Part shown: one piece after another, positions 1 through 48,162 of the stretch | How the letters are laid out: the number at the start of each line of letters is the position of its first letter | Numbering within the stretch: position 1 is the first letter of the stretch | DNA from: a virus | IMG/VR virus record: IMGVR_UViG_3300032238_000527 | Location: 1 to 48,162 of that record | Length of the DNA: 48,162 bases | Direction: 5' to 3' (one strand) | Notes under the pieces: generated by a model | Seen by the model: only the letters and a program-made list of their open reading frames with translations | Database searches by the model: none | What the model was told of the DNA's origin: nothing | Made by a program: the position numbers and the translations under genes

Positions 1-52
1 CTCATTCCTCGGTGCTTCAAACCGGTGCTATGACCACATCAGCTAAAGCGGC
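1..52 (-). tRNA. tRNA-Phe (GAA), truncated by window edge
   Basis: The minus strand shows the 5' acceptor strand, a D arm and an anticodon hairpin whose seven-base loop TTGAAGC centres on GAA. The T arm and 3' end lie beyond the left edge. It is the last visible member of a leftward tRNA array. Confidence 0.8.
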
Positions 53-123
53 AAATAAAACAGTATGTATTTTTACGGTTTTGATTAAAAGTCAAATGTA
101 TAAATTTTGCTGTTAACATCCTT
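53..123. repeat. tRNA spacer repeat, copy 1
   Basis: About 70 bases between tRNA-Thr and tRNA-Phe. On the minus strand it starts AAGGATGTTAACAGCAAA and ends with TGTTTTATT, like the spacers at 202-272 and 1141-1209. Its terminal stem is the weakest of the three. Confidence 0.6.
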
Positions 124-127
124 AACT

Positions 128-201
128 TGGTGCCCCATGACAGAATCGAACTGCCATCCCCTGATTACAAAACAGGTGTTCTACCATTTAACTAATAGGG
201 C
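128..201 (-). tRNA. tRNA-Thr (UGU)
   Basis: The acceptor stem GCCCTAT/ATGGGGC pairs over seven positions, the T loop is TTCGATT and CCA is encoded. The anticodon loop TTTGTAA gives UGU; the base pair closing that loop is a T-T mismatch. Confidence 0.85.
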
Positions 202-272
202 AAATAAAACAGGATAGCATTTTTTGGCTTTTTTTCAAGAAAAGATTTTTAATGTTTGCTGTTGCTATCCTT
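202..272. repeat. tRNA spacer repeat, copy 2
   Basis: Spacer between tRNA-Val and tRNA-Thr. Its ends form a perfect 9-bp inverted repeat (AGGATAGCA/TGCTATCCT), and the internal ACAGCAAA and trailing TGTTTTATT blocks match the other two copies. Confidence 0.7.
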
Positions 273-276
273 AAAC

Positions 277-350
277 TGGTACCTCGTTACAGAATCGAAC
301 TGTCATCAACGGTATGTAACACCGCGGTTCTACCATTAAACTACCGAGGC
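277..350 (-). tRNA. tRNA-Val (UAC)
   Basis: The anticodon stem GCGGT/ACCGT encloses loop GTTACAT, giving UAC. The T arm carries TTCGATT and CCA is encoded. The acceptor stem has a wobble pair at its first position and a mismatch at its last. Confidence 0.82.
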
Positions 351-356
351 ATAACT

Positions 357-432
357 TGGTCTCCCTACCAGGATTCGAACCTGGACCACACGGCCCCAAA
401 CCGTGTACGCAACCTGATAACGCTTTAGAGAG
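357..432 (-). tRNA. tRNA-Pro (UGG)
   Basis: The anticodon stem CACGG/CCGTG encloses loop TTTGGGG (UGG). The acceptor CTCTCTA/TAGGGAG pairs fully with one G-U, the T arm contains GGTTCGAATCC, and CCA is encoded. Confidence 0.88.
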
Positions 433-590
433 AAAATAGGTTTTCGAGCGACTGACTATCTTTCTCAAGGACTCATCAGCTTGTCTCGTATAGGAGAGTT
501 TAAACTACCTTGTGCCGCTACTGGTGTGTCATGCTCAAGAAATAGGGCACTAGCACACAAGGGACTCATCCCTACGTCTATCTCGAAACT
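433..590 (-). other. Unassigned structured segment inside the tRNA array
   Basis: No tRNA or convincing ORF is seen in these 158 bases. On the minus strand two similar blocks occur: CGAGATAGACG followed by GGATGAGTCCC, and CGAGACAAG followed by CTGATGAGTCC. Between them is a hairpin-forming pair CCTTGTG/CACAAGG. The second block plus a downstream CTCGAAAA resembles hammerhead core pieces, but a paired stem II cannot be drawn. It could be a processing element or decayed tRNAs. Confidence 0.35.
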
Positions 591-665
591 TGGTGGAGGC
601 CGGGGAAATCGAATCCCTCTAGTCACGATGCTTGCAAGGCAACGCCGTAGCCCACTACTGCCCCC
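591..665 (-). tRNA. tRNA-Ala (UGC)
   Basis: The anticodon loop CTTGCAA gives UGC, the T arm contains GATTCGATTT and CCA is encoded. The acceptor GGGGGCA/GGCCTCC pairs except at the innermost position. Confidence 0.82.
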
Positions 666-672
666 AATTGTC

Positions 673-747
673 TGGTACCGCCATATGGAATCGAACCACA
701 ATCCCCACGTTCGTAGCGTAGTGTATTATCCATTATACTATAGCGAT
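673..747 (-). tRNA. tRNA-Arg (ACG)
   Basis: The anticodon stem CTACG/CGTGG encloses loop CTACGAA (ACG, normally read as ICG after deamination). The acceptor ATCGCTA/TGGCGGT pairs fully with G-U pairs, and CCA is encoded. Confidence 0.86.
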
Positions 748-752
748 AAATT

Positions 753-826
753 TGGCACCCGGACTAGGGATCGAACCTAGGCTAACAGAGTCAAAGTCTG
801 TTGTGCTACCATTACACAATCCGGGA
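753..826 (-). tRNA. tRNA-Gln (UUG)
   Basis: The anticodon stem ACAGA/TCTGT encloses loop CTTTGAC (UUG). The acceptor TCCCGGA/TCCGGGT pairs except for an open first position, a weak end typical of glutamine tRNAs. Discriminator G and CCA are encoded. Confidence 0.87.
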
Positions 827-833
827 ACAAAAT

Positions 834-912
834 TGGCTCCGTGTGTGAGGATCGAACTCACCTAATCACTGATTAACAGTCAGGTCCTTGCACCATGCTT
901 GGATTTCACGGA
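834..912 (-). tRNA. tRNA-Asn (GUU)
   Basis: The anticodon hairpin CTGA/TCAG has loop CTGTTAA (GUU). D stem TCC/GGA, T arm GTTCGATCC, discriminator G and encoded CCA agree with asparagine tRNA. Confidence 0.87.
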
Positions 913-922
913 ATAAATTAGT

Positions 923-976
923 GTTAGTTTCTATACCACCCATTGAAACTAACAAACGTTGAGTGTATTGCTACAC
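923..976. other. Two hairpins in the tRNA-Asp/Asn spacer
   Basis: The spacer holds a perfect 9-bp stem (923-931 with 945-953) with a 13-base loop, and a 5-bp stem (963-967 with 972-976) that on the minus strand closes a GCAA tetraloop. A GNRA loop in the transcribed orientation suggests folded RNA, possibly a processing signal. Confidence 0.55.
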
Positions 977-985
977 TATTTGCTC

Positions 986-1060
986 TGGCGCCGAGGACGG
1001 GAATCGAACCCGCCTGAGTCGGATAGACAATCCGTTGCCCTCCCAGAGAACTACCTCGGC
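986..1060 (-). tRNA. tRNA-Asp (GUC)
   Basis: The acceptor GCCGAGG/CCTCGGC is perfect, the anticodon loop TTGTCTA gives GUC, the T arm has GTTCGATTC, and discriminator G with CCA is encoded. Confidence 0.9.
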
Positions 1061-1064
1061 ATGT

Positions 1065-1140
1065 TGGTATCGCGTACGGGGATCGAACCCGTCTCTAGAG
1101 TTTGAAGGACTCTCGGCCTACCCAGAAGCACCAACGCGAT
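1065..1140 (-). tRNA. tRNA-Glu (UUC)
   Basis: The acceptor ATCGCGT/ACGCGAT is perfect. The anticodon stem AGAGT/ACTCT encloses CCTTCAA (UUC). The T arm has GGTTCGATCC and CCA is encoded. Confidence 0.9.
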
Positions 1141-1209
1141 ATAATAAAACAGGATACATTTTCTTTTTCACCAATTGAAAGTTGAATAAAGTTTGCTGTG
1201 AGTATCCTA
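1141..1209. repeat. tRNA spacer repeat, copy 3
   Basis: Spacer between tRNA-Ile and tRNA-Glu, with the same ends as copies 1 and 2. Its terminal stem is AGGATAC/GTATCCT, so the bases next to the shared AGGATA differ from copy 2 but still pair. Confidence 0.65.
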
Positions 1210-1213
1210 AACT

Positions 1214-1287
1214 TGGTCCTCTCGACAAGAATCGAACTTGTAATGGCCGGTTATCAGCCGACTGTTATACCATTTAACTACAAGAGG
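1214..1287 (-). tRNA. tRNA-Ile (GAU)
   Basis: The anticodon stem GTCGG/CCGGC encloses loop CTGATAA (GAU). The acceptor CCTCTTG/CGAGAGG pairs fully with one wobble, the T arm has GTTCGATTC, and CCA is encoded. Confidence 0.88.
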
Positions 1288-1296
1288 AAATTTGGT

Positions 1297-1384
1297 GGAC
1301 CTTGATGGAATCGAACCACTTGCCGCCACCCCGCTTATTAATGACCACCGGGTTACAGCCGGCGACGGGGAACAAGATCCATAA
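1297..1384 (-). tRNA. Aberrant tRNA-like element, Tyr (GUA)-like
   Basis: It has a seven-pair acceptor (GGATCTT/AAGGTCC), a T loop TTCGATT and an encoded CCA, and is 85 nt without CCA, the length of a class II tRNA. A hairpin CCGG/CCGG with loop CTGTAAC would present GUA, but it sits about nine bases too early and no normal D arm fits. An 8-bp stem (CCGTCGCC with GGTGGCGG) competes with it. It could be a degenerate tRNA-Tyr or a tRNA-like structure with another role. Confidence 0.5.
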
Positions 1385-1574
1385 CACACTCTTTCGAATG
1401 TGTGTATTAAAGCACACTAACAAAGTCTCCAGCGTTTGATATCTAGAGGGGAAGTATGCTTTAATACGCTGTAATTTTTCATTCCACAAAAGGAACTTCA
1501 TCCTACAGGCCGCCCGTTCGCTCCATGTTTTAAGTGCAGAGCCAGGACCTCGTTTCCTGTATATTCACACTTTG
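1385..1574. other. Gene-free stretch with inverted repeats
   Basis: No tRNA is recognised here. Two hairpins share the core TATTAAAGCA in opposite orientation (about 1405-1417 and 1456-1476), so they can also pair with each other across about 40 bases. An imperfect palindrome lies near 1384-1406. This may be structured RNA upstream of the tRNA-like element. Confidence 0.4.
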
Positions 1575-1751
1575 CTAGTTTACACTAAACGTTGGTGATT
1601 TCACCATTGCTTCGTGATAGAGTCTAGCTCTTTCGAACTTATCTTGAATAAGTTTTTGAAAGTCTTCTTTACTGAGTTCAGTTTTATAAACACTTTCATA
1701 AGCCTGTTCTACGATTCGTTCATTTAGTTTTGTATAATCTATCTCTTTCAT
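1575..1751 (-). CDS. Small hypothetical protein (58 aa)
   Basis: A charged, probably helical protein with no recognised family. The ATG at 1751 is chosen over an upstream TTG because AAAGGA stands five bases before it. It is the first gene after the promoter block at 2031-2252, preceded by a terminator-like hairpin, and the tRNA array follows downstream. Confidence 0.6.
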   Translation of the reverse strand: MKEIDYTKLNERIVEQAYESVYKTELSKEDFQKLIQDKFERARLYHEAMVKSPTFSVN

Positions 1752-1773
1752 TTTTTCCTTTGTTAAAAACAAA

Positions 1774-1798
1774 AAACCCCAGGGTTTTTAATCCTAGG
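1774..1798 (-). terminator. Terminator-like hairpin upstream of the 58-aa gene
   Basis: On the minus strand AAAAACC and GGTTTTT form a 7-bp stem followed by a T-rich tract. It sits between the 2031-2252 promoters and the first ORF, so it may attenuate readthrough into the tRNA array. Confidence 0.5.
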
Positions 1799-2030
1799 GT
1801 CCTTGGAGTTTAAAGTGTAAACTTACATTTACATTAAGTCCTCCCGGACCCTGGTCTCTGGTGTGCGATCATTTGATAGACTAATACTGTTAATCGCAAG
1901 CCAATAAGAGGGCATAAAGCCTCCCACCTGGGCTATTGATAAACATTTATGTTGTCTATTCGTTGATTGCATTTTGTTTCTCGTTTAACTCTTCTTTAAA
2001 ATTTGCTAGCGGAATTGCTAACTTGTCTCT
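1799..2030 (-). other. Long leader region without a gene
   Basis: About 230 bases between the promoters and the terminator-like hairpin. No ORF with a ribosome site is seen. Minus-strand AGGGTCC and GGACCCT can pair over 7 bp around a 40-50 base loop, hinting at a structured leader or small RNA. Confidence 0.4.
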
Positions 2031-2059
2031 ATTGTAGCACCTTGCTACGCCTTTGTCAA
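2031..2059 (-). promoter_or_regulatory. Sigma70-type promoter P1
   Basis: On the minus strand TTGACA is followed after exactly 17 bases by TACAAT. The 22 bases beginning with this -10 box are identical to those at P2. It fires toward the 58-aa gene and the tRNA array. Confidence 0.8.
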
Positions 2060-2129
2060 CAACTTTTGGCTATCTTGTTTGTTGTATTTTTACAACACCT
2101 TTGAACACCTTGCTTGCTAACTTGTCTCT

Positions 2130-2158
2130 ATTGTATATTAATTAGTTCCTTCTGTCAA
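2130..2158 (-). promoter_or_regulatory. Sigma70-type promoter P2
   Basis: TTGACA, 17 bases, TACAAT on the minus strand, 99 bp upstream of P1. The 22-bp identity from the -10 box onward (2114-2135 and 2015-2036) shows P1 and P2 are duplicates in their initial transcribed regions. Confidence 0.8.
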
Positions 2159-2223
2159 CTACTATTTGCAAATCTGATCAAACTGTAGGGTCTTTCCGGA
2201 ATCCACTGCTATACAATGTTTCT

Positions 2224-2252
2224 ATTATATGAGTATTTATACTTCTCGTCAA
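2224..2252 (-). promoter_or_regulatory. Sigma70-type promoter P3
   Basis: TTGACG, 17 bases, TATAAT on the minus strand, 94 bp upstream of P2. Three near-consensus host-type promoters in tandem suggest strong early expression of the leader and tRNA array. Confidence 0.72.
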
Positions 2253-2296
2253 GAACCTATTGATAATGTGGTAAAAACGCCACATTTTGAAATTTG

Positions 2297-2782
2297 TTAA
2301 CTGTCTACTGTACCAACAAGATGTAGACGGTGTTGGTCACTACAGTTGATGAAGGTGTGATCCTTTCTTGTGTCTGCCCAATAGACAAATCCGGTTGGCA
2401 TGTGTTCTGGGATACCATACCTAAAAAGAAATAGACATCCTGGATTTGTTATCAATGGAATGTGTATCCTTGGAGTTTCATCGTGATGAATGCTGTAACA
2501 CGCATAAGGGCCAACCCATAAAACTCTAGTTCTTTTAAAATTGTACTTGTTTATAATTTCTTCAAAGACGGTATTTTTAAAAATAGGATTTATGATATTG
2601 CATAACAAATCATTTCCTTTGCTTCGCCCCACTGCACTAGTCCAAGGATCTTCGTTTTCCTTGTACTGTAATCCAGCTTGTTTTCCTTTATGACCCATAT
2701 CTGTCCACTGAATTTCTGATTCCAAACTATTGTAAGAATTAAGAATGTCAGTTATATCTATAGGTTCTAAAACTTTAATCAT
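2297..2782 (-). CDS. 2OG-Fe(II) oxygenase, aspartyl/asparaginyl hydroxylase-like
   Basis: A 161-residue protein with the iron-binding pattern of the double-stranded beta-helix oxygenases: H99-x-D101, then H142, with R152 ten residues later for 2-oxoglutarate. The stretch DETPRIHIPL after the HxD motif resembles the aspartyl beta-hydroxylase family. Such enzymes hydroxylate protein side chains or small molecules using O2 and 2-oxoglutarate; the substrate here is unknown. The start codon lies five bases from a TAAATA box with no Shine-Dalgarno. A second, larger oxygenase is encoded at 4045-4818. Confidence 0.75.
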   Translation of the reverse strand: MIKVLEPIDITDILNSYNSLESEIQWTDMGHKGKQAGLQYKENEDPWTSAVGRSKGNDLLCNIINPIFKNTVFEEIINKYNFKRTRVLWVGPYACYSIHHDETPRIHIPLITNPGCLFLFRYGIPEHMPTGFVYWADTRKDHTFINCSDQHRLHLVGTVDS

Positions 2783-2837
2783 GCTTTTATTTAACCGCTG
2801 TTTGATATCCTGTTATAATTAAAAGCTCTAAACTAGG

Positions 2838-2845
2838 TATAAATA
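2838..2845 (+). promoter_or_regulatory. T4-like late promoter box TATAAATA
   Basis: Exact match to the T4 late promoter consensus, 16 bases before the rightward start at 2862 and followed by an AAAGGA ribosome site. Confidence 0.55.
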
Positions 2846-2861
2846 TGTAAAAGGACTTATT

Positions 2862-3185
2862 ATGCCATACAAAACTACCAAAACTTATGTTAGACCTAGT
2901 ACCGATGTAGAATTCCATACCACCGCTTTTTTTAAAGATACTAGCGAGGAAGCACTTGCTATCGGTGATCAATGGAAAAATTTGAACATTCAGTACGAAC
3001 TTTTTAGTCGTCGCACGTTCACTGAAATAGATGAAAATACACTTGAAGTTATAATAATCTGGGATAGCAAAGAACAATGTATTGCGTATAGAACTGATCC
3101 AGCGTTTGTTGCACATTCTGCTAGAATTGATCAGTATAATACTGATCACAATATAATTGTAACTAGTACCGAAGAGGAAGTTTAA
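2862..3185 (+). CDS. Hypothetical protein (107 aa)
   Basis: One of only four rightward genes. It has a good ribosome site (AAAGGA, 7-8 bases before ATG) and a TATAAATA box upstream. The protein is acidic, soluble-looking and unrecognised. Its 3' end overlaps the convergent PP-loop gene by 23 bases. A leftward ORF on the opposite strand over the same bases is judged a shadow. Confidence 0.65.
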   Translation: MPYKTTKTYVRPSTDVEFHTTAFFKDTSEEALAIGDQWKNLNIQYELFSRRTFTEIDENTLEVIIIWDSKEQCIAYRTDPAFVAHSARIDQYNTDHNIIVTSTEEEV

Positions 3186-4041
3186 TCACAGCAGATTTAA
3201 CTGTATCTTTTATGTAGGTACTGTAAAAAGATTGCATATAGTCCGGGTACAAAAATCCATTTTTTTGATCTTCAAAGCCTTTTTGTTTTAATCTTATCGG
3301 AATATGCAAGTCGTTATAGATTGTATTTCTAATTTCGTGCAAATTAACAACGGCAGTAATCTTATCATCCATAAGATCAATTACACTAGGATGTTGTAAA
3401 AGACTACCTAGCAGTTCCCCAGAATAAAGAAACCAGTTTGATATAACAGATCTATTGATATTTTTAGCATAACTACAAAAATTTATATCGGATTCAAATA
3501 TTTGTAAATTCCATTCTGCAGGAGTATTGTAGTAAAGATTTGATCTAGATATATACGGATAACCTGTTCCAAGAACTGGAACATTATCACAATAGTCTAT
3601 CATCTTCATAAGCGGCAAATTGGAAACTTCTATATTGTAACACTTAGTAAAGATATCATACGCATCTTTTTCAAAGAAGTTTTTTAAATTAAAATCTATT
3701 AACTCGTATTTGATATCTAAGTCTTTACAAAATTTAGTGGCGGCCGCTACATCCCAGTAATGATTTAAATCATTCTCATATTTAAAAATTTTAGCAGTTA
3801 CTGAGATACCTAGATTCTTATACGTTTGCAATATTAATTGAGAATTAATTCCTCCAGAAAATAAAACATCTAGTTTTTTATTTTCTTCGTAAATCTCAAC
3901 CGCAGTCGTAGTTAACAAAGTTCTATGATCAATAGTTTCATTTGGAATTGTAAACTGAAAATTAAATTCACTATCAGGACTATCTTTTGTAGCATTGACT
4001 TTGTTATCGTAAGTCCATTGCGCCCAATTATTTTTAAACAT
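3163..4041 (-). CDS. PP-loop ATP pyrophosphatase, asparagine synthetase-like
   Basis: This 292-residue protein carries the PP-loop SGGINS (residues 62-67) after a beta strand LDVLF, the AMP-forming site of asparagine synthetase C-domains, tRNA thiolases and relatives. No N-terminal glutaminase domain is present. Such proteins adenylate a carboxylate or base and then add nitrogen or sulfur; the substrate cannot be told. It lies 3 bases after the 257-aa 2OG oxygenase gene and probably shares its transcript. The box TATAAACA lies directly before the ATG. Confidence 0.65.
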   Translation of the reverse strand: MFKNNWAQWTYDNKVNATKDSPDSEFNFQFTIPNETIDHRTLLTTTAVEIYEENKKLDVLFSGGINSQLILQTYKNLGISVTAKIFKYENDLNHYWDVAAATKFCKDLDIKYELIDFNLKNFFEKDAYDIFTKCYNIEVSNLPLMKMIDYCDNVPVLGTGYPYISRSNLYYNTPAEWNLQIFESDINFCSYAKNINRSVISNWFLYSGELLGSLLQHPSVIDLMDDKITAVVNLHEIRNTIYNDLHIPIRLKQKGFEDQKNGFLYPDYMQSFYSTYIKDTVKSAVIKLPLRY

Positions 4042-4044
4042 TGT

Positions 4045-4818
4045 TTATAGCTGATTTAAAATAACGTCTTTTCCACATTTTAAAAGAATCTCGTCTGTTT
4101 CTGGAGTCCTAATACCTGTGATAATTAAAAATGGACGAGGCTTACGGCTTAGGTTTACGGAAGCGTGTGGAACATTTAATGTGTCAAAGGTAGTAGCATC
4201 CCCGGCTTTCCATCTAGTGTAAATTCCGTTGCCATAGGTAATTATTTGTCCAGGTTCGTAATCTTGTAGGGCAACCATTATACGCAAGACTTTTGTTGGG
4301 TCTGCTGGGTTGCGATGCCATAGTTTATCAATATGTTGTATAAATGTCTGCCCAGGCATCTGGATATGTAAACGAGTACGAAGGCGTTTCATTTTCCAAA
4401 AGGTTGCAAGATTTTGAATTTCTTTAATTTCATACATTGCCGGCTCAGGAACAATTTGTGTAAACTCTCCTTTGATACCACTAGCTTCGCGATCGTATTC
4501 TTCTAAGGCGTGTAACGGACTTACTCCGCCTGGGAACCCAGGATGCACACCTGCTACTGATAAATCGTGCCAGCCAACTTTTTTAGACTCTTCTTCCATG
4601 TCTTTAAGAATGTCTTCCATGTTAGGTGCTAGTTCAAATCTTCCTAAGCAGTCGTACCAGTCACCTTCTTCGTCAAACTGCCATTTATCAAAATGGTAAT
4701 TGCTAAATGTATTTTTAATGTAGTCCCAATTGCTATCGTAATCTGTAGCATCTTGGTATTGAAAGTCTAATGGCAAACTTTTAAATTTTGCACGAACGGC
4801 ATATTTTTCTGGATTCAT
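4045..4818 (-). CDS. 2OG-Fe(II) oxygenase-like protein
   Basis: A 257-residue protein. The C-terminal half contains H162-x-D164, H218 and R228, the facial triad plus 2-oxoglutarate-binding arginine of Fe(II) oxygenases, in contexts typical of aspartyl/asparaginyl hydroxylase-like members (QHIDKLWHR, VPHASVNLSRKPRP). The N-terminal 100 residues are unassigned. The start overlaps the stop of the 62-aa gene (ATGA), indicating translational coupling. Substrate unknown; the neighbouring PP-loop and second oxygenase genes suggest a small modification cluster. Confidence 0.72.
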   Translation of the reverse strand: MNPEKYAVRAKFKSLPLDFQYQDATDYDSNWDYIKNTFSNYHFDKWQFDEEGDWYDCLGRFELAPNMEDILKDMEEESKKVGWHDLSVAGVHPGFPGGVSPLHALEEYDREASGIKGEFTQIVPEPAMYEIKEIQNLATFWKMKRLRTRLHIQMPGQTFIQHIDKLWHRNPADPTKVLRIMVALQDYEPGQIITYGNGIYTRWKAGDATTFDTLNVPHASVNLSRKPRPFLIITGIRTPETDEILLKCGKDVILNQL

Positions 4819-5003
4819 TTATGTTCCTCTTCTGCTTCGTAGGCTATGGTTATTAACCAATCGACTAGGTCTGTTTCATCTTCAGTTAACTGCCCTTTAA
4901 TACCGTCATATGAATACATCACACGACATTGCGGACGTTTAGCATCTTTTGGTGCCAAAACGCCGCTCTTCCAAGGTAAGGGTTTTAATTTAATTTCATC
5001 CAT
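4815..5003 (-). CDS. Hypothetical protein (62 aa)
   Basis: Small acidic protein of unknown function, translationally coupled (ATGA) to the downstream 2OG oxygenase gene. The C-terminal half (about residues 40-61) is rich in Asp/Glu and probably helical. Confidence 0.55.
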   Translation of the reverse strand: MDEIKLKPLPWKSGVLAPKDAKRPQCRVMYSYDGIKGQLTEDETDLVDWLITIAYEAEEEHK

Positions 5004-5019
5004 AGCAGTCTTAAGCGTA

Positions 5020-5526
5020 TTAGCTATTTAAGACTTTTGCCACAGAGTTCATCACAGAAGCGATACGGCCAATGTCACGAAGTTGTTCTACAGTATAGCC
5101 TTCCTTCTTAAGTGTGTCGTAATGTGCTTTAACACAGAAATGGCACTTGCCAACAATGCTGGCGGCAAGACTAAATGCTTCAAAGTTTGCCTTAGTAGTT
5201 CCGCCGTGTGACGCAATAGCGTTCATGCGTAACTGTGCTGGCAAGCCCTTTAGCTGTGGATCATCTGCCATCTCAACATATGGATACCATACATTGTTCT
5301 GTGCCATAATACTAGCGGCTGTCATAGCGGCATCTGCTTGAGCAGGAGCATCTGCTAACAAGACAGCAAGTACTTTACCGTTGCCAGTTGCGGCAAGTGC
5401 GGCTACAGCACAACCCATAGCCACATCTGCATCTAATGTACTACGCAAAAGGACAGCATCTAAGTTTAACTTGGTGTCCTTTGCGTATTCTGGCAACGCA
5501 CCTTTAATTGCGTCGATGAATGCCAT
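5020..5526 (-). CDS. ahpD: Alkylhydroperoxidase AhpD
   Basis: A 168-residue carboxymuconolactone-decarboxylase-fold protein. The redox motif C128-H-F-C131 with H135 and the upstream E116 match the proton-relay and thiol residues of AhpD. In mycobacteria AhpD passes electrons from lipoylated dihydrolipoamide acyltransferase to AhpC. The start shares one base with the ahpC stop (TAATG), so the two proteins are probably made together as a peroxide-removal system in the host cytoplasm. Confidence 0.9.
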   Translation of the reverse strand: MAFIDAIKGALPEYAKDTKLNLDAVLLRSTLDADVAMGCAVAALAATGNGKVLAVLLADAPAQADAAMTAASIMAQNNVWYPYVEMADDPQLKGLPAQLRMNAIASHGGTTKANFEAFSLAASIVGKCHFCVKAHYDTLKKEGYTVEQLRDIGRIASVMNSVAKVLNS

Positions 5527-6065
5527 TATAGTGTCTCTCCGCCTACTGTACGGTTACAAGCACATAGCTCGCCAGTTTGTAGCGCATCCAACACACGAAG
5601 TGTTTCTTCTGGGCTACGACCAACGTTCAAGTTGTTTACAGTAACGTGTTGGATAACGTTCTCTGGGTCAACGATGAATGTGGCGCGAAGTGCGGCACCT
5701 GCTGGAGCATAGAATACGCCCAACTGTTCAATCAAACTCAACTCACCACGCTGTGTGTCAGCGAACTGAGTGTGGGTAATCTTCTGTAAGTCTGGGTGTG
5801 CTTTTTGCCATGCCACTTTGCAGAACTCATTGTCTGTGCTACCTGTTAGCAATACTGCATCACGGTCAGCAAAGTCGCCTGCTAGTTTGTCATAGGCAAC
5901 AATCTCTGTAGGACAAACGAATGTAAAGTCCTTTGGGTAGTAAACGATTACCTTCCACTTGCCTTCAAAACTATTTTCTGTGATAGTGTGGAAAGCATCT
6001 TCTGGTTGTCCTGGCTTGACGCCTGTGATTGCAAATGGGGCTAATTTGTCGCCAACTGTTTTCAT
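5526..6065 (-). CDS. ahpC: Peroxiredoxin AhpC, AhpD-linked type
   Basis: A 179-residue 2-Cys peroxiredoxin. The peroxidatic cysteine is C51 in DFTFVCPTE; the C-terminus holds C168 and C170 (ELCACN), the three-cysteine arrangement of mycobacterial AhpC that works with AhpD rather than AhpF. It reduces H2O2, organic peroxides and peroxynitrite. The ribosome site AAGGAGA precedes the ATG, and a sigma70-like promoter lies at 6122-6150. Confidence 0.92.
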   Translation of the reverse strand: MKTVGDKLAPFAITGVKPGQPEDAFHTITENSFEGKWKVIVYYPKDFTFVCPTEIVAYDKLAGDFADRDAVLLTGSTDNEFCKVAWQKAHPDLQKITHTQFADTQRGELSLIEQLGVFYAPAGAALRATFIVDPENVIQHVTVNNLNVGRSPEETLRVLDALQTGELCACNRTVGGETL

Positions 6066-6121
6066 GTGTTTCTCCTTATGTGTGTTTGAAAACTAATAAG
6101 AACGGTATGTTCTATGTTCTT

Positions 6122-6150
6122 ATTGTACATTTATTTACGCTATAAATCAA
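6122..6150 (-). promoter_or_regulatory. Promoter of ahpC-ahpD
   Basis: TTGATT, 17 bases, TACAAT on the minus strand, giving a leader of about 50 bases before ahpC. Confidence 0.55.
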
Positions 6151-6220
6151 TGGTTTTTAATAGATTTTTCCTAAAATATTTTAATAACGCTTATAGGAAA
6201 AATTAATTACATTTGTTGAT

Positions 6221-6244
6221 AAAAAAAGGACCCGAAGGTCCTTT
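6221..6244 (-). terminator. Terminator after the outer-membrane protein gene
   Basis: The minus-strand stem AAAGGACC/GGTCCTTT closes a TTCG tetraloop and runs into T residues, 16 bases after the stop codon. Confidence 0.85.
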
Positions 6245-6259
6245 CTAATTGTTGACTAA

Positions 6260-6817
6260 TTAGAAACCACGTGTGTAGTTTAATGCAACAATGTTTTGTG
6301 TAACATCACCAGTTACACGCATGTATGCGACACCAACGTTGTCTTTCGGTGTTACTTGATAGTTAAGACCAGTGCGCCATGTGCGAGTTGTATCGTTGTT
6401 ACCAGTGTCAAATGCATTACGGAAACGATAGCTTACCATTGCGCTTAGACCTTTGTCACCAATTGGTGCTTTAAGGCCTGGTTCAACTGAATAGTATGTA
6501 AAGTTAGTTGTTCCAGTATAACGTTCACCAACTGCTACTCTAACGAATCCGTTAACTGGACCAAACAACGATTTAGTACCAAGTAAGCCAGCCTCAATAC
6601 GATTAGCTAGTGCTTGTGTTGTAGTAACTTTAGTGTCTGTAAAAGTTAGATCGCCAGCAAAGGTGGCATTAATGTTTTCTCTAACTGTTAACACCGCGGC
6701 TTGCATATCGGGAGTACCATTTTGGCCGTCTAAATTTTGCACTTCAACTGTTGCCGTTCCGGCAAAAGCGCCAAATGCGGCTAGAGACAATAACGATGCT
6801 ATTGCAAATTTTTTCAT
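6260..6817 (-). CDS. Outer-membrane beta-barrel protein
   Basis: A 185-residue exported protein with a signal peptide (MKKFAIASLLSLAAFGAFA) cut near residue 19. The rest has alternating amphipathic strands and ends in NYTRGF, the terminal aromatic typical of BAM-inserted barrels. It is single-gene, with its own promoter and terminator. A phage-made porin-like protein might change permeability or block superinfection; that is inference. Confidence 0.75.
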   Translation of the reverse strand: MKKFAIASLLSLAAFGAFAGTATVEVQNLDGQNGTPDMQAAVLTVRENINATFAGDLTFTDTKVTTTQALANRIEAGLLGTKSLFGPVNGFVRVAVGERYTGTTNFTYYSVEPGLKAPIGDKGLSAMVSYRFRNAFDTGNNDTTRTWRTGLNYQVTPKDNVGVAYMRVTGDVTQNIVALNYTRGF

Positions 6818-6860
6818 TTTTAGTTCCTTAAGGTTAAGTTGTAATATTCTTACAACATAT

Positions 6861-6889
6861 ATTATATAGTAGTTCTACTAGACAAGTAA
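6861..6889 (-). promoter_or_regulatory. Promoter with operator-like dyad for the barrel gene
   Basis: The minus strand has TATAAT with a weak -35 (TTACTT) 17 bases upstream. The spacer next to the -10 box holds the perfect inverted repeat TAGTAGTTCTACTA (6867-6880), well placed for a regulator. Confidence 0.5.
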
Positions 6890-6898
6890 AATTTTTCT

Positions 6899-7663
6899 TC
6901 ACCAAATCTTCCATTCGTAGCCAATCTGTGGAGTGTACTCAAATTCTCTAGGTTGCCATTCTTCTGTTAAAAAATCCTCGTCTGCAACAAATTCTAATGC
7001 GCCACCGATTGGATTTTCAAAGTACCAAAAACAAGCAGAAGAAATGATGTGTCTACCTGGACCCATTTTAGTTTTCCAACCTTTTTCTTTTACATACATA
7101 CCGCTAGCAAATACATCGTATATATCTCTTGCTGATAAAGCCACATGATTGATGCCGGGTTCAAAGCCTTTTTTATGTTGTATAAAAATTGTATGGTGTG
7201 CGCCATTCACAGACGATCTCATGAACACGCCGGTATCAATAAATCTATCTGATACAATGAATCCTAAATTTAAATAAAATTGTTCTGTTTCTTTTAACTT
7301 GTTTGTGTAAAGTACTATGTGTGCAATGTCAACGGGATTTGGTTTGTCATATATAGGTGCTGGTTGATTGACACGCATTTTATAAACATAATTATTTGTA
7401 AGACTCCCAACGCTAACAGATGTTTTTTGTGTTTTTCTCAATGAGATTTTAAAACCGTTTGGATCAACTAGATCTTGTTCTTCACTTTCCTCATCCACTC
7501 CAAAAACAATTTCAATTGGACCATCTGGCTTAACCTGCAGACTTGAGCCACGTTGAGTCATCCACTTTCTGTCATGCTTAACTAGCCCGCAGTCAGTAAA
7601 AAACGTATTAGCTTGCTCAATATCAGCGGTTACGTAAACTATTGATTCTATTCCATTAATCAA
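6899..7663 (-). CDS. Two-domain VOC-fold extradiol dioxygenase-like protein
   Basis: A 254-residue protein with a shorter N-terminal VOC domain (about 1-80) and a C-terminal one (about 108-235). H115, H173 and E224 occupy the 2-His-1-Glu iron positions of type I ring-cleaving dioxygenases (AHIVLY, NHVALSA, GALEFVAD). These enzymes open catechol-type rings next to the hydroxyls. It is the last gene of an operon with a flavin hydroxylase and a solute-binding protein; its start overlaps the preceding gene by 8 bases. A glyoxalase-like role is the main alternative. Confidence 0.78.
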   Translation of the reverse strand: MINGIESIVYVTADIEQANTFFTDCGLVKHDRKWMTQRGSSLQVKPDGPIEIVFGVDEESEEQDLVDPNGFKISLRKTQKTSVSVGSLTNNYVYKMRVNQPAPIYDKPNPVDIAHIVLYTNKLKETEQFYLNLGFIVSDRFIDTGVFMRSSVNGAHHTIFIQHKKGFEPGINHVALSARDIYDVFASGMYVKEKGWKTKMGPGRHIISSACFWYFENPIGGALEFVADEDFLTEEWQPREFEYTPQIGYEWKIW

Positions 7664-8594
7664 TTTGAATCCCTACATCTTTAATAATTTTTGAATACCT
7701 AATATGATCATTAACAATGTGTTGTTTTAAAACTTCGGGAGAACCTCCAATTGACGTAAAAGCTAATAATTTTAGTCTGTTTGAAATTTCAGGCATCTTA
7801 AGTATTTCATTTAGTTCAATATTAAGTTTTTTTACAAGATCATCAGGCATACCTTTAGGACCAACAAACCCCATCCAACCGTAAATTTCAATTCCTGGAT
7901 ATCCTAATTCTGCTAGCGTAGGTACGTTAGGTTGATAGGGTGAACGTTTATTATCAGCAACTGCTAGAACTTTTAGCTTGCCTTGTTCAAGATGTTGTAG
8001 TACAGGAACTAATGAAGTATACATTACTGGTACTTGTCCATTAAGTAAATCAATAACTGCTGGAGCATTACCTCTGTAAGGTATGTGTGTTAGATTAATT
8101 CCAGTAGACTTATTAACTACTTCTCCTAGAATATGCATTGGGCTTCCAGCGCCAGGACTTGCATAACCAGTTAGTTTATTTGATTTAGATGCGGCAATAA
8201 AATCTTTAAAATTAATAACACCTGTATTGCTGTTAACAACAACAAACATACTCTGTCTTGACACTAGCATGATTGGTGTAAAGTCTGCTGGGTCGTATCT
8301 AGCGCCGCCTCTTAATAATAGAGGAGCCATAACCATAGTATTAGGTGTAAGCAATAGTGTAGTGCCATCGGGATTGGCTTGGGCAACATACTGATTTCCA
8401 ATAGTTCCGCTAGCACCTGTTCGATTTTCTACAATTACAGGAATGTTTAGTCTGTTAGTAAGTTGTTCTGCAAACATTCTAGCAAGAACATCAGTATCAC
8501 CTCCTGCCGGAAACGATACTACTACAGTAATAGACTTTTGTGCGTAAGCAAAACAACTAAATGCTGTGAGTAATATAAGAAGTAGTTTTTTCAT
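7656..8594 (-). CDS. Tripartite tricarboxylate transporter substrate-binding protein (Bug/TctC)
   Basis: A 312-residue periplasmic binding protein. Signal peptide at residues 1-18 ending FAYA-Q, then hallmark motifs VVSFPAGGDTDVLAR, VENRTGASGTIG and PGAGSPMHILGE of the Bug family, which bind carboxylates including aromatic acids. Bug proteins are especially numerous in Burkholderiales, which hints at the host lineage. No transporter membrane subunits are nearby, so it would need host partners. Its start overlaps the hydroxylase stop (ATGA). Confidence 0.92.
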   Translation of the reverse strand: MKKLLLILLTAFSCFAYAQKSITVVVSFPAGGDTDVLARMFAEQLTNRLNIPVIVENRTGASGTIGNQYVAQANPDGTTLLLTPNTMVMAPLLLRGGARYDPADFTPIMLVSRQSMFVVVNSNTGVINFKDFIAASKSNKLTGYASPGAGSPMHILGEVVNKSTGINLTHIPYRGNAPAVIDLLNGQVPVMYTSLVPVLQHLEQGKLKVLAVADNKRSPYQPNVPTLAELGYPGIEIYGWMGFVGPKGMPDDLVKKLNIELNEILKMPEISNRLKLLAFTSIGGSPEVLKQHIVNDHIRYSKIIKDVGIQID

Positions 8595-9658
8595 AGTGTA
8601 TTAAGGGTATTATAAAAATTGTTAATTTTAGATTGAGCAGTGGAGGGCATGTTTGCAATCATCTCTTTATAACTAGTATAGCTCTCAGTTGCTCCTGCAA
8701 CCCCCACTGCTCGAGATGTATCTTGTACATATTTGCACATTGGATATCTACGTTCTCCAAATGCGCTTAACTCTATATTAGCATCTAATAGTTCTCCGAG
8801 CAAGACGGCATCATGTACAGCCATAGAACCGCCTTGTCCGCTGAACGGAGTACTAGCATGGGCCGCATCGCCAATTAGTAGCACATTGTTTTTATTCCAA
8901 GGTGTAGGCATTATAACTTCTTCCGCAGGTGTAAAGTAAACATTTTGATTAAAAGTTAACTCGTCAAGCAAGGGCCTAGCAGGGCCCTCAAACTCTAGAA
9001 ACTTCTCATACATCACAGCTGACCAAATGTTACGTTCATATAAATGTTTTTCTGGAACATGCACAACACCCCATACATACAATTCATCGTCACTTATTGG
9101 CATAATTCCTAATCGTTTGCCTGCACTGAACATTGTAATTTTATCAACTAGATTTTTTGGGCGTTTGTGTGTACTGCGCCAAACTTCAAACTCTGAATAT
9201 ACTGGGGTAACTTCTGGCCAAAATAAATTTCTTACACTAGAGTTTATGCCGTCAGCACCAATTACTAAATCAAAATTATCAAAAGAATAAGAATCAATGG
9301 TTGTGTTTAGTTGTATTTCAACGCCAAGAATTTTTAATTCTTCTGCTAGTACACGATGCATAGCAGATCGTCTAATGCCTAAAATTCTAGGATACACTAC
9401 ATCGGTTATATGATTTCCAATATTGTCCATGTAGACATTTCGTCCATTTGGTATTAAGAATCCAGCTTGTTCAATTTTAGTTAGTAATCCTAATTTGTTG
9501 AAATTATCTAATCCGTTACTATAAACAAAGATACCAGAGCTAATAGGTTCAGAGGTAGATGATTTTTCTATTAAGGTAACAGACCACCCGCGTCTTGCTA
9601 ACACGATCGATGCTGTGCAACCCGCAATGCCTGCGCCTACTACAAGAACTTTCTTCAT
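8591..9658 (-). CDS. FAD-dependent class A monooxygenase
   Basis: A 355-residue flavoprotein of the p-hydroxybenzoate hydroxylase / UbiH / TetX group. It has the dinucleotide-binding GAGIAG near residue 8, the DG motif (VIGADGINSSVR) and the GD motif (LIGDAAHASTPFSGQGG) for the FAD ribityl chain. Such enzymes hydroxylate aromatic rings with NAD(P)H and O2. It heads an operon with the Bug protein and the extradiol dioxygenase, matching a hydroxylate-then-cleave order. Detoxification of an antibiotic or a quinone-type role cannot be excluded. Confidence 0.9.
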   Translation of the reverse strand: MKKVLVVGAGIAGCTASIVLARRGWSVTLIEKSSTSEPISSGIFVYSNGLDNFNKLGLLTKIEQAGFLIPNGRNVYMDNIGNHITDVVYPRILGIRRSAMHRVLAEELKILGVEIQLNTTIDSYSFDNFDLVIGADGINSSVRNLFWPEVTPVYSEFEVWRSTHKRPKNLVDKITMFSAGKRLGIMPISDDELYVWGVVHVPEKHLYERNIWSAVMYEKFLEFEGPARPLLDELTFNQNVYFTPAEEVIMPTPWNKNNVLLIGDAAHASTPFSGQGGSMAVHDAVLLGELLDANIELSAFGERRYPMCKYVQDTSRAVGVAGATESYTSYKEMIANMPSTAQSKINNFYNTLNTL

Positions 9659-9687
9659 CTAATACTTAGTGTAACTACTAGCTGAGT

Positions 9688-9715
9688 TAAAAAAATAGCA
9701 CCCGAAGGTGCTATT
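9688..9715 (-). terminator. Terminator of the tmRNA transcript
   Basis: The minus-strand stem AATAGCACC/GGTGCTATT closes a TTCG loop and runs into a T tract, just after the tmRNA coding piece. Confidence 0.88.
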
Positions 9716-9716
9716 A

Positions 9717-9930
9717 GTTATTTGGGTGACAAGGCTAACTAGACCTCGCAAGTGCTGTTTCTTAGGCAGCTAGGGCAAACTCGATGTCGTTCTTTGCAGA
9801 AACGCCAACGGGAGCTTGCCAGTACTTGAATGTAGATGCTTTTGCATTTACTTGATTTGCTTGATTTACGGTCATCGCCTACCGTGTTGCCGTCTCTACT
9901 ATCTACCCCTGTCGAAACCATGGCAGGCCC
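9717..9930 (-). ncRNA. ssrA: Permuted tmRNA, coding piece
   Basis: The 5' end GGGCCTGCCATGGTTTCGACAG is the tmRNA start. Its first seven bases pair perfectly (one G-U) with CAGGTCC of the acceptor piece at 10086-10150, which lies upstream in the transcript. A hairpin ACGGT/ACCGT (pseudoknot 1 region) follows. A tag frame ending AKNDIEFALAA and TAA (9797-9762) matches the ALAA degradation tag. The resume codon could lie further upstream in the same open frame. The 3' end of this piece is estimated. Gene order acceptor-spacer-coding identifies the two-piece form known in alphaproteobacteria, some betaproteobacteria and cyanobacteria. Confidence 0.88.
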
Positions 9931-10073
9931 ATCATAAAGAAACTTATCTCTGATTTGATCGCATCAAGCACTTGGGTAGTAACATCTTCACTTTGTCCAA
10001 CGATTGGTTCAAATTCGTAGATACAAATTGTTTTTGTTACGCCTTCATGTTCCGCTGTGATATCAATCTTCAT
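9903..10073 (-). CDS. 56-aa ORF inside the tmRNA internal spacer
   Basis: An ATG ORF begins 13 bases after the CCA end of the acceptor piece with the ribosome site AAGGAAG, fills the internal spacer and ends 28 bases inside the coding piece (TAG at 9903-9905). The product (MKIDITAEHEGVTKTICIYE at its N-terminus) is acidic and reads like a real protein through residue about 45; the last residues are tmRNA sequence translated. tmRNA maturation would cut the message, so translation and tmRNA processing should compete. Function unknown. Confidence 0.6.
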   Translation of the reverse strand: MKIDITAEHEGVTKTICIYEFEPIVGQSEDVTTQVLDAIKSEISFFMMGLPWFRQG

Positions 10074-10085
10074 TAAACTTCCTTA

Positions 10086-10150
10086 TGGTGGACCTGGCGG
10101 GAGTCGAACCCGCGTCCAAGAGTCCTTCGCTTTGAAGGGATTACAACAAT
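10086..10150 (-). ncRNA. ssrA: Permuted tmRNA, acceptor piece
   Basis: The minus strand carries a perfect T arm (GCGGG-TTCGACT-CCCGC), the acceptor strand CAGGTCC, discriminator A and encoded CCA, the typical tmRNA 3' end. Upstream is a small hairpin CCTTC/GAAGG. The mature 5' end of this piece cannot be fixed; it begins just after the cold-shock gene stop codon, so the pre-tmRNA may be co-transcribed with that gene. Confidence 0.88.
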
Positions 10151-10154
10151 TCTT

Positions 10155-10358
10155 TTAGGCAGGCTGGATGTTACTAGCCTGTGCGCCTTTCATGCCTTGG
10201 GTTACTTCAAACTTTACACTCTGTCCTTCTTGTAGACTTTTGAAGCCACCTGAATTAATCTGTGAAAAGTGTGCAAATACATCTGCGCCACCATTGTCGG
10301 GAGTAATGAAACCAAAACCTTTGGTATCGTTAAACCACTTTACTTTTCCTGTTATCAT
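10155..10358 (-). CDS. Cold-shock domain protein
   Basis: A 67-residue CspA-type single-strand nucleic-acid chaperone. The RNA-binding motifs KGFGFI and DVFAHF are intact, and the length is that of a single cold-shock domain. It likely melts RNA structure during infection. A promoter-like pair upstream (10505-10533) would give a leader of about 140 bases, as in cspA mRNAs. The tmRNA acceptor piece follows within a few bases. Confidence 0.93.
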
Positions 10359-10403
10359 TTTTTTCCTATTGTATTAAATTTTTATCTGTGTGTGAATTAC
10401 AAC

Positions 10404-10514
10404 TTATTCCCCGTCCGGGAATTTATCGTGCCAGTCCATGACCCACCAAACGGCGTATCCTACAACAGCACATATAGTTAACCAGAAGAATATTGTCATA
10501 CTGTATTTAAACAT
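10404..10514 (-). CDS. Small single-span membrane protein (36 aa)
   Basis: A short ORF whose product is largely one hydrophobic segment (TIFFWLTICAVVGYAVWWVM) followed by an acidic tail. It lies between the Ntn-hydrolase gene and csp in the same direction. The ribosome site is weak, and the predicted -10 box overlaps its first codons, so an internal Met is possible. Confidence 0.45.
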   Translation of the reverse strand: MFKYSMTIFFWLTICAVVGYAVWWVMDWHDKFPDGE

Positions 10515-10533
10515 CTTCGCAAAGAGATGTCAA
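10505..10533 (-). promoter_or_regulatory. Possible promoter upstream of csp
   Basis: TTGACA is followed by 17 bases and TTAAAT on the minus strand. Confidence 0.45.
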
Positions 10534-11412
10534 TTATTTCGAGCGATGTGCTTTAGTCGGAAGAGCTTCCCACCCGCTCTTTTGCCAAAGAGGGCGAGCA
10601 CTAAGTATTTCCACCCAAGTCTTAGCATCTGGGCGATTTAAGTCCCAAAAGTCAAAACTCATTTTGCTAGCAATTGGGCGATAATAAAGTACAAACTCAC
10701 TAGGGGTAATCATTAATTGCCCTGTGGTACGCATTTCTTTATTGCCATCTTCAACACGCACAGCATTTAGCTGAGGTTCGTCTGTGTACTTTTGGCAAAG
10801 CCCGTCGATCATGTCTTGTGGAGTTTGTGCTTTCTTAACAACTTCTTCTGCAATAGCTAATCGAGCTTCACTGCTGATGCGACTCTTAGTTAAACGCTCA
10901 TTACCTTCTTCACGCTGATATCCGGCCCATGGCAAGAATACTCCATGATTGGTTCTAGCTACAGTTTGATCGTGCGGTATTTTTTTAACATCATAACGGA
11001 ATTTACTCTTATCATGATCTTCATAGGCGCATTCAATTAGATAAAAATCTTCTTTATTAAATACACCTATGCAACCGCTGAGTTTTTTATTAACAACATA
11101 ACGCACAACATCTTTAATATCGCCTAACATTAGACTATTTTTAATACGTTGTCCGTCACGACTTGCACCGTCTTTGGTACGATCTTTAACTTCTTTTTCA
11201 TCATCGATAACCATTAAACTTGTAGTTAAAACTGCTATTCCGTTATCATTTAATCCTTCGGTATAACCTGTAATTTCATCTAATAATAACAGACGTTCAA
11301 GTCCGTCTTTACTAGTACGAAAAAAGTTAATTTCAGGAACATAGTTGCGGTCACGATTCTTTACTGCTGTCCAGCCCGTGCCTTCAAAGTACTTTGCTAT
11401 TAATACACACAT
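10534..11412 (-). CDS. Ntn-hydrolase family amidase/acyltransferase-like protein
   Basis: The start at 11412 gives MCVLIAKY, placing Cys at position 2 so that Met removal exposes an N-terminal cysteine nucleophile, as in choloylglycine hydrolases and acyl-CoA:6-aminopenicillanate acyltransferases. The following KNRDRNY and the later RTNHGVFLP fit that superfamily. The upstream in-frame Met codons would bury the cysteine. About 292 residues; substrate could be an N-acyl amide, a lactone signal or a peptide. A TAAATA box lies 8 bases before the ATG and no Shine-Dalgarno is visible. Confidence 0.68.
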   Translation of the reverse strand: MCVLIAKYFEGTGWTAVKNRDRNYVPEINFFRTSKDGLERLLLLDEITGYTEGLNDNGIAVLTTSLMVIDDEKEVKDRTKDGASRDGQRIKNSLMLGDIKDVVRYVVNKKLSGCIGVFNKEDFYLIECAYEDHDKSKFRYDVKKIPHDQTVARTNHGVFLPWAGYQREEGNERLTKSRISSEARLAIAEEVVKKAQTPQDMIDGLCQKYTDEPQLNAVRVEDGNKEMRTTGQLMITPSEFVLYYRPIASKMSFDFWDLNRPDAKTWVEILSARPLWQKSGWEALPTKAHRSK

Positions 11413-11460
11413 ATTATACATATTTATCAATAAATACATTTGAGCGAACAGGAGCGAGTG

Positions 11461-11742
11461 ATGAATGAAATTTTTAAAATTATTGGCGATCTAGGAATGC
11501 CAGTTGCAGTAGCGTTAGCAGGTGGATACTTTGTGTATCTAACTATCAAACTATTGCTACAAGGTGTACTAGGAAGTATTAAAGGAATGGCTGGAATCAT
11601 TACTGCTTTAGATAATCGTGTTAAGACTATGAATCACGATGTTGTTCGTATTGATACTATTGTATCTAACGCATTAGGACTCCGACCAGACGTTGACCGT
11701 ATTGCTCGTGCAGACGGTAAGAACGATGCAAGGAGAGATTAA
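11461..11742 (+). CDS. Small membrane protein with coiled-coil tail
   Basis: A 93-residue product with a transmembrane segment (about residues 11-33, PVAVALAGGYFVYLTI) and a charged helical tail. The ATG at 11461 follows AGGAG by 7 bases and is preferred over a TTG at 11440. It resembles the protein at 11938-12318. Size and topology would fit a holin-like or spanin-associated protein, but no family is recognised. Confidence 0.65.
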   Translation: MNEIFKIIGDLGMPVAVALAGGYFVYLTIKLLLQGVLGSIKGMAGIITALDNRVKTMNHDVVRIDTIVSNALGLRPDVDRIARADGKNDARRD

Positions 11743-11945
11743 TGTTGTACATGGATTATAATTGGGATCTAAACCCGTGGGGTATTAGATTTGACGAAGA
11801 ACTAAACATAGATAGTCTAGGGTGGAAATACGGCGATTGTTTTAAAATTACCAATGTCAATGGCCGTGCTATGCTAGTTAAATTAGACCCGGTAGAGCAA
11901 TTTGCAAAAGGCCATAGAGTAAATTTTGGAGATAAAAATGGATGA
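11742..11945 (+). CDS. Hypothetical protein (67 aa)
   Basis: Small acidic soluble protein with several Trp and Asp residues, no recognised domain. It is coupled to the previous gene (TAATG overlap) with a strong AAGGAGA ribosome site, and overlaps the next start by 8 bases. Confidence 0.6.
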   Translation: MLYMDYNWDLNPWGIRFDEELNIDSLGWKYGDCFKITNVNGRAMLVKLDPVEQFAKGHRVNFGDKNG

Positions 11946-12318
11946 TATCGCACTATTAGTCAATAAGTATGGATTTCCAATTGTCATGGCAGTTGGACTC
12001 GGGTACATAATCAAATACGTTTGGGAATGGGCAACAAAAGAAGTCAAGCCTGTTATCAGCGATGCTAATACTGTGTTGATTGCTCTTATCGATCGTATCC
12101 GTATGTTGGACAACGATTTAATCCGTTTAAATCAAAAGGTTAATACTGTGTTAACCATACGCGGCAAGATGATCGAATCAGATCGCGTTATGGAAACTGC
12201 ACTAGTTGAAGCAGAAGCAAACAAGAAGTTCCACGATGCTATGGACGAAGCTGACAAGATTGGCGGCAAGAAGGTAGATCCTAGCGACAAAAAAGAAGCT
12301 GCCGGCGGCAGTAGTTAA
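11938..12318 (+). CDS. Membrane/coiled-coil protein, paralogue of 11461-11742
   Basis: A 126-residue product: an N-terminal segment with one transmembrane helix (MAVGLGYIIKYVWEW), then a long charged helix and a Lys/Ser tail. The order (small N-term, PIVMAV/PVAVAL helix, ALIDR/ALDNR helix) mirrors the gene at 11461. The ATG at 11938 has GGAG 7 bases upstream. It ends exactly where the convergent cyclase gene ends. Confidence 0.65.
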   Translation: MDDIALLVNKYGFPIVMAVGLGYIIKYVWEWATKEVKPVISDANTVLIALIDRIRMLDNDLIRLNQKVNTVLTIRGKMIESDRVMETALVEAEANKKFHDAMDEADKIGGKKVDPSDKKEAAGGSS

Positions 12319-14370
12319 TTATTTTTCGTGAGCAATAAACTCGCCGTTCCAATTGTCTGGTAAGTCTTGTTGCTTCATAAAGTCACAGCGTTCAATCCAA
12401 ATTTTGTAGTATTTGTCCATTTGTCCACCAAAGTTGCCTTTTAGTTTTTTACACATTGCGGCAGCTTCATCAAACTTTTTCTGTTTGTACAAGGCATGCA
12501 TTTCTTCATGCTGTGCTTTGTCTTTGCTATAATCAACACCGCGTGTGCGTAGTGCTGTATAGATTAAGTCTGCTACTGTCTTACCTTTTGGTTGTAAGTT
12601 GTCTAGCATTAGATAGAAGAAGTCGTCTTTAGTTCTATTGTATGTTTCAGCACCAATAATACATAGTACGCCATAGGCCTTACAACGTGCTTCTAAACGT
12701 GCGGCAGTACTAACCATGTCACCTAAGATGTCATAGCTGTGTCTTTCTGTTGAACCCATTTCACCAATAAAGCCAGTACCTGAGTTACAACCCCAACCCA
12801 TTGCGGCTGGTGGTAATCCTTGTGCTTCCATCTGCTTAGTATACTCGTCTACTTTGTCCAACATTTCAAGTCCTACCTTAACGATAGTTCTAGCATGATT
12901 AGGATCTTCAATAGGAGCACCATGTATGTGCATTGACGCATCGCCTACGTATTTGATAACCATACCTTTGTTGTCTAACATTGGCTGGCTGATAGCATCC
13001 ATATAGCCGTTCATGTACTTGCCAAGTCCAGCAACGTCATCGCCATAGTGTTCACCGATAGGTGTAAAGCCACGTAGGTCACTAAACATAACTGATACGT
13101 CTTTACGTACACCACGTTTGATTAAGTCTGGATCTTTTTGCAGTAACTCTACAACTTCTTTAGAGCAGTAGCCAGCAAACTGTTTCTTTATGGCTTGCTT
13201 TTGTAAGAACTCACTTACGAACTTAACACCGTAAGCATGAAGGAGAATAAGAGTAGTACCCACAGCAAGGGCAGTAATGTCAACAAGCCAAAGATTATTC
13301 GTGTAAAGATACTGAGATAAAGGATACAAAATACCAAGAGAGATAACGCCACTAGCAAGTCCAACATAAGTCCACCTTGTTAAAAATAGTAAAGCAATGC
13401 CTGCTACTACTAAGGCAAGAATTTCTGCGCCATCGGCCCAATCTGGACGTTGTATAACAACTCCGTTCATCATGGTGCCTATAACGGCGGCTTGTACATC
13501 ATGAGGCCATATTGCGCCTTTACTTGTTGGTAATGGGTTACCGATACCTGCGGCAGTAGGTCCTACTATAACAATAGCACCTTCTAAATCTTTTGGTAGT
13601 TGAGTTAAACTAAAACTACGATTCTGCTGACTCCAGTCAATCCACACACGACCTAGGTTGTCTGTAGTCACAGGGCCAAACTTAGGAATACGCATCTTTT
13701 CCACCCCGCCCTCAAATAACTTAACTTGGAAAGTTGAGTCACCGGCGGCTACTCGTAGGGTTTCTAAACTCATTGCAGGATACAGTTTACCTTCGACTGT
13801 AACAATTAAAGGCATGCGGCGATTAACACCGTCAACTTCTGGTAGTGTGTTTACAATACCAATACCTGCGGCCGAATTTTCTAGTGCAGGTACGTTAGCG
13901 ATAAGTCCAGGATACTGAACTATTTGATCTAACCATTCTGGTCCTAGTACAGCACTACCTGGATTGCGAGGAGTATTCTTTGTCTTCTGACTAGGAACGC
14001 TTCCTAGTATTACGGGATAATGTTTAAGAGCGGCGGCCAGATCCCTATCCCCACCAGTACGATCACGCTCAGCCATGAGCACGTTAAGCACAACAAGGCC
14101 AGCATTACGACGATAAAGGTCTTCAATAATTTCAGCATAATTAACCCTCGGTAATGGCCACTGGCCGTATTTGTCTAAGGAAGCCTCGTCTATGTTGACC
14201 GTGACAATGTTGTTGAATGTTGGAGCTTTGTTAGTGATTAATGTGTCAAAATAGCGTAGTCTTACGCTTTCAACAAATGTAGGGTCTGCTATACGTATGC
14301 CCACAACTAACGCAAGGGTTAGTAGTGCAGTCCACGGACTTACTAATATTTTTTTGAATTCAATTTTCAT
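12319..14370 (-). CDS. CHASE2-domain class III adenylate cyclase
   Basis: 683 residues: an N-terminal membrane helix, an extracytoplasmic CHASE2 sensor (about 25-310), three membrane helices (about 315-385) and a cyclase domain (about 423-610). Metal-binding D431 and D477, adenine-specifying K473 and D547, and transition-state R558 are present, but the usual Asn is Ser (S554 in GDMVSTAARLE). It should make cAMP in response to a periplasmic signal if active. A lipoprotein gene overlaps its start (ATGA), and the curli-like operon lies upstream on the same strand. Confidence 0.9.
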   Translation of the reverse strand: MKIEFKKILVSPWTALLTLALVVGIRIADPTFVESVRLRYFDTLITNKAPTFNNIVTVNIDEASLDKYGQWPLPRVNYAEIIEDLYRRNAGLVVLNVLMAERDRTGGDRDLAAALKHYPVILGSVPSQKTKNTPRNPGSAVLGPEWLDQIVQYPGLIANVPALENSAAGIGIVNTLPEVDGVNRRMPLIVTVEGKLYPAMSLETLRVAAGDSTFQVKLFEGGVEKMRIPKFGPVTTDNLGRVWIDWSQQNRSFSLTQLPKDLEGAIVIVGPTAAGIGNPLPTSKGAIWPHDVQAAVIGTMMNGVVIQRPDWADGAEILALVVAGIALLFLTRWTYVGLASGVISLGILYPLSQYLYTNNLWLVDITALAVGTTLILLHAYGVKFVSEFLQKQAIKKQFAGYCSKEVVELLQKDPDLIKRGVRKDVSVMFSDLRGFTPIGEHYGDDVAGLGKYMNGYMDAISQPMLDNKGMVIKYVGDASMHIHGAPIEDPNHARTIVKVGLEMLDKVDEYTKQMEAQGLPPAAMGWGCNSGTGFIGEMGSTERHSYDILGDMVSTAARLEARCKAYGVLCIIGAETYNRTKDDFFYLMLDNLQPKGKTVADLIYTALRTRGVDYSKDKAQHEEMHALYKQKKFDEAAAMCKKLKGNFGGQMDKYYKIWIERCDFMKQQDLPDNWNGEFIAHEK

Positions 14371-14510
14371 GATCTAGGAGCCGCGCCGTTTCGAGTAGCA
14401 GGATCCCATGAATGGCAACCTTTGGGCAGTCCGTCTTTATCGCAGAAAGATATTCCCGCGCACCCTGCTAGAGTTAGAATAAGTGATAATATTAAGATGT
14501 TCTTTAGCAT
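14367..14510 (-). CDS. Small lipoprotein (47 aa)
   Basis: A short product with a lipoprotein signal peptide and lipobox LAGC (Cys17), followed by a 30-residue mature part containing two more cysteines. The stop overlaps the cyclase start by ATGA. TAAATA stands four bases before the ATG and no ribosome site is seen. It may tether or sense for the CHASE2 domain; that is inference. Confidence 0.7.
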   Translation of the reverse strand: MLKNILILSLILTLAGCAGISFCDKDGLPKGCHSWDPATRNGAAPRS

Positions 14511-14517
14511 GAAATAT

Positions 14518-14832
14518 TTAGCTGGACTTTGTTCGGGTAGTTTTATGATTAACTAAAGTAGAATTAGATCCGGTACCTAAAATACAAGCAACATCATCGT
14601 TGTATTGTACCATAGTCCAGGTTTTAGTTTTTTCGTTTACCATTAACACATATTTGCTACTAGTATCTTTGCCTACCCAAAACGGCACTTCTTGCCATTC
14701 GGGTCCTGACATTGTTTCAATAACTGTTTTAACATCTGAACAGAGTACAGGTTTCTCGATTTCAATTGGTGGTTGGGCGTAGGCTACGAAGCTGATTAGG
14801 CCTAATAGGAACGCCGATGCTACACTTCGCAT
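14518..14832 (-). CDS. Exported hypothetical protein (104 aa)
   Basis: Signal peptide of about 19 residues ending VAYA-Q, then a small periplasmic domain with two cysteines (CSDVK and ACILG) that could form a disulfide. No family recognised. It sits between the curlin-PA14 gene and the lipoprotein gene. GGAGA lies before the ATG and a TAAATA box at 14851-14856. Confidence 0.65.
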   Translation of the reverse strand: MRSVASAFLLGLISFVAYAQPPIEIEKPVLCSDVKTVIETMSGPEWQEVPFWVGKDTSSKYVLMVNEKTKTWTMVQYNDDVACILGTGSNSTLVNHKTTRTKSS

Positions 14833-14856
14833 AGGCTTCTCCTTGTTAGGTATTTA

Positions 14857-17007
14857 TTACTGTCTAACAGTTGTAGAGCATCCTGCTGGATTTGTACAAC
14901 TCTGTATTATAGTAAATGATTTGCCACCGCTTTGTTGGATGTCTAAACTAGCAGGACCTCCAGCATTGGTTAAATCTATATTGGCTTTATTTGCTGTGTT
15001 ACCGGATTGTGTTGCAAGCACACTATTGCCGTTACCAGTTAGTTTGTTTTCAAGATAATGATTTCCACCACCTTCTTGAACTGCGGTGATAGAGTTGTTG
15101 TTTCCAGTGACAGTATTGAACATTAGATTGTTGCCGTTGTCTTTTTGAGTTACGTTAATATTATTATTACTACCTGATATTATTTTTGTTTCTTGGTAGT
15201 TAGCGCCTGCGGTGTTTGTTTGGCTAGAGGTAACAGAGTTTGAACTTCCTTGCACTAGTGCATTTAAATAGTTTGTGCCGGTTTGAGTAACACCCACTGT
15301 ATGAGAACCAGTGCCACCTAATCCTATATTAGCAGTATTCTTTGCCCCAGATTGCGTAACATTAACTGTATTTTGGTCTCCGCTTATCTGCTCAATATAC
15401 AAATAATTGTTAACTGACTGTGTTGCGTTGTTCCATGTATTATAACGTGTTTGTTGCTCAGTTGTTGCACCGGCAGTGCTTGAACCACCACTAGTGATAG
15501 TTTCTGTTCCTGTACCATTTTGAAGATCAATAGTGCCGCCTTCAATAACAGGTCCTAATGATACAGAAGTTCCAGCTATATCAACTACTGCGCTGTTAGA
15601 ATAAGCTAATCCTGTAGCGTCAACCGTGTTTGTTTCTGTTATCCATCCTGTGGTAAATGCAGAGTTAGGTACGCCAGTTCTGCCTGCACCGTAATCCCAT
15701 TGAAACTTCATTCCGTACCCGCCTAGGTCATTCCAATACCATGCTTCAAGATTATAAGTTTGTCCAGCAACTACGTCTATCCAACCAGATGCTGTATAAC
15801 TAAAAATACTTTGCCATTGGTTAGTTGATTGGTCATTAATGATCGTTTGACTGTTTATTTTTAAAACAAATCCGTCATCACTATTGCTGTAAAAATATAA
15901 TCTATAAACAGTGCCTGCTGGATGTAAGTTAGTTATTGGTGCTGTGATAGTTCCGCTGTATGCTACTAATGTACCTTCTCCCATTCCCGGAAATGATCCG
16001 TTTGTTGGAACATAGATGCCGTTAGTAGTACGTCCACTGGCTACTTGATTATAAGCACCAGGCGACAAGTTAGGCACACGATAAGGTCCTAACCAGTTTT
16101 TGCCACATATTCCAAAAACACAAGTATAAGTGTAAGCATCAAAGTCGTAAACTTTATAGTTTAATCCTTGTAGTACGTTTTGTGTTGTAGTTGTAGTAGA
16201 ACCATTTGCTTCAATAGTAGTTACTCCGTTAGTTGTAACTTTGCTGATAGGAGTAGTTGTTGTAGTTAATACTCCATTTACAATCTTGTTAGTTACTACA
16301 TTAGAAGAAACTCGTGTTTGATATAGAGTTTCAGTTCCGTTGCTACTAGATGTTGTACCATCATTATAAGTTGTGATAGTCACAGGTGTTTGATAAACAG
16401 TAATTGTGTTACCACTTACTACATTTCGTGTTGTGTAAGTTACTGCTGTTCCTGTTACTGTTCTTACAGGTGCGGCAGGTGCTACAGTTTGTCCGGCAGA
16501 TAATGGGGTAGTTGAACCGTTTGTAGCATAGGTGTTAACTTGAGTTACTGTTGGATTCAATGTTCCAGTCCAAGTAACTCCGCTGGTATTAGTAAAGCCC
16601 TGAGTCATGCTGAACAACTGTCCAGTATTATTATCATTACCTACAAAGAAAAAATAGTCAGTACCCATGTTAATAATGTGTCCAGTACCCATAACTGCTT
16701 TTTGTGTGCCATTAGCACTATATTGAATAGCATTCCACGGATTAGTAGCATCTCCTGTTGCGACAAATGCTACATAGTCTCCAGCGGCCCAGGATAGTTG
16801 GCCGTTGTACCAAGGAATTTTATATGCTGTCCCGGGATTCTTACTGTAGATTTGGCAAGTTGCTGTTTGTGTACAGGATTGAACATTCCACTGACTATCA
16901 GCTATTTGTGCTTGTCCAAACTTTAAGTCAGCAAGCCCGGTGGCTTGACTGTATGCGCTAACACATATAGTTAATAAGAATAAAAACTGTAGGAAACGCT
17001 TTATCAT
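14857..17007 (-). CDS. Exported curlin-repeat protein with PA14-like domain
   Basis: 716 residues. A signal peptide (about 1-20, SAYSQ) is followed by a Thr/Ser-rich region, a PA14-like sugar- or surface-binding domain around residues 320-470 (YFYSNSDDGFVLKINSQ, then WYWNDLGGYGMKFQWDY) and about seven curlin-type repeats of the form GxxNxxxxxQxGxxN from about 535 to the end. CsgA-type repeats form amyloid. The start overlaps the FecR gene stop (ATGA). It looks like an amyloid-anchored adhesin exported through the CsgG pore. Confidence 0.78.
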   Translation of the reverse strand: MIKRFLQFLFLLTICVSAYSQATGLADLKFGQAQIADSQWNVQSCTQTATCQIYSKNPGTAYKIPWYNGQLSWAAGDYVAFVATGDATNPWNAIQYSANGTQKAVMGTGHIINMGTDYFFFVGNDNNTGQLFSMTQGFTNTSGVTWTGTLNPTVTQVNTYATNGSTTPLSAGQTVAPAAPVRTVTGTAVTYTTRNVVSGNTITVYQTPVTITTYNDGTTSSSNGTETLYQTRVSSNVVTNKIVNGVLTTTTTPISKVTTNGVTTIEANGSTTTTTQNVLQGLNYKVYDFDAYTYTCVFGICGKNWLGPYRVPNLSPGAYNQVASGRTTNGIYVPTNGSFPGMGEGTLVAYSGTITAPITNLHPAGTVYRLYFYSNSDDGFVLKINSQTIINDQSTNQWQSIFSYTASGWIDVVAGQTYNLEAWYWNDLGGYGMKFQWDYGAGRTGVPNSAFTTGWITETNTVDATGLAYSNSAVVDIAGTSVSLGPVIEGGTIDLQNGTGTETITSGGSSTAGATTEQQTRYNTWNNATQSVNNYLYIEQISGDQNTVNVTQSGAKNTANIGLGGTGSHTVGVTQTGTNYLNALVQGSSNSVTSSQTNTAGANYQETKIISGSNNNINVTQKDNGNNLMFNTVTGNNNSITAVQEGGGNHYLENKLTGNGNSVLATQSGNTANKANIDLTNAGGPASLDIQQSGGKSFTIIQSCTNPAGCSTTVRQ

Positions 17008-18116
17008 TTTTGTACAATAGTAATGATAGTGTTGCCGCCCTGATTAACACGGTTCTTAAACTCTAAACTACCTTGTGTTTGGTAAATTAAAGAGTTTTGT
17101 GTTAATGGAGTAGTTATACATTGTTGGTCGCTGCCGTTGTCTCTACATAAGCTGACAGACATTTCGTCTTTAACAGCAACAATGCCGCTTGATTTTTTGT
17201 AGTCAGGTAATACACTGTCTACTTCGCTTAAAAAGTTTTCGTTTAGTCCGTTTCCAATCATATCAAATATACTAGCAAGGAATTGATTATCTAAAAAGTT
17301 TTGTGCTAAACGGTCAACATACATATTAGCTAGTTGTGCTTCGAGTGCGTTCTCTAACCCTTTTTCTTTTAAGAAGTCAACATCTAAAAAACTTTTAGCG
17401 GCAGACCTTTCACTTCTACCTGTTTCTTTAATTTCTTTTGGAGGACTTAGTAGTAGCATATTGCCAATGGCATCTTCTGATAAGTTTAGTATTACTGGGC
17501 GAGTCGGAGGTTGGGCTCGACTATTAACCTGAGTGGCTTGGAAGGCCTGGTTAAGAATTACAATACCAGCATCTGTTTCAACTGATATTTCTCCAACTTT
17601 ACAATTCTTTTCTATATCGTCTTTGGTTCTACTTTTGTTACGATCATCGGGACAACTTGGAAGTAGTATAACTGTTGATTGTCCTAGTTCGTCAACTGAG
17701 GCAGTAAAATCAGTACCACGAACACTAATAGTAGCAGTAGGCGTATTAAGAGCAACATTTTGCGGGCTGTTCTTAGCAATTTGTCCACTTGCGTAGCGGA
17801 CAGTTCCAAGTGCAATTTTAGCACCTAGTTTACCCGATTTAGATTTAGGATCATATACGAAGTCATCAATTACCAACTTGCTATTTTCATTTACTTGAAC
17901 ACGAGTGTCGTCTTCAAAGGTTATTCCCACTTTCCCCTGTTGGGTTTTGATCGCATCGTTCATTTCCACTCCCGTGCCCTTGGACCCCGTTAGTGTCTGT
18001 TTGTCTCTCTGAATGCTGGGAGGAGTGTTGAGTTGTTCTGTTACTTTGCCTATCGCGGCGTGACTCGACGAGGTACCTAGCAACAGTAAGCATAGTATTG
18101 CTGTCCATATTTTCAT
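17004..18116 (-). CDS. Exported FecR-domain protein
   Basis: The start at 18116 gives a 370-residue protein with a signal peptide (MKIWTAILCLLLLGTSSSHA). A FecR domain spans about residues 30-150, with the characteristic TPTATISVRGTDF. FecR domains are periplasmic sensor or scaffold modules, often near CHASE2 cyclases and surface-polymer genes. Its start overlaps the 57-aa gene by ATGA. The C-terminal half is unassigned, helical and acidic. Confidence 0.85.
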   Translation of the reverse strand: MKIWTAILCLLLLGTSSSHAAIGKVTEQLNTPPSIQRDKQTLTGSKGTGVEMNDAIKTQQGKVGITFEDDTRVQVNENSKLVIDDFVYDPKSKSGKLGAKIALGTVRYASGQIAKNSPQNVALNTPTATISVRGTDFTASVDELGQSTVILLPSCPDDRNKSRTKDDIEKNCKVGEISVETDAGIVILNQAFQATQVNSRAQPPTRPVILNLSEDAIGNMLLLSPPKEIKETGRSERSAAKSFLDVDFLKEKGLENALEAQLANMYVDRLAQNFLDNQFLASIFDMIGNGLNENFLSEVDSVLPDYKKSSGIVAVKDEMSVSLCRDNGSDQQCITTPLTQNSLIYQTQGSLEFKNRVNQGGNTIITIVQK

Positions 18117-18286
18117 CTGTCCCCCCATTCAAACCAACTGTATTTCTGTAATTCTCTCATGATGGCATCACCAGTAGTGTTTTGCCATTTAGCCGCTTGT
18201 TCTACAAAAGAAGACCAGTCACGAACATAGTGTTCATTACCTTGCATCCATGCTTGGTACATCTTTTGTAGTTCGCTTTCAAACAT
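18113..18286 (-). CDS. Hypothetical protein (57 aa)
   Basis: A small soluble, aromatic-rich, probably helical protein without a signal peptide. It fills the gap between the curlin gene and the FecR gene, with the stop/start junction TAATATG on one side and an ATGA overlap on the other, so it is clearly part of the operon. Function unknown. Confidence 0.65.
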   Translation of the reverse strand: MFESELQKMYQAWMQGNEHYVRDWSSFVEQAAKWQNTTGDAIMRELQKYSWFEWGDR

Positions 18287-18287
18287 A

Positions 18288-19247
18288 TTAGTTTTTCTGT
18301 AATATTCTGTATGTGCTGTTACTGCCAGTTATTTTAATATTTGATACGTTATCAACACTACCTTGCTGTGTAATACCAACATCGTTACTTGAACCTGCAA
18401 TATCTAGTTTAGCATATTGTCCAATAGATAGTCCACCGCTTTGTACAATGTTAGTGATATTGTTTGATCCCACTGCTTTATAATCAACAACATTATCATT
18501 AACTCCACTTTGTGATATAGTAGTTTGATTACCTTGACCGTCTAGATCAATCTTAACATAATTACCGTTGGTGCTACCACCGCTCTGAGTTACGCTAGTA
18601 ATATTAGTTGCGCCTCTAGTATCAATATCTACATAGCCTTTGTTACCTGTTAGGTTAAGAGTAGTTAAATTGCCGCCGCCTAATGTTTGATTTACATTTG
18701 CAATTACATTATCTGCGTTAATTGTAGCGTCAATTGAGTTGCCACCACCACCACTCGATCTTACAACTAAACTATTTGTGTTACCTAACATATTCACATT
18801 GGTAATAGCATTACCGCCTAACTGTATAATATCAATTATATTACTGGCACTAACACCATTTCCGTTGTTATTACTGTTGATATATGCAATATTTCCGCCA
18901 ACATCAACTTTATAGTTTAACTCAATGCCTTTGCCAGTAGTCCCAACTGTTGTGTTAAGTCCTAGTGACAGTTTATTATTTGGGCCTGCTTGCTCAATAG
19001 TAACTGTTTGGACATCACCTTTAAGTTTAGCTGGATCTTGAGGATTGGTACTAGCCGTTCCGTTTGTCAGTATTCCATTAACTTTGTTGCCAGCGCCGTC
19101 CTGAGTCATAGTGATAGTGCTGTTATCGCCAGATTGGTCGATATAAATGCTATTATCAACACCCCAGCTTGTGGCTGAAATGCTTAGTAGCATTATAGTG
19201 AGTAATTTTCTCGACAACCCACCAACACCTGTCATTCTTTGTTCCAT
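18288..19247 (-). CDS. Curlin-repeat amyloid subunit (CsgA/CsgB-like)
   Basis: 319 residues: an N-terminal signal sequence (ending SATSWG-V), then curlin-type repeats over the whole mature part, for example NSTITMTQDGAGN and NQTTISQSGVNDN, with the alternating N-x-x-x-x-x-Q-x-G-x-x-N register that stacks into amyloid. It is longer than classical CsgA (about 150). It lies directly downstream of csgG and upstream of the FecR and curlin-PA14 genes. Confidence 0.85.
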   Translation of the reverse strand: MEQRMTGVGGLSRKLLTIMLLSISATSWGVDNSIYIDQSGDNSTITMTQDGAGNKVNGILTNGTASTNPQDPAKLKGDVQTVTIEQAGPNNKLSLGLNTTVGTTGKGIELNYKVDVGGNIAYINSNNNGNGVSASNIIDIIQLGGNAITNVNMLGNTNSLVVRSSGGGGNSIDATINADNVIANVNQTLGGGNLTTLNLTGNKGYVDIDTRGATNITSVTQSGGSTNGNYVKIDLDGQGNQTTISQSGVNDNVVDYKAVGSNNITNIVQSGGLSIGQYAKLDIAGSSNDVGITQQGSVDNVSNIKITGSNSTYRILQKN

Positions 19248-19385
19248 TTTGTTAAAATGATTGCTTATTAGTTTACAATCAAGTTCCTTGGTCTTTAACC
19301 TTATAATAATTATTCGCTACCCTATAAATATTTAATACATACTACCTTTTCATAATGCTCCGATGTTATTTTTTCGTTATCATCA

Positions 19386-19405
19386 GGTGTAAAAAAATTT
19401 ACACC
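19386..19405 (-). terminator. Hairpin downstream of csgG
   Basis: A perfect 8-bp stem GGTGTAAA/TTTACACC lies 19 bases after the csgG stop. No T tract follows in the leftward direction, so it may slow decay or attenuate rather than end transcription. Confidence 0.55.
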
Positions 19406-19423
19406 GTTAAAAAAACAACACCA

Positions 19424-20713
19424 TTACTTCTTATCTTCTAACTTGTTAGACTGTATCCAACCGCCGCGGTCAGTACCGTCTGTTACCATCACTCTCCACC
19501 AACCTTCTGTTCCTGGTTGTCTAATACTCATTACAGTACCTTTGGCAAACCACCACTTCTTGGTACTTGTTTCTTTTTCTTCTGCATATAGGAACGAATT
19601 TTCTTTTAATACTCGTTCACCAAACAGTGTTATAGTTGGCTTAACGCCTGTCTGCATATCTGTTACTGCTAGTTTTTCTTCTTTAGCGGCCTCACTTTTT
19701 CTTTCGACTCTTGCAGGTGCTTGTCTGTCATTGGACTGCTGTGGTGCGGGTGATGGCTGCTCTTGGGCAGGGGCGGATTCTTTGGGGGCTTGTGTCTGAA
19801 CCAACTCATCTTTCTTCTCCTCAGGTTTTCTTATTTCTGACGATATCACTGGAGCAGGAGTAGTTGGTAATACAAGCGGCGCCTGAGTCTTTGGAATAAT
19901 AACCTCAGTCACTGGATCGTGTCTGTAGTCCCAAAGTGCTTTACGCTGACCTTCTTTGATTAACTCTACTACTGCCATTTCAATTGCTGCCTTGACAGCG
20001 TATGTGCCTGGTTCGTTAATGGTTAAGCCTGCTTCTGCTTCAAATGCCTGTGTTCCTTGATCAAAGAACTTTAGTGCTGTTGCTGAGTCTGCTGTACTTA
20101 AGATTGTCTTTTGTACTGTTACTACTGCTAGAACTTTACCTGTGTTTACACTCACTGCTCTAATGCTAACAGTTACAGTATCTTGGCTCCATTGTGTTTG
20201 TTTGCCAATACCAAAAATACGCATGCCAGCACCGCCACTGTTTACAGTAGTGTCATATCCTACAATACCACCTTCGATGATCATGCCAGCGAACTGCATT
20301 GGCATCAAGGGTCTAGCATTGTTACCTTCGTAGGCTTCGCGCATCTGACGAATGATTAATCGCTCTTTAGTTAAGTTGTCAATACCTACACGTTCTACAA
20401 CTTCAAACCATTGTCCTTGCCCTACTCCTTGTAGTGCTTGTATTAAGAATGTTTCAGCACCTTGTGTAACTGCTGAACTTAAACTAGCTACGTTAGCTTG
20501 TGGTCGTCGCTGTCCAGTTTTATCTGCAAAACTATAAACTGCTACGCTAACAGGTTTGCCCGCCGCAGGTGCTGGAATAGTATCAAATTCTTTTTTGACA
20601 CTTTTCATTTGTGTTGTAATACTAGGATCTGTTTCTGTCAAGCCGGTACTTTGCATTACTGCACAACCACTAAGTGTTGAAATAATAGCTAGAGATATTA
20701 GTGTACGTTTCAT
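19424..20713 (-). CDS. csgG: Curli secretion pore CsgG with C-terminal SH3-like domain
   Basis: A 429-residue lipoprotein (lipobox LSGC, Cys17). Residues 45-270 match CsgG: PVSVAVYSFADKTGQRRP, the VVERVGIDNLTKERLIIRQ segment, and later strands lining the pore. Classical CsgG is about 260-280 residues; here a Pro/Gln/Glu-rich linker (about 280-365) leads to an SH3-like domain (about 370-425, WWFAKGTVM, GWWRVMV, GGWI). Such a domain could bind peptidoglycan. CsgG forms a nonameric outer-membrane channel for curlins. It follows csgF with a 3-base gap. Confidence 0.9.
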   Translation of the reverse strand: MKRTLISLAIISTLSGCAVMQSTGLTETDPSITTQMKSVKKEFDTIPAPAAGKPVSVAVYSFADKTGQRRPQANVASLSSAVTQGAETFLIQALQGVGQGQWFEVVERVGIDNLTKERLIIRQMREAYEGNNARPLMPMQFAGMIIEGGIVGYDTTVNSGGAGMRIFGIGKQTQWSQDTVTVSIRAVSVNTGKVLAVVTVQKTILSTADSATALKFFDQGTQAFEAEAGLTINEPGTYAVKAAIEMAVVELIKEGQRKALWDYRHDPVTEVIIPKTQAPLVLPTTPAPVISSEIRKPEEKKDELVQTQAPKESAPAQEQPSPAPQQSNDRQAPARVERKSEAAKEEKLAVTDMQTGVKPTITLFGERVLKENSFLYAEEKETSTKKWWFAKGTVMSIRQPGTEGWWRVMVTDGTDRGGWIQSNKLEDKK

Positions 20714-20716
20714 TTA

Positions 20717-21253
20717 TTAATTCCCCGGCATGTTGAATGATTCTAACGGAACATAGATACATGTTGGTCCACCAGTTACGCCACAAGCTAAATTTTTGTC
20801 TGATCCTGGATCTGTTACTTTTAATAATATACAAGTGCCAGCAGTTGAACCTGTACAATTAAATGCATCACTTACTCTACTCCAAGCAATATTACTTCCT
20901 TGAAATGTAATTGCACCTGTACAAGTAGAGCTTGTTGCCACTGAACAGCTATTATTAGCAAACATAGCAGTTGCTACATTTTGTGATATCTGTGCGTAGA
21001 TGCGTGATTCTAAGTTGTTTAAAAACTTAGCTAAATTTGTGTTTTTTTCATCTGAAGCCACTTTGTCAATTGCCGCTTGAACTTTATCTTCTTGTGCTTT
21101 ACGACGAACTGCTTCTTGATTCTCAATTGTTAAAACGTGAGAACTATATCCCACGCCATTAAACGCAGGGCTTTTAAATTGATAATCTCCCAATGGTGCC
21201 GCATAACATAATGCGGTCATAGAGAATAATACTGTTGTAAGTATTGCCTTCAT
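20717..21253 (-). CDS. csgF: Curli assembly factor CsgF
   Basis: A 178-residue exported protein. The signal peptide ends CYAA; the mature N-terminus YQFKSPAFNG matches the CsgF motif (YxFxxPxFxG) that inserts in the CsgG pore. A helix around residues 45-90 follows, then a C-terminal part with four cysteines not typical of E. coli CsgF. First gene of the curli-like operon; GGGAGCG precedes the ATG. A TATAAT box lies near 21300 without a clear -35. Confidence 0.85.
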   Translation of the reverse strand: MKAILTTVLFSMTALCYAAPLGDYQFKSPAFNGVGYSSHVLTIENQEAVRRKAQEDKVQAAIDKVASDEKNTNLAKFLNNLESRIYAQISQNVATAMFANNSCSVATSSTCTGAITFQGSNIAWSRVSDAFNCTGSTAGTCILLKVTDPGSDKNLACGVTGGPTCIYVPLESFNMPGN

Positions 21254-21342
21254 GGTTCGCTCCCGACATACCTTATTAGTATTTAATCAGGTGCGAAAAC
21301 CCATTATACACTCATATAATGTTGTTTTAGATTAAAAAACGT

Positions 21343-22851
21343 TTATTTAATTTTAAAACTTAATGGTCCAATAGGTAAACGTGTAGCCATATAGTTATTA
21401 TCAGCTTCCATTAAGAATTGACCAGTAAATATTGGTGGATAAACTACAGTGAAATTAGTAAACGCCGCGCCATCTTCCATGTCTTTCAATTTAGTTGTTT
21501 TAACAGTAGTCTTAATTTGAATCATATTACTACGTTCTAACAATGCACGGAATAAGTTACCAGTAGATGGATCTTTATTAGCTTGGTTAGCAATAGTTTT
21601 TGCTAGTGCGGCTAACAAGTGAGAACCTAAGTTATAACTAGGATCTTCAAATTTTGCACCTTTAGCACTAGTTAAGTCATATAGTGTTTGGCTAATAGTG
21701 CCTTGTTCTAATGCCTGTGCTGGCGGTGTTCTATCTTTGCTTTGAATAAGTTTAACAATTAACTTTGCGTCTTCATCAGTAATAAGTTGATAGTGATCAA
21801 CACCTAAAATTAACGGGCCATTGATACCTTTATTAGATCTTGTCCAATAACGATTTTCAGGGTTAGCAACAATTTTTAATAATTTAAAAACTTCAGCGAA
21901 TTTTTTGTTACGTAATACATCAGCAAACTTTTCTGGGTTTTTAGTAACTTCTGCTACTAAGCCTGTAATACTAGCGGCTGCTCCACCTTTCTTATCTTTA
22001 CTACTAATTTTTAGTCTTGATGTTTCATCAAGTTTAATGTAGCTGTCATAAATGTGTTCATTCCCGGCACTTGGGAATAATACTTCTGCCAAATCACTCC
22101 ATGTTAAATCTAATGGCTTTAACAAATATTGTTCAGCTTTTATATAATCACCACCAACAAAGTTTCCAGTGATTAATGCTAACGGAGCGGCAGTTTCTCC
22201 TAAGTCAATTTCTAAACTGCTTTGATATTTGCCCATGCCCGGAGCAGGGGTTGTAGAACCATTAGTTACGTTTTCAAGCATAGTATAAACACCTTCTTTG
22301 AAAACAGTATCTAAGTCACTACGATTCTGTACAACTGATTTAACGCTGTCAATAACACCATCAACACTTAACCAGGTGTCGGATTGTAAAATGTCTGTTG
22401 GTTTTAGTTTAACTGTAGCACGTTGAGCAGTTTTGTTTTGTGCCCCATAACCGAAGTCTTTCTTAAAGTCTGCATTAGTTTGCAGAATAGGAGCGGCACC
22501 TTCTCCTTTTTTCTTGGCTAGTTTAATAAATGCCAAAGGAGTACCAGTAGCTAAGTCTGTCCATACACTAACTAGTGCGGCACGTGAAGTTTCTGGTTTG
22601 CCTGAGTATTGTACATCTTCTGCGGCTACTTCAAACATAGCTAAGAATGCAGTAATCTGTTGATCTAACTCTTCGTATGTTTGATATTCACCTTCTTGGG
22701 GGAATACTTCTGCAGATTGCAGTTTGATTTCTTGGTTATTTTGTGCGTTTTTAAAACGTACTTCTGCGCCTTGCTCTACTTCTTGAGCACGGCGGAATAT
22801 GCCGCCTTGGCTTTCTTTAATAGGTGTTTGTTTAAACTCGAAAAATCGCAT
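21343..22851 (-). CDS. Large hypothetical phage protein, possible capsid-targeted
   Basis: A 502-residue soluble protein without recognised domain. It begins MRFFEF, similar to the T4 capsid-targeting start (MKTYQEF) and to MKVTEF and MHFNEF of other proteins in the window, which suggests packaging in the head. TAAATA lies seven bases before the ATG and no ribosome site is seen. No enzymatic motif was found by eye. Confidence 0.6.
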   Translation of the reverse strand: MRFFEFKQTPIKESQGGIFRRAQEVEQGAEVRFKNAQNNQEIKLQSAEVFPQEGEYQTYEELDQQITAFLAMFEVAAEDVQYSGKPETSRAALVSVWTDLATGTPLAFIKLAKKKGEGAAPILQTNADFKKDFGYGAQNKTAQRATVKLKPTDILQSDTWLSVDGVIDSVKSVVQNRSDLDTVFKEGVYTMLENVTNGSTTPAPGMGKYQSSLEIDLGETAAPLALITGNFVGGDYIKAEQYLLKPLDLTWSDLAEVLFPSAGNEHIYDSYIKLDETSRLKISSKDKKGGAAASITGLVAEVTKNPEKFADVLRNKKFAEVFKLLKIVANPENRYWTRSNKGINGPLILGVDHYQLITDEDAKLIVKLIQSKDRTPPAQALEQGTISQTLYDLTSAKGAKFEDPSYNLGSHLLAALAKTIANQANKDPSTGNLFRALLERSNMIQIKTTVKTTKLKDMEDGAAFTNFTVVYPPIFTGQFLMEADNNYMATRLPIGPLSFKIK

Positions 22852-22861
22852 AGTACAATAT

Positions 22862-23542
22862 TTAGCGAATTTCCGGGAACAAACATTCCTGTATGAATAC
22901 TTTAACGTCTTCTTCAGATAGCCCTAAACTAACCATTACACGCGGTGTATGCGGGTTACATTTCTGATTCTGTGCGTAATAGTTCTGTGCTTCTGTAGTA
23001 TCAACGGCTGTATTGTTAGTTTCCGCTACAGTTTCCAAATAATGCGCTACAGTATCTTTAGCCATGACAATGATTTGGTCTAGTTCTTCATCGCTTTGTA
23101 CGTTACCTGCGGCAACCATACTCTTACTGAATATGTTTGTAGCCCACTCAGGTAGCTCGCGCTCTTTTCGCCAATCTAGCTGAGATACGTAGTCTGCAAA
23201 CCATTCCATCATAGGATGATCGGGATCGCCTGCTTTTGAGTAATCATGAAAGCAACCGGTAATCTTATTCTTACCGGCAATAACGTCAAATCCGTAAATC
23301 GGTGCTGGGTTGTGTGTATGTGGGAAGATGCAACAATGCATCATCCAGAGGCCTTTGGATTCCCTAGCATCCACAACATCAACGTGAGCCCTACGATACA
23401 AATCACTGGTCCAAACACGATTAACCCAACCAGGCTGATTAAAGCGATCCATGCCCGCTTCAAAGACTTCTGTTCCTGTTTCATTGAATTTGCTTTCTAA
23501 TAAATGCTGAACTTCGATCAGCGTGTCCCAGACTTTACTCAT
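22862..23542 (-). CDS. Ferredoxin-dependent bilin reductase (PcyX/PebS-like)
   Basis: A 226-residue member of the bilin reductase family. The core PIYGFDVIAGKNKITG followed by CFHDYS, the WRKERELPEWA segment and the C-terminal NPHTPRVMVSLG...LFPEI are typical; two conserved Asp (in GFDV and FHDY) sit where catalytic acids are known. These enzymes reduce biliverdin with ferredoxin electrons. The ATG at 23542 overlaps the heme oxygenase stop by 8 bases, so the product of one feeds the other. Two- versus four-electron reduction cannot be decided from sequence. Confidence 0.85.
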   Translation of the reverse strand: MSKVWDTLIEVQHLLESKFNETGTEVFEAGMDRFNQPGWVNRVWTSDLYRRAHVDVVDARESKGLWMMHCCIFPHTHNPAPIYGFDVIAGKNKITGCFHDYSKAGDPDHPMMEWFADYVSQLDWRKERELPEWATNIFSKSMVAAGNVQSDEELDQIIVMAKDTVAHYLETVAETNNTAVDTTEAQNYYAQNQKCNPHTPRVMVSLGLSEEDVKVFIQECLFPEIR

Positions 23543-24092
23543 CAACGTACTCTACTAGATCCATCATTTCATCAAAGAACTGTTTTGCATAATCAAAACA
23601 TACTTTAGCTTCGTCAGCTAAGTCATCTGTTAATTTTGTTCTAATAGCAGTTTTAATAGCGTCTGGATCATCACCAAATTGATAATACTTGCCACTGCCC
23701 GGAACACGTTTAGCAATCATTTGTCCGCCGGACAAGTCGCCCATGTGTCGAACATAGATGTGTGCCATTAGCTTTTTAGGATCGTCTTTAATACTGAGAA
23801 TATATTTGATATACTCTTCAGTTACTGTTAATATCTGTGGGTCGCCATCTTCTTCATTCCATAATTCTTGAAAATCTGCTAGAATAGCGGGAGCTCGTCG
23901 GATATCGGGAATACCGTCTAGTAAGCCATGTGGCATAGCACATACTTCTAAAATCTCATACATAGGATGCTGATTTTTTAAGTATGTTGCGTATAGCTTG
24001 GGATTAATTTTGCCTGAAAATAAAATTTTTACAAATGCAGAACGTTCAGCGTTAGTGTGTGCTTCTTTAGTGAGTTCACGTAGATTACTCAT
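23535..24092 (-). CDS. Heme oxygenase
   Basis: A 185-residue all-helical heme oxygenase. The proximal ligand is H12 in LTKEAHTNAE, and the distal helix HMGDLSGGQMIAKRVPG is the family signature. It converts heme to biliverdin, CO and Fe2+. It overlaps clpS upstream (ATGA) and the bilin reductase downstream, forming a heme-to-bilin pathway as seen in some marine phages. Confidence 0.93.
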   Translation of the reverse strand: MSNLRELTKEAHTNAERSAFVKILFSGKINPKLYATYLKNQHPMYEILEVCAMPHGLLDGIPDIRRAPAILADFQELWNEEDGDPQILTVTEEYIKYILSIKDDPKKLMAHIYVRHMGDLSGGQMIAKRVPGSGKYYQFGDDPDAIKTAIRTKLTDDLADEAKVCFDYAKQFFDEMMDLVEYVDE

Positions 24093-24391
24093 TCTTCCTC
24101 CAGTTTAATTTGTAGTGGGAAGCCATTTGTACGTGCTAACTGTGTTGACTCAACTGCTTTTGCTTCGGCGATTTCAAAACTATAAGTTCCGGCAATGCCA
24201 GCGCCAGTTTCATGTACAGTAAGTGTAATATCTCTAGCAGATGCCTCTGTGTGTTTGAAAATTTCAGTTAATAAACTAACAACAAAGTCCATTGGAGTGC
24301 TATCATCGTTTAAGAAAATAACTTTCCAACGCTTGGGTTCAGAAACTGTTACTTTAATCTTTTCGTCAATTTTAACGTCGGTTGTAGGCAT
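24089..24391 (-). CDS. clpS: ATP-dependent Clp protease adaptor ClpS
   Basis: A 100-residue adaptor. The core motifs FLNDDSTPMDFVVSLL and TVHETGAGIAG contain the residues that bind N-end-rule degrons and dock ClpA. The ATG at 24391 is preferred; a longer TTG start would begin within a hairpin. No ClpA/ClpP is visible, so it would redirect the host ClpAP, either toward or away from tagged substrates. Confidence 0.92.
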   Translation of the reverse strand: MPTTDVKIDEKIKVTVSEPKRWKVIFLNDDSTPMDFVVSLLTEIFKHTEASARDITLTVHETGAGIAGTYSFEIAEAKAVESTQLARTNGFPLQIKLEEE

Positions 24392-24413
24392 GGTTGTACT
24401 CTCTTTCAAAGTA

Positions 24414-24431
24414 GGGGGAGTTTCCTCCCCC
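24414..24431 (-). terminator. Strong hairpin between hsp20 and clpS
   Basis: The minus strand has GGGGGAG, a GAAA tetraloop and CTCCCCC: a 7-bp GC stem without a T tract. It probably protects the hsp20 3' end or sets the processing site between hsp20 and clpS. Confidence 0.6.
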
Positions 24432-24445
24432 AATATTATTTACAC

Positions 24446-24874
24446 TTATTTGACTTCAATTCTTCGAGGTTTAAGAGCCTCTGGAATTATAAGCGTTAGT
24501 TTAACATGTAGAATACCGTTTGTCAACTCCACATCACCCACTTCCATGTATTGTGGCAATGTAAATGCTCGTTCAAAATCACGAGCGGCTAAGCCACGAT
24601 GGATGTAAAGATCTGCGTTATCCTCTTTGGCTCGATGTCCTTTGATGATTAGTTGATCTTGATCTACTTCTACACTGATATCCTCTTTGTCAAAACCAGC
24701 TACAGCGATTTCAATCTCGTAGTTGTTCTCGTCATACTTGAGTACGTTGTATGGAGGATAGTTATTGTTTCCATTGAAAGCGCGAGCTTCAATGTTATTA
24801 AAGATTCGGTCGAAACCGATTAGTGCTCTGTTTATTTGTGCTAACGCATTAGCATCAATAGTTCTTAATTGCAT
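24446..24874 (-). CDS. Small heat-shock protein (Hsp20/alpha-crystallin)
   Basis: A 142-residue IbpA-like chaperone. The alpha-crystallin domain spans about residues 40-130, with the conserved AVAGFDKEDISVEV and the GILHVKLTL strand (the A-x-x-x-n-G-v-L motif). It binds unfolding proteins without ATP and hands them to DnaK, encoded just upstream. Hsp20 genes are common in T4-like cyanophages and pelagiphages. Confidence 0.93.
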   Translation of the reverse strand: MQLRTIDANALAQINRALIGFDRIFNNIEARAFNGNNNYPPYNVLKYDENNYEIEIAVAGFDKEDISVEVDQDQLIIKGHRAKEDNADLYIHRGLAARDFERAFTLPQYMEVGDVELTNGILHVKLTLIIPEALKPRRIEVK

Positions 24875-24905
24875 TTTATATCTCCTTAAAAAAGCAAGTT
24901 ATAGT

Positions 24906-24926
24906 GGGGACCCCGAAGGCGTCCCC
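24906..24926 (-). terminator. Hairpin between dnaK and hsp20
   Basis: The stem GGGGAC/GTCCCC encloses a nine-base loop containing CTTCGG. No T tract follows, so partial termination or transcript stabilisation is likely. Confidence 0.55.
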
Positions 24927-24953
24927 GATTGTTAATAAGTCACCTTTGACTTA

Positions 24954-26846
24954 TTAAACTTCTTTGAAATCGGCGTCTACTGTTGTTTCGCCTTTTTCGT
25001 TATTTTGTTGACCTTGTTCTTTGGCAGCTTCAGCTTCTTGCTTTTTAAAACCAATTGGCTTTAGTGCTTCGTAGGTCTTAGTCATCGCGGCCTTGACAGC
25101 TTCAACGTCTTCGCCGGCCATTGTTGTTTCGACTTCCTTAATAGCTTCTTCAAGGGCAGTCTTCTCTTCAGGTGTAACTTTATCGCCGTATTCAGCTAGA
25201 TCTTGTCTAATGCTGTGTAGTTGTGATTCTGCTGAGTTACGTGTATCAATTACTTCACGCAACTTCTTATCAGCTTCGGCGTTCTCTTCACCTTCTCTAA
25301 CCATGCGCTGGATTTCGGCGTCAGTAAGTCCCGAACTAGCTTTAATAGTAATGTTCTTTTCTTTACCATTCTTCTTGTCTTTAGCTGTTACTTTTAGAAT
25401 ACCGTTAGCATCAATATCAAATGTAACTTCAACTTGTGCCATGCCACGTGGTGCTGGATCAATACCTTCTAGATTAAATTCACCTAGTAACTTGTTGTAT
25501 TGTACAAGTTCACGTTCGCCCTGGAATACTTTAATAGTAACCGCTGGCTGGTTGTCTTCGGCTGTACTAAATGTTTGATTAGCCTTAGTTGGGATAGTTG
25601 TGTTCTTTGTAATTAACTTAGTCATTACACCGCCAAGTGTTTCAATACCTAATGATAGCGGAGTAACGTCCAACAATAGAACGTCTTTCTTATCACCTGA
25701 AAGAACAGCACCTTGAATAGCCGCACCCGCCGCAACTGCTTCGTCTGGGTTAACATCTTTACGTGGGGCTTTGTTGAAGAATTTTTCAACCGCTTCTTGT
25801 ACTTTTGGCATACGAGTCATACCACCAACAAGGATAACTTCGTCAATATCACTAATACTAACACCTGCATCTTTAATAGCAGTTTCACAAGGCTTAATAC
25901 TACGTTGGATTAGTTCGTCAACAAGTTGTTCCAGTTTAGCACGAGTCAACTTGATGTTCATGTGCTTAGGACCTGTTGCGTCTGCTGTAATGTAAGGTAA
26001 GTTTACATCTGTTTGTGTAGAACTTGACAATTCAATTTTGGCCTTTTCTGCGGCTTCTTTTAGTCGCTGTAGAGCAAGAACGTCTTTGGTTAAGTCAACG
26101 CCACTTTCTTTTAAGAATGTATCAACTAAGAAATCCATAATACGTTGATCGAAATCTTCACCGCCTAGGAATGTGTCACCATTAGTACTTAATACTTCGA
26201 TCTGTTTGTCGCCTTCGACATTCGCAATTTCAATGATTGATACGTCGAATGTACCACCACCAAGATCGTAAACAGCAATTTTCCTATCACGTTTATCAGT
26301 TTTATCAACGCCATAAGCAAGAGCTGCCGCAGTAGGCTCGTTAATAATGCGAAGTACTTCCAAGCCTGCGATTTTTCCAGCATCCTTAGTCGCTTGTCTT
26401 TGGCTGTCGTTAAAGTACGCAGGAACTGTGATAACGGCTTGAGTAACTTCATGTCCTAAATAGTCTTCGGCAGTCTTCTTCATCTTGCGAAGAACTTCTG
26501 CACTAATCTGTGGAGGTGCTAGATCTTTGCCGCCAGCTTTAACCCATGCGTCGCCGTTTTGAGCTTCTTTAATCTCAAATGGCATCAAGTCGATGTCTTT
26601 CTGTACTGCTTCTTCTTTGAACTTACGTCCAATAAGGCGCTTTACAGCATACAGGGTGTTTTTGGGGTTTGTTACTGACTGTCGCTTTGCACTTGCTCCG
26701 ACTAAGATTTCGTCGTTGGCATAAGCGATGATTGATGGTGTAGTACGGGCGCCTTCGCTATTTTCAATAACTTTGGCTGTGCCATTTTCCATAATAGCTA
26801 CACAGCTATTTGTTGTACCTAAGTCGATACCGATGATTTTGCTCAT
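24954..26846 (-). CDS. dnaK: Molecular chaperone DnaK (Hsp70)
   Basis: A full-length 630-residue Hsp70. The ATPase domain has [24 protein letters not shown] and the [13 protein letters not shown] adenosine motif; the linker [20 protein letters not shown] leads to the substrate-binding domain and a lid ending DADFKEV. It is a canonical DnaK, not the shorter HscA. No DnaJ or GrpE is nearby, so it relies on host co-chaperones. AAGGAG precedes the ATG, and a long hairpin lies in the leader. Confidence 0.96.
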
Positions 26847-26871
26847 AATATGTTCTCCTTAATTAAGCAAG

Positions 26872-26903
26872 AATTTGTAGGCCCTTACGGCGCTCTACAA
26901 ATT
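26872..26903 (-). promoter_or_regulatory. dnaK leader hairpin
   Basis: A perfect 9-bp stem (AATTTGTAG with CTACAAATT) encloses a GC-rich 14-base loop containing a GTAA apex. It lies between the mazG-like stop and the dnaK ribosome site, with a GATAAATA box just upstream. It could be a thermosensor-like or processing element. Confidence 0.5.
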
Positions 26904-26911
26904 TATTTATC

Positions 26912-27196
26912 TCAGATATTTTCTAAATTCTGAATGTTGGACCATTTTTTTAATTTTTCAATTTTAGCTTCTTGAGCACGTTCGATATTAGTGTAAGATA
27001 CAATATCCATGCTTTGTAGAATATCGATCATAGCTAACATATCGCCTAGCTCTTCTTCCAAGTGTTCCCTATTAGTTTTAGGTTTACCTGGTTTAAAATT
27101 ATCTAGTCCAAAACGGCTAATTTTACTAACTGCTTGAATTACTTCAGCACATTCTTCTTGCAGAATATCCATTACTTCTTTAGTCTGCGAATCCAT
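26912..27196 (-). CDS. MazG-like NTP pyrophosphohydrolase
   Basis: A 94-residue all-alpha pyrophosphatase with the metal-binding pattern EECAEVIQA (residues 14-22) and EEELGDMLAMID (about 47-58). These enzymes hydrolyse non-canonical or regulatory nucleoside triphosphates, and MazG is a common phage auxiliary gene. It starts on the exonuclease stop codon (shared base). Confidence 0.85.
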   Translation of the reverse strand: MDSQTKEVMDILQEECAEVIQAVSKISRFGLDNFKPGKPKTNREHLEEELGDMLAMIDILQSMDIVSYTNIERAQEAKIEKLKKWSNIQNLENI

Positions 27197-27726
27197 TATG
27201 CTCTCCTACCAATTTTTTTCATAACTGTTTGTACACCGATCGCCTGTGCGTTAGCATCATCTAACGCTTGGTGGGCTGTGGTCTTTGGCATTAACGGGTC
27301 GTACCCTAGATCAAATAAAGTACGTGTATCACGAATTTGCCAGAAGTTCCAAGGAGGTGCTTTGTTTAGCGCACGATAATAAGTGTCTAAGATGTTGATA
27401 TCAAAGATACTACCATGGCTCCAAAAAGCTTCACAGTTCCACGCAAACTTATGAAACTTTTCAATGCATTCTTGGATTGAGATACGATCCGGACCATCTC
27501 CAAATGCTTCTTCTTGGGCCGATGCAGATTGTTTGCTCCACCACTCAACGGTGTTGTCATCAATCTTCATGCCTAAGTTTGTAACAGAATCAAGATCTAC
27601 TCTACAGTAGAGTTTGTCGTAAATCCTGTTTGAGTACGGATCAAATAATACAGCACCTAGTGTAAGGATTGCCGCATCGGGTGTGGTTGCTAGAGTTTCT
27701 AGGTCAACCATTAAATGCCTAGCCAT
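27196..27726 (-). CDS. DnaQ-like 3'-5' exonuclease
   Basis: A 176-residue DEDD exonuclease. Motif I is MVDLETLAT (D8, E10), motif II is near SHGSIFDINIL, and motif III contains AHQALDDANAQA. It resembles the Rv2179c/DexA group of phage and bacterial exonucleases that degrade single-stranded DNA or RNA. Part of the dnaK-mazG-exonuclease-bS21 gene run. Confidence 0.85.
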   Translation of the reverse strand: MARHLMVDLETLATTPDAAILTLGAVLFDPYSNRIYDKLYCRVDLDSVTNLGMKIDDNTVEWWSKQSASAQEEAFGDGPDRISIQECIEKFHKFAWNCEAFWSHGSIFDINILDTYYRALNKAPPWNFWQIRDTRTLFDLGYDPLMPKTTAHQALDDANAQAIGVQTVMKKIGRRA

Positions 27727-27747
27727 AAAAGCCTTTCTGTTTGTGTG

Positions 27748-27984
27748 TTAATAAAATTTCTTTGGTAATTGTTCGCGTTCTAATTTTTTCAAATAACGTT
27801 GACGACCAGCTGCCTTGGCTTTTCTGCGTTTAGTAGTTGGCTTAACGTAGAATTCTTTTTCTTGCAAGTCTTTGAGCTTACCACATTCTTCAACTTTATT
27901 TTTAAGTTTTTTTAAAGCACGATTAACATCGTCATTTTTAACAACAACGCTAATGCCTCTGGCCTTGTATTCATTCCTGTTCAT
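27748..27984 (-). CDS. rpsU: Ribosomal protein bS21
   Basis: A 78-residue bS21 homologue: RGISVVVKNDDVNRALKKL then the basic KPTTKRRKAKAAGRQRYLKK tail. bS21 binds the small subunit near the anti-Shine-Dalgarno region. The ATG at 27984 follows GAGG by 6 bases; two upstream ATGs lie in the end of the preceding gene. Phage bS21 may replace the host copy and favour phage mRNA initiation, relevant here because several genes lack ribosome sites. Confidence 0.93.
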   Translation of the reverse strand: MNRNEYKARGISVVVKNDDVNRALKKLKNKVEECGKLKDLQEKEFYVKPTTKRRKAKAAGRQRYLKKLEREQLPKKFY

Positions 27985-28372
27985 CGTCTTCCTCATCATC
28001 TGTTAAGTCTTTGATCCATTCTAGATCATAAATCCTGTTACGGCTTATTAATTTATACGGAGTAAGCTCATCACTGGTTAGATAATGAGCGTTAGGTTGT
28101 GCTAATAAGAATGTAACAAACATTTTGGTTGTAATATCGCAGTTGTCTATGTCTATTATAACATAATCTGCGTTACTTGCAACCGATAATAACCATTCAA
28201 TATCCGTTTCTTGATCATCAAAAACAAAAACATTTATGTCATCAATCGATTGGCTTAAAAGTGTTTGGAATTGTTGTTTGACATATTGACTAGGCTTAAC
28301 TAACAAAAAGCTGGTAGTTAAATTAAACAATTTGTCCGGTGGTGTTATTACGTTGATTTTCCCTAAGTTCAT
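27971..28372 (-). CDS. Hypothetical protein (133 aa)
   Basis: Soluble protein with alternating strand/helix character and an acidic C-terminus (DDEEDDEQE). It overlaps the upstream 500-aa gene by 50 bases and the bS21 gene by 14, so expression is coupled. No family recognised. Confidence 0.6.
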   Translation of the reverse strand: MNLGKINVITPPDKLFNLTTSFLLVKPSQYVKQQFQTLLSQSIDDINVFVFDDQETDIEWLLSVASNADYVIIDIDNCDITTKMFVTFLLAQPNAHYLTSDELTPYKLISRNRIYDLEWIKDLTDDEEDDEQE

Positions 28373-29825
28373 ATATTTTGTTTACAAAGTTTTCTAGCTT
28401 GTCGTTAGAGTAATTATTAAACCTTGGACCTTTAATTTTAGTTTCTTCAACAAATTTAAATAATTCTGGGTTTGTTGCTTCGTCTACTTTTAATGAGTCA
28501 AATGTTCCTGAACCATATAATTTGTATAATTCATCTGTTGAACGATTGGATCTATTTAAAACTCGAGACCAAAGTGTTTCTTCACCTTGTTCTTCATTTT
28601 GTATATATCCTACTTGCGTTCCTTCAGGATTTGTTTTCCCCGTTCCTTCCTCACGTAGTTCATCTTTTTTTTTAGATTCTTCTTCGATTGGAAAATCGGC
28701 CTCTGGCTTTTCTTGCTCTTTAGCCCATTCTTCTGCGGCAACAGCTTCTACAGTATCTGGATTTTCAGCGGCCCATTTTGATGCTTCTTCAACTGCTTCA
28801 TTTTCCTTACGTACTTCTTGTTCGGCCGCCGCGATCATCTCATTCCACTGCTCTACAGGATCTTTATTTTCCTCGGGCTTTTCTTTAGGTGTTATTTCTT
28901 CGTATGAAGGAAACGGCCATAGTGTACTATTTGGTATAAAAGGTTCTGGCTTAATTTCTTCAGGTTGCTTTTCTTCTTCAGTTGGCTTTTCACCTACATC
29001 AGCAACATATGGATCTGGTGTTTCAGTATGCGGTACTGTTTTATGTAACAGATATTCGTCTTCTTCAGTCTTTTTCCAACCAAATGTCATTTGTGCGGCT
29101 AGCAACATAATAACTGCCAGTGGATCAAACACAATAACAATAAGGATAATGATCCATGTTACTGCTTGCTCAAGCATATTTTCATCTGCGCCTTTATCGC
29201 CGTAGATGAATTTGGCGATGTATTTGATAGGACCTACTTCTGCTTCGACTTTACGTATTTCTGCACGGATAGGTGCGGCTTCGTCATTAAGACTAGCAAT
29301 GATCTTCTGATTGGCTTCGATGTCTTTGGCAAGGGCCTGACGATCACGCTGTTGTGATTTACGCACAGCATTTGCTTTGTCCGCACCTTTTTCATCTGTA
29401 CTTCGACCCATGATTTGGTCAACAGCTTCATCCATTTGTTTAAGTTGCTTACGGTTGGCTTCAATATTTTCTCTAGCTGTTTTGATCTTTTCATCATAGA
29501 TAGCAATCTTACTTTGAACATCTCCACTTACTAGGTTTTGATCGTTGTGTGCTTTAGATAAGAATCCAAAGATACCCATTGATGTAATAAGCATAAGGAC
29601 CATGACTGCCGATATCATGTAGTACTTCATGAAACGTGGAGCACGTTCCCAGTTGGCTTTGAGCCAGCTAGCACATACAAGTTTTCCTATCTCAAGGGCT
29701 GAGCCCATGATGATGATGGGAATTGCGGCGGCAGAGAAGATAGCAGTTAAACCTACTACAGAGTAGTAGATTGCAACTGCTGAAATTGTTAAGCCGGTGA
29801 GAAGTAGTAGCCAGGCTAAAATCAT
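28323..29825 (-). CDS. Membrane protein with long coiled coil and acidic tail
   Basis: A 500-residue protein. Three N-terminal membrane segments (about 1-85), a long heptad-rich coiled coil (about 105-200), a fourth hydrophobic segment (TWIIILIVIVFDPLAVIMLL, about 224-243) and a Pro/Glu/Lys-rich cytoplasmic tail. Similar architecture is common among T4-like phages of aquatic bacteria, but the role is unknown. Candidate for envelope remodelling or lysis timing. Confidence 0.65.
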   Translation of the reverse strand: MILAWLLLLTGLTISAVAIYYSVVGLTAIFSAAAIPIIIMGSALEIGKLVCASWLKANWERAPRFMKYYMISAVMVLMLITSMGIFGFLSKAHNDQNLVSGDVQSKIAIYDEKIKTARENIEANRKQLKQMDEAVDQIMGRSTDEKGADKANAVRKSQQRDRQALAKDIEANQKIIASLNDEAAPIRAEIRKVEAEVGPIKYIAKFIYGDKGADENMLEQAVTWIIILIVIVFDPLAVIMLLAAQMTFGWKKTEEDEYLLHKTVPHTETPDPYVADVGEKPTEEEKQPEEIKPEPFIPNSTLWPFPSYEEITPKEKPEENKDPVEQWNEMIAAAEQEVRKENEAVEEASKWAAENPDTVEAVAAEEWAKEQEKPEADFPIEEESKKKDELREEGTGKTNPEGTQVGYIQNEEQGEETLWSRVLNRSNRSTDELYKLYGSGTFDSLKVDEATNPELFKFVEETKIKGPRFNNYSNDKLENFVNKIYELRENQRNNTTGQIV

Positions 29826-29832
29826 TTATACC

Positions 29833-30555
29833 TTAATCGTATGAGATAGTAGTGTCGGTACCGTTGACGTTTGTAACAGTAACATTTCTAAAAATGTAAT
29901 TGCTACTATCGGCTGGGCGATCAATTTCGATAACCTTTTGAAGGCCTTCACCGGTCATTGGATCTGCTTCTTCTTCTGGTGCAAATACTCTAACTGATTT
30001 ACGATAGTTGTTACCTGCCGCACCTATAGTTACTAGCTCTTTAACAACGTCTTCTTGGCTATCAATATAGTATTCGTCAAAGTCTGAGTAGTAAGTAGGA
30101 TATGTTACATCGTCGATAGTTTCTGTTCCGCCGGTTAAACCGTAGCCATTTGCTTCAGCATACTTTTGGAAAGCTGGGAATAAAAATTCGTTACGATCGT
30201 ATTTGACAGTAAACGCGATTTGATCTTGGTTAACTTGATCTTCTGCATTGTCATCACCCCAATTTTCGATGTCTAAAATTTGGCAATCGGCAAACAGACC
30301 TAGCATATCTACAATACGTTGAAAACGTAGATTTCCGCGGGCCAGTGCGTCTGCAATCTCTTGTGTTTGTGGTAGGCGGTCTGGAAATGCCGCTTCGTCC
30401 CATGCAAAAGTTGTGATGCGGCCAGTAGTTGTTGCACCGTCGTTGTCGCTTTGGTTCCACCATGCTTGATCGTCGTCTGTATTGTTCATGTTAATAACTA
30501 CGCGAAAGAAAGCTGGTGTTAATTGATTTTGATCTTGTTGAAATCCTGATGGCAT
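29833..30555 (-). CDS. Probable phage virion protein
   Basis: A 240-residue acidic, beta-rich protein (starts MPSGFQQDQNQLTPAFFRV) resembling conserved structural or neck/tail-associated proteins of T4-like cyanophages. A TAAATA box is at 30576-30581 and AGGAGA precedes the ATG. No catalytic motif seen. Confidence 0.5.
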   Translation of the reverse strand: MPSGFQQDQNQLTPAFFRVVINMNNTDDDQAWWNQSDNDGATTTGRITTFAWDEAAFPDRLPQTQEIADALARGNLRFQRIVDMLGLFADCQILDIENWGDDNAEDQVNQDQIAFTVKYDRNEFLFPAFQKYAEANGYGLTGGTETIDDVTYPTYYSDFDEYYIDSQEDVVKELVTIGAAGNNYRKSVRVFAPEEEADPMTGEGLQKVIEIDRPADSSNYIFRNVTVTNVNGTDTTISYD

Positions 30556-30574
30556 AATGCTATCTCCTTATTCT

Positions 30575-31000
30575 CTATTTATCCGTAAATACCCAACTAT
30601 GATTGTTAGAATTTACACAGGCTGTTTCTGCCCACGTTTTTTCAGCATTATCTCTGCGTACATAATGGTGCAATCTGCGGCAAATACTACCGCTAGCAGG
30701 CCAAGTCATTGCAATCATAACTTTTCCAGTACTTCCGGCATGGTCGTTAAACCATTCTACAACTTGTCCGTTATCTGCATTATTAAGTGCATGAAAAACT
30801 GCTTGCCCGTGGTACAGTTGATCATCTTTTGATAATTTAGTGCTGTACCACTTAGCGGCATTATACACTAGTCCAACAATACTGTCATTCCTTTGCCAGT
30901 CCGTATTTAAGGGCTGACTCCAGCTTTGTGCGTAGACACTACCTGAAACTAGTAGGATGGGGAACAATTTCCCAAGTGCCATCAAATTTTTGGCAAGCAT
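30575..31000 (-). CDS. Exported surface-antigen-like protein
   Basis: 141 residues with a signal sequence ending SVYA-Q. The C-terminal half (ASGSICRRLHHYV then ETACVNSNNHSWVF) has the Cys-x(n)-Cys and terminal Trp pattern of the RT0821/17-kDa surface antigen domain. It overlaps the upstream lipoprotein gene by 62 bases; the ATG at 31000 has GGAGAGG before it. Confidence 0.6.
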   Translation of the reverse strand: MLAKNLMALGKLFPILLVSGSVYAQSWSQPLNTDWQRNDSIVGLVYNAAKWYSTKLSKDDQLYHGQAVFHALNNADNGQVVEWFNDHAGSTGKVMIAMTWPASGSICRRLHHYVRRDNAEKTWAETACVNSNNHSWVFTDK

Positions 31001-31295
31001 AGCCTCTCCGTTCTTGTACCTGTCCGTTTAAAGGAAGAAAGTATTTGTACTCTCCACAATTTTGAGCAACGCCTAGTTTCTTAATAGTCATTTGATCAAG
31101 CGGGTCATCATTACATTTAACCAGTGTTTCGCTAGACACAACATCGTTACCGCTTTTGCGAATTTCTTGTTGTGTATGGCAATACTGCCGAGCTGTAGTC
31201 TTAGGAGCAGAACTACAACCCGTCAGTAATCCAATAACAATAAACATCACAATAATGAGTAACCACATGTACTCTTTAACACGATACGGATGCAT
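30939..31295 (-). CDS. Lipoprotein with RT0821-like C-terminal domain
   Basis: 118 residues. A hydrophobic segment ends in lipobox LTGC; the C-terminal part CGEYKYFLPLNGQVQERRG then YACQKFDGTWEIV is the RT0821/Lpp0805-type surface protein motif. Shares its start with the upstream LPP20-like gene stop (TAATG) and overlaps the following related gene. Confidence 0.65.
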   Translation of the reverse strand: MHPYRVKEYMWLLIIVMFIVIGLLTGCSSAPKTTARQYCHTQQEIRKSGNDVVSSETLVKCNDDPLDQMTIKKLGVAQNCGEYKYFLPLNGQVQERRGYACQKFDGTWEIVPHPTSFR

Positions 31296-31771
31296 TATTG
31301 TGCTTTCTGTGCTTTTGCTTCGTTAATCAAAGTATCAAATGTTGCCTTGGGCATTTTCAAACGAACAAACGTATAATGTTTCCCGCCCATAGTAAATGCA
31401 CCAGATTCACGCATGAGATGTTCACGAAGTGTAACCTGCTTAACTGAATGTTGAATTACAGTACGAGTAGATTTTTTATCGTTAACAAACTCAATTTTAG
31501 TTTCTGAGTTTACTTCGCTGTTCAAACGCTTGGCAAAGTTATTAAGAGCGATAGCATACATCTGTTCTTCAGCGGCCTGTGCGTGAATTGATTCACCTGC
31601 ACCGCAAGCATAGACATAATCTTTTGACCACCAGAACCAACCCTCAGTGCCACTTTGAGCACAGTCTTGGTACCAACCTGGTTGAGCATATGAATCACGC
31701 TCTGGCACTGCTTTCATACCTGAACAAGCAGTCAATGCCGCTACTGCCGGGATTAAAATAAACTTTTTCAT
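31295..31771 (-). CDS. LPP20-like lipoprotein
   Basis: 158 residues with lipobox LTAC (Cys16). The pattern PGWYQDC, YACGAGESIHAQAAEEQMYA, then ALNNFAKRL is like the LPP20/LPP-type lipoprotein family of Gram-negative outer membranes. It is translationally coupled (ATGA) to the 42-aa upstream gene, and heads a set of three envelope proteins. Confidence 0.65.
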   Translation of the reverse strand: MKKFILIPAVAALTACSGMKAVPERDSYAQPGWYQDCAQSGTEGWFWWSKDYVYACGAGESIHAQAAEEQMYAIALNNFAKRLNSEVNSETKIEFVNDKKSTRTVIQHSVKQVTLREHLMRESGAFTMGGKHYTFVRLKMPKATFDTLINEAKAQKAQ

Positions 31772-31896
31772 TTTGCCATCTCCTGTGATTGAGTTTTAAC
31801 TGTTTCTACACCTTTGTCTAACATGCGGGCGATGCCGCTAAATCCAACGGTAGCTAGAATCAATCCAAAGATAGTGCCTATTACAAAGTTTTTCAT
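31768..31896 (-). CDS. Small single-span membrane protein (42 aa)
   Basis: A hydrophobic N-terminal helix (VIGTIFGLILATVGFSGIA) followed by a charged tail. Stop overlaps the next start (ATGA). Preceded by a promoter at 31942-31970. Likely part of the lipoprotein operon; function unknown. Confidence 0.6.
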   Translation of the reverse strand: MKNFVIGTIFGLILATVGFSGIARMLDKGVETVKTQSQEMAK

Positions 31897-31920
31897 ATTT
31901 GCCTTTCTGTGTGTGTTAAT

Positions 31921-31959
31921 AAAAAAGCCTCTGTAGTATGTATTATACTGCCAGAGGCT
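31921..31959 (-). terminator. Terminator after the 108-aa membrane protein gene
   Basis: AGCCTCTG and CAGAGGCT form an 8-bp stem followed by six T residues on the minus strand. The loop contains the -10 box of the next promoter. Confidence 0.8.
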
Positions 31960-31970
31960 ATATGAGTCAA
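31942..31970 (-). promoter_or_regulatory. Promoter of the lipoprotein operon
   Basis: TTGACT, 17 bases, TATAAT on the minus strand. The element overlaps the terminator hairpin, so the new transcript begins inside its 3' arm. Confidence 0.7.
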
Positions 31971-31987
31971 GTGTTTTGGTTAACCGA

Positions 31988-32314
31988 TTATTTGAAGATG
32001 ATTAAAGCCATTAAACTTGCTTGAATAAAGAATCCAAAACCAATTGTTACAATGTTAAGAATATCTTTTTGGATAGTTGCTTTGATAAACAGTAGCATCA
32101 ATCCTGCCCAACTGAACAGCACCAAGTCTACAGGAGGCATCTTTTCGGTTAGGCCAGTAAGCACAGCAACCAAAGTTGGAATGGTAGCCAAATGTACTAG
32201 AATAGCCGCAAGCCATCCTACAGTTTCTGCAGAGATATGCTTTAACTGTTCACTCAAATTTTCTGACATTTTTTGAAAATCAAACATGCTACCGATTTGT
32301 TCTTTAATGTTCAT
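31988..32314 (-). CDS. Membrane protein (108 aa)
   Basis: An N-terminal amphipathic region followed by three hydrophobic segments (around residues 32-55, 62-80 and 88-107). Adjacent to the SleB-type hydrolase gene, so a holin-like role is possible but unproven. Confidence 0.6.
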   Translation of the reverse strand: MNIKEQIGSMFDFQKMSENLSEQLKHISAETVGWLAAILVHLATIPTLVAVLTGLTEKMPPVDLVLFSWAGLMLLFIKATIQKDILNIVTIGFGFFIQASLMALIIFK

Positions 32315-32322
32315 AATTCACC

Positions 32323-32853
32323 TTATTTGTAAAAGATATGACGACCTACTTTGGCTACACGTTCCCGTTTCCATCCGGGATTAATGTAGTCACCATGGAA
32401 ATACAATGCGTCCTTAACTGAGGATAATCTAAATCCTTCTAGTAGAACTTTTTTAGCAACTTCCATAGACTCTATGTATATTGGACCGTTCATTGGCTTT
32501 TTCAAGTTGGCCTGGTCGCAATACCAACTAAATTGGCAAAGCACTTTTTCATATACAACATTCTTTTGGTACACTACTTTACAGATGTCACTTGGGAACT
32601 GTCCACTTTCTGCTCTATTGAGTGTAACCTGTGCCACTGCTACTTTACCTTCGAAGGGCTCATAACCTGCTTCATGATAGATATTTCGAGCAAGGCAATC
32701 AAGTTGGGCTTGGCGCATCTGAGCTGTCACTGGACTAATGTCTGCTCGTGCGGCCTTTAGCTTGTCCAACTTGTAATTGACTGCATACATAGCTACCCAG
32801 CCGACAATAACTGCGGCTACTGCTAGTACTACTAATTTTACTATGCGTATCAT
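32323..32853 (-). CDS. SleB/CwlJ-type cell-wall hydrolase (endolysin candidate)
   Basis: 176 residues from the ATG at 32853, which has AAAGGAG 6 bases upstream. An N-terminal membrane anchor (VKLVVLAVAAVIVGWVAMYA) precedes a hydrolase_2 domain: ARNIYHEAGYEPFEGKVAVA with its catalytic Glu, then TLNRAESGQFP, VYQKNVVYEKVLCQFSWYCD and ALYFHGDYINPGW. It would cut peptidoglycan from a signal-anchored position, as an anchored endolysin. A three-span membrane protein gene follows. Confidence 0.85.
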   Translation of the reverse strand: MIRIVKLVVLAVAAVIVGWVAMYAVNYKLDKLKAARADISPVTAQMRQAQLDCLARNIYHEAGYEPFEGKVAVAQVTLNRAESGQFPSDICKVVYQKNVVYEKVLCQFSWYCDQANLKKPMNGPIYIESMEVAKKVLLEGFRLSSVKDALYFHGDYINPGWKRERVAKVGRHIFYK

Positions 32854-32942
32854 AAATTTCTCCTTTACGCTGGAATAGGACAAAAGTTGTCCACAACCCA
32901 AAATACATCGGGCGTTAAATAATTATCTCGATACTTAGATGG

Positions 32943-33326
32943 TTATCTACGCATTTTTGCGATATCTTGCGCTACGGCATCGCTAAACACGGGAACTGCA
33001 TTACTTTTATGCATTGTTCCTATACCGATTATCTTATCTCCGGTGTAAACTTTATCCGGAGCCTTTACACATGGTTGCCACCCTGTGTCTTTACTAGGAA
33101 GTTTTGGTTGATCCGAACCTCTGTAATTTTTTGGTTCTGGTTTCCAAACTTCACTAGATAACGCTCGCTTGCGCTTACGTTCCTCTTGTTCGATGCCCCA
33201 ACGCTTCTGGAGCTCTTTCCATGATTCGTCCAATTCTCTAGCCTTCTTTGCTTGTTCTGACGAAGCAAACTTCTTTTTACCTTTCTTCTTTCCTGTAGTA
33301 CTTAGCCACGGTCCTTCTAAGTGCAT
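32943..33326 (-). CDS. Hypothetical protein, phage LSTTGKKKGKKK family
   Basis: 127 residues from ATG 33326. The N-terminus GPWLSTTGKKKGKKKFAS followed by a Lys/Arg/Glu-rich helix is a motif I recall from many phage hypothetical proteins. A basic, possibly nucleic-acid-binding protein. A consensus promoter at 33363-33391 drives it. Confidence 0.6.
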   Translation of the reverse strand: MHLEGPWLSTTGKKKGKKKFASSEQAKKARELDESWKELQKRWGIEQEERKRKRALSSEVWKPEPKNYRGSDQPKLPSKDTGWQPCVKAPDKVYTGDKIIGIGTMHKSNAVPVFSDAVAQDIAKMRR

Positions 33327-33362
33327 ACTCAAGATAATCTCCAAAAGTTAAACAATACTAAT

Positions 33363-33391
33363 ATTATAGCATCGTTTTTAGTCTACGTCAA
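33363..33391 (-). promoter_or_regulatory. Sigma70-type promoter
   Basis: TTGACG, 17 bases, TATAAT on the minus strand, upstream of the gene at 32943-33326 and just after the iscA stop. Confidence 0.7.
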
Positions 33392-33397
33392 GGGGGA

Positions 33398-33724
33398 TTA
33401 AACTCGAAATGATTCGCCACAACCGCATTTATCACGTTCGTTTGGATTAATGAATTCAAACCCTTCATTAAGTCCATTTCGAACCCAATCTACAGTTAGT
33501 CCGTCTAGATACGCTAATGCCTTGGCATCTACTAATACTACAAAATCCGGTTGGGCAAAATTAGTTACACCAATCTCGGAGGTGTATTCGTCGACATATT
33601 CTAATGTATAGGCAAGTCCACTACATCCTGTAGTTTTTACGCCTAGCCGTATACCGACACCCTTACCTCTACGTTCAAGTAGTTGCTTGATTTTCTTTTG
33701 AGCTATGTCGGTTACGATAATCAT
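33398..33724 (-). CDS. iscA: Fe-S cluster carrier IscA/ErpA-like
   Basis: 108 residues of the A-type carrier family, with C34 (TTGCSGLAY), C100 and C102 (DKCGCGESF) as cluster ligands. It accepts Fe-S clusters from the scaffold and delivers them to apoproteins. Its start lies inside the iscU 3' end (50-base overlap), so the scaffold and carrier are tightly coupled. Confidence 0.93.
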   Translation of the reverse strand: MIIVTDIAQKKIKQLLERRGKGVGIRLGVKTTGCSGLAYTLEYVDEYTSEIGVTNFAQPDFVVLVDAKALAYLDGLTVDWVRNGLNEGFEFINPNERDKCGCGESFRV

Positions 33725-34076
33725 TTACAGCCGCTTTGATAGCATCTTCCGCAAGTATACTGCAATGAATCTTGACTGGCGGTAGTGCGAGTTCTTCTGC
33801 AATCTCACTATTCTTAATGCTTCCTGCTTGCTCCAGCGTTTTGCCCTTGACCCATTCAGTGACGAGCGAACTGCTAGCGATTGCAGAGCCGCATCCGTAA
33901 GTTTTAAATTTCGCATCTGTGATAATGCCATCTTCTACCTTTATCTGTAGCTTCATTACATCGCCGCAAGCAGGAGCACCAACCATGCCAGTACCAACTG
34001 TAGGATCGTCTTTTTCAAATGATCCTACATTGCGTGGATTTTCATAATGATCAATTACTTTATCTGAGTATGCCAT
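33675..34076 (-). CDS. iscU: Fe-S cluster scaffold IscU
   Basis: 133 residues. Cluster ligands C37 (APACGD), C62 (YGCGSAIASS) and C105 (IHCSILAEDAI) are intact, with D39 and the Hsp70-binding motif LPPVK (98-102). A C-terminal extension of about 15 residues overlaps iscA. No cysteine desulfurase is seen, so host IscS would supply sulfur; LPPVK would recruit HscA or a DnaK. Confidence 0.95.
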   Translation of the reverse strand: MAYSDKVIDHYENPRNVGSFEKDDPTVGTGMVGAPACGDVMKLQIKVEDGIITDAKFKTYGCGSAIASSSLVTEWVKGKTLEQAGSIKNSEIAEELALPPVKIHCSILAEDAIKAAVNDYRNRHSSKENQATT

Positions 34077-34387
34077 TATTGTGCGCAGGTTCTAGTACGT
34101 GTAATAGTGCCGTCTGAATTTTGTGTCTCAGTCCATGGACTACAATTAGGAGTAGTGCCATAAACTTGTCCAGGCTGTTGTTGTATGATAACAGGTTGCT
34201 GTTGTACAACGACAGGAGTTTGATTACGAGCTATTTCATAACCGATGACCCCGCCAACAATAGTTGGTGCTACCCAAACCCACGGATTGTATCCACCACG
34301 GTGATGCCAGTGTCCGTGATACCCATGATGTTGGGCCATAGCTGTTGTGCTAGCGGTTAGTAATAAAATAACTAATAGTTTTTTCAT
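34076..34387 (-). CDS. Exported His/Gln-rich protein
   Basis: 103 residues: signal peptide ending AMA-Q, a His/Gly/Trp-rich segment (HHGYHGHWHHRGGYNP) that could bind metal, a hydrophobic glycine-zipper-like stretch (APTIVGGVIGYEIA) and a Gln-rich linker with two cysteines at the end. Coupled to iscU by a TAATG overlap. Function unknown; placement beside iscU makes a metal role conceivable. Confidence 0.6.
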   Translation of the reverse strand: MKKLLVILLLTASTTAMAQHHGYHGHWHHRGGYNPWVWVAPTIVGGVIGYEIARNQTPVVVQQQPVIIQQQPGQVYGTTPNCSPWTETQNSDGTITRTRTCAQ

Positions 34388-34441
34388 ATCAAATCCTTTG
34401 CGTTATAGTTATACAACGCCTTAGGCTAATATTTAGTTGAC

Positions 34442-34636
34442 TTATTTTACTTCTTTACGGGCGTTTTTAACTGCTGTAACATCGTTACGTGTTTCTTTGC
34501 ACAATTTGGCTAGATCTTGACAAGCCTTACGAACACGGGTGCCGGCTGCGCCAACTTCCTTGTCATAAAACTTTTCGAAGTCTGCTTCCATTGCTTCTAC
34601 GATTGCAGTGAATTCTGCATATTTGTTTGTAGCCAT
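34442..34636 (-). CDS. Histone H1-like nucleoid protein (Hc1 family)
   Basis: 64 residues. The sequence AAGTRVRKACQDLAKLCKE followed by TRNDVTAVKNARKEVK is like Hc1-type histone-like proteins of bacteria; the N-terminus is acidic and helical. A DNA-binding or compaction role for phage or host DNA is inferred. Ribosome site AAGGAGA, weak promoter at 34676-34703. Confidence 0.65.
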   Translation of the reverse strand: MATNKYAEFTAIVEAMEADFEKFYDKEVGAAGTRVRKACQDLAKLCKETRNDVTAVKNARKEVK

Positions 34637-34675
34637 ATATTTCTCCTTTAAGGCAAGTACAGAGTACTTATGTGC

Positions 34676-34703
34676 ATTTTAGCACCGTGTAAAATAAAAT
34701 CAA
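34676..34703 (-). promoter_or_regulatory. Possible promoter of the Hc1-like gene
   Basis: TTGATT, 16 bases, TAAAAT on the minus strand, with a small inverted repeat AGTAC/GTACT downstream. Confidence 0.35.
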
Positions 34704-34712
34704 TCTTTTTGA

Positions 34713-35018
34713 TTAACCTGCAAAGACAGATGGGGAACCACCGGTTATGGCTCCGCCATCTGTACTATCGCCAACTCGGGCAATAGCTACTCCGCCCACA
34801 AATACGGTTCCAGAACCGGCATTGATACTAGCTGGATGATCAACACAGCTATTTCCGGATTTTATCGTGTGAGAAGCTGTTGGATTGCCTTTACACTCAA
34901 TTGCAATATTGTTAGCATAGACCTTGGCGACAGCACCGGTGGGACCTGTTACAGTCGTGGTTGCATCACAATCATGACCGGTTGTTGTTGGATCGCCGTC
35001 TCTTGCTACTGCTGGCAT
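34713..35018 (-). CDS. PAAR-domain spike-tip protein
   Basis: 101 residues over one PAAR domain: MPAVARDGDPTTTGHDC, HPASINAGSGTVFVGG and IARVGDSTDGGAI. PAAR proteins cap the trimeric spike of contractile phage tails and T6SS, binding Zn through His/Cys. Coupled by TAATG to the upstream Sm-like gene. Confidence 0.9.
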   Translation of the reverse strand: MPAVARDGDPTTTGHDCDATTTVTGPTGAVAKVYANNIAIECKGNPTASHTIKSGNSCVDHPASINAGSGTVFVGGVAIARVGDSTDGGAITGGSPSVFAG

Positions 35019-35308
35019 TATACTAACTTGATACCTGAAGTGCTTTCGAGAAACTGTTTAGCAAACGTTTCATCGGTTGCTTCTGCTACAGTTACAGTTC
35101 CCTTAGAAAGTTTAACGGCTTTATCTGGATGTACTGTAAACAAGTAAGGCATTAAGCCAGGACCTTGTTGACCCATTCCAATAACCATTGGACGTGACAG
35201 CTTATAATATTGTGGGCCATCTTCTACTAGTTTGGCAACAATCTCTTCACCGCTTGTCAATTTGAAAGTGATTACTTCACCTTCTGTTACGCCTTTGTCA
35301 ATTAACAT
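35018..35308 (-). CDS. Conserved small protein with Sm-like N-terminal fold
   Basis: 96 residues. ITFKLTSGEEIVAKLVED is like an Sm/LSm-type strand pattern and recurs in T4-like cyanophage hypothetical proteins. The function is unknown; RNA binding is a possible but unproven reading. Located between PAAR and glutaredoxin genes. Confidence 0.55.
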   Translation of the reverse strand: MLIDKGVTEGEVITFKLTSGEEIVAKLVEDGPQYYKLSRPMVIGMGQQGPGLMPYLFTVHPDKAVKLSKGTVTVAEATDETFAKQFLESTSGIKLV

Positions 35309-35309
35309 A

Positions 35310-35540
35310 TTATCCCTTTAAATGTTCTCTGAGTTCTGTGAACCCGCCTATTAATTTATCGTCTAAAAATATCTGTGGCACTGTTCTTGCACCTGGAACT
35401 GCTTCTAACAGTTGTTCTTTGGACCAAACACCACTAGTGATATTGCGTTCTTCAAACTCAATGCCTTTGTGTTTTAACAATGCTTTGGCTTGATCGCAAT
35501 ATGGACAAGGTGTCTTACTCCAAACTACCGCTTTCGTCAT
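35310..35540 (-). CDS. Glutaredoxin
   Basis: 76 residues with the active site C12-PY-C15 and the TVPQIF cis-proline loop, plus GG for glutathione binding. It reduces ribonucleotide reductase, encoded immediately upstream; its start overlaps the nrdB stop by 4 bases (ATGA). Confidence 0.93.
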   Translation of the reverse strand: MTKAVVWSKTPCPYCDQAKALLKHKGIEFEERNITSGVWSKEQLLEAVPGARTVPQIFLDDKLIGGFTELREHLKG

Positions 35541-36634
35541 AATGTAAATCCTTTTAAGGTATCAGTATTTACATCTTGTTTGATACCACCGATAATATAT
35601 GACTCCACTTCTGTTTCTTGAGGTGCAACTTGTAGTCCAGAACTTGATAACCAATGTTGTGTCCATGGTAATGGGTTGGCATTAGCTGGTCGATCAAACA
35701 TTGGCTTGTAGCCTAATGCTTTCATTCTACGGTTAGCAATGTACTCAACATAGGCATGTAGTAGGTTATCATTTAAACCAATAATACTGCCGTCTTTGAA
35801 CAAGTATTGTGCCCAGGCTTTTTCTTCTTCGACTGCGGCACGCCACATAGCATATACATCTTCCTCGCATTCTTTGATAAGCTCAACCATTTCTGGATCG
35901 TCTTCTCCGCGCATCCAATTTTTAAGGATGTGTGTAGTTAATGCCAAGTGTTGGCTTTCATCACGAGCAATGAGACCAATAATCTTAGCACTACCTTCCA
36001 TAACTTTTAATTCGCCAAAGGCAAATGTACAAGCAAAGCTGACATAGAAACGTAGGCCTTCTAAAATGTTAACGTTCATCATAGACAAGAACAATTTCTT
36101 TTTAACTTCACGTAGGTCTGCTTTGCCTAGTGTGTACTTGTCAGCAAGTTCAACAAATTCATCGTAGTGTCGTGTGACTGATTTAGCACGTTCTACAATT
36201 TTATCATCGTCTAGAATGTGATCCAATACTTCGCTAGGATCGCTGTAAACGTTCTTGATAATGTGTGTATAACTGCGACTATGAATAGTTTCAAAGAATT
36301 GCCAAGTATTAATAGCACCTTCTAATTCTGGAATAGAGCAATGTGGTAAGAAAGCCATTCCAGGACCTCTACCTTGTACTGAGTCTAACAAGATTTGATA
36401 TTTCAAATTACTTGTAAAGATATGTTTTTGCTCAGGACGGAAATGTGCAAAGTCTGCACGATCCTTTTGTAAACTAACTTCTTCTGGACGCCAGAAGTAA
36501 CCTAGCATAGTTTGATTAAGTTTATCAAATTCGGGAAACTTGAAAACGTCATATCTCTGGCTGTTTAATGTTTCACCAAAAAACATATTCTGTTTGGTGA
36601 AGTCAACTTGGTCTCTGTTAAAAACTGTTTTCAT
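35537..36634 (-). CDS. nrdB: Ribonucleotide reductase beta subunit, class Ia
   Basis: 365 residues. The diiron/tyrosyl radical site is intact: Y122 in FFETIHSRSYTHII, E/H ligand segments in the helices and ARDESQHLALT. The tail ends in DTLKGFTL, which docks on NrdA. Together with NrdA it makes deoxyribonucleotides for phage DNA synthesis. Gap of 9 bases from nrdA. Confidence 0.96.
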   Translation of the reverse strand: MKTVFNRDQVDFTKQNMFFGETLNSQRYDVFKFPEFDKLNQTMLGYFWRPEEVSLQKDRADFAHFRPEQKHIFTSNLKYQILLDSVQGRGPGMAFLPHCSIPELEGAINTWQFFETIHSRSYTHIIKNVYSDPSEVLDHILDDDKIVERAKSVTRHYDEFVELADKYTLGKADLREVKKKLFLSMMNVNILEGLRFYVSFACTFAFGELKVMEGSAKIIGLIARDESQHLALTTHILKNWMRGEDDPEMVELIKECEEDVYAMWRAAVEEEKAWAQYLFKDGSIIGLNDNLLHAYVEYIANRRMKALGYKPMFDRPANANPLPWTQHWLSSSGLQVAPQETEVESYIIGGIKQDVNTDTLKGFTL

Positions 36635-36643
36635 GTTTAATCC

Positions 36644-38956
36644 TTAAATTGCACAGGCATCACAATCTGCTTCGGCGTTTGATGCGTCCATTGGTACTGC
36701 TTGTGGCAGTGGAGCACTTTCTTTAGCATCGTCATGTGAGTCGTCTGTTTTATAATCGTATGTGTTTTGGTAGTAAGAGGTCTTCCACCCAAACTTGTAA
36801 GTTGTTAGTAGGTCTTGAATCATCATACTCATTGGAACTTCGTTGTTAGGGAAGTGCAATGGATTATAAGACCAGTTGCCACTGATAGCTTGATCAAAGA
36901 ACTTCTGCATTGCGGCAACGATTTTTATATATCCTTCGTTGCTTGGCATGTCCCATAAAAGTGTATAGAAGTTCTTTAGTGTTGTATACTGCGGAACAAT
37001 TTGTTTTAATGGTCCCTTCTTTGATTTCTTAACACTTAGATAGCCACGTGGGGGTTCAATGCCGTTCGTAGCATTACCAACAACTGAACTAGACTCACTT
37101 GGCATCTGTGCCGATAGTGTGCTGTGACGTAGTCCATGACGGATAATGTCTTGACGTAGATTTTCCCAATCGTAGTGTAGTTCTGTATCTAAGAAAGCAT
37201 CTACATCTTTTTTGTATGTGTCGATTGGTAAAATACCGTCTGCATACTTTGTTCTTGAAAATCCTTCGCAGGCACCGCGATCTTTAGCTAAATCATTTGA
37301 TGCCTTTAGCAAGTAGTATTGAAATGCTTCGCTAAGATCGTGTACTAACTTCCATGCTTGCGGATCCTCATACTTGACCTTGTGTTTAGCAACATAGTGT
37401 GCAAGTCCAATATAACCAATGCCTAGACTGCGCCTTGCCTTTGTTGATTTTTCTGCGGCTAGGATAGGATATCGTTGATAATCAATTAACTCTTCTAGGC
37501 CTCGAACTGCAAGATCACATAACTCTTCTAGTTCACTTAGGTCTTTAATAATTCCTACGTTAACAGCACTAAGAATACACAACGCAATTTCTGCTTCGTT
37601 ATCATCAATGTGATCTAATGGCTTAGTTGGTAATGTAATCTCTTGGCATAAGTTACTCATAAAGATTAAATCTTTAAATGAACTATGTGTATTACAATGG
37701 TCGATGTTCATGATATAGATACGACCAGTTTCTGCACGTTCTTTAATCAAAGCACTGAACAAGTCTAGTGCCTTGACTGTTTTTTTCTTAATACTAGTAG
37801 CACGTTCGTACTTGGTATATAACTCTTCAAACTTAGCTTGATCACCAGCGAACGCTTCGTATAGTCCTGGAACATCATGCGGGCTGAACAGGGTAATGTT
37901 GCCGCCTTCAAGTAGACGTTGATACATTAGCTTGTTAATTTGAATTGAATAATCTAGTTTACGAACACGGTTGTCTTCAGTTCCCTTGTTGTTTTTTAAT
38001 ACAAGGATGTCTTCCATTTCGTAATGCCATAACGGGAAATGCACAGTAGCTGAACCGCCACGCACACCATTTTGTGTACAACAACGAACAGTAGCTTCAA
38101 ACTTTTTCAAGAATGGAACTACACCCGTGTGGGCAACTTCTCCGCCTCTAATTTTGCTATTAATTGCACGAATACGCCCAGCATTAATGCCGATACCAGC
38201 ACGTTGAGCAGTATACCGCCCGATAGCCATGTCGCTGGCAAAAATGCTATTGAGAGTATCATCGCTATCAACCAAAACGCAACTAGCAAATTGACGAACA
38301 GGAGTGCGTACACCAGCCATGATAGGAGTAGGAATATTAATTTTATGGGTACTAATAGCATCATAATATTTCTTCACGTAAGTTAAACGATGAGTTGGAG
38401 AATAGTTATGAAACATAGTAGCCGCAATCATCATGTACATAAACTGCGGAGTCTCAAACAACTCGCCACTGCTTCTATCTTGAACTAGGTACTTGTCAAC
38501 TACTTGTCTTAGGCCAGCATAGGTAAACTCGCAATCACGATCGTGCTTGATCCACGAGTCTAGTTTTTCAATTTCTTGTGGAGTATAATATTTGGTAAAT
38601 TCAGCATCATATACACCACGTGTAATATTCTTTTCTAAAATTTCTGATAATGACGGAGCTTCGTATCTTCCGTAGACTTCTTTGTATACACCGTACAACA
38701 ACAATCTTGCGGCGGAATATTGATAGTTTGGATTATCTAAACTGATTAGATCACTTGCGCTTCTTACAATAATTTCTTGTATCTGCTTTGTTGTCATGCC
38801 GTCGTGAAATTGTAAATTGGCATTCATTTCTATTTGGCTTGCTGAAACACCACTTAGTCCTTCACAAGCGAACTCAACTACTTTGTGGATTTTATCTACG
38901 TTTAATGGCTCCTTGCGTCCATCTCTTTTGATTATCTGAATATTAGTGCGTGACAT
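36644..38956 (-). CDS. nrdA: Ribonucleotide reductase alpha subunit, class Ia
   Basis: 770 residues. An ATP-cone (IIKRDGRKEPLNVDKIHKVV) at the N-terminus provides allosteric control; C226, the thiyl-radical region around NLCQEITLPT, and the C-terminal C765/C768 pair (DCDACAI) for reduction are all present. Heads the nrdA-nrdB-grx operon. Promoter at 39134-39162 with a structured 170-base leader. Confidence 0.96.
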   Translation of the reverse strand: MSRTNIQIIKRDGRKEPLNVDKIHKVVEFACEGLSGVSASQIEMNANLQFHDGMTTKQIQEIIVRSASDLISLDNPNYQYSAARLLLYGVYKEVYGRYEAPSLSEILEKNITRGVYDAEFTKYYTPQEIEKLDSWIKHDRDCEFTYAGLRQVVDKYLVQDRSSGELFETPQFMYMMIAATMFHNYSPTHRLTYVKKYYDAISTHKINIPTPIMAGVRTPVRQFASCVLVDSDDTLNSIFASDMAIGRYTAQRAGIGINAGRIRAINSKIRGGEVAHTGVVPFLKKFEATVRCCTQNGVRGGSATVHFPLWHYEMEDILVLKNNKGTEDNRVRKLDYSIQINKLMYQRLLEGGNITLFSPHDVPGLYEAFAGDQAKFEELYTKYERATSIKKKTVKALDLFSALIKERAETGRIYIMNIDHCNTHSSFKDLIFMSNLCQEITLPTKPLDHIDDNEAEIALCILSAVNVGIIKDLSELEELCDLAVRGLEELIDYQRYPILAAEKSTKARRSLGIGYIGLAHYVAKHKVKYEDPQAWKLVHDLSEAFQYYLLKASNDLAKDRGACEGFSRTKYADGILPIDTYKKDVDAFLDTELHYDWENLRQDIIRHGLRHSTLSAQMPSESSSVVGNATNGIEPPRGYLSVKKSKKGPLKQIVPQYTTLKNFYTLLWDMPSNEGYIKIVAAMQKFFDQAISGNWSYNPLHFPNNEVPMSMMIQDLLTTYKFGWKTSYYQNTYDYKTDDSHDDAKESAPLPQAVPMDASNAEADCDACAI

Positions 38957-39035
38957 TTATGCTCCTGGCTGTGACTTCTATTTTTACTTAACTTAGGTTC
39001 TAATTGTAGTTGATATTTAGTTGTAGTCTTTAGAG

Positions 39036-39099
39036 GCGCCAAAACTTATTCAAAACCAATGGTTTGCGTAAGATTTTGTGGCGGAGGCCGAGTTGGCGC
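39036..39099 (-). promoter_or_regulatory. Structured leader of nrdA
   Basis: GCGCCAA and TTGGCGC form a 7-bp GC-rich stem enclosing about 50 bases in the nrdA 5' leader. A 23-codon ORF (39030-39101) runs through it, but AAGGAG touches its ATG with no spacing. The element may control reductase translation. Confidence 0.45.
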
Positions 39100-39133
39100 A
39101 TCTCCTTGGGATCTTATTTTTAAAATAAACTAA

Positions 39134-39162
39134 ATTATATGCTATTATTTTAAAAAAGTCAA
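39134..39162 (-). promoter_or_regulatory. Promoter of nrdA-nrdB-grx
   Basis: TTGACT, 17 bases, TATAAT on the minus strand, just after the tail-fibre stop. Confidence 0.75.
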
Positions 39163-39171
39163 AGAGTTTGA

Positions 39172-40842
39172 TTAGCTAATTACTCGGTAACTGTAGTACA
39201 TAACGGCTACATCGTTCAAGCTAGTATTAGTATATTTGATTTGAAGACTATCGTTGATACTGTCTAAATTTGCATCAATTATTTCTGCGGTGAATTCTAA
39301 CGATGCAGATTCCGAAGGTGTGCCAGTCCATTGATAGTCGTCAACTAATTGGATGTCATCGTTAGTCACATCTATGTTAAGAAGAAGCTTGCCACTTCTA
39401 GTTTGATTTTTAGTTGTACTTCTGTATAGGTAGCTGATTTCATAGCTAATAGCATCATGCCCTTCTACTGTATCTGGTTGATCAATAGTTGGCAATGGTA
39501 ATCGGAATAACGGAGTTGATACTGAAATTTGACCTATGTTGACTTTCTTTACTGCAAACGATTCTCTGCTTGCTCGACCGTTTACAGTTGGAGCATAAGC
39601 TACACCTGAATAAGTCGAGCCAATCTCCATTTCATCTTCGCGGTCGAAATTGTCGCTAATCGATGCATTGCCGGCTTCAAAGAAATCAATGTGCGGATAA
39701 ATTGCATTCGAACTTCCTTGAGATTCATTACCAACGTTGATGTATCTATTCTGGTAGCTGATGTTGCCGCCACCGTGCTTAACACGGAATCCTTGTTTTA
39801 GTATCCAAAAGAATATTGAGCGTTGGATAATAAAATTCTTCGGTCCATATAGTTGTCCAGGATTAAACAAATCTGCGTTTTCACCAAAGACAATACCTTT
39901 GTATAGGTAACTAAAATATCCTGCATCAATCTTATTAGTATTAATATCGCCGTCAGCAAATATACCATAAGTGAAACCAGTAATATCAATATTACTAAAG
40001 AAATTATGCTCGCAAGTTACTACACCGTATACGTTAAACAATAAACCTGCGCTGTTAGCTTGCGGAGCATCTTCTTCCCAGTTCCAGCCACCGGCAATTT
40101 TTATGTCTTTAAATGAGCTGTCTCGAACTGCATTTACCTGCCAGCCAGTTTGATTCTTAGCAGTAGTAGTAAATGTAATGCCTTCGATGTTAATATTCTT
40201 AGGTTGTTTGTTACCAGTAATTCCCACTGATGTTTTTCTTGTGTTGCTTGTCGAATCATCGTTGATAAAAACAACCATTGGATTTGAACCAGTATAAGAA
40301 AATACTGTCTTGCCTTTTCCGGCGCCGACAATGTTAGCATTACTTGGAATATACAAACTGTTTGTTAGTTTATAGATGCCCGGAGGAAACTCTAATACAA
40401 CACGAGTCTTTTCACTACGATCAGTGTTTAAGAACAACTGGTCAATGGCACGTTGTATTCCAGCAGTTTGATCTACTGTGGGAGTATCACTCTTTACACC
40501 AAACCCGCCAACAGTTACCCATTGATCTAGTGTTTCTTGTAGACTTCGAATAACTGGATAATTAGCATCAGAACCTGTACTCAATGTACCAAACAACGGA
40601 GTGTAGTTTTCACTAGCTTTGGCAAATTGATAACGCCCGATTACGCTGAATAAATCACTATGTTCTGTAAGGATTTCAGTGTTTCCTACATAAGGAGCAC
40701 CTTCTGCTACAGAGCCATTTCCGATGTAGAGCTTTTGTGTATCTACAGCCCATGCGAATTCAGCACTAGCTAATTGTGGTATATCAGTTTCTTGTTCTCT
40801 ACCACGTCTTTGTTGTATTCTTGAGATCTGTACGACAGCCAT
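39172..40842 (-). CDS. Tail-fibre/tailspike-like protein with beta-helix
   Basis: 556 residues from the ATG at 40842 (GAGG upstream). The N-terminus MAVVQISRIQQRRG...LASAEFAWAVDTQKLYIGNG is a common phage-fibre head module; residues about 135-430 have the pectate-lyase-like right-handed helix character (DQTAGIQRAIDQLF, VLEFPPGIYKLTNSLYIPSN, GAGKGKTVF). Likely a receptor-binding or depolymerising tail protein. The upstream 28 codons of the open frame lack a ribosome site. Confidence 0.82.
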   Translation of the reverse strand: MAVVQISRIQQRRGREQETDIPQLASAEFAWAVDTQKLYIGNGSVAEGAPYVGNTEILTEHSDLFSVIGRYQFAKASENYTPLFGTLSTGSDANYPVIRSLQETLDQWVTVGGFGVKSDTPTVDQTAGIQRAIDQLFLNTDRSEKTRVVLEFPPGIYKLTNSLYIPSNANIVGAGKGKTVFSYTGSNPMVVFINDDSTSNTRKTSVGITGNKQPKNINIEGITFTTTAKNQTGWQVNAVRDSSFKDIKIAGGWNWEEDAPQANSAGLLFNVYGVVTCEHNFFSNIDITGFTYGIFADGDINTNKIDAGYFSYLYKGIVFGENADLFNPGQLYGPKNFIIQRSIFFWILKQGFRVKHGGGNISYQNRYINVGNESQGSSNAIYPHIDFFEAGNASISDNFDREDEMEIGSTYSGVAYAPTVNGRASRESFAVKKVNIGQISVSTPLFRLPLPTIDQPDTVEGHDAISYEISYLYRSTTKNQTRSGKLLLNIDVTNDDIQLVDDYQWTGTPSESASLEFTAEIIDANLDSINDSLQIKYTNTSLNDVAVMYYSYRVIS

Positions 40843-40864
40843 GAAATATCCTCGTTTTAGATAT

Positions 40865-41554
40865 TTAGCTGTTTTCCTTGTAGTATTGTTCCACCCGTTT
40901 GCACCATTCTTCTGTCCAGTAGTCAAAGTCCTTGGGTTCTAGGATAAACTCTTGATATTCAAAGTCTTTGCTACACATTAGAATAACGCCCTTACGAATG
41001 TTAGTTCCGTGTACTTCGTTGTGTGCTAGGGCATAGGCTGTTAACTGTAGGAAGTAATCAGTAATATACTCTAGTTTTTTAGGTTTGTTAGTTTGCTTAA
41101 AGTCTAGAATACTTTCATCGCCGTCGTGCATACCGCAACAGTCAGTAGTTCCCGCATATAGTTCTGGAAAGTACAAAGGTACTTCACTACCCCATACTTC
41201 TTGTATTTTAGGAAATCCTTCAGCAATAACAATTTTAGCCATATCTAAACTTTGTTGTGCATATGGATTGCTTAGACTTTCACTTAGTGTTTCACCTTTA
41301 ATGTAGTTTTCAAGAAAGGTGTGCATCCTAGTTCCGCGATTTGCGGCTTCGGTTACAATTTCCTGTGCTTTCTTTTCACCTACAGATTTTTTCCAACGAG
41401 CAAGAGCTTCACGGGCTTCTGCTGGTTTAGTTTTATCTAAGATTGTAGTAACACTTGGAACGCGAGAACCGTCTGGTGTAGCGTATAATCTACGTCCACC
41501 GACTTGCTCTCGGTTAATTGGGGTATAGTTGTATTTGTTGATTAAAAGGGTCAT
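40865..41554 (-). CDS. PD-(D/E)XK exonuclease, MGME1/Cas4-like
   Basis: 229 residues. VPSVTTILDKTKP, the GTRMHTFLE helix and the core AGTTDCCGMHDGDESILDFKQTNK (split by few residues) give the D...D-x-K active site followed by DYFLQLTAYALAHNE. Such nucleases occur in T4-like cyanophages and are thought to process DNA ends. The start codon lies five bases after a TATAAT box, implying a leaderless transcript. Confidence 0.82.
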   Translation of the reverse strand: MTLLINKYNYTPINREQVGGRRLYATPDGSRVPSVTTILDKTKPAEAREALARWKKSVGEKKAQEIVTEAANRGTRMHTFLENYIKGETLSESLSNPYAQQSLDMAKIVIAEGFPKIQEVWGSEVPLYFPELYAGTTDCCGMHDGDESILDFKQTNKPKKLEYITDYFLQLTAYALAHNEVHGTNIRKGVILMCSKDFEYQEFILEPKDFDYWTEEWCKRVEQYYKENS

Positions 41555-41559
41555 GATAC

Positions 41560-41588
41560 ATTATATAGTATCTTAGACCCCGTGTCAA
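41560..41588 (-). promoter_or_regulatory. Consensus promoter abutting the exonuclease start
   Basis: TTGACA, 17 bases, TATAAT on the minus strand. The -35 box contains the TGA stop of the upstream gene; the -10 box ends 5 bases before the ATG. Confidence 0.72.
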
Positions 41589-41905
41589 CCTAATTCTTTG
41601 GCAGCGGCTCTTTTAGCCATTTTGTTAACGTCATTGGTGCCACGATCGCCAACTTGTGGAGTGTCTGCATCGTTACGTGTTTTTAATGTTAGCCCATTTT
41701 CATCAAACCCTTTGATTAGAGTTTTAAAAGAAGGGTCGCTATCATAGTCAGCTTTGAAAGCTGAGTAGTCTATGCTATTGCCTTGTACGTTTTGTAGGAT
41801 ATGATTTAGAGCTTCCCAACTGTATTCAGCTGGTTGATTTTTGCTATCTGCTCTTTGTTGTAATGTAAGAAGGACCTGCTTTAGCGGATCCCTCTCTTCA
41901 CGCAT
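41585..41905 (-). CDS. Hypothetical protein (106 aa)
   Basis: A hydrophilic protein without recognised domain, coupled by TAATG to the 311-aa gene upstream. Possibly a structural accessory, since its neighbours carry capsid-targeting-like starts. Confidence 0.55.
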   Translation of the reverse strand: MREERDPLKQVLLTLQQRADSKNQPAEYSWEALNHILQNVQGNSIDYSAFKADYDSDPSFKTLIKGFDENGLTLKTRNDADTPQVGDRGTNDVNKMAKRAAAKELG

Positions 41906-42840
41906 TACTTTTTTTTTGATGCTAGTAACATGCCTAGTTTGCGGCTGTACTCTACACTTTCACGTTTTGCACGGCCTGCTGCCTCGTCACCGCCTGTTGC
42001 TGGTTCACTTGCGCCAAATTCATCTGCTGTTGGGAAAGATTCTTCGCCTGGTGTTGGTGCAGTTGCTTCTGCACCAGGTTCTGCGCCCATTGTCGCGCCT
42101 GCTTCTTGGCCTGTTAAAATACCTACGCCTTGACTTAGTGTTGTACGTGATGATTCTAAAGTTGAATATAAATTCTCTAATGCTGGTTTGACAGCTTGAC
42201 TAAATGCTTCGCTTTTTTCACTTCCAAGTTGATCTCTTATAGAGTCTAATAGTTCTAGCAGTTGTTCTGCTTTCATAGCGGCAACGTCTTCTAACCAACC
42301 AGTGATACGGTCGACCATATCTTTGCTGGCCATAATAATAGCAGCCTTGTCTTCTTCGCTTTCTTTAATAATAATAGATAAGTTGCGAACTAAACGATTG
42401 GCTTTGCTTTCGCTTAGATCGTAACGTACTAGTAGTTCATTAACTAAATCTTGTTCTGTGTCTTCGCCTAGTGTTAGTCTCAACTTAGCAGAATCAATCC
42501 ACTTAGTTAAAACGCTTTCTGTAGTTGTTCTCATAGATTTACCGTTGTTTTCTGTTTTAAAGTCCATGTCTGCAGGAGCGCCTGTTTCAGAGCGTTCTGC
42601 AATCTCTTGATTAATCACGTCAAGGAACATTTTAGTTTTTTGATAATCGCTGTTTTCAAACACAGCGCCGTAGCTTTCTTTCATTTCAAATTGACTAACC
42701 TTAGTGCGTAGTCTATTACGGGCATCTTCTAGTTGCTCGTTAGTAAACTGCTCTAGATTAATTTTATAGCCAAATGTTTTAGCTAGGCTTTCATTTAGCT
42801 TCTTGCTTGTTACGGGTTGAGAAAACTCGGTGACTTTCAT
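41905..42840 (-). CDS. Hypothetical protein, MKVTEF start
   Basis: 311 residues, mostly charged helices with an Ala/Gly/Glu/Pro-rich region near residues 245-285 and a basic end. The MKVTEF start resembles T4 capsid-targeting sequences and those of 21343-22851 and 43493-44194. AGGAAC lies before the ATG with TAAATA boxes upstream. Possibly a scaffold-like or internal head protein. Confidence 0.55.
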   Translation of the reverse strand: MKVTEFSQPVTSKKLNESLAKTFGYKINLEQFTNEQLEDARNRLRTKVSQFEMKESYGAVFENSDYQKTKMFLDVINQEIAERSETGAPADMDFKTENNGKSMRTTTESVLTKWIDSAKLRLTLGEDTEQDLVNELLVRYDLSESKANRLVRNLSIIIKESEEDKAAIIMASKDMVDRITGWLEDVAAMKAEQLLELLDSIRDQLGSEKSEAFSQAVKPALENLYSTLESSRTTLSQGVGILTGQEAGATMGAEPGAEATAPTPGEESFPTADEFGASEPATGGDEAAGRAKRESVEYSRKLGMLLASKKK

Positions 42841-42869
42841 GGTTGAATGTTCCTAATATTATTTAATAT

Positions 42870-43313
42870 TTATGCAAAAGACATTTTAAAAAGACTTTGA
42901 ATTTTTTCTTTATAATTCTCAGCCCTGTGCTTGCTTAGATCTAAACGACTGTGCAAAATGCAGTATTTTTCGATATCTTTTGTTATCTTTATCTTTTGTT
43001 CAAAGTACTTAGTATCTGCGTAGTTAGACCAATATTTTCTGTCTAGATCAATAATTTCTTTAAACCCTTCCATTTGTACTCGATCATGACGCTTTGCTGC
43101 CATAAGAGCACAGGCTTTTAGGTTAAATTTTTCAAGGCGTTCAAAGCCTATGCCACCGTAGTGTAAGTCAAAACTGCCGTCAGCTTTGGGCTTAACTCTG
43201 TAGTTTTTATAAGCTATGGATTTGTCGGGTAATACAGAAACTGGAATGTTTTTCTGTAGTTCTTCTTCTAGAAAATTTTCTAATTGTTTAGCAATTTTAC
43301 GCTTGTTTTTCAT
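42870..43313 (-). CDS. Hypothetical protein (147 aa)
   Basis: Basic, Lys-rich soluble protein; a DGSFDLHYGG segment between helices. Overlaps the upstream 68-aa gene by 17 bases. No family recognised. Confidence 0.55.
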   Translation of the reverse strand: MKNKRKIAKQLENFLEEELQKNIPVSVLPDKSIAYKNYRVKPKADGSFDLHYGGIGFERLEKFNLKACALMAAKRHDRVQMEGFKEIIDLDRKYWSNYADTKYFEQKIKITKDIEKYCILHSRLDLSKHRAENYKEKIQSLFKMSFA

Positions 43314-43503
43314 TTTTAACTACCATAGGATCTTTGAAGCCTATTTTAGTTACAAGACTTTTACGTATCATATTAGTAACTAGAACTTGCTCATGCTCGC
43401 TTAACGAACTAAGAGCAACAGGCTCTGAAAGTTTGTTAAGAACAACAAGCTCTTCGTTGGTTGTAAAAATCTCAAAATCGCTTATTAGTTCATTAACCCG
43501 CAT
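43297..43503 (-). CDS. Hypothetical protein (68 aa)
   Basis: Small helical protein beginning MRVNELISDFE, a variant of the MxxxEF start. Lies between, and overlaps, the 147-aa gene and the nucleotidyltransferase gene. Function unknown. Confidence 0.5.
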   Translation of the reverse strand: MRVNELISDFEIFTTNEELVVLNKLSEPVALSSLSEHEQVLVTNMIRKSLVTKIGFKDPMVVKNEKQA

Positions 43504-44194
43504 TCATGTTCTCCAGACTAAGCTCTTGATTTTGTAGCTTTAACAAATGACGATGCAATTTGCGTATCTTGCCCTTGTTACGTAATAACTTAAAAGCAAG
43601 ATTTTCTACACTATATTCGCCGCCTTCTTCAAGTCCAGCTTGGCGAATTTTCTTAATAAGAGCCCAAGTATCTTCTACAGTATTTAGGTCTTGTGATTTG
43701 AGTGCCTGGTTGATCTTGGCGCTGTAGTTACGGGCTTTTGCACGTACTTCACGTCCGTCAACATTTGGCGGGTTATGACTAGGTTCTGAAATCCATTGAT
43801 CATCTAGTACGCTGTAGATACCAACCGAGTGATGCGGATCACCTTCTGGTTGTACATATACTTCAACATCAATGCCTTTGATTCGTATGTCGTGATCAAC
43901 ATTGTATTGATTCTTCTTAGCATTAAACAATTCTTTAAATGCAGGAGGAGGGTTTCCTACAATAAGATGAAGATCAATATCAGAACTGCTTGAGTAACCA
44001 TAGCTAGCATTGCTACCGCTGATAGTTATATCTTTTAAATGTAAGGGCTTAACATTGATAAACTTAATAAAGTGTTTGGCAATTTTAAGTAAAGTTAAAC
44101 GAACTTCTGGATCAAGTTGCTGGTCATTCCATAAGACAGGATTCAACTTGTCATGATAGGGAATCTGTGGTATTTGAAATTCGTTAAAGTGCAT
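43493..44194 (-). CDS. Nucleotidyltransferase-fold protein
   Basis: 233 residues. SGSNASYGYSSSSDIDLHLI has the GS...DxD pattern of pol-beta-type nucleotidyltransferases; IDVEVYVQ may carry the third acid. The N-terminus MHFNEF resembles capsid-targeting starts. TAAATA is four bases before the ATG. Possibly an injected enzyme that nucleotidylates a host target; that is speculation. Confidence 0.7.
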   Translation of the reverse strand: MHFNEFQIPQIPYHDKLNPVLWNDQQLDPEVRLTLLKIAKHFIKFINVKPLHLKDITISGSNASYGYSSSSDIDLHLIVGNPPPAFKELFNAKKNQYNVDHDIRIKGIDVEVYVQPEGDPHHSVGIYSVLDDQWISEPSHNPPNVDGREVRAKARNYSAKINQALKSQDLNTVEDTWALIKKIRQAGLEEGGEYSVENLAFKLLRNKGKIRKLHRHLLKLQNQELSLENMNAG

Positions 44195-44207
44195 AGACTA
44201 TTTAATT

Positions 44208-44609
44208 TTATAAACCAAGGAACTTTAAAATCATTGGTAAGTTTAAATGTCCTGCCCAACCTGTTCCTGCACCAAAAGCTAATAGCACCATGACATACAT
44301 TGTCCATTTGCTTTTGATTTTTTCTAACTCGGTAATCTTACCAGCTAGTTCATGATGTTGTGCAGACTGTTGGGAATTTAATGTGTTAGCATGTTCATAA
44401 TACTTTTGAGCATTGGTTCGATACTCTTCAGTCATTTCACCTAGCTTTTCCATAACACTATCGCGTGTACGATCTAGACAGTCATGCATTTCCTTGATGT
44501 CGTCTTTGACTTCACCAATTTTTTCATTAATATTTTCTACTTTTGTTTCTAGAATACCCACACGTTCGGGTAGTTCCGCAAGTTGCGATTGTGCTAATTT
44601 CGTGGCCAT
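44208..44609 (-). CDS. Coiled-coil protein with C-terminal membrane anchor
   Basis: 133 residues: heptad-patterned helix (about 10-95) followed by one membrane segment (about 104-122, MYVMVLLAFGAGTGWAG). The layout is like XhlA-type haemolysin or holin-accessory proteins of phages. No closer family recognised. Confidence 0.6.
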   Translation of the reverse strand: MATKLAQSQLAELPERVGILETKVENINEKIGEVKDDIKEMHDCLDRTRDSVMEKLGEMTEEYRTNAQKYYEHANTLNSQQSAQHHELAGKITELEKIKSKWTMYVMVLLAFGAGTGWAGHLNLPMILKFLGL

Positions 44610-44702
44610 TTTCTAGGCTTCTCCGTTGTTATTTTAAGTCAAGTTCCCGCTGGGACATGTGCCTAAATCAAGTTGCCTAGTGTGCCTTTATGTACATATT
44701 TA

Positions 44703-45107
44703 TTACTTCTGATGAAAAACAATATTCGGAGTAGCACCGGTAGTTGTAAAAACTGCGTACTTTTGCTCCATGAGTTCGTCTAATCCGCTGATATAGGGTA
44801 CTAAATGAAAATCTTCTTTAAGAAAACCTACAGGATCACCGGTTTCATCAAGGTATAAAAAATCTCGTTCAGTTGAAAAGTCAAAGCGCCACACACGTAT
44901 GACTTCATCAGTGTTAAAACCTATTGCTTTTCCGCCAACTTCAAGAGCATCTGGCGAGCCGTGATAGTGTATATTTGCACGTATACCCAACGTTTGCAAA
45001 ACTGTTTGAAAGTTTTGTTCTTTCCAACGATCTTGTTCTTTGCCTAGTTCATTACGATGTTGATCTGTGTGGGTAATATCTACCAAAGTGTACAGCTTGT
45101 ATTCCAT
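44703..45107 (-). CDS. Hypothetical protein (134 aa)
   Basis: A soluble alpha/beta protein, starting MEYKLYTLVDITHTDQHRN, that resembles conserved hypothetical proteins of T4-like cyanophages. It shares the TAATG junction with the acyl carrier protein gene. Function unknown. Confidence 0.55.
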   Translation of the reverse strand: MEYKLYTLVDITHTDQHRNELGKEQDRWKEQNFQTVLQTLGIRANIHYHGSPDALEVGGKAIGFNTDEVIRVWRFDFSTERDFLYLDETGDPVGFLKEDFHLVPYISGLDELMEQKYAVFTTTGATPNIVFHQK

Positions 45108-45346
45108 TATTTGACCTTATGGGCTATCAATGTATCAACAACATCTTTTACTGTGATGATGTTCTCGTGTGTGGTTTCAGGAAGTTCTGTTTTAAAATGT
45201 TTTTCTAGTTCTACTACAATTTCTAAAGCATCTAAGCTATCAACTCCTAGGTCTTCTCTTAGGTTAGACTCTAGTGCAACTACTCCTGCTTTTAATCTAA
45301 GCTCTTTTGTTATAATTTTGATTACTGCTTCTTCGATAGCTGTCAT
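45107..45346 (-). CDS. acpP: Acyl carrier protein
   Basis: 79 residues with the phosphopantetheine site DLGVDSLDALEIV (S37) and the typical four-helix acidic pattern. It would be loaded by the host holo-ACP synthase. It is one base from the metal-dependent hydrolase gene upstream, so the pair may act on an acyl chain. Confidence 0.93.
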   Translation of the reverse strand: MTAIEEAVIKIITKELRLKAGVVALESNLREDLGVDSLDALEIVVELEKHFKTELPETTHENIITVKDVVDTLIAHKVK

Positions 45347-45347
45347 T

Positions 45348-46130
45348 TTATTCCTTGCTGTATTTTAATAATATTGAATGGTCTGTTTGATTTGGGTGCC
45401 AATCGGATCGCATGAAATCCCACATGTGTTTTGCACTACAACGGATCACACCACTTTGGTTGTCAAACAGCATGACCCATGCATCTTTTAGGGTCTGCCA
45501 TTTCCATAATTCTTTGTCGGCATGTAAAAACATTACAGTATGTTTAAACATGTAATATGTATAATACATTAAAACCCATGCCATTGCAAGTCTTCTGGTG
45601 GATGTTTTTCCACCTATGGCTGTCCAAACATCCATGGCTACTGATTTATGTTCTATTTCTTCAATGCCGTGCCAACGCCATACATGTTCAAAATGTGGGT
45701 GCATTTTCTTTAAGCTAGTTCTATAACTTAAGAACAAGTCTGCGTTAGTAGCAGTAATATGCTCGATACAGATAGTTGCCGCTAGGCAAGCACGATTTCC
45801 CCATCGTGCCCTAATCTTAGCCCAGAACATGTTCATATCACCTTCAACACGTTTGGCTGGTAATCCTTGACGTTCCATCCATTCGTTATATTGGATATGT
45901 AAATGCCTGTGCCAGTTTTCCTGTTTGATGAACTCTTGTATCTCAGCAAGTTGTTGTGGATCAGTAATCCGATCTTTATAAGGCTTAATGCTGTCTATAA
46001 AGAAACGTTCACCGTCTGGAAAAGTAACACTTAGAGCATTAAGAAAGTGTGTCTTAAAAGGACTATTGTCGTTCCAGTGTTGTGGAAGTTCTTGAGTCCA
46101 GTCTAGTTTGAGTGGGTGACTTGTAAACAT
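45348..46130 (-). CDS. Predicted metal-dependent hydrolase (PF10118-like)
   Basis: 260 residues with several conserved His/Glu motifs spaced along helices (ENWHRHLHIQYNEW, ATICIEHITATNADLFL, WHGIEEIEHKSVAMDVW), as in the PF10118 family, possibly a diiron protein. Hydrophobic C-terminal helices suggest membrane association. The gene precedes acyl carrier protein. TAAATA four bases before the ATG. Confidence 0.7.
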   Translation of the reverse strand: MFTSHPLKLDWTQELPQHWNDNSPFKTHFLNALSVTFPDGERFFIDSIKPYKDRITDPQQLAEIQEFIKQENWHRHLHIQYNEWMERQGLPAKRVEGDMNMFWAKIRARWGNRACLAATICIEHITATNADLFLSYRTSLKKMHPHFEHVWRWHGIEEIEHKSVAMDVWTAIGGKTSTRRLAMAWVLMYYTYYMFKHTVMFLHADKELWKWQTLKDAWVMLFDNQSGVIRCSAKHMWDFMRSDWHPNQTDHSILLKYSKE

Positions 46131-46146
46131 AGAATATTTATTCAAC

Positions 46147-46171
46147 AAAAAAGGACCGCAAGGTCCTTTTT
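46147..46171 (-). terminator. Terminator after the 83-aa gene
   Basis: The minus-strand stem AAAAAGGACC/GGTCCTTTTT closes a TTGC loop and runs into T residues. Confidence 0.85.
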
Positions 46172-46186
46172 GTAAATTGTCATAGA

Positions 46187-46438
46187 TTATACTTTAGGAG
46201 CTTCAGCTTTGGCTGCTTCAGCGGCTGCTTCTTCTGCTCTTGCTTTCTCACGATTCTCTAGTATTTCATTTCTTGAAATACCTTCAACTTTAGCAAAGTC
46301 AAATCCTTCTTTCATACCTTGTGCTATTTGGCGGGCTGTACGTGCTGTACGATTTTCTTCAATAGCCGCACGATACTTGGCTTGTGTTAAGTTGATTTGA
46401 TTTTGTGTGCGACCTAAGTCTAATAATATTTGTGACAT
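46187..46438 (-). CDS. Hypothetical coiled-coil protein (83 aa)
   Basis: Charged, Ala/Glu-rich helix throughout. GGAGA precedes the ATG and a strong terminator follows. Function unknown. Confidence 0.55.
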   Translation of the reverse strand: MSQILLDLGRTQNQINLTQAKYRAAIEENRTARTARQIAQGMKEGFDFAKVEGISRNEILENREKARAEEAAAEAAKAEAPKV

Positions 46439-46450
46439 GTTATTCTCCTA

Positions 46451-47044
46451 TTAATATAAGAAGCGACCTGGCATTAAACCAAATCCACAATCTTCTAATT
46501 CGCGTAGATCAAAATCGTCGATGCTGTAGACATCTTCTCTTTCTTCAAAGTTATAGCCGTTAGTGTCGCCTTTAAAGAACAAGTTCCATAGTCGATCAAC
46601 TATATCGTTTATAGCAGAGTACTCAGTAGGAGTATTTGGTCTTAAGTATCTACGACCCCACCCGAGGAGTGGAGGATTTCCACCCGAAGGTTCTGTTTCG
46701 TCAATGCCTATTTCGTTGTAGTCAATATCGCCTTGATCACTGTATTGCCATTGCCCTGTATCAGCGGCAACAGCAAAAATAAATCCATGACGATCAATTT
46801 CGTTTGGTGCGCCTAGATAGTATATCTCTGACACTTCTTGTATAGCAGTAACAATCTTACTGTATAAACTGTTAGAGTCTAAGTATGATGTAGTAGCTTG
46901 ATGATCTTCAGTAGGACTATCTGTGTACAAGTCATAATCGTATAGGCTAATGCCAATAAACTTTAACTGTCTCGTTCCAAACAAACTGCTTGGTGTTGCC
47001 TTGCGACTATTGCCGCCTAGGTCCGTGTTGTATAAATTTGCCAT
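46451..47044 (-). CDS. Probable virion protein, paralogue of the neighbour
   Basis: 197 residues from ATG 47044 (AAGGAT upstream). The segment SLYSKIVTAIQEVSEIYYLG then FIFAVAADTG repeats a motif of the upstream partial protein. Beta-rich, acidic; likely tail or fibre associated. Confidence 0.55.
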   Translation of the reverse strand: MANLYNTDLGGNSRKATPSSLFGTRQLKFIGISLYDYDLYTDSPTEDHQATTSYLDSNSLYSKIVTAIQEVSEIYYLGAPNEIDRHGFIFAVAADTGQWQYSDQGDIDYNEIGIDETEPSGGNPPLLGWGRRYLRPNTPTEYSAINDIVDRLWNLFFKGDTNGYNFEEREDVYSIDDFDLRELEDCGFGLMPGRFLY

Positions 47045-47055
47045 GTTCTTTATCC

Positions 47056-48162
47056 TTATGGTCCGTTGTTGCCAAAGCCGCTGGTCCACCAAGCTGGGAA
47101 TATACCATAGCTTGGGTTAGCACGTTCTATCCACCAAATCCCAAACTGATTATTACCAAATGCGCCTGACTCGTTAACAGCGTAAATAAATCTTTGTGGA
47201 ACAATGCCAGGTGCTGTTAGATTATAGCAACAACTACTGGCTGTATCGCCAGCTGTGCCGCCCCACTCGATGTCGTAGTTATAAAATGTTGCAGACATTT
47301 CGCCAGTGGCCGCTGTAGGAACAAACTCTAATCCTGGATCGCCGCCTACACCCGCTGGGTAAGTGATGTCTAACACTTCTGGATTAACTGTTTCACTAAC
47401 TGTGATAGCAAACTTATTGCCGGTGTCATAGGTAGTGTAGTCAGCTACATAATATTTCCTACCGGCAACTAAACCGCCAAAGACAGTACCTGAGAATACA
47501 ACTGGTTGCCCGATGAAGACTCCATTTCCGCCGCCAAAGCCACCAGGTTCAGCTAATCCGTCAAACTCAATCCAGTTAGGACCTACTACTGTACCTGTAG
47601 ATGCAACCGTGTACGTCCGAACTTCATCTAAGGTAGCTACTGGATTGCTAGCATCATCAGCTATGGCAAAGGTAAAGCTGTCATAGTTGTCAGCAAATGT
47701 TAGTCCACTCCAGTCAACTGTAAATGGTTCAGACGCATTGTGCGGAGTGCCTAACCAATAAATCTCAGCGCCAGCATTTTGTATTGCCTGTACCACTTGA
47801 TAGTAGATACTGTTAGGCTGTGCCCAGTTTTCATCACTTACTGCTACCAATGGAGCGAATGAAGTACCACGTTCCTCAAGAGTTCTGCCATCAACCCAGT
47901 TATTGCCGTCAGTTACACCCCAAGTGACATCACCTTGATTGTCATCATATGCGGCCCAATCTGTAGGTTGTGCTGTGACTAGAAAGTCAATGTAGTCTTC
48001 GCCTTCGCGGAATAGTGCTTCCCATACTAGGTTAACTACCGTATCGTTATTGTAGTCAGTGTTGCCTCTAAACTTAACACGATATTCGCCGTTTACTGAA
48101 TCATCGGTATATAAGAACTGTAAGTCGCCGTCATTGTTGGCAATAAAAATTTGTGGTTCGCC
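47056..48162 (-). CDS. Large acidic virion protein, partial
   Basis: The frame stays open from the window edge, giving at least 368 residues with no start inside the window; the first in-frame start-like codon at 47850 is internal. It contains SIYYQVVQAIQNAGAEIYWLG, shared with the downstream gene, and Asp/Thr-rich beta segments typical of phage structural proteins. Confidence 0.6.
   Translation of the reverse strand, partial: GEPQIFIANNDGDLQFLYTDDSVNGEYRVKFRGNTDYNNDTVVNLVWEALFREGEDYIDFLVTAQPTDWAAYDDNQGDVTWGVTDGNNWVDGRTLEERGTSFAPLVAVSDENWAQPNSIYYQVVQAIQNAGAEIYWLGTPHNASEPFTVDWSGLTFADNYDSFTFAIADDASNPVATLDEVRTYTVASTGTVVGPNWIEFDGLAEPGGFGGGNGVFIGQPVVFSGTVFGGLVAGRKYYVADYTTYDTGNKFAITVSETVNPEVLDITYPAGVGGDPGLEFVPTAATGEMSATFYNYDIEWGGTAGDTASSCCYNLTAPGIVPQRFIYAVNESGAFGNNQFGIWWIERANPSYGIFPAWWTSGFGNNGP

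Follow-up and report, generated by a model that had tools for sequence, protein, structure and literature searches.

Phages are well known to carry auxiliary genes that enhance photosynthesis or the metabolism of nucleotides, phosphate or sulfur. In the available portions of two sources, virus-encoded functions come closer to the subject of this work: viral MhpE, PaaA, PaaD and PaaK were claimed for aromatic degradation in a freshwater virome (PMC9554406), and PMC13343209 cites Ru et al. (2023) for viral hydrocarbon-degradation genes (vHYDEG). As a general idea, viral genes for the degradation of aromatics or hydrocarbons are not new. As far as we found, however, an ordered cassette of a flavin hydroxylase, a Bug-type binding protein and an extradiol dioxygenase, conserved in two phages, is without precedent: it was not found in PHROGs, in BFVD (searched with the dioxygenase only) or in GenBank phages, and a phage extradiol set was not found in the open-access literature.

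The cassette lies on a virus fragment of 48 kb from IMG/VR (IMGVR_UViG_3300032238_000527), whose whole stretch of 48,162 nucleotides is called the window below. We read it as an auxiliary metabolic cassette of the phage that deals with aromatic acids and serves nutrition, at a probability of about two in three. The reading is built on overlapping intact genes, their catalytic residues and motifs, fold, catabolic-looking bacterial kin, the location in a phage and the presence of the set in a second phage.

Gene layout

The trio occupies the minus strand from 9658 to 6899, and all three open reading frames proved intact where the earlier note had placed them. The features of the locus are as follows.

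8591..9658, minus strand: gene 1, predicted class A flavoprotein monooxygenase (aromatic hydroxylase), 355 aa; Pfam FAD_binding_3, E 5e-25
7656..8594, minus strand: gene 2, Bug/TctC periplasmic solute-binding protein, 312 aa; TctC PF03401, E 2.5e-60
6899..7663, minus strand: gene 3, predicted two-domain type I (VOC) extradiol dioxygenase, 254 aa, TTG start; in Pfam assigned to no more than the broad Glyoxalase/dioxygenase superfamily, E 3e-9
9671..10178, minus strand: permuted tmRNA gene upstream of the trio (ARAGORN; RF04321 129.7 bits, RF01850 112.7 bits)
9694..9715, minus strand: intrinsic terminator-like hairpin between tmRNA and trio; 9-bp stem, then a T run
6260..6817, minus strand: small protein resembling an outer-membrane beta-barrel, encoded immediately after the trio; weak OMP_b-brl/DUF2490 matches, below cut-off
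4045..4818, minus strand: 257-aa 2OG-Fe(II)-oxygenase-like protein; HxD...H by eye

At both junctions the end of one gene overlaps the start of the next, by 4 nt (ATGA) between hydroxylase and TctC and by 8 nt (TTGATTAA) between TctC and VOC. Both overlaps would fit translational coupling of the three genes, as had been proposed. The end of the tmRNA gene lies approximately 12 bases upstream of the hydroxylase start; since the terminator-like hairpin stands between the two, the trio is probably transcribed separately. A convincing promoter for the trio was not found, promoter-like sites being fewer than in shuffled sequence. The permuted tmRNA (window 9671-10190) encodes an unusually long tag of 27 residues and directly follows a CspA-like cold-shock open reading frame (by eye), in a region with a weak, below-cut-off match to the cspA thermoregulator model. 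On the other side of the trio, a pair of AhpC/AhpD peroxiredoxin genes (window 5020-6065) separates the outer-membrane protein gene from that of the 257-aa protein, for which no Pfam family was found; the pair could protect oxygenase-active cells from peroxide.

The three proteins

The VOC protein is very probably an enzyme of the ring-cleavage type and not a resistance protein, as judged from its NCBIfam matches, its fold and its invariant metal and second-sphere residues. The His-His-Glu site named by the earlier note is in place (H115, H173 and E224), and so are the second-sphere residues H157, H205 and Y214, assigned by alignment to homoprotocatechuate 2,3-dioxygenase (HPCD), with whose GPGRH...Y...E the catalytic region aligns. 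All six residues were identical in 26 of 26 aligned sequences, the second phage included. The AlphaFold model (pLDDT 91.7, pTM 0.89) had two tandem VOC-fold domains which matched two-domain ring-cleaving enzymes over their full length (VIA-align, Z 26-21). The best structural match was 3b59 (Z 26.2 over 232 residues), followed by 1mpy (Z 24.1) and HPCD (Z 23), with catechol 2,3-dioxygenase, HPCD and BphC together spanning Z 25-21; the best PDB sequence matches were again 3b59 and homoprotocatechuate 2,3-dioxygenases. Although 3b59 bears the title "glyoxalase", it has the same two-domain fold as the ring-cleaving enzymes, and the NCBIfam matches were exclusively to HpaD, catechol 2,3-dioxygenase and BphC (biphenyl-diol dioxygenase), all below the equivalog cut-offs. 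A grouping with glyoxalase or resistance proteins was thus not observed. In BFVD, a structure search did not bring up any viral match with two domains (best E 1.2e-3, TM 0.21). The N-terminal domain is about 40 residues shorter than in the cellular (bacterial) relatives and was still modelled confidently; this shortening would make the protein an atypical extradiol enzyme. In comparison with the type I extradiol dioxygenases catechol 2,3-dioxygenase, HPCD and BphC, it shares the two-domain VOC fold, the 2-His-1-Glu site and the second-sphere His/His/Tyr, whereas its identity to them is only about 14-25% and it represents a separate uncharacterised subfamily below all curated equivalog cut-offs.

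With comparable assurance, the first gene can be assigned to the class A flavoprotein hydroxylases. All three motifs of the class were intact in sequence and alignment: GAGIAG (GxGxxG), the DG motif (IGADGINSSVR) and the GD motif (GDAAHASTPF). The model, built from only three sequences (pLDDT 73), had the PHBH-type single-component fold (Z 34-30 over approximately 320-345 residues), with structural matches to 4-hydroxybenzoate 1-hydroxylase, 3-hydroxybenzoate 6-hydroxylase, MHPCO, HpxO, NicC and kynurenine monooxygenase. Tetracycline destructases were also among the matches of the hydroxylase; the class A superfamily holds these and urate hydroxylase as well. The best NCBIfam match was PRK06847 (hypothetical), below cut-off. 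The fold and the three FAD/NAD(P)H motifs are common to the phage protein and to 3-hydroxybenzoate 6-hydroxylase, MHPCO, NicC and HpxO, but at an identity of about 20-24% the substrate is not predictable from these enzymes.

The second gene encodes a protein with a Sec-type leader (read by eye), whose closest solved relatives were the terephthalate-binding protein TBP (best), Bug27 and BugD (E 7e-51 and weaker). Like TBP and Bug27, it belongs to family PF03401 and carries a periplasmic leader; it differs in being an orphan in its record. A search for TctA in the window record and in four other phage records came up empty; neither trio-bearing phage has the gene in its record, and both these records are fragments. 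Of the uptake function proposed earlier, the window shows only the binding protein. Because a Bug protein needs TctAB, uptake, if any, would have to run through the permease of the host.

Viral setting, second phage and bacterial relatives

The viral nature of the contig was apparent from several features. It carries an array of eight tRNAs besides the permuted tmRNA, its NrdB was most like the NrdBs of Synechococcus phages (T4/cyanophage-like), and further matches were to a phage exonuclease, a virion structural protein and a tail spike. A block of DnaK, Hsp20, ClpS, heme oxygenase, bilin reductase and a 502-aa protein was syntenic with the viral contigs L122-L125 and partly with L121; within it, heme oxygenase adjoins a ferredoxin-dependent bilin reductase (window 22862-24092), and the two are kept beside DnaK-Hsp20-ClpS in L122-L125. 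The T4 portal was not found in the 48-kb contig, and portal proteins of this type were present in some of the viral contigs reached via the 257-aa neighbor. As to the host, only the beta type of the permuted tmRNA and the placement in the trees point to betaproteobacteria. In another part of the window (12319-21253), csgF and csgG lie together with genes for FecR, a CHASE2-cyclase protein, a curlin-repeat protein and a 716-aa protein in which curlin-like repeats were recognized by eye. According to the OM43 phage paper (PMC9004378), Melnitz and pelagimyophages are without csgA/csgB; unlike them, this contig may include curlin-like subunits.

A second phage, represented by a viral contig of 72 kb (IMGVR_UViG_3300010354_012181, L129), contains the 257-aa gene, hydroxylase, TctC, VOC and outer-membrane protein genes in that order. 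The identities to the window proteins were 33% for the hydroxylase, 43% for TctC, 34% for VOC and 43% for the outer-membrane protein, with catalytic residues and flavin motifs intact. The genes are again closely packed: one base separates the 257-aa gene from the hydroxylase and one base the hydroxylase from TctC, and TctC overlaps VOC by 11 nt. Hence the outer-membrane protein gene directly follows the trio in both phages; in the second, the 257-aa homologue immediately precedes the trio. The conservation of an ordered set through a divergence to 33-43% identity argues for selection; in view of its unchanged order in a distantly related virus, the trio looks like a tool that viruses maintain and not like stray DNA of bacteria. 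A single acquisition is neither proven nor rejected, the monophyly of the two phage rows giving p-AU values of 0.54 (FAD) and 0.40 (VOC).

These data bear directly on the alternative that the trio is passive bacterial cargo or the product of a chimeric assembly. All three genes have bacterial homologues and the contig is a fragment of 48 kb lacking the T4 portal, as such an origin would have it. However, the GC3 of the trio (0.18-0.28) was that of the phage, within the range of the other contig genes (0.22-0.42), and not that of the bacterial homologues in L036 (0.85-0.86); the flanks are a tRNA array, a permuted tmRNA and genes common to other viral contigs; and the same ordered cassette recurs in an independent viral contig. 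With phage neighbors, phage-like GC3 and the second phage taken together, the trio represents cellular metabolic genes in a viral genome and not contamination, and the cargo explanation is nearly refuted.

Scans of IMG/VR for peptide patterns, run with single window proteins and with the profiles A1/A2, did not bring up a close relative of hydroxylase or dioxygenase in phages. Since the second phage was missed by these scans and was reached only via the 257-aa neighbor, the empty scans are no proof of rarity. Matches of the hydroxylase in GenBank phages and of TctC in gut phage records were distant. A record named "Acinetobacter phage MD-2021a" (L002, CAKLQH020000010.1) was rejected as a phage precedent: pga genes and a catabolic operon mark its stretch as ordinary bacterial sequence, and the GenBank record is apparently mislabelled.

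Homologues of the 257-aa protein, 46-58% identical, were present in 14 viral contigs and adjoin TctC genes in other phages, including other TctC-type proteins in contigs L130-L139. In L130 (8883-12813), L137 (6432-12768) and L138 (5066-11685), TctC/DctP-type binding proteins occur with 2OG oxygenases, QueC/asparagine-synthetase-like and radical SAM-like genes, and L130 additionally has an enzyme of the MR/MLE superfamily. This pairing suggests a wider phage habit of setting binding proteins beside oxygenases, and it feeds an explanation in which the trio is part of a larger phage island (2OG oxygenases, asparagine-synthetase/QueC-like, radical SAM and solute-binding proteins) making or modifying a small molecule. 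We consider such a tailoring role improbable, as the hydroxylase was found in none of L130-L139 and the dioxygenase in none of those tested; among the related viral contigs searched for either enzyme, none besides the second phage has one. Moreover, the bacterial relatives of the dioxygenase stand in catabolic-looking operons.

Indeed, VOC homologues were found in a conserved Burkholderiales operon with a hydrolase, an IclR regulator, a ThDP enzyme, aspartate dehydrogenase, aldehyde dehydrogenase, VOC, a Rieske oxygenase and an SDR. The gene names were taken from annotation or by eye and the records name no pathway, and this Burkholderiales/Comamonadaceae Rieske/ALDH/hydrolase operon looks catabolic. 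In Comamonadaceae bacterium G21597-S1 (L036), all three genes are adjacent in the different order VOC-FAD-TctC, the hydroxylase being 46% identical to that of the phage (tblastn). A cluster in genome L119 combines TctC, hydroxylase, a cupin, an ACMSD-like amidohydrolase, VOC and a FAH-type hydrolase (last names by eye). Around hydroxylase homologues in 16 bacterial loci, VOC was within approximately 1.5 kb in nine and TctC in five; in several bacteria (L097, L101, L107 and L108), the closest hydroxylase homologues had no neighboring VOC. With its bacterial relatives in catabolic-looking loci, the trio did not turn out to be a conserved non-catabolic locus.

The hydroxylase is rare among bacterial genomes. 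A homologue was present in 2 of 399 genomes of the family of L036 at E 1e-50, and a profile at E 1e-70 detected it in 7 of 399 genomes of the order and 10 of 398 of the phylum; the homologue in G218, a genome drawn from that family, was 54% identical to the phage protein. In the trees, Comamonadaceae, namely Rhodoferax, Polaromonas and the L036 genome, were the company of the phage VOC, and the hydroxylase fell in a 99/99-supported clade with the L036-genome homologue. Because of the long phage branches, the placement of the donor is uncertain.

Proposed function and comparison with known systems

The two enzymes likely act in series on one aromatic acid. During infection, the exported Bug protein would capture a small aromatic carboxylate in the periplasm and pass it to the TctAB permease of the host, with the phage outer-membrane protein perhaps aiding uptake. 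The flavin monooxygenase would then hydroxylate the ring to a catechol-type product, and the extradiol dioxygenase would cleave this next to the hydroxyl, yielding a ring-opened semialdehyde or acid. Aldehyde dehydrogenase and hydrolase of the host could pass this product on to central metabolism and thereby supply carbon and energy while virus is being produced. Inferred here are the substrate, the use of the two enzymes one after the other, the uptake through host TctAB and the benefit to the phage.

The logic of an aromatic catabolic route, as put forward in the earlier note, gained support from the kinship with catabolic-looking loci and from the second phage. However, two enzymatic steps are not a full route to central metabolism, and downstream meta-pathway genes were not recognized near the trio in the open reading frame list or by Pfam. 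The same two-step chemistry might serve to destroy an aromatic signal, a toxin or a host metabolite, for instance one derived from tryptophan or kynurenine, instead of feeding the cell. The shortness of the encoded pathway fits this purpose, as do the matches of the hydroxylase to kynurenine monooxygenase and tetracycline destructases and the place of its G218 homologue, after an apparent tryptophan 2,3-dioxygenase gene (by eye). On the other hand, the Bug partner and the outer-membrane protein point to an external substrate, and the catabolic-looking operons of the bacterial VOC homologues speak for nutrition, which leaves signal or toxin removal a rather unlikely, though not negligible, purpose. 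As our best guess, the nutritional purpose ranks ahead of detoxification or signal removal and of tailoring.

If true, a conserved hydroxylation and ring-cleavage cassette would tie phages directly to the turnover of aromatic carbon, for example of humic or lignin-derived origin. The enzyme pair and its binding protein would be compact and testable, and the ligand of the Bug protein would reveal what the infected cell is fed. Tentatively, a T4-related phage lineage with betaproteobacterium-like hosts might possess a compact module, leading from the outside of the cell inward, of outer-membrane protein, Bug protein, hydroxylase and dioxygenase for uptake and opening of aromatic acids by infected cells, which, so far as we found, is undescribed.

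Among known systems, the Burkholderiales/Comamonadaceae VOC-Rieske-ALDH-ThDP-AspDH operon (L036, L058, L059 and plasmid pNK84 of Caballeronia NK8) is similar in its dioxygenase, which was 43-47% identical to that of the phage by alignment and has all catalytic residues. It differs in that the phage has only hydroxylase, Bug protein and dioxygenase, in another order and with a shortened N-terminal domain; the Rieske, ALDH and hydrolase genes were not seen beside the phage trio. The genes of the freshwater virome and vHYDEG are carried by viruses, as is the trio, and have been credited with a role in the degradation of aromatics or hydrocarbons. In the available portions of these sources (PMC9554406, PMC13343209) they have other functions, and the overlapping hydroxylase/Bug/extradiol set, which was not found there, sets the phage cassette apart.

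Follow-up and report, generated by a model that had tools for sequence, protein, structure and literature searches.

The 48,162-nucleotide stretch of viral DNA analysed here (IMG/VR record IMGVR_UViG_3300032238_000527, positions 1 to 48,162; hereafter the window) very probably carries, on its minus strand, a phage permuted tmRNA gene whose intervening sequence (IVS) doubles as an interchangeable cassette for protein genes. This would be a new gene architecture, in which interchangeable protein genes are nested in an essential-type non-coding RNA gene, the processing helix of the RNA overlaps a ribosome-binding site, and two kinds of genes are linked in one transcript. The permutation would create a neutral slot that can be filled by mobile genomes, and this slot would yield small phage proteins that have escaped annotation, the cultured phage Melnitz being one case, and would allow competition between translation and RNase P processing to be put to the test.

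The tmRNA gene of the window is matched over the full length of the Rfam covariance model RF04321 (model positions 1-213; minus strand, 10148-9762; 129.7 bits against a gathering score of 47) and by the beta_tmRNA model RF01850 (10190-9692, minus strand; 112.7 bits), and ARAGORN calls a permuted tmRNA at 10178-9671 (minus strand). An earlier note on this DNA had read the locus as a phage-borne permuted tmRNA with its acceptor end upstream of its 5' end, and had named a search with tmRNA models as the check; the RF04321 match and the permuted call of ARAGORN bear out both the reading and the orientation. The 3' (acceptor) piece (10086-10148, minus strand; RF04321 alignment and sequence) lies upstream and comprises the T arm, the CAGGUCC acceptor strand and the CCA, which ends at 10086. 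It is followed by an IVS of 155 nt (9931-10085, minus strand), which spans from the CCA to GGGCCTG, and by the downstream 5' (coding) piece, which begins GGGCCUGCCAUGGUUUCGAC and occupies 9716-9930 (minus strand; RF04321 and ARAGORN), its 3' boundary being approximate. The acceptor stem, read from the sequence, is complete, as the note had stated: GGGCCUG (9930-9924) pairs at seven of seven positions with the CAGGUCC that precedes CCA, including a G.U at the third position (G3.U70), which we take to be the alanine identity pair. The tag reading frame called by ARAGORN (9762-9845, minus strand) encodes AKASTFKYWQAPVGVSAKNDIEFALAA and its stop, with a terminal ALAA as hydrophobic degradation signal; the eleven residues previously proposed are the last ones of this tag, whose full length is 27 aa. 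The terminator reported after the tmRNA was recovered by a terminator search of the region as a hairpin followed by a T run (9694-9715, minus strand), one of three terminator-like sites on both strands compared to 0.7 (sd 0.8) in shuffled sequences. The precursor folds with the acceptor stem and the helix that closes the IVS stacked on each other (z -2.23). Judged on these sequence features, the gene is probably a functional, permuted and phage-borne tmRNA. The earlier description had the order of the two pieces right and overlooked the most unusual feature of the locus, its protein-coding IVS: the 155-nt spacer with its ORF (10073-9903) went unmentioned.

Directly upstream of the tmRNA lies an ORF for a cold-shock protein (csp) of 67 aa (10155-10358, minus strand; phrog_729, 1.6e-22), which is probably located on the same transcript; a csp motif was found upstream in 35 of the 115 distinct IVS contexts having enough flanking sequence. 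At two related loci (L037 and L205) a small hydrophobic ORF is present between the csp stop codon and the acceptor piece, and is absent from two others (L049 and L147). A search of 20 viral records yielded no SmpB, so the re-tagging by the phage tmRNA that the earlier note proposed would need the SmpB of the host. Elsewhere, the window contains a cluster of eight tRNA genes (128-1287, minus strand; ARAGORN), host-like genes (6899-9658 and 35537-38956) for a TctC receptor, a FAD-binding oxidoreductase, a glyoxalase fold protein and both ribonucleotide reductase subunits, and a FecR domain protein adjoining a curlin-repeat protein (17004-19247). The TctC receptor presumably hints at a Burkholderiales host.

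The IVS of the window opens with TAAGGAAGTTTAATG, a Shine-Dalgarno (SD) sequence directly after the CCA, followed by a short gap and an ATG, from which the frame remains open for 56 codons across the IVS and into the tmRNA 5' piece, where it ends at a TAG stop (ORF P0001, 56 aa; 9903-10073, minus strand; relatives L002-L004). The two ends of the IVS form a closing helix in the predicted fold: its 5' strand UAAGGAAGUUU (10075-10085, minus strand), which includes the SD AAGGAAG, pairs at 11 of 11 positions with the 3' strand AAGUUUCUUUA (9935-9945, minus strand), following a rule by which IVS position i pairs with position -(4+i). For 43 distinct pairs of cargo IVS ends an average of 9.42 of 10 positions were paired in this register, compared to 6.63 in the next best one, and the ends of cargo IVSs formed 441 pairs versus 376.9 (sd 5.5; no more than 399 in any of 2000 shuffles) after the ends had been swapped. 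The register is also kept by 49 distinct non-cargo IVSs (10.45 of 11 positions paired) and the helix by 61 alpha-type IVSs (9.84 of 11); being common to all these groups, the closing helix belongs to the tmRNA gene and not to the cargo. The SD sits in the 5' strand of the helix in most beta-type cargo IVSs, and AAGG is already found in that strand in some bacterial IVSs that have no cargo ORF (L367, L369 and L370).

The beta-type set was obtained by searching viral contigs, many of them fragmentary, with the window ORF and with T-arm patterns. Among the matches listed, 124 distinct beta-type IVSs had both tmRNA pieces in view (15 T-arm matches without a visible 5' piece were excluded from this number), and 64 of them contained cargo ORFs; a pattern scan made without selection on the IVS yielded cargo in 36 of 90 distinct IVSs among the matches listed. 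Cargo was called with an SD rule; four IVS ORFs lacking a clear SD were decided individually, L053 being dropped and L025, L059 and L128 being kept. Two ORFs of 37 aa (L090 and L112) stand outside this rule in the family and dN/dS tests and are included in the cargo/non-cargo listing of the unselected scan, as are short GTG or ATG frames in 79-nt IVSs (L091, L114 and L119), which are not trusted. Cargo is absent from about half of the phage IVSs; five of those without it (L031, L032, L035, L051 and L052) consist of repeats of TAAATTTACTTTGGTATTCC. The 67 cargo ORFs among the matches listed fall into 36 families, or 39 when the tails coded by the tmRNA are trimmed. Cargo-bearing IVSs are much alike at their ends, in the first bases past the CCA and the last bases before the 5' piece, and dissimilar in their middles. 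Of the 64 cargo IVSs, 32 have their stop at a UGA separated by one base from the 5' piece, in 12 it lies 7-14 bases ahead of that piece, 17 read into the 5' piece, and three hold two ORFs. Among the matches listed in the unselected scan, 21 of the 22 distinct IVSs of at least 120 nt were open from an ATG or GTG near the CCA to the end of the IVS, or contained two ORFs.

Several lines of evidence show that the cargo class is coding. Open cargo frames exceeded a dinucleotide null model (chi2 259.8 over 32 families, 32 tests; P 8e-25, computed with 66 degrees of freedom where 64 are proper), although these P values are somewhat optimistic, as each ORF was given the longest frame among a few candidate starts and families were admitted with open cases only; the shortest cargo ORFs (22-26 aa), taken one by one, could have arisen by chance (P 0.14-0.22). 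The dN/dS ratio was 0.31 (L058 family), 0.32, 0.39, 0.24, 0.13, 0.17 and 0.23 in seven cargo families, a further family having too few differences for this analysis. One cargo protein (L012) is a clear thioredoxin (Pfam PF00085, 4e-21) that also matches solved thioredoxins; its relatives L402-L407 (87-89% identical) are free-standing genes, and another (L408, 82%) is located in the IVS of a divergent permuted tmRNA. Thioredoxin as a cargo suggests that the slot takes up ordinary phage accessory genes, which would ride on a well-transcribed locus. Two other cargo proteins resemble DUF6171 (L149) and DUF6552 (L025), both under the curated cut-off of Pfam; Pfam gave no match at E <=0.01 for 15 of the 20 cargo proteins scanned, no endonuclease domain was recognised in these 20, and most cargo families lack a recognised domain. 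The L209 cargo and the second ORF of L026, which by eye looked acetyltransferase-like, had no such Pfam match, and L209 had none in PDB.

Cargo is exchanged between loci. The clearest case is a pair from different metagenomes (L074 and L088) whose flanks match at 100% identity for 2.4 kb on the upstream and 2.5 kb on the downstream side and whose IVS ORFs are unrelated, the sole other difference in the aligned core being one base beside the T arm; similar swaps with less identical flanks were found for L037/L049 and L147/L205. Cargo ORFs also occur in different combinations in the IVSs, one two-ORF IVS (L204) containing ORFs A and B, a second (L026) A and another ORF, and L087 containing B alone.

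The alpha-type tmRNA lineage also carries cargo. A scan with alpha-type T-arm patterns gave at least 120 loci, corresponding to 89 distinct IVSs among the matches listed, of which by rule 19 have cargo, 42 have none and 28 are shorter than 40 nt; four of the 19 have GTG starts that are not trusted (L501, L514, L532 and L576), and the rule missed L516, L591 and L488, whose 5' pieces differ. Good cargo is found in L547/L587 (62 aa), L541/L552 (41 aa), L534 (77 aa), L507/L551 (63 aa), and L558 with L571, L579 and L590 (54 aa). Melnitz has an annotated gene just upstream of ssrA, gp85, whose product shares 73% identity with the L547 cargo. Homologous cargo is shared across the two types, the alpha-type L488 and beta-type L217 proteins being 55% identical over 40 aa (blastp 8e-15), in an alignment that lies partly over the 5' piece. 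A 199-codon ORF after an alpha-type T arm and CCA (L503), HNH-endonuclease-like by eye, was rejected as cargo, no real 5' piece or closing helix being seen there.

The 142-nt IVS of Melnitz itself contains a 54-codon ORF, not annotated in MZ577097.1, that runs into the 5' piece. Its 18 relatives are all located after a Melnitz-like acceptor piece and CCA. The family has a dN/dS of 0.27 (11 distinct sequences including Melnitz), with 295, 269 and 624 differences at the three codon positions, and one group carries an in-frame insertion of eight codons; L616 is shorter, with its stop 54 bases before the IVS end, and L617-L620 end 7 bases before it.

Bacterial permuted tmRNAs served as control. 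At E 1e-8, RF04321 matched 149 of 398 Pseudomonadota genomes and 19 of 399 Burkholderiales genomes, a minority of the bacterial matches being weakly scoring one-piece genes. We examined 62 loci, including four phage loci and ten fetched mostly for their long spans; 51 could be parsed (47 bacterial and four phage), and the 11 others, five of which were called or scored as one-piece tmRNA, were dropped. An ATG ORF with SD spanning the IVS was found in none of the 47 parsed bacterial permuted tmRNAs (IVSs of 5-126 nt), a sample of best matches that leaves room for rare bacterial cargo. Five of them have a non-ATG, SD-preceded start in an IVS of 25-32 nt, running into the 5' piece, and these are treated as chance. 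The fair bacterial control is formed by the RF04321 genome searches and the 47 parsed loci; an SD-specific pattern found nothing in genome contigs, a result of little weight, as the 105 stretches matched there by the wider pattern included no permuted gene. Among other phages, XacN1 (L385), PA_L9 (L386), QDWS595 (L387) and X1 (L388) have permuted tmRNAs that are not annotated as such, with IVSs (74-126 nt) in which the test applied to the bacterial loci found no ORF, and the permuted tmRNA of RcRudolph (L600) is covered by an annotated CDS, gp61.

Permuted tmRNAs are matured by RNase P and tRNA 3'-end enzymes. For the phage loci we infer a single precursor, probably transcribed together with csp, that would contain, in this order, the acceptor piece, the 5' helix strand with the SD, the small ORF, the 3' helix strand, the coding piece and the terminator. 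The closing helix would extend the acceptor stem, bringing the two tmRNA halves together irrespective of the cargo; cleavage of this precursor by RNase P and the tRNA 3'-processing enzymes would give a two-piece tmRNA working with host SmpB, the cargo ORF would be translated from the precursor or from the excised IVS, and recombination between the constant flanks would swap the cargo. A ribosome on the cargo and RNase P may compete for one transcript: since the stop codon lies beside or inside the region that is cleaved, a ribosome terminating there should cover that region, which makes such competition plausible. It would matter most where the ORF ends inside the 5' piece, as in the 17 read-through cases, the window included, because cleavage would then leave a nonstop mRNA. 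That the tmRNA gene acts as an exchangeable cargo-expression platform, on which a given transcript undergoes either tRNA-type processing or translation of the cargo, is a tentative extension that we consider possible and rather doubtful. If true, the supply of free ribosomes or of RNase P would decide between rescue RNA and cargo protein, and cleavage in the read-through class would release a tmRNA and also leave the cargo mRNA as a nonstop substrate for that same tmRNA.

It is unlikely that the IVS ORF is a regulatory leader, whose translation controls tmRNA maturation and whose peptide is itself irrelevant. Such a role would agree with the SD lying within the closing helix of most beta-type cargo IVSs, with the weaker helices of cargo IVSs (median -5.3 versus -8.8 kcal/mol in non-cargo IVSs; 39 versus 48 distinct; Mann-Whitney 7e-11) and with stop codons that adjoin or fall inside the RNase P site region, but the protein sequences are conserved, including an intact thioredoxin, and in several alpha-type cases (L507, L543) the SD lies beyond the helix, so that its sequestration is not general.

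For the window alone, we give a low probability to the reading that the tmRNA is real and its IVS ORF a decaying or non-coding member of the slot. The window ORF has few relatives, and its family has a dN/dS of 0.79, based on three sequences with 21 pairwise differences (5 synonymous and 16 nonsynonymous), the stop is reached only inside the 5' piece, and the chance of an open frame is 3% (family figure); P0001 has no Pfam or PHROG match, and none in 50,697 phage records. The coding evidence for this ORF is thus weaker than that for the cargo class. Against decay, SD, ATG and frame are intact in the window, L002 and L004 (88-95% identical), and selection acts on other families whose ORF extends into the 5' piece, such as the L058 and Melnitz families. 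A further candidate member, L015, had been joined to the window family via an unlikely TTG ORF and tmRNA-coded residues, and was separated on regrouping. L002 and L003 have identical IVS cargo and different tags (31 aa versus 13 aa, the former being the greatest length among the phage tags here), which suggests that recombination involves tag modules as well.

An ordinary phage permuted tmRNA with a non-coding spacer, in which ORFs arise by chance in AT-rich sequence, would suit the bacterial IVSs, the phage IVSs without ORF and the weak window ORF, but it is highly improbable given the thioredoxin domain, the purifying selection and eight-codon in-frame indel of the Melnitz family, the open frames and dN/dS of the cargo class, its free-standing homologues and the open long IVSs among the matches listed, on which chance ORFs were rejected for this class.

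Our preferred reading, the cassette within a permuted tmRNA gene, can be compared with known systems. The phage permuted tmRNA, which the earlier note did not count among the known phage genes, is by itself already published: the available text of PMC9004378 describes the two-piece tmRNA of the OM43 phage Melnitz and counts 53 two-piece tmRNAs among 133 unique ones from 402 phages. The protein-gene slot in the IVS seems undescribed so far. The Melnitz IVS ORF is not mentioned in the available text of PMC9004378, and IVS-encoded proteins are not reported in the literature covered on permuted or two-piece tmRNA in phages, IVS ORFs and small proteins (including the available parts of PMC9004378, PMC11915505 and PMC4131195), a coverage outside which most subscription papers and bioRxiv preprints fall. 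The window resembles the known permuted tmRNAs (RF04321, RF01850 and RF01849) in piece order, acceptor stem, T arm, CCA, tag and IVS, and differs from them in that its IVS carries a protein gene; the accessible part of PMC11915505, which also deals with the roles of RNase P and of tRNA 3'-end enzymes in processing, has as IVS oddities a single tRNA-Ala and a single repetitive element. Melnitz ssrA (MZ577097.1) is likewise a phage permuted tmRNA with an IVS ORF, and is unlike the window in its alpha-type lineage, its cargo and its tag. A protein gene inside a tmRNA gene is also known from group I introns with homing endonuclease ORFs (PMC11915505, same part); there the ORF is located in a self-splicing intron of the T-loop, whereas in the class represented by the window the ORFs occupy the IVSs of permuted genes and encode a diverse cargo.

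Follow-up and report, generated by a model that had tools for sequence, protein, structure and literature searches.

We predict that the DNA analysed here, a viral stretch of 48,162 nucleotides (the window), carries a type VIII (curli) secretion cassette with which a phage would equip the infected cell with anchored, lectin-bearing amyloid fibres tied to a cAMP sensor, a reading whose probability we put at roughly 0.45. The cassette spans positions 12319-21253 and runs leftward in the order CsgF, CsgG, curlin-repeat protein (curlin A), FecR-domain protein, second curlin-repeat protein (curlin B), small exported protein and CHASE2 adenylate cyclase, with the following features:

20717..21253, minus strand: CsgF homologue, 178 aa (Pfam CsgF 4.2e-7; PHROG 35372 1e-40)
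19424..20713, minus strand: CsgG outer-membrane pore lipoprotein, 429 aa (Pfam CsgG 2.1e-47, residues 53-262)
18288..19247, minus strand: curlin subunit A, 319 aa, exported, built of curlin repeats (Pfam Curlin_rpt 2.9e-4)
17004..18128, minus strand: FecR-domain protein, putative anchor, 374 aa (Pfam FecR 5.4e-10; AlphaFold2 model, pLDDT 80.6)
17007..17096, minus strand: curlin-like C-terminal tail of the FecR protein, NSLIYQTQG...NRVNQGGNTIITIVQK (terminal motif and profile comparison)
14857..17007, minus strand: curlin subunit B, 716 aa, with N-terminal region, PA14 lectin head, curlin-repeat stalk and C-terminal cysteine pair (family-level Pfam matches and AlphaFold2 model)
15574..16194, minus strand: PA14-type carbohydrate-binding head of curlin B, residues 272-478 (fold match of the model)
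14860..15420, minus strand: curlin-repeat stalk of curlin B, residues 530-716 (alignments and pLDDT)
14518..14832, minus strand: small exported protein, 104 aa, no family (signal peptide by sequence inspection; no credible Pfam or PHROG match)
12319..14370, minus strand: membrane adenylate cyclase, 683 aa (Pfam CHASE2 5.4e-40, Guanylate_cyc 9.3e-15; PHROG 35576 1e-189)

The sequence-only reading had named csgF, csgG, two curlin-repeat proteins, a FecR protein and a CHASE2 cyclase in this run, and all are present at the positions and on the strand given, the Curlin, CsgG, FecR and CHASE2 profiles matching in the window and the Curlin profile in homologues as well. Its overlapping starts and stops are found between the FecR and second curlin genes (4 nt, the sole true overlap), but csgF and csgG lie 3 nt apart and the remaining intergenic gaps measure 24-176 nt; where it had counted several small exported proteins, there is one.

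Nearly all of 79 further viral loci show the same gene order, which excludes chance, and because several of these also hold a capsid or terminase gene, the window is best taken as a viral contig and not a chimera. The phage location is further upheld by an even G+C content over cassette and flanks, by phage-type genes on either side and by the T4-type hallmarks (Gp23 capsid or terminase) of several related contigs, so that a bacterial chromosome or a chimera at this locus is rejected. The window itself has neither Gp23 capsid nor terminase, which carries little weight in a fragment of 48 kb; viral contigs with the cassette number in the hundreds, and some exceed 300 kb. Searching phage records at the nucleotide level with the cassette region gave no match, and looking for a tail sheath, which 5 of 34 records have, is uninformative for the window's clade. 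Pfam matches nothing in the gene upstream of csgF (21343-22851), and the histidine kinase reported upstream in podovirus versions (PMC9599517) was not found there. A T4 late promoter (TATAAATA) precedes csgF in 5 of 81 loci, where about 0.6 would be expected, and such a small number says nothing about expression timing.

Within these loci the genes are tightly linked. CsgG-seeded loci contain CsgF in 76 of 76 cases, FecR in 58 of 59 and the cyclase in 28 of 38 (the other 10 have no cyclase within reach), while cyclase-seeded loci contain FecR in 54 and CsgG in 53 of 56 cases. Judged by dN/dS, which is low in each computable comparison (0.03-0.27), the cassette genes are under purifying selection.

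As a kind the cassette is not new: it is already present in marine phages and annotated in the methylophage Melnitz. The supposed novelty of joining amyloid subunits, FecR and a cyclase does not hold, since Melnitz (MZ577097) and HTVC008M (NC_020484) share the window's six-gene order, confirming the synteny suggested as a check, and the pelagiphage module csgF-csgG-csgA/B-FecR-csgA/B-cyclase has been described (Wittmers et al, 2022; PMC9599517). The pelagiphage T8SS module (PMC9599517; HTVC008M; Zaragoza-Solas et al, 2020, PMC7029224) resembles the window in its csgF-csgG-curlin-FecR-curlin-adenylate cyclase order and lack of CsgE, whereas the window adds a large PA14 head, a CsgG extension and the small exported gene, and its tmRNA is permuted and of betaproteobacterial type, an origin as a SAR11 phage not being evident. 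Melnitz (Buchholz et al, 2022; PMC9004378) shares six genes with the window at about 28-45% local identity, and each has a tmRNA gene a few kb from the cassette; unlike the window's, the Melnitz curlin B has no lectin head. Contrary to the statement that Melnitz has no csgA or csgB (PMC9004378), its GenBank record (MZ577097) annotates two curlin-repeat proteins. The same study saw no clumping in cytograms or TEM, which counts against the fibre reading. Compared with Escherichia coli curli (csgBAC-csgDEFG), with which it has CsgG, CsgF and curlin repeats in common, the window's cassette has no CsgE and no recognisable CsgB, CsgC or CsgD but adds a FecR protein, a lectin-headed subunit and a CHASE2 cyclase.

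We read the FecR protein as the periplasmic anchor or nucleator of the fibre, a role apparently unreported in the phage curli literature, because an iron regulator's components are missing from it, it resembles the retention domain of RTX adhesins and its C-terminus is a conserved curlin-like tail. It consists of a signal peptide, a FecR/retention-like beta domain (residues 23-225), a helical linker and a C-terminal beta domain (316-373). The FecR domain directly follows the signal peptide, no cytoplasmic anti-sigma domain or room for one being found, and there is no internal membrane helix in the window's protein and a helix-like stretch in 3 of 81 homologues. The AlphaFold2 model (pTM 0.56) matches the PupR CCSSD (Z 15.3) and, with residues 23-95, the RTX retention domain 5ix9 (Z 10.3 with rmsd 2.2 and 24% identity over 72 residues; Foldseek E 0.019 with rmsd 1.4 across 67 columns). 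Such retention domains fold inside and keep adhesins in the outer membrane (PMC12077191). The FecR profile retrieved nothing at E 0.1 or better from PDB sequences, the fold search alone being informative; Pfam detected no RTX domain in the 374 aa, and the NCBIfam matches, all far under cut-offs, were chiefly to Leptospira surface proteins (Lsa33, LipL45, Lsa19). Butyrophilin matches to the C-terminal beta domain (Z ~3) were discarded as not meaningful. Of 82 phage loci, 79 have the terminal motif, compared with 5 of 73 unrelated FecR proteins from bacteria. Comparison of the tail with the curlin profile was weak, with a probability of 3.6%, yet above 30 of 30 shuffles; the tail resembles curlin at the motif level.

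The cyclase comprises a CHASE2 sensor in the periplasm (residues 18-325), predicted membrane helices and a class III catalytic domain (423-581), in which the metal Asp, the adenine Lys and the catalytic Arg are all present. D431, K473, D477 and R558 are kept in all 132 cyclases, bar one gap at D477, and in the subclass to which the window's cyclase belongs (83 of 132) Ser replaces the usual transition-state Asn. By alignment, the catalytic residues of the cyclase are intact across 132 proteins, apparently unreported in the phage curli literature (CHASE2 as a term is absent from PMC9599517 and PMC7029224), and cAMP signalling would fit them. A credible if unlikely alternative is that FecR serves as a signalling arm alone, a periplasmic CHASE2 partner that uses its tail to sense curlin subunits and neither anchors nor nucleates. 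In bacteria that have no curli, a CHASE2 gene does occur in the neighbourhood of FecR (18 of 73 loci, with direct neighbours in L097, L124, L153 and L155), and a Burkholderia operon pairing FecR with a CHASE2 kinase governs biofilm (PMC5192318); both observations also favour the main reading. Against the signalling-only role, phage FecR distances track those of CsgG (r 0.87) and of curlin A (r 0.82) far more closely than those of CHASE2 (0.51), and FecR is retained where the cyclase is absent. Evidence against the main reading is that the cyclase catalytic domain does not share the cassette's history (r 0.15-0.25) and that 10 of 38 loci are without a cyclase within reach.

The curlin assignment, on which the sequence-only reading had staked its case, stands. 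Although the Curlin_rpt match of curlin A only narrowly passes the Pfam cut-off, 53 of 58 homologues match (best 3.9e-17), and among solved structures its profile matches the curlins 8c50 (6e-35) and 8enq, the major curlin subunit (3e-7). Taken by itself curlin B stays under the cut-off (0.02), but 25 of 49 homologues match (best 4.5e-11); Q/G/N positions of its stalk are invariant or nearly so in family alignments, the cysteines C704 and C710 are conserved, and its AlphaFold2 model (pTM 0.40) reaches a pLDDT of about 90 over most of residues 541-700. The modelled head matches the PA14-type domain 6qdi (Z 17.8), the Marinomonas primoryensis adhesin PA14 domain 5j6y (Z 14.7) and the flocculins Flo1/Flo5 and Epa1 (Z 13-14.5). 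Among homologues the heads are PA14 (11 of 49), GLEYA (5 of 49) or F5/8-C (3 of 49), and headless proteins exist. Curlin B carries exchangeable sugar-binding heads on a curlin stalk, a feature apparently unreported in the phage curli literature (PA14 is unmentioned in PMC9599517), and the lectin heads make the earlier suggestions of cell coating or neighbour trapping more plausible. That the fibre is instead a shield, an amyloid coat against competing phages (superinfection exclusion) or grazers whose lectins bind the cell's own glycans, has been suggested (PMC9599517), and exchangeable heads could bind self glycans too; head diversity fits foreign targets at least equally, and we regard the shield as unlikely.

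By analogy, the phage cassette would work like an anchored adhesin of the LapA-type RTX kind, exemplified by M. primoryensis MpIBP, with which it shares the retention-domain fold (5ix9; FecR residues 23-95) and the PA14 lectin head (5j6y). These adhesins are one giant RTX chain served by a type I system, whereas the phage modules sit on separate proteins linked via curlin amyloid and the CsgG pore.

CsgF has a signal peptide followed by an F-x-x-P-x-F-x-G motif (residues 26-33, FKSPAFNG in the window; 70 of 81 homologues), which by position would correspond to the CsgG-docking segment of CsgF. CsgG carries the lipobox L-S-G-C, the strict pattern matching 71 of 82 homologues, and in the window has a C-terminal region of about 165 aa that the Melnitz and HTVC008M proteins lack. 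None of 31 records, most of which may be fragments, yielded a CsgE in a search that used E. coli as its positive control; this counts against the favoured reading, although CsgE is reported absent from alphaproteobacterial-type modules (PMC9599517). The description of the cassette as complete, correct for CsgG, CsgF and the curlins, is therefore overstated, and without a CsgE gate the pore may stay open. This would suit a lysis or timing device, a gated secretin or pinholin with the other genes as leftovers, as put forward for Melnitz (PMC9004378). Such a bare pore, and likewise the export pore for lysis of the sequence-only reading, leaves unexplained why curlin subunits, lectin heads and FecR are kept under purifying selection in nearly all loci, and the window already has a cell-wall hydrolase of its own (32323-32901). 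Moreover, holins act on the inner membrane and the CsgG pore sits in the outer one; we consider this explanation decidedly improbable. Least probable is an iron-dependent regulator beside a pore importing cofactors or siderophores (PMC9599517, where FecR is called an iron regulator), which the FecR domain match and the PupR-like fold might recall but which conflicts with the missing anti-sigma space, the rarity of membrane-helix-like stretches and the curlin-like tail.

Three Caulobacterales genomes (L193, L197, L198) carry csgF-csgG-curlin(s)-FecR-CHASE2 cyclase on one strand amid ordinary chromosomal genes, and their CsgG proteins form the sister group of all phage versions. Cassette-bearing short MAG contigs (L083-L086, L104) nest among phages in the tree and were excluded from the bacterial count. 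The Caulobacterales operons differ from the phage cassette in having no lectin-headed curlin after FecR, and the L193 FecR has no curlin-like tail. The chromosomal operons are likely relatives of the cassette's source, apparently unreported in the phage curli literature.

In the favoured reading of anchored, lectin-bearing fibres, CsgG-CsgF would export both curlins, the folded N-terminal domain of the FecR protein would be held in the periplasm, and its tail would template or dock the curlin fibre, the protein thus substituting for both the missing nucleator (CsgB) and the RTX-adhesin retention domain. The CHASE2 domain would read the state of the FecR protein or export and set cAMP in the infected cell, while the lectin heads would bind glycans on neighbouring cells or surfaces, so that future hosts or matrix stay close to where virions are released. 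More tentatively, and doubtful as a whole, the cassette may form a self-contained signalling adhesive organelle, in which FecR is a retention-type periplasmic anchor whose tail nucleates lectin-tipped amyloid, the cyclase reports the fibre state as cAMP and the virus steers cell-cell contact before release.

Phage curli modules have been puzzling since the pelagimyophage genomes, with pores without clear purpose in hosts without curli. The anatomy of the cassette makes the idea of “sibling capture” testable through the glycan bound by the head, the seeding of curlin by the FecR tail and the effect of export on cAMP, and bacterial operons of matching make-up are now identified as likely relatives of its source.

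Pfam backs every family named for the window cassette, that of curlin B (the second curlin-repeat protein) via its homologues. All of the named genes lie in the leftward run that the sequence-only reading had described, but of its overlapping starts and stops only one, between the FecR and curlin B genes, is a true overlap:

21253-20717, minus strand: CsgF, first (most upstream) gene of the leftward run 12319-21253 (Pfam)
20713-19424, minus strand: CsgG (Pfam)
19247-18288, minus strand: curlin A (Pfam)
18128-17004, minus strand: FecR-domain protein (Pfam)
17007-14857, minus strand: curlin B (family-level Curlin_rpt matches)
14832-14518, minus strand: exported protein, 104 aa
14370-12319, minus strand: CHASE2 adenylate cyclase, last (downstream) gene (Pfam)

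Taken alone, window curlin B falls below the Pfam cut-off; the curlin profile check was nevertheless positive, with Curlin_rpt matched by 25 of 49 curlin B and 53 of 58 curlin A homologues, and the curlin A profile search found solved curlin structures.

The source contig, an IMG/VR virus record, is a phage. The genes around the cassette include phage-type exonucleases, a ribonucleotide reductase and matches to a tail spike and to a virion protein, and a T4-type capsid protein or terminase is present on 12 of 31 cassette-bearing records. One of these 12, L011, is a 245-kb contig in the same CsgG clade as the window; others reach 338 kb. A FecR profile scan of viral contigs returned at least 533 relatives, and nearly all of the 79 loci kept share the order csgF-csgG-curlin-FecR-curlin-cyclase within flank reach, bearing out the synteny expected in related phages. 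At one locus (L284), csgF-csgG lie on one strand and curlin-FecR-curlin-cyclase on the opposite strand, still adjacent. In more than 12 viral loci, a 99-133 aa ORF just upstream of csgF matches the cyclase profile; by eye, the part matched by this short ORF (e.g. in L009, L015, L017, L019, L022 and L040) is the cyclase C-terminal tail.

A permuted two-piece tmRNA gene of betaproteobacterial type (9671-10190, minus strand), beside a cold-shock protein gene, suggests a betaproteobacterial host, without proof. The methylophage Melnitz likewise has a tmRNA within a few kb of the curli genes. Eight tRNA genes cluster at 128-1287 (minus strand; ARAGORN), seven passing the Rfam threshold. A host-like stress set (23535-26846 and 5020-6065, minus strand) comprises a heme oxygenase (Pfam) and, by inspection, ClpS, Hsp20, DnaK and AhpC/AhpD-like proteins; IscU-like and IscA-like iron-sulphur assembly proteins were identified by inspection at 33398-34076 (minus strand). 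Unusually for a phage, a TctC tripartite tricarboxylate receptor adjoins an FAD-dependent oxidoreductase (7656-9658, minus strand). The weak, sub-cut-off Tetraspanin match (6.5e-5) of a 500-aa protein (28323-29825, minus strand) is probably mere membrane-helix resemblance.

The combination had been thought unrecorded in phages, which is wrong because the same six genes occur in the same order in Melnitz (MZ577097) and the pelagiphage HTVC008M (NC_020484), and a complete module, comprising CsgA/B, FecR and adenylate cyclase but no CsgE, has been described together with its expression in metatranscriptomes (PMC9599517). Earlier, csgF, csgG and a curli-associated protein were reported and "sibling capture" was proposed (PMC7029224). 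In GenBank, Melnitz has annotations for FecR and for two curlin-repeat proteins, whereas its paper gives csgA and csgB as absent. The cassette kind is real, widespread and already described; the window adds a new member, from another phage lineage.

Against FecR-seeding bias, viral contigs were also scanned with CsgG and cyclase seeds. CsgG-seeded loci with enough flank carry CsgF (76/76), FecR (58/59) and the cyclase (28/38); cyclase-seeded loci carry FecR (54/56) and CsgG (53/56). Pairwise distances correlate among CsgG, CsgF, curlin A and FecR (r 0.65-0.87), whereas those of CHASE2 track the cassette moderately (r 0.36-0.51) and those of the catalytic domain hardly (r 0.15-0.25), from which we read pore, subunit and FecR as one core machine and the sensor cyclase as its more exchangeable partner. 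Four pairs of related loci give dN/dS values of 0.03-0.27, excepting one saturated CsgF comparison.

Most likely, CsgG-CsgF, export parts shown by sequence, would export the curlins; the FecR protein would anchor the fibre and perhaps also nucleate it; the lectin heads of curlin B would bind neighbours or matrix; and CHASE2 would report state as cAMP, the coupling and the benefit being presumed. Rival readings make the cassette a shield against other phages, or CsgG-CsgF a lysis pore, as in the lysis-timing pore proposed in PMC9004378, a study that looked at clumping and reported none.

Curlin B homologues conserve the curlin stalk and a pair of C-terminal cysteines, and vary in the N-terminal part, where Pfam finds PA14 (11/49), GLEYA (5/49) or F5/8 type C (3/49) heads. 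For the window head a Pfam search gave no match. In the AlphaFold2 model, however, residues 272-478 show a lectin fold, matching PA14 domains that include the carbohydrate-binding one of the Marinomonas primoryensis adhesin (Z 14.7) and, at Z 13-14.5, those of yeast flocculins and Epa adhesins. Our literature search found no paper joining curlin, PA14 domain and phage.

The FecR protein begins with a signal peptide and lacks the cytoplasmic anti-sigma domain; an internal membrane-helix-like stretch is seen in just 3 of 81 homologues. Rival readings make the protein purely signalling or, alternatively, an iron regulator. Its modelled residues 55-225 match the PupR signalling domain (Z 15.3), and modelled residues 23-95 match 5ix9, an RTX adhesin retention domain (Z 10.3, 24% identity), by its entry title that of M. 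primoryensis. Retention domains fold within the cell and hold adhesins in the outer membrane (PMC12077191). A curlin-like motif (consensus NRVN-x-GG-x-T-x-IT-xx-Q) closes the C-terminus in 79 of 82 phage loci. The same loose pattern fits 53 of 58 CsgG-seeded proteins, most others being variants; of 73 unrelated FecR proteins from bacteria, 5 fit it, none with the full motif. Compared with the curlin A profile, the tail scores 19.6, above all shuffles (≤14.0, n=30), but at a probability of only 3.6%, so the likeness is real at motif level, homology not being established.

Both metal aspartates, the adenine-selecting lysine and the catalytic arginine are conserved in a set of 132 distinct viral cyclases, with one gap at the second aspartate, which predicts that these enzymes make cAMP from ATP; the second adenine position is D, T or S. 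All 83 members of the window subclass have Asp at the adenine site and Ser (S554 in the window) for the usual transition-state Asn, whereas other cyclases have Asn with Thr or Ser; cyclase activity in this subclass is therefore putative. In bacteria without curli, a CHASE2 gene is present in 18 of 73 FecR loci, several directly adjoining, and a FecR and CHASE2-kinase operon governs Burkholderia biofilm (PMC5192318).

Cyclase and FecR were stated to be absent from bacterial T8SS (curli) operons (PMC9599517). Three Caulobacterales genomes are exceptions, carrying csgF-csgG-curlin(s)-FecR-CHASE2 cyclase among ordinary metabolic genes on chromosome-like contigs, one of 705 kb. CsgF occurs in 42 of 398 genomes of the order, the sample that yielded two of the three operons, and in 18 Caulobacterales regions then read FecR and cyclase stand beside CsgF in just three; among 385 genomes sampled from the class and 398 from the phylum, the sole match to the phage-type CsgF profile was the reference genome itself. 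FecR-type chromosomal curli operons are rare. The CsgG tree, with long branches flagged, recovers the trio as a single group (100/99) adjacent to all phage sequences (90/82), ordinary Caulobacterales curli falling outside both. These loci fit phage acquisition of a ready-made operon, the direction not being proven. The anatomy of the window cassette sharpens the working hypothesis on phage curli cassettes.

Follow-up and report, generated by a model that had tools for sequence, protein, structure and literature searches.

A known-type hemO-pcyX cassette in a T4-like myophage of a probable heterotrophic betaproteobacterium

Marine and freshwater phages of non-photosynthetic hosts carry hemO-pcyA/X-alaS genes whose purpose is described as enigmatic, with both a phytochrome and an iron option under discussion (Wegner et al. 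2024, PMC11480375). According to that study, PcyX was until then known only from marine viruses and has Asp55 as a specific catalytic residue, whereas the reductase of freshwater phage CB_2 is without Asp55, is a PcyA and makes phycocyanobilin (PCB). Here, we analysed an IMG/VR virus record, linear and 48,162 bases long (the whole of this 48 kb fragment is called the window), that encodes a heme oxygenase (HO) and a ferredoxin-dependent bilin reductase (FDBR). We consider it probable, at about 0.86, that the two genes form a hemO-pcyX auxiliary metabolic cassette of the known type in a T4-like myophage of a heterotrophic betaproteobacterium, taking heme to biliverdin and on to the pink bilin pigment phycoerythrobilin (PEB). 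An earlier note on this DNA had found the pair surprising in a phage without photosynthesis genes; such phages are already in the literature (Mosig; Wegner et al. 2024, PMC11480375).

The bilin pair lies at the end of a compact gene string on the minus strand, dnaK-hsp20-clpS-ho-fdbr. The string comprises DnaK (24954..26846), the HSP20 small heat-shock protein (24446..24874), the ClpS protease adaptor (24089..24433), the 185-aa HO (23535..24092) and the 226-aa FDBR (22862..23542). The stop codon of clpS runs into the start codon of ho through an ATGA overlap, with a GGAGGA Shine-Dalgarno sequence inside clpS. The end of ho shares 8 nt with the start of fdbr, which suggests translational coupling. 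For the FDBR, the ATG at 23542 is a likelier start than the listed TTG that precedes it at 23545. The HO scored 78 bits against the Pfam family Heme_oxygenase (PF01126; cut-off 23). Its proximal His12 was found in all 147 aligned HO rows covering that position, and the glycine pair of the distal-helix GDxxGGQ motif (GDLSGGQ in the window) in 153 of 153. By family score, proximal His and distal helix, the protein has the features of a canonical heme oxygenase.

Other genes of the window were also noted. Just downstream of the reductase gene, a 502-aa protein (21343-22851) had no Pfam, PHROG or named-phage match and occurs in a minority of relatives at 28-59% identity. Further downstream (12319-21253) lie csgF, csgG, a curlin-repeat gene, FecR, a second large repeat protein and an adenylate cyclase. 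A pair that is unusual for a phage lies at 45107-46148 and consists of an acyl carrier protein-like ORF and, after it, a 266-aa protein that has no match in NCBIfam.

To place the FDBR, we compared its sequence, predicted fold and catalytic residues with those of known bilin reductases. The protein scored 51.3 bits against Pfam Fe_bilin_red (PF05996; cut-off 31). Its best phmmer match in the PDB was PcyX 5OWG (E 3.1e-70; 50% identity), followed at a distance by Synechocystis PcyA (4e-13), and PebS gave no sequence match in the same search. The AlphaFold model (pLDDT 91.5) was likewise closest to 5OWG, with a Z of 25.8 and an rmsd of 1.0 A over 177 residues; PcyA gave a Z of 24.6 and an rmsd of 2.5 A, Z values too close to separate the two enzymes on their own, which sequence and rmsd do. 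The PebS fold scored a Z of 18.9, and PebS sequences were absent from the tree. In that tree, the FDBR fell inside a clade with 100/98 support together with 5OWG and the Mosig protein, which confirms the ho-pcyX side of the resemblance to the marine ho-pcyX/pebS type pointed out in the earlier note. Alphaproteobacterial PcyA sequences branched outside this clade and cyanobacterial PcyA far off, an order consistent with the AX clade in the literature (PMC10151467). Asp55, His69 and Asp86, all present in the FDBR, do not vary among 160 phage relatives, of which 79 are window-like and 81 of the marine type, whereas the PcyA sequences compared have Glu at position 55. Collectively, sequence, tree, fold and catalytic residues identify the FDBR as a PcyX and not a cyanobacterial PcyA. 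Membership of the PcyX clade and these three residues suggest that its product from biliverdin should be PEB.

A scan of viral contigs returned 382 FDBR relatives, and the best 80 of these yielded 79 window-like loci on contigs of up to 280 kb. In all 79 of these IMG/VR loci the HO gene lies upstream of the reductase gene, in one case across a 1.5 kb gap, and 8 nt is the commonest overlap. This agrees with the earlier note, which had called a heme oxygenase and bilin reductase operon at 22862-24092. ClpS was found in 76 of the 79 loci and DnaK and HSP20 in 74; some of the remaining loci are no more than short fragments. Since the arrangement is common to 79 viral loci, contamination of the record with host DNA was ruled out. 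Pairwise dN/dS was 0.080 for the reductase and 0.124 for the HO, with synonymous sites near saturation in many pairs; on this measure the pair is under purifying selection, which indicates use and not purpose. Identity to the window proteins was 77-88% for the reductase and 40-76% for the HO. The HOs fall into two types, about 45% identical to each other, yet the partner reductases of both types resemble the window enzyme to about the same degree. Mapping HO type took 10 changes on the reductase tree, a single change on the HO tree and 4-6 on the hsp20, dnaK and clpS trees, counts that are soft because the trees were quick ones. This suggests that HO and reductase have probably been re-paired repeatedly by recombination.

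Among bacterial genomes, a scan with the window FDBR protein alone found no relative. A profile recovered alphaproteobacterial and cyanobacterial PcyA and, in addition, four MAG contigs. These contigs (L165, L166, L167 and L168; binned as Halobacteroidaceae, Pirellulales, Neomarinimicrobiota and Rickettsiales) carry a phage-type hsp20-clpS-ho string and a PcyX-like gene, which is partial in L168. Judged by this context, they seem to be phage contigs that contaminate the bins, and the bacterial-genome scans thus gave no clear cellular PcyX.

Light-harvesting partners were sought in the window and in 17 larger relatives; the window is a fragment, and absence from 48 kb alone would prove little. 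Neither the photosystem reaction-centre family Photo_RC nor the phytochrome family PHY had a match in any of these sequences, and the Phycobilisome family had none over its cut-off. Phycobilisome matches in two of the relatives (16.5-16.9 bits, under cut-off, in frames of 2,300-3,100 aa) were taken as chance. The earlier note's statement that photosystem genes are missing thus holds for the window and the 17 larger relatives. These absences, like the gene identities, PcyX clade, catalytic residues, overlap, conservation and purifying selection, were read from the sequences themselves.

Judging from a tmRNA, Burkholderiales-like genes and the curli-cyclase block, the host is probably a heterotrophic, non-photosynthetic betaproteobacterium; its order is probably Burkholderiales. 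The window encodes a permuted tmRNA (9671..10190, minus strand) that scored 112.7 bits with the betaproteobacterial Rfam model, and a beta-type tmRNA was over the cut-off in 16 of 18 window-like records. The same model gave 50.7 bits for Mosig, 25 for Melnitz and 56.7 for an alphaproteobacterium. The tmRNA class is an imperfect host marker, since Melnitz infects the methylotroph OM43 and carries a tmRNA of the alphaproteobacterial type (PMC9004378). A draw of 200 genomes from the phylum gave no beta-type match over the cut-off, so the tmRNA search could not narrow the host. The best plasmid matches of the window's TctC and AhpC are in Cupriavidus. TctC, a tricarboxylate-receptor protein whose nearest plasmid relatives are from Burkholderiales, belongs to a host-like trio (6899-9658) with a glyoxalase-like protein and an FAD-binding oxidoreductase. 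AhpC forms a peroxide-defence pair with AhpD (5020-6065) and is 68% identical to the Cupriavidus plasmid protein. These features agree with the signs of a heterotrophic proteobacterial host reported earlier. A cyanobacterial host and a placement with cyanobacterial PcyA were also looked for, using the tree, the tmRNA and the protein families, and neither was found.

Judging from the IMG sample numbers, the window-like contigs probably come from fresh water. Basic proteins by predicted pI made up 26% in window-like loci, 6% in marine-type loci and 24% in marine Melnitz, and because Melnitz lies so near the window-like value, pI was rejected as an indicator of habitat. Heme, bilin and curli genes all go unmentioned in a 2025 paper on Limnohabitans phages.

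In the proposed pathway, HO would cleave the heme of the host, yielding biliverdin IXalpha, CO and Fe2+, and PcyX would reduce biliverdin to 15,16-dihydrobiliverdin and then to PEB in two two-electron steps. This chemistry, HO followed by a four-electron PcyX reduction, is well supported by homology. The electrons would come from host ferredoxin, since no ferredoxin was found in the phages examined (a search for the 2Fe-2S family Fer2, made in the 17 larger relatives, gave no match). A single gene string would probably yield both enzymes along with DnaK, HSP20 and ClpS. In this reading we infer the host, the origin of the ferredoxin, the joint expression and PEB as the product. As for purpose, the selected output is somewhat more likely to be the reduced bilin itself, acting in redox or photoprotection or interfering with host bilin or heme signalling, than the release of iron. 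The position of the pair next to chaperone and protease-adaptor genes is no more than a hint at such a role.

Fe2+ is by definition a product of HO, and the pair might instead strip iron from host heme for the Fe-S proteins IscU and IscA and the diiron ribonucleotide reductase NrdB, with PcyX merely clearing biliverdin. All three proteins are encoded in the window, and IscU and IscA recur upstream in many relatives; iron supply has also been proposed for the marine cassette (PMC11480375). However, the IscU scaffold (33675..34076, minus strand) and the IscA-type carrier (33398..33724, minus strand) lie about 9 kb from the ho-fdbr pair in a different gene string, and a four-electron reductase is not needed to free iron, yet it is the better conserved partner. 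In addition, the 5-aminolevulinate synthase gene alaS, which is not in the 48 kb window, is present in 7 of the 17 large relatives and would push iron-using heme synthesis. A net gain of iron is doubtful in these phages because synthesis and breakdown of heme would be pushed together. The 10 relatives in which alaS is missing may be fragments, or heme catabolism may stand alone there. The phage synthases scored 561-571 bits in large relatives (L029, L013, L019, L042 and L017) and are not adjacent to ho-pcyX. Of the earlier suggestion that iron release serves iscU and iscA, the presence of these genes stands, while their distance and the alaS gene weaken the reading. We regard iron supply as possible but unlikely.

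Bacteriophytochromes normally use biliverdin, and PEB is without the C15=C16 double bond, the one isomerised in phytochromes. A role in light signalling, in which PEB would be taken up by bacteriophytochromes or bilin-binding globins of the host and alter or lock their response, is improbable, since PEB cannot photoisomerise at C15, biliverdin is already the normal chromophore, and no PHY or phycobilisome-family protein was over the cut-off in the window or the 17 relatives. PCB from the CB_2 PcyA does assemble a working phytochrome (PMC11480375), and bilin-binding globins have been described in heterotrophs that carry pre-PcyA (PMC10151467). Because of the missing double bond, a phytochrome role fits PcyA and PCB better than PcyX and PEB, and the earlier suggestion of a bilin for host phytochromes is doubtful for PEB. 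It is a long shot that PEB, made by a common lineage of betaproteobacterial phages to control its host, is caught by host or unrecognised phage bilin-binding proteins and so locks light or redox signalling during infection, with alaS driving the path from succinyl-CoA. On that view, the higher conservation of PcyX than of HO, despite repeated HO exchange, would point to selection for the reduced bilin. Finally, that the FDBR is really a PcyA making PCB is very improbable: CB_2 provides a freshwater precedent and the only NCBIfam match of the FDBR is the PcyA equivalog model, but its 77.8 bits do not reach the cut-off of 206, Asp55 is present in all 160 relatives and the tree groups the protein with PcyX.

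The preferred reading, a PEB-making hemO-pcyX cassette, would mean that the pair is not confined to pelagiphages and has been fixed in another large phage lineage, probably with betaproteobacterial hosts. This lineage offers many natural variants for asking why phages of heterotrophs reduce biliverdin. It also leads to the prediction of an Asp55-type, PEB-making enzyme that probably occurs in non-marine habitats, from which the one phage enzyme characterised to date makes PCB.

Among the closest known systems is the marine hemO-pcyX type (PcyX_EBK42635, PDB 5OWG; Pelagibacter phage Mosig EXVC030M), which has the same order of ho then pcyX with a short overlap, 47-50% protein identity to the window and the same catalytic residues. 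Mosig, like the window lineage, is a T4-like myophage of a heterotroph, in its case Pelagibacter HTCC1062. In contrast, the window FDBR belongs to a separate subclade, its pair follows dnaK-hsp20-clpS whereas the marine pair sits with 2OG-oxygenase genes, and the beta-type tmRNA is over the cut-off in the window and below it in Mosig. CB_2, compared here by its published description, is also a phage of a non-photosynthetic proteobacterium with ho and reductase together, and has alaS elsewhere in its genome, as do 7 of the 17 window relatives, but its reductase is without the Asp55 of the window enzyme. Methylophilales phage Melnitz (host OM43) shares the order csgF-csgG-curlin-fecR-curlin-adenylate cyclase with the window and has a tmRNA gene described as two-piece, like the permuted one of the window; unlike the window, no ho or pcyX was found in it. 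PebS of cyanophage P-SSM2 and PcyA of P-SSM4 have the same fold as the FDBR but come from phages of photosynthetic hosts and are distant in sequence (26% identity for P-SSM4). The kind of cassette is not new, because it fits hemO-pcyX(-alaS) genes already described for phages that infect heterotrophs (Mosig; Wegner et al. 2024). What is new is an abundant lineage other than pelagiphages, probably freshwater, with an Asp55-type PcyX, together with the dnaK-hsp20-clpS chaperone setting of the pair and the probable repeated re-pairing of HO and reductase.
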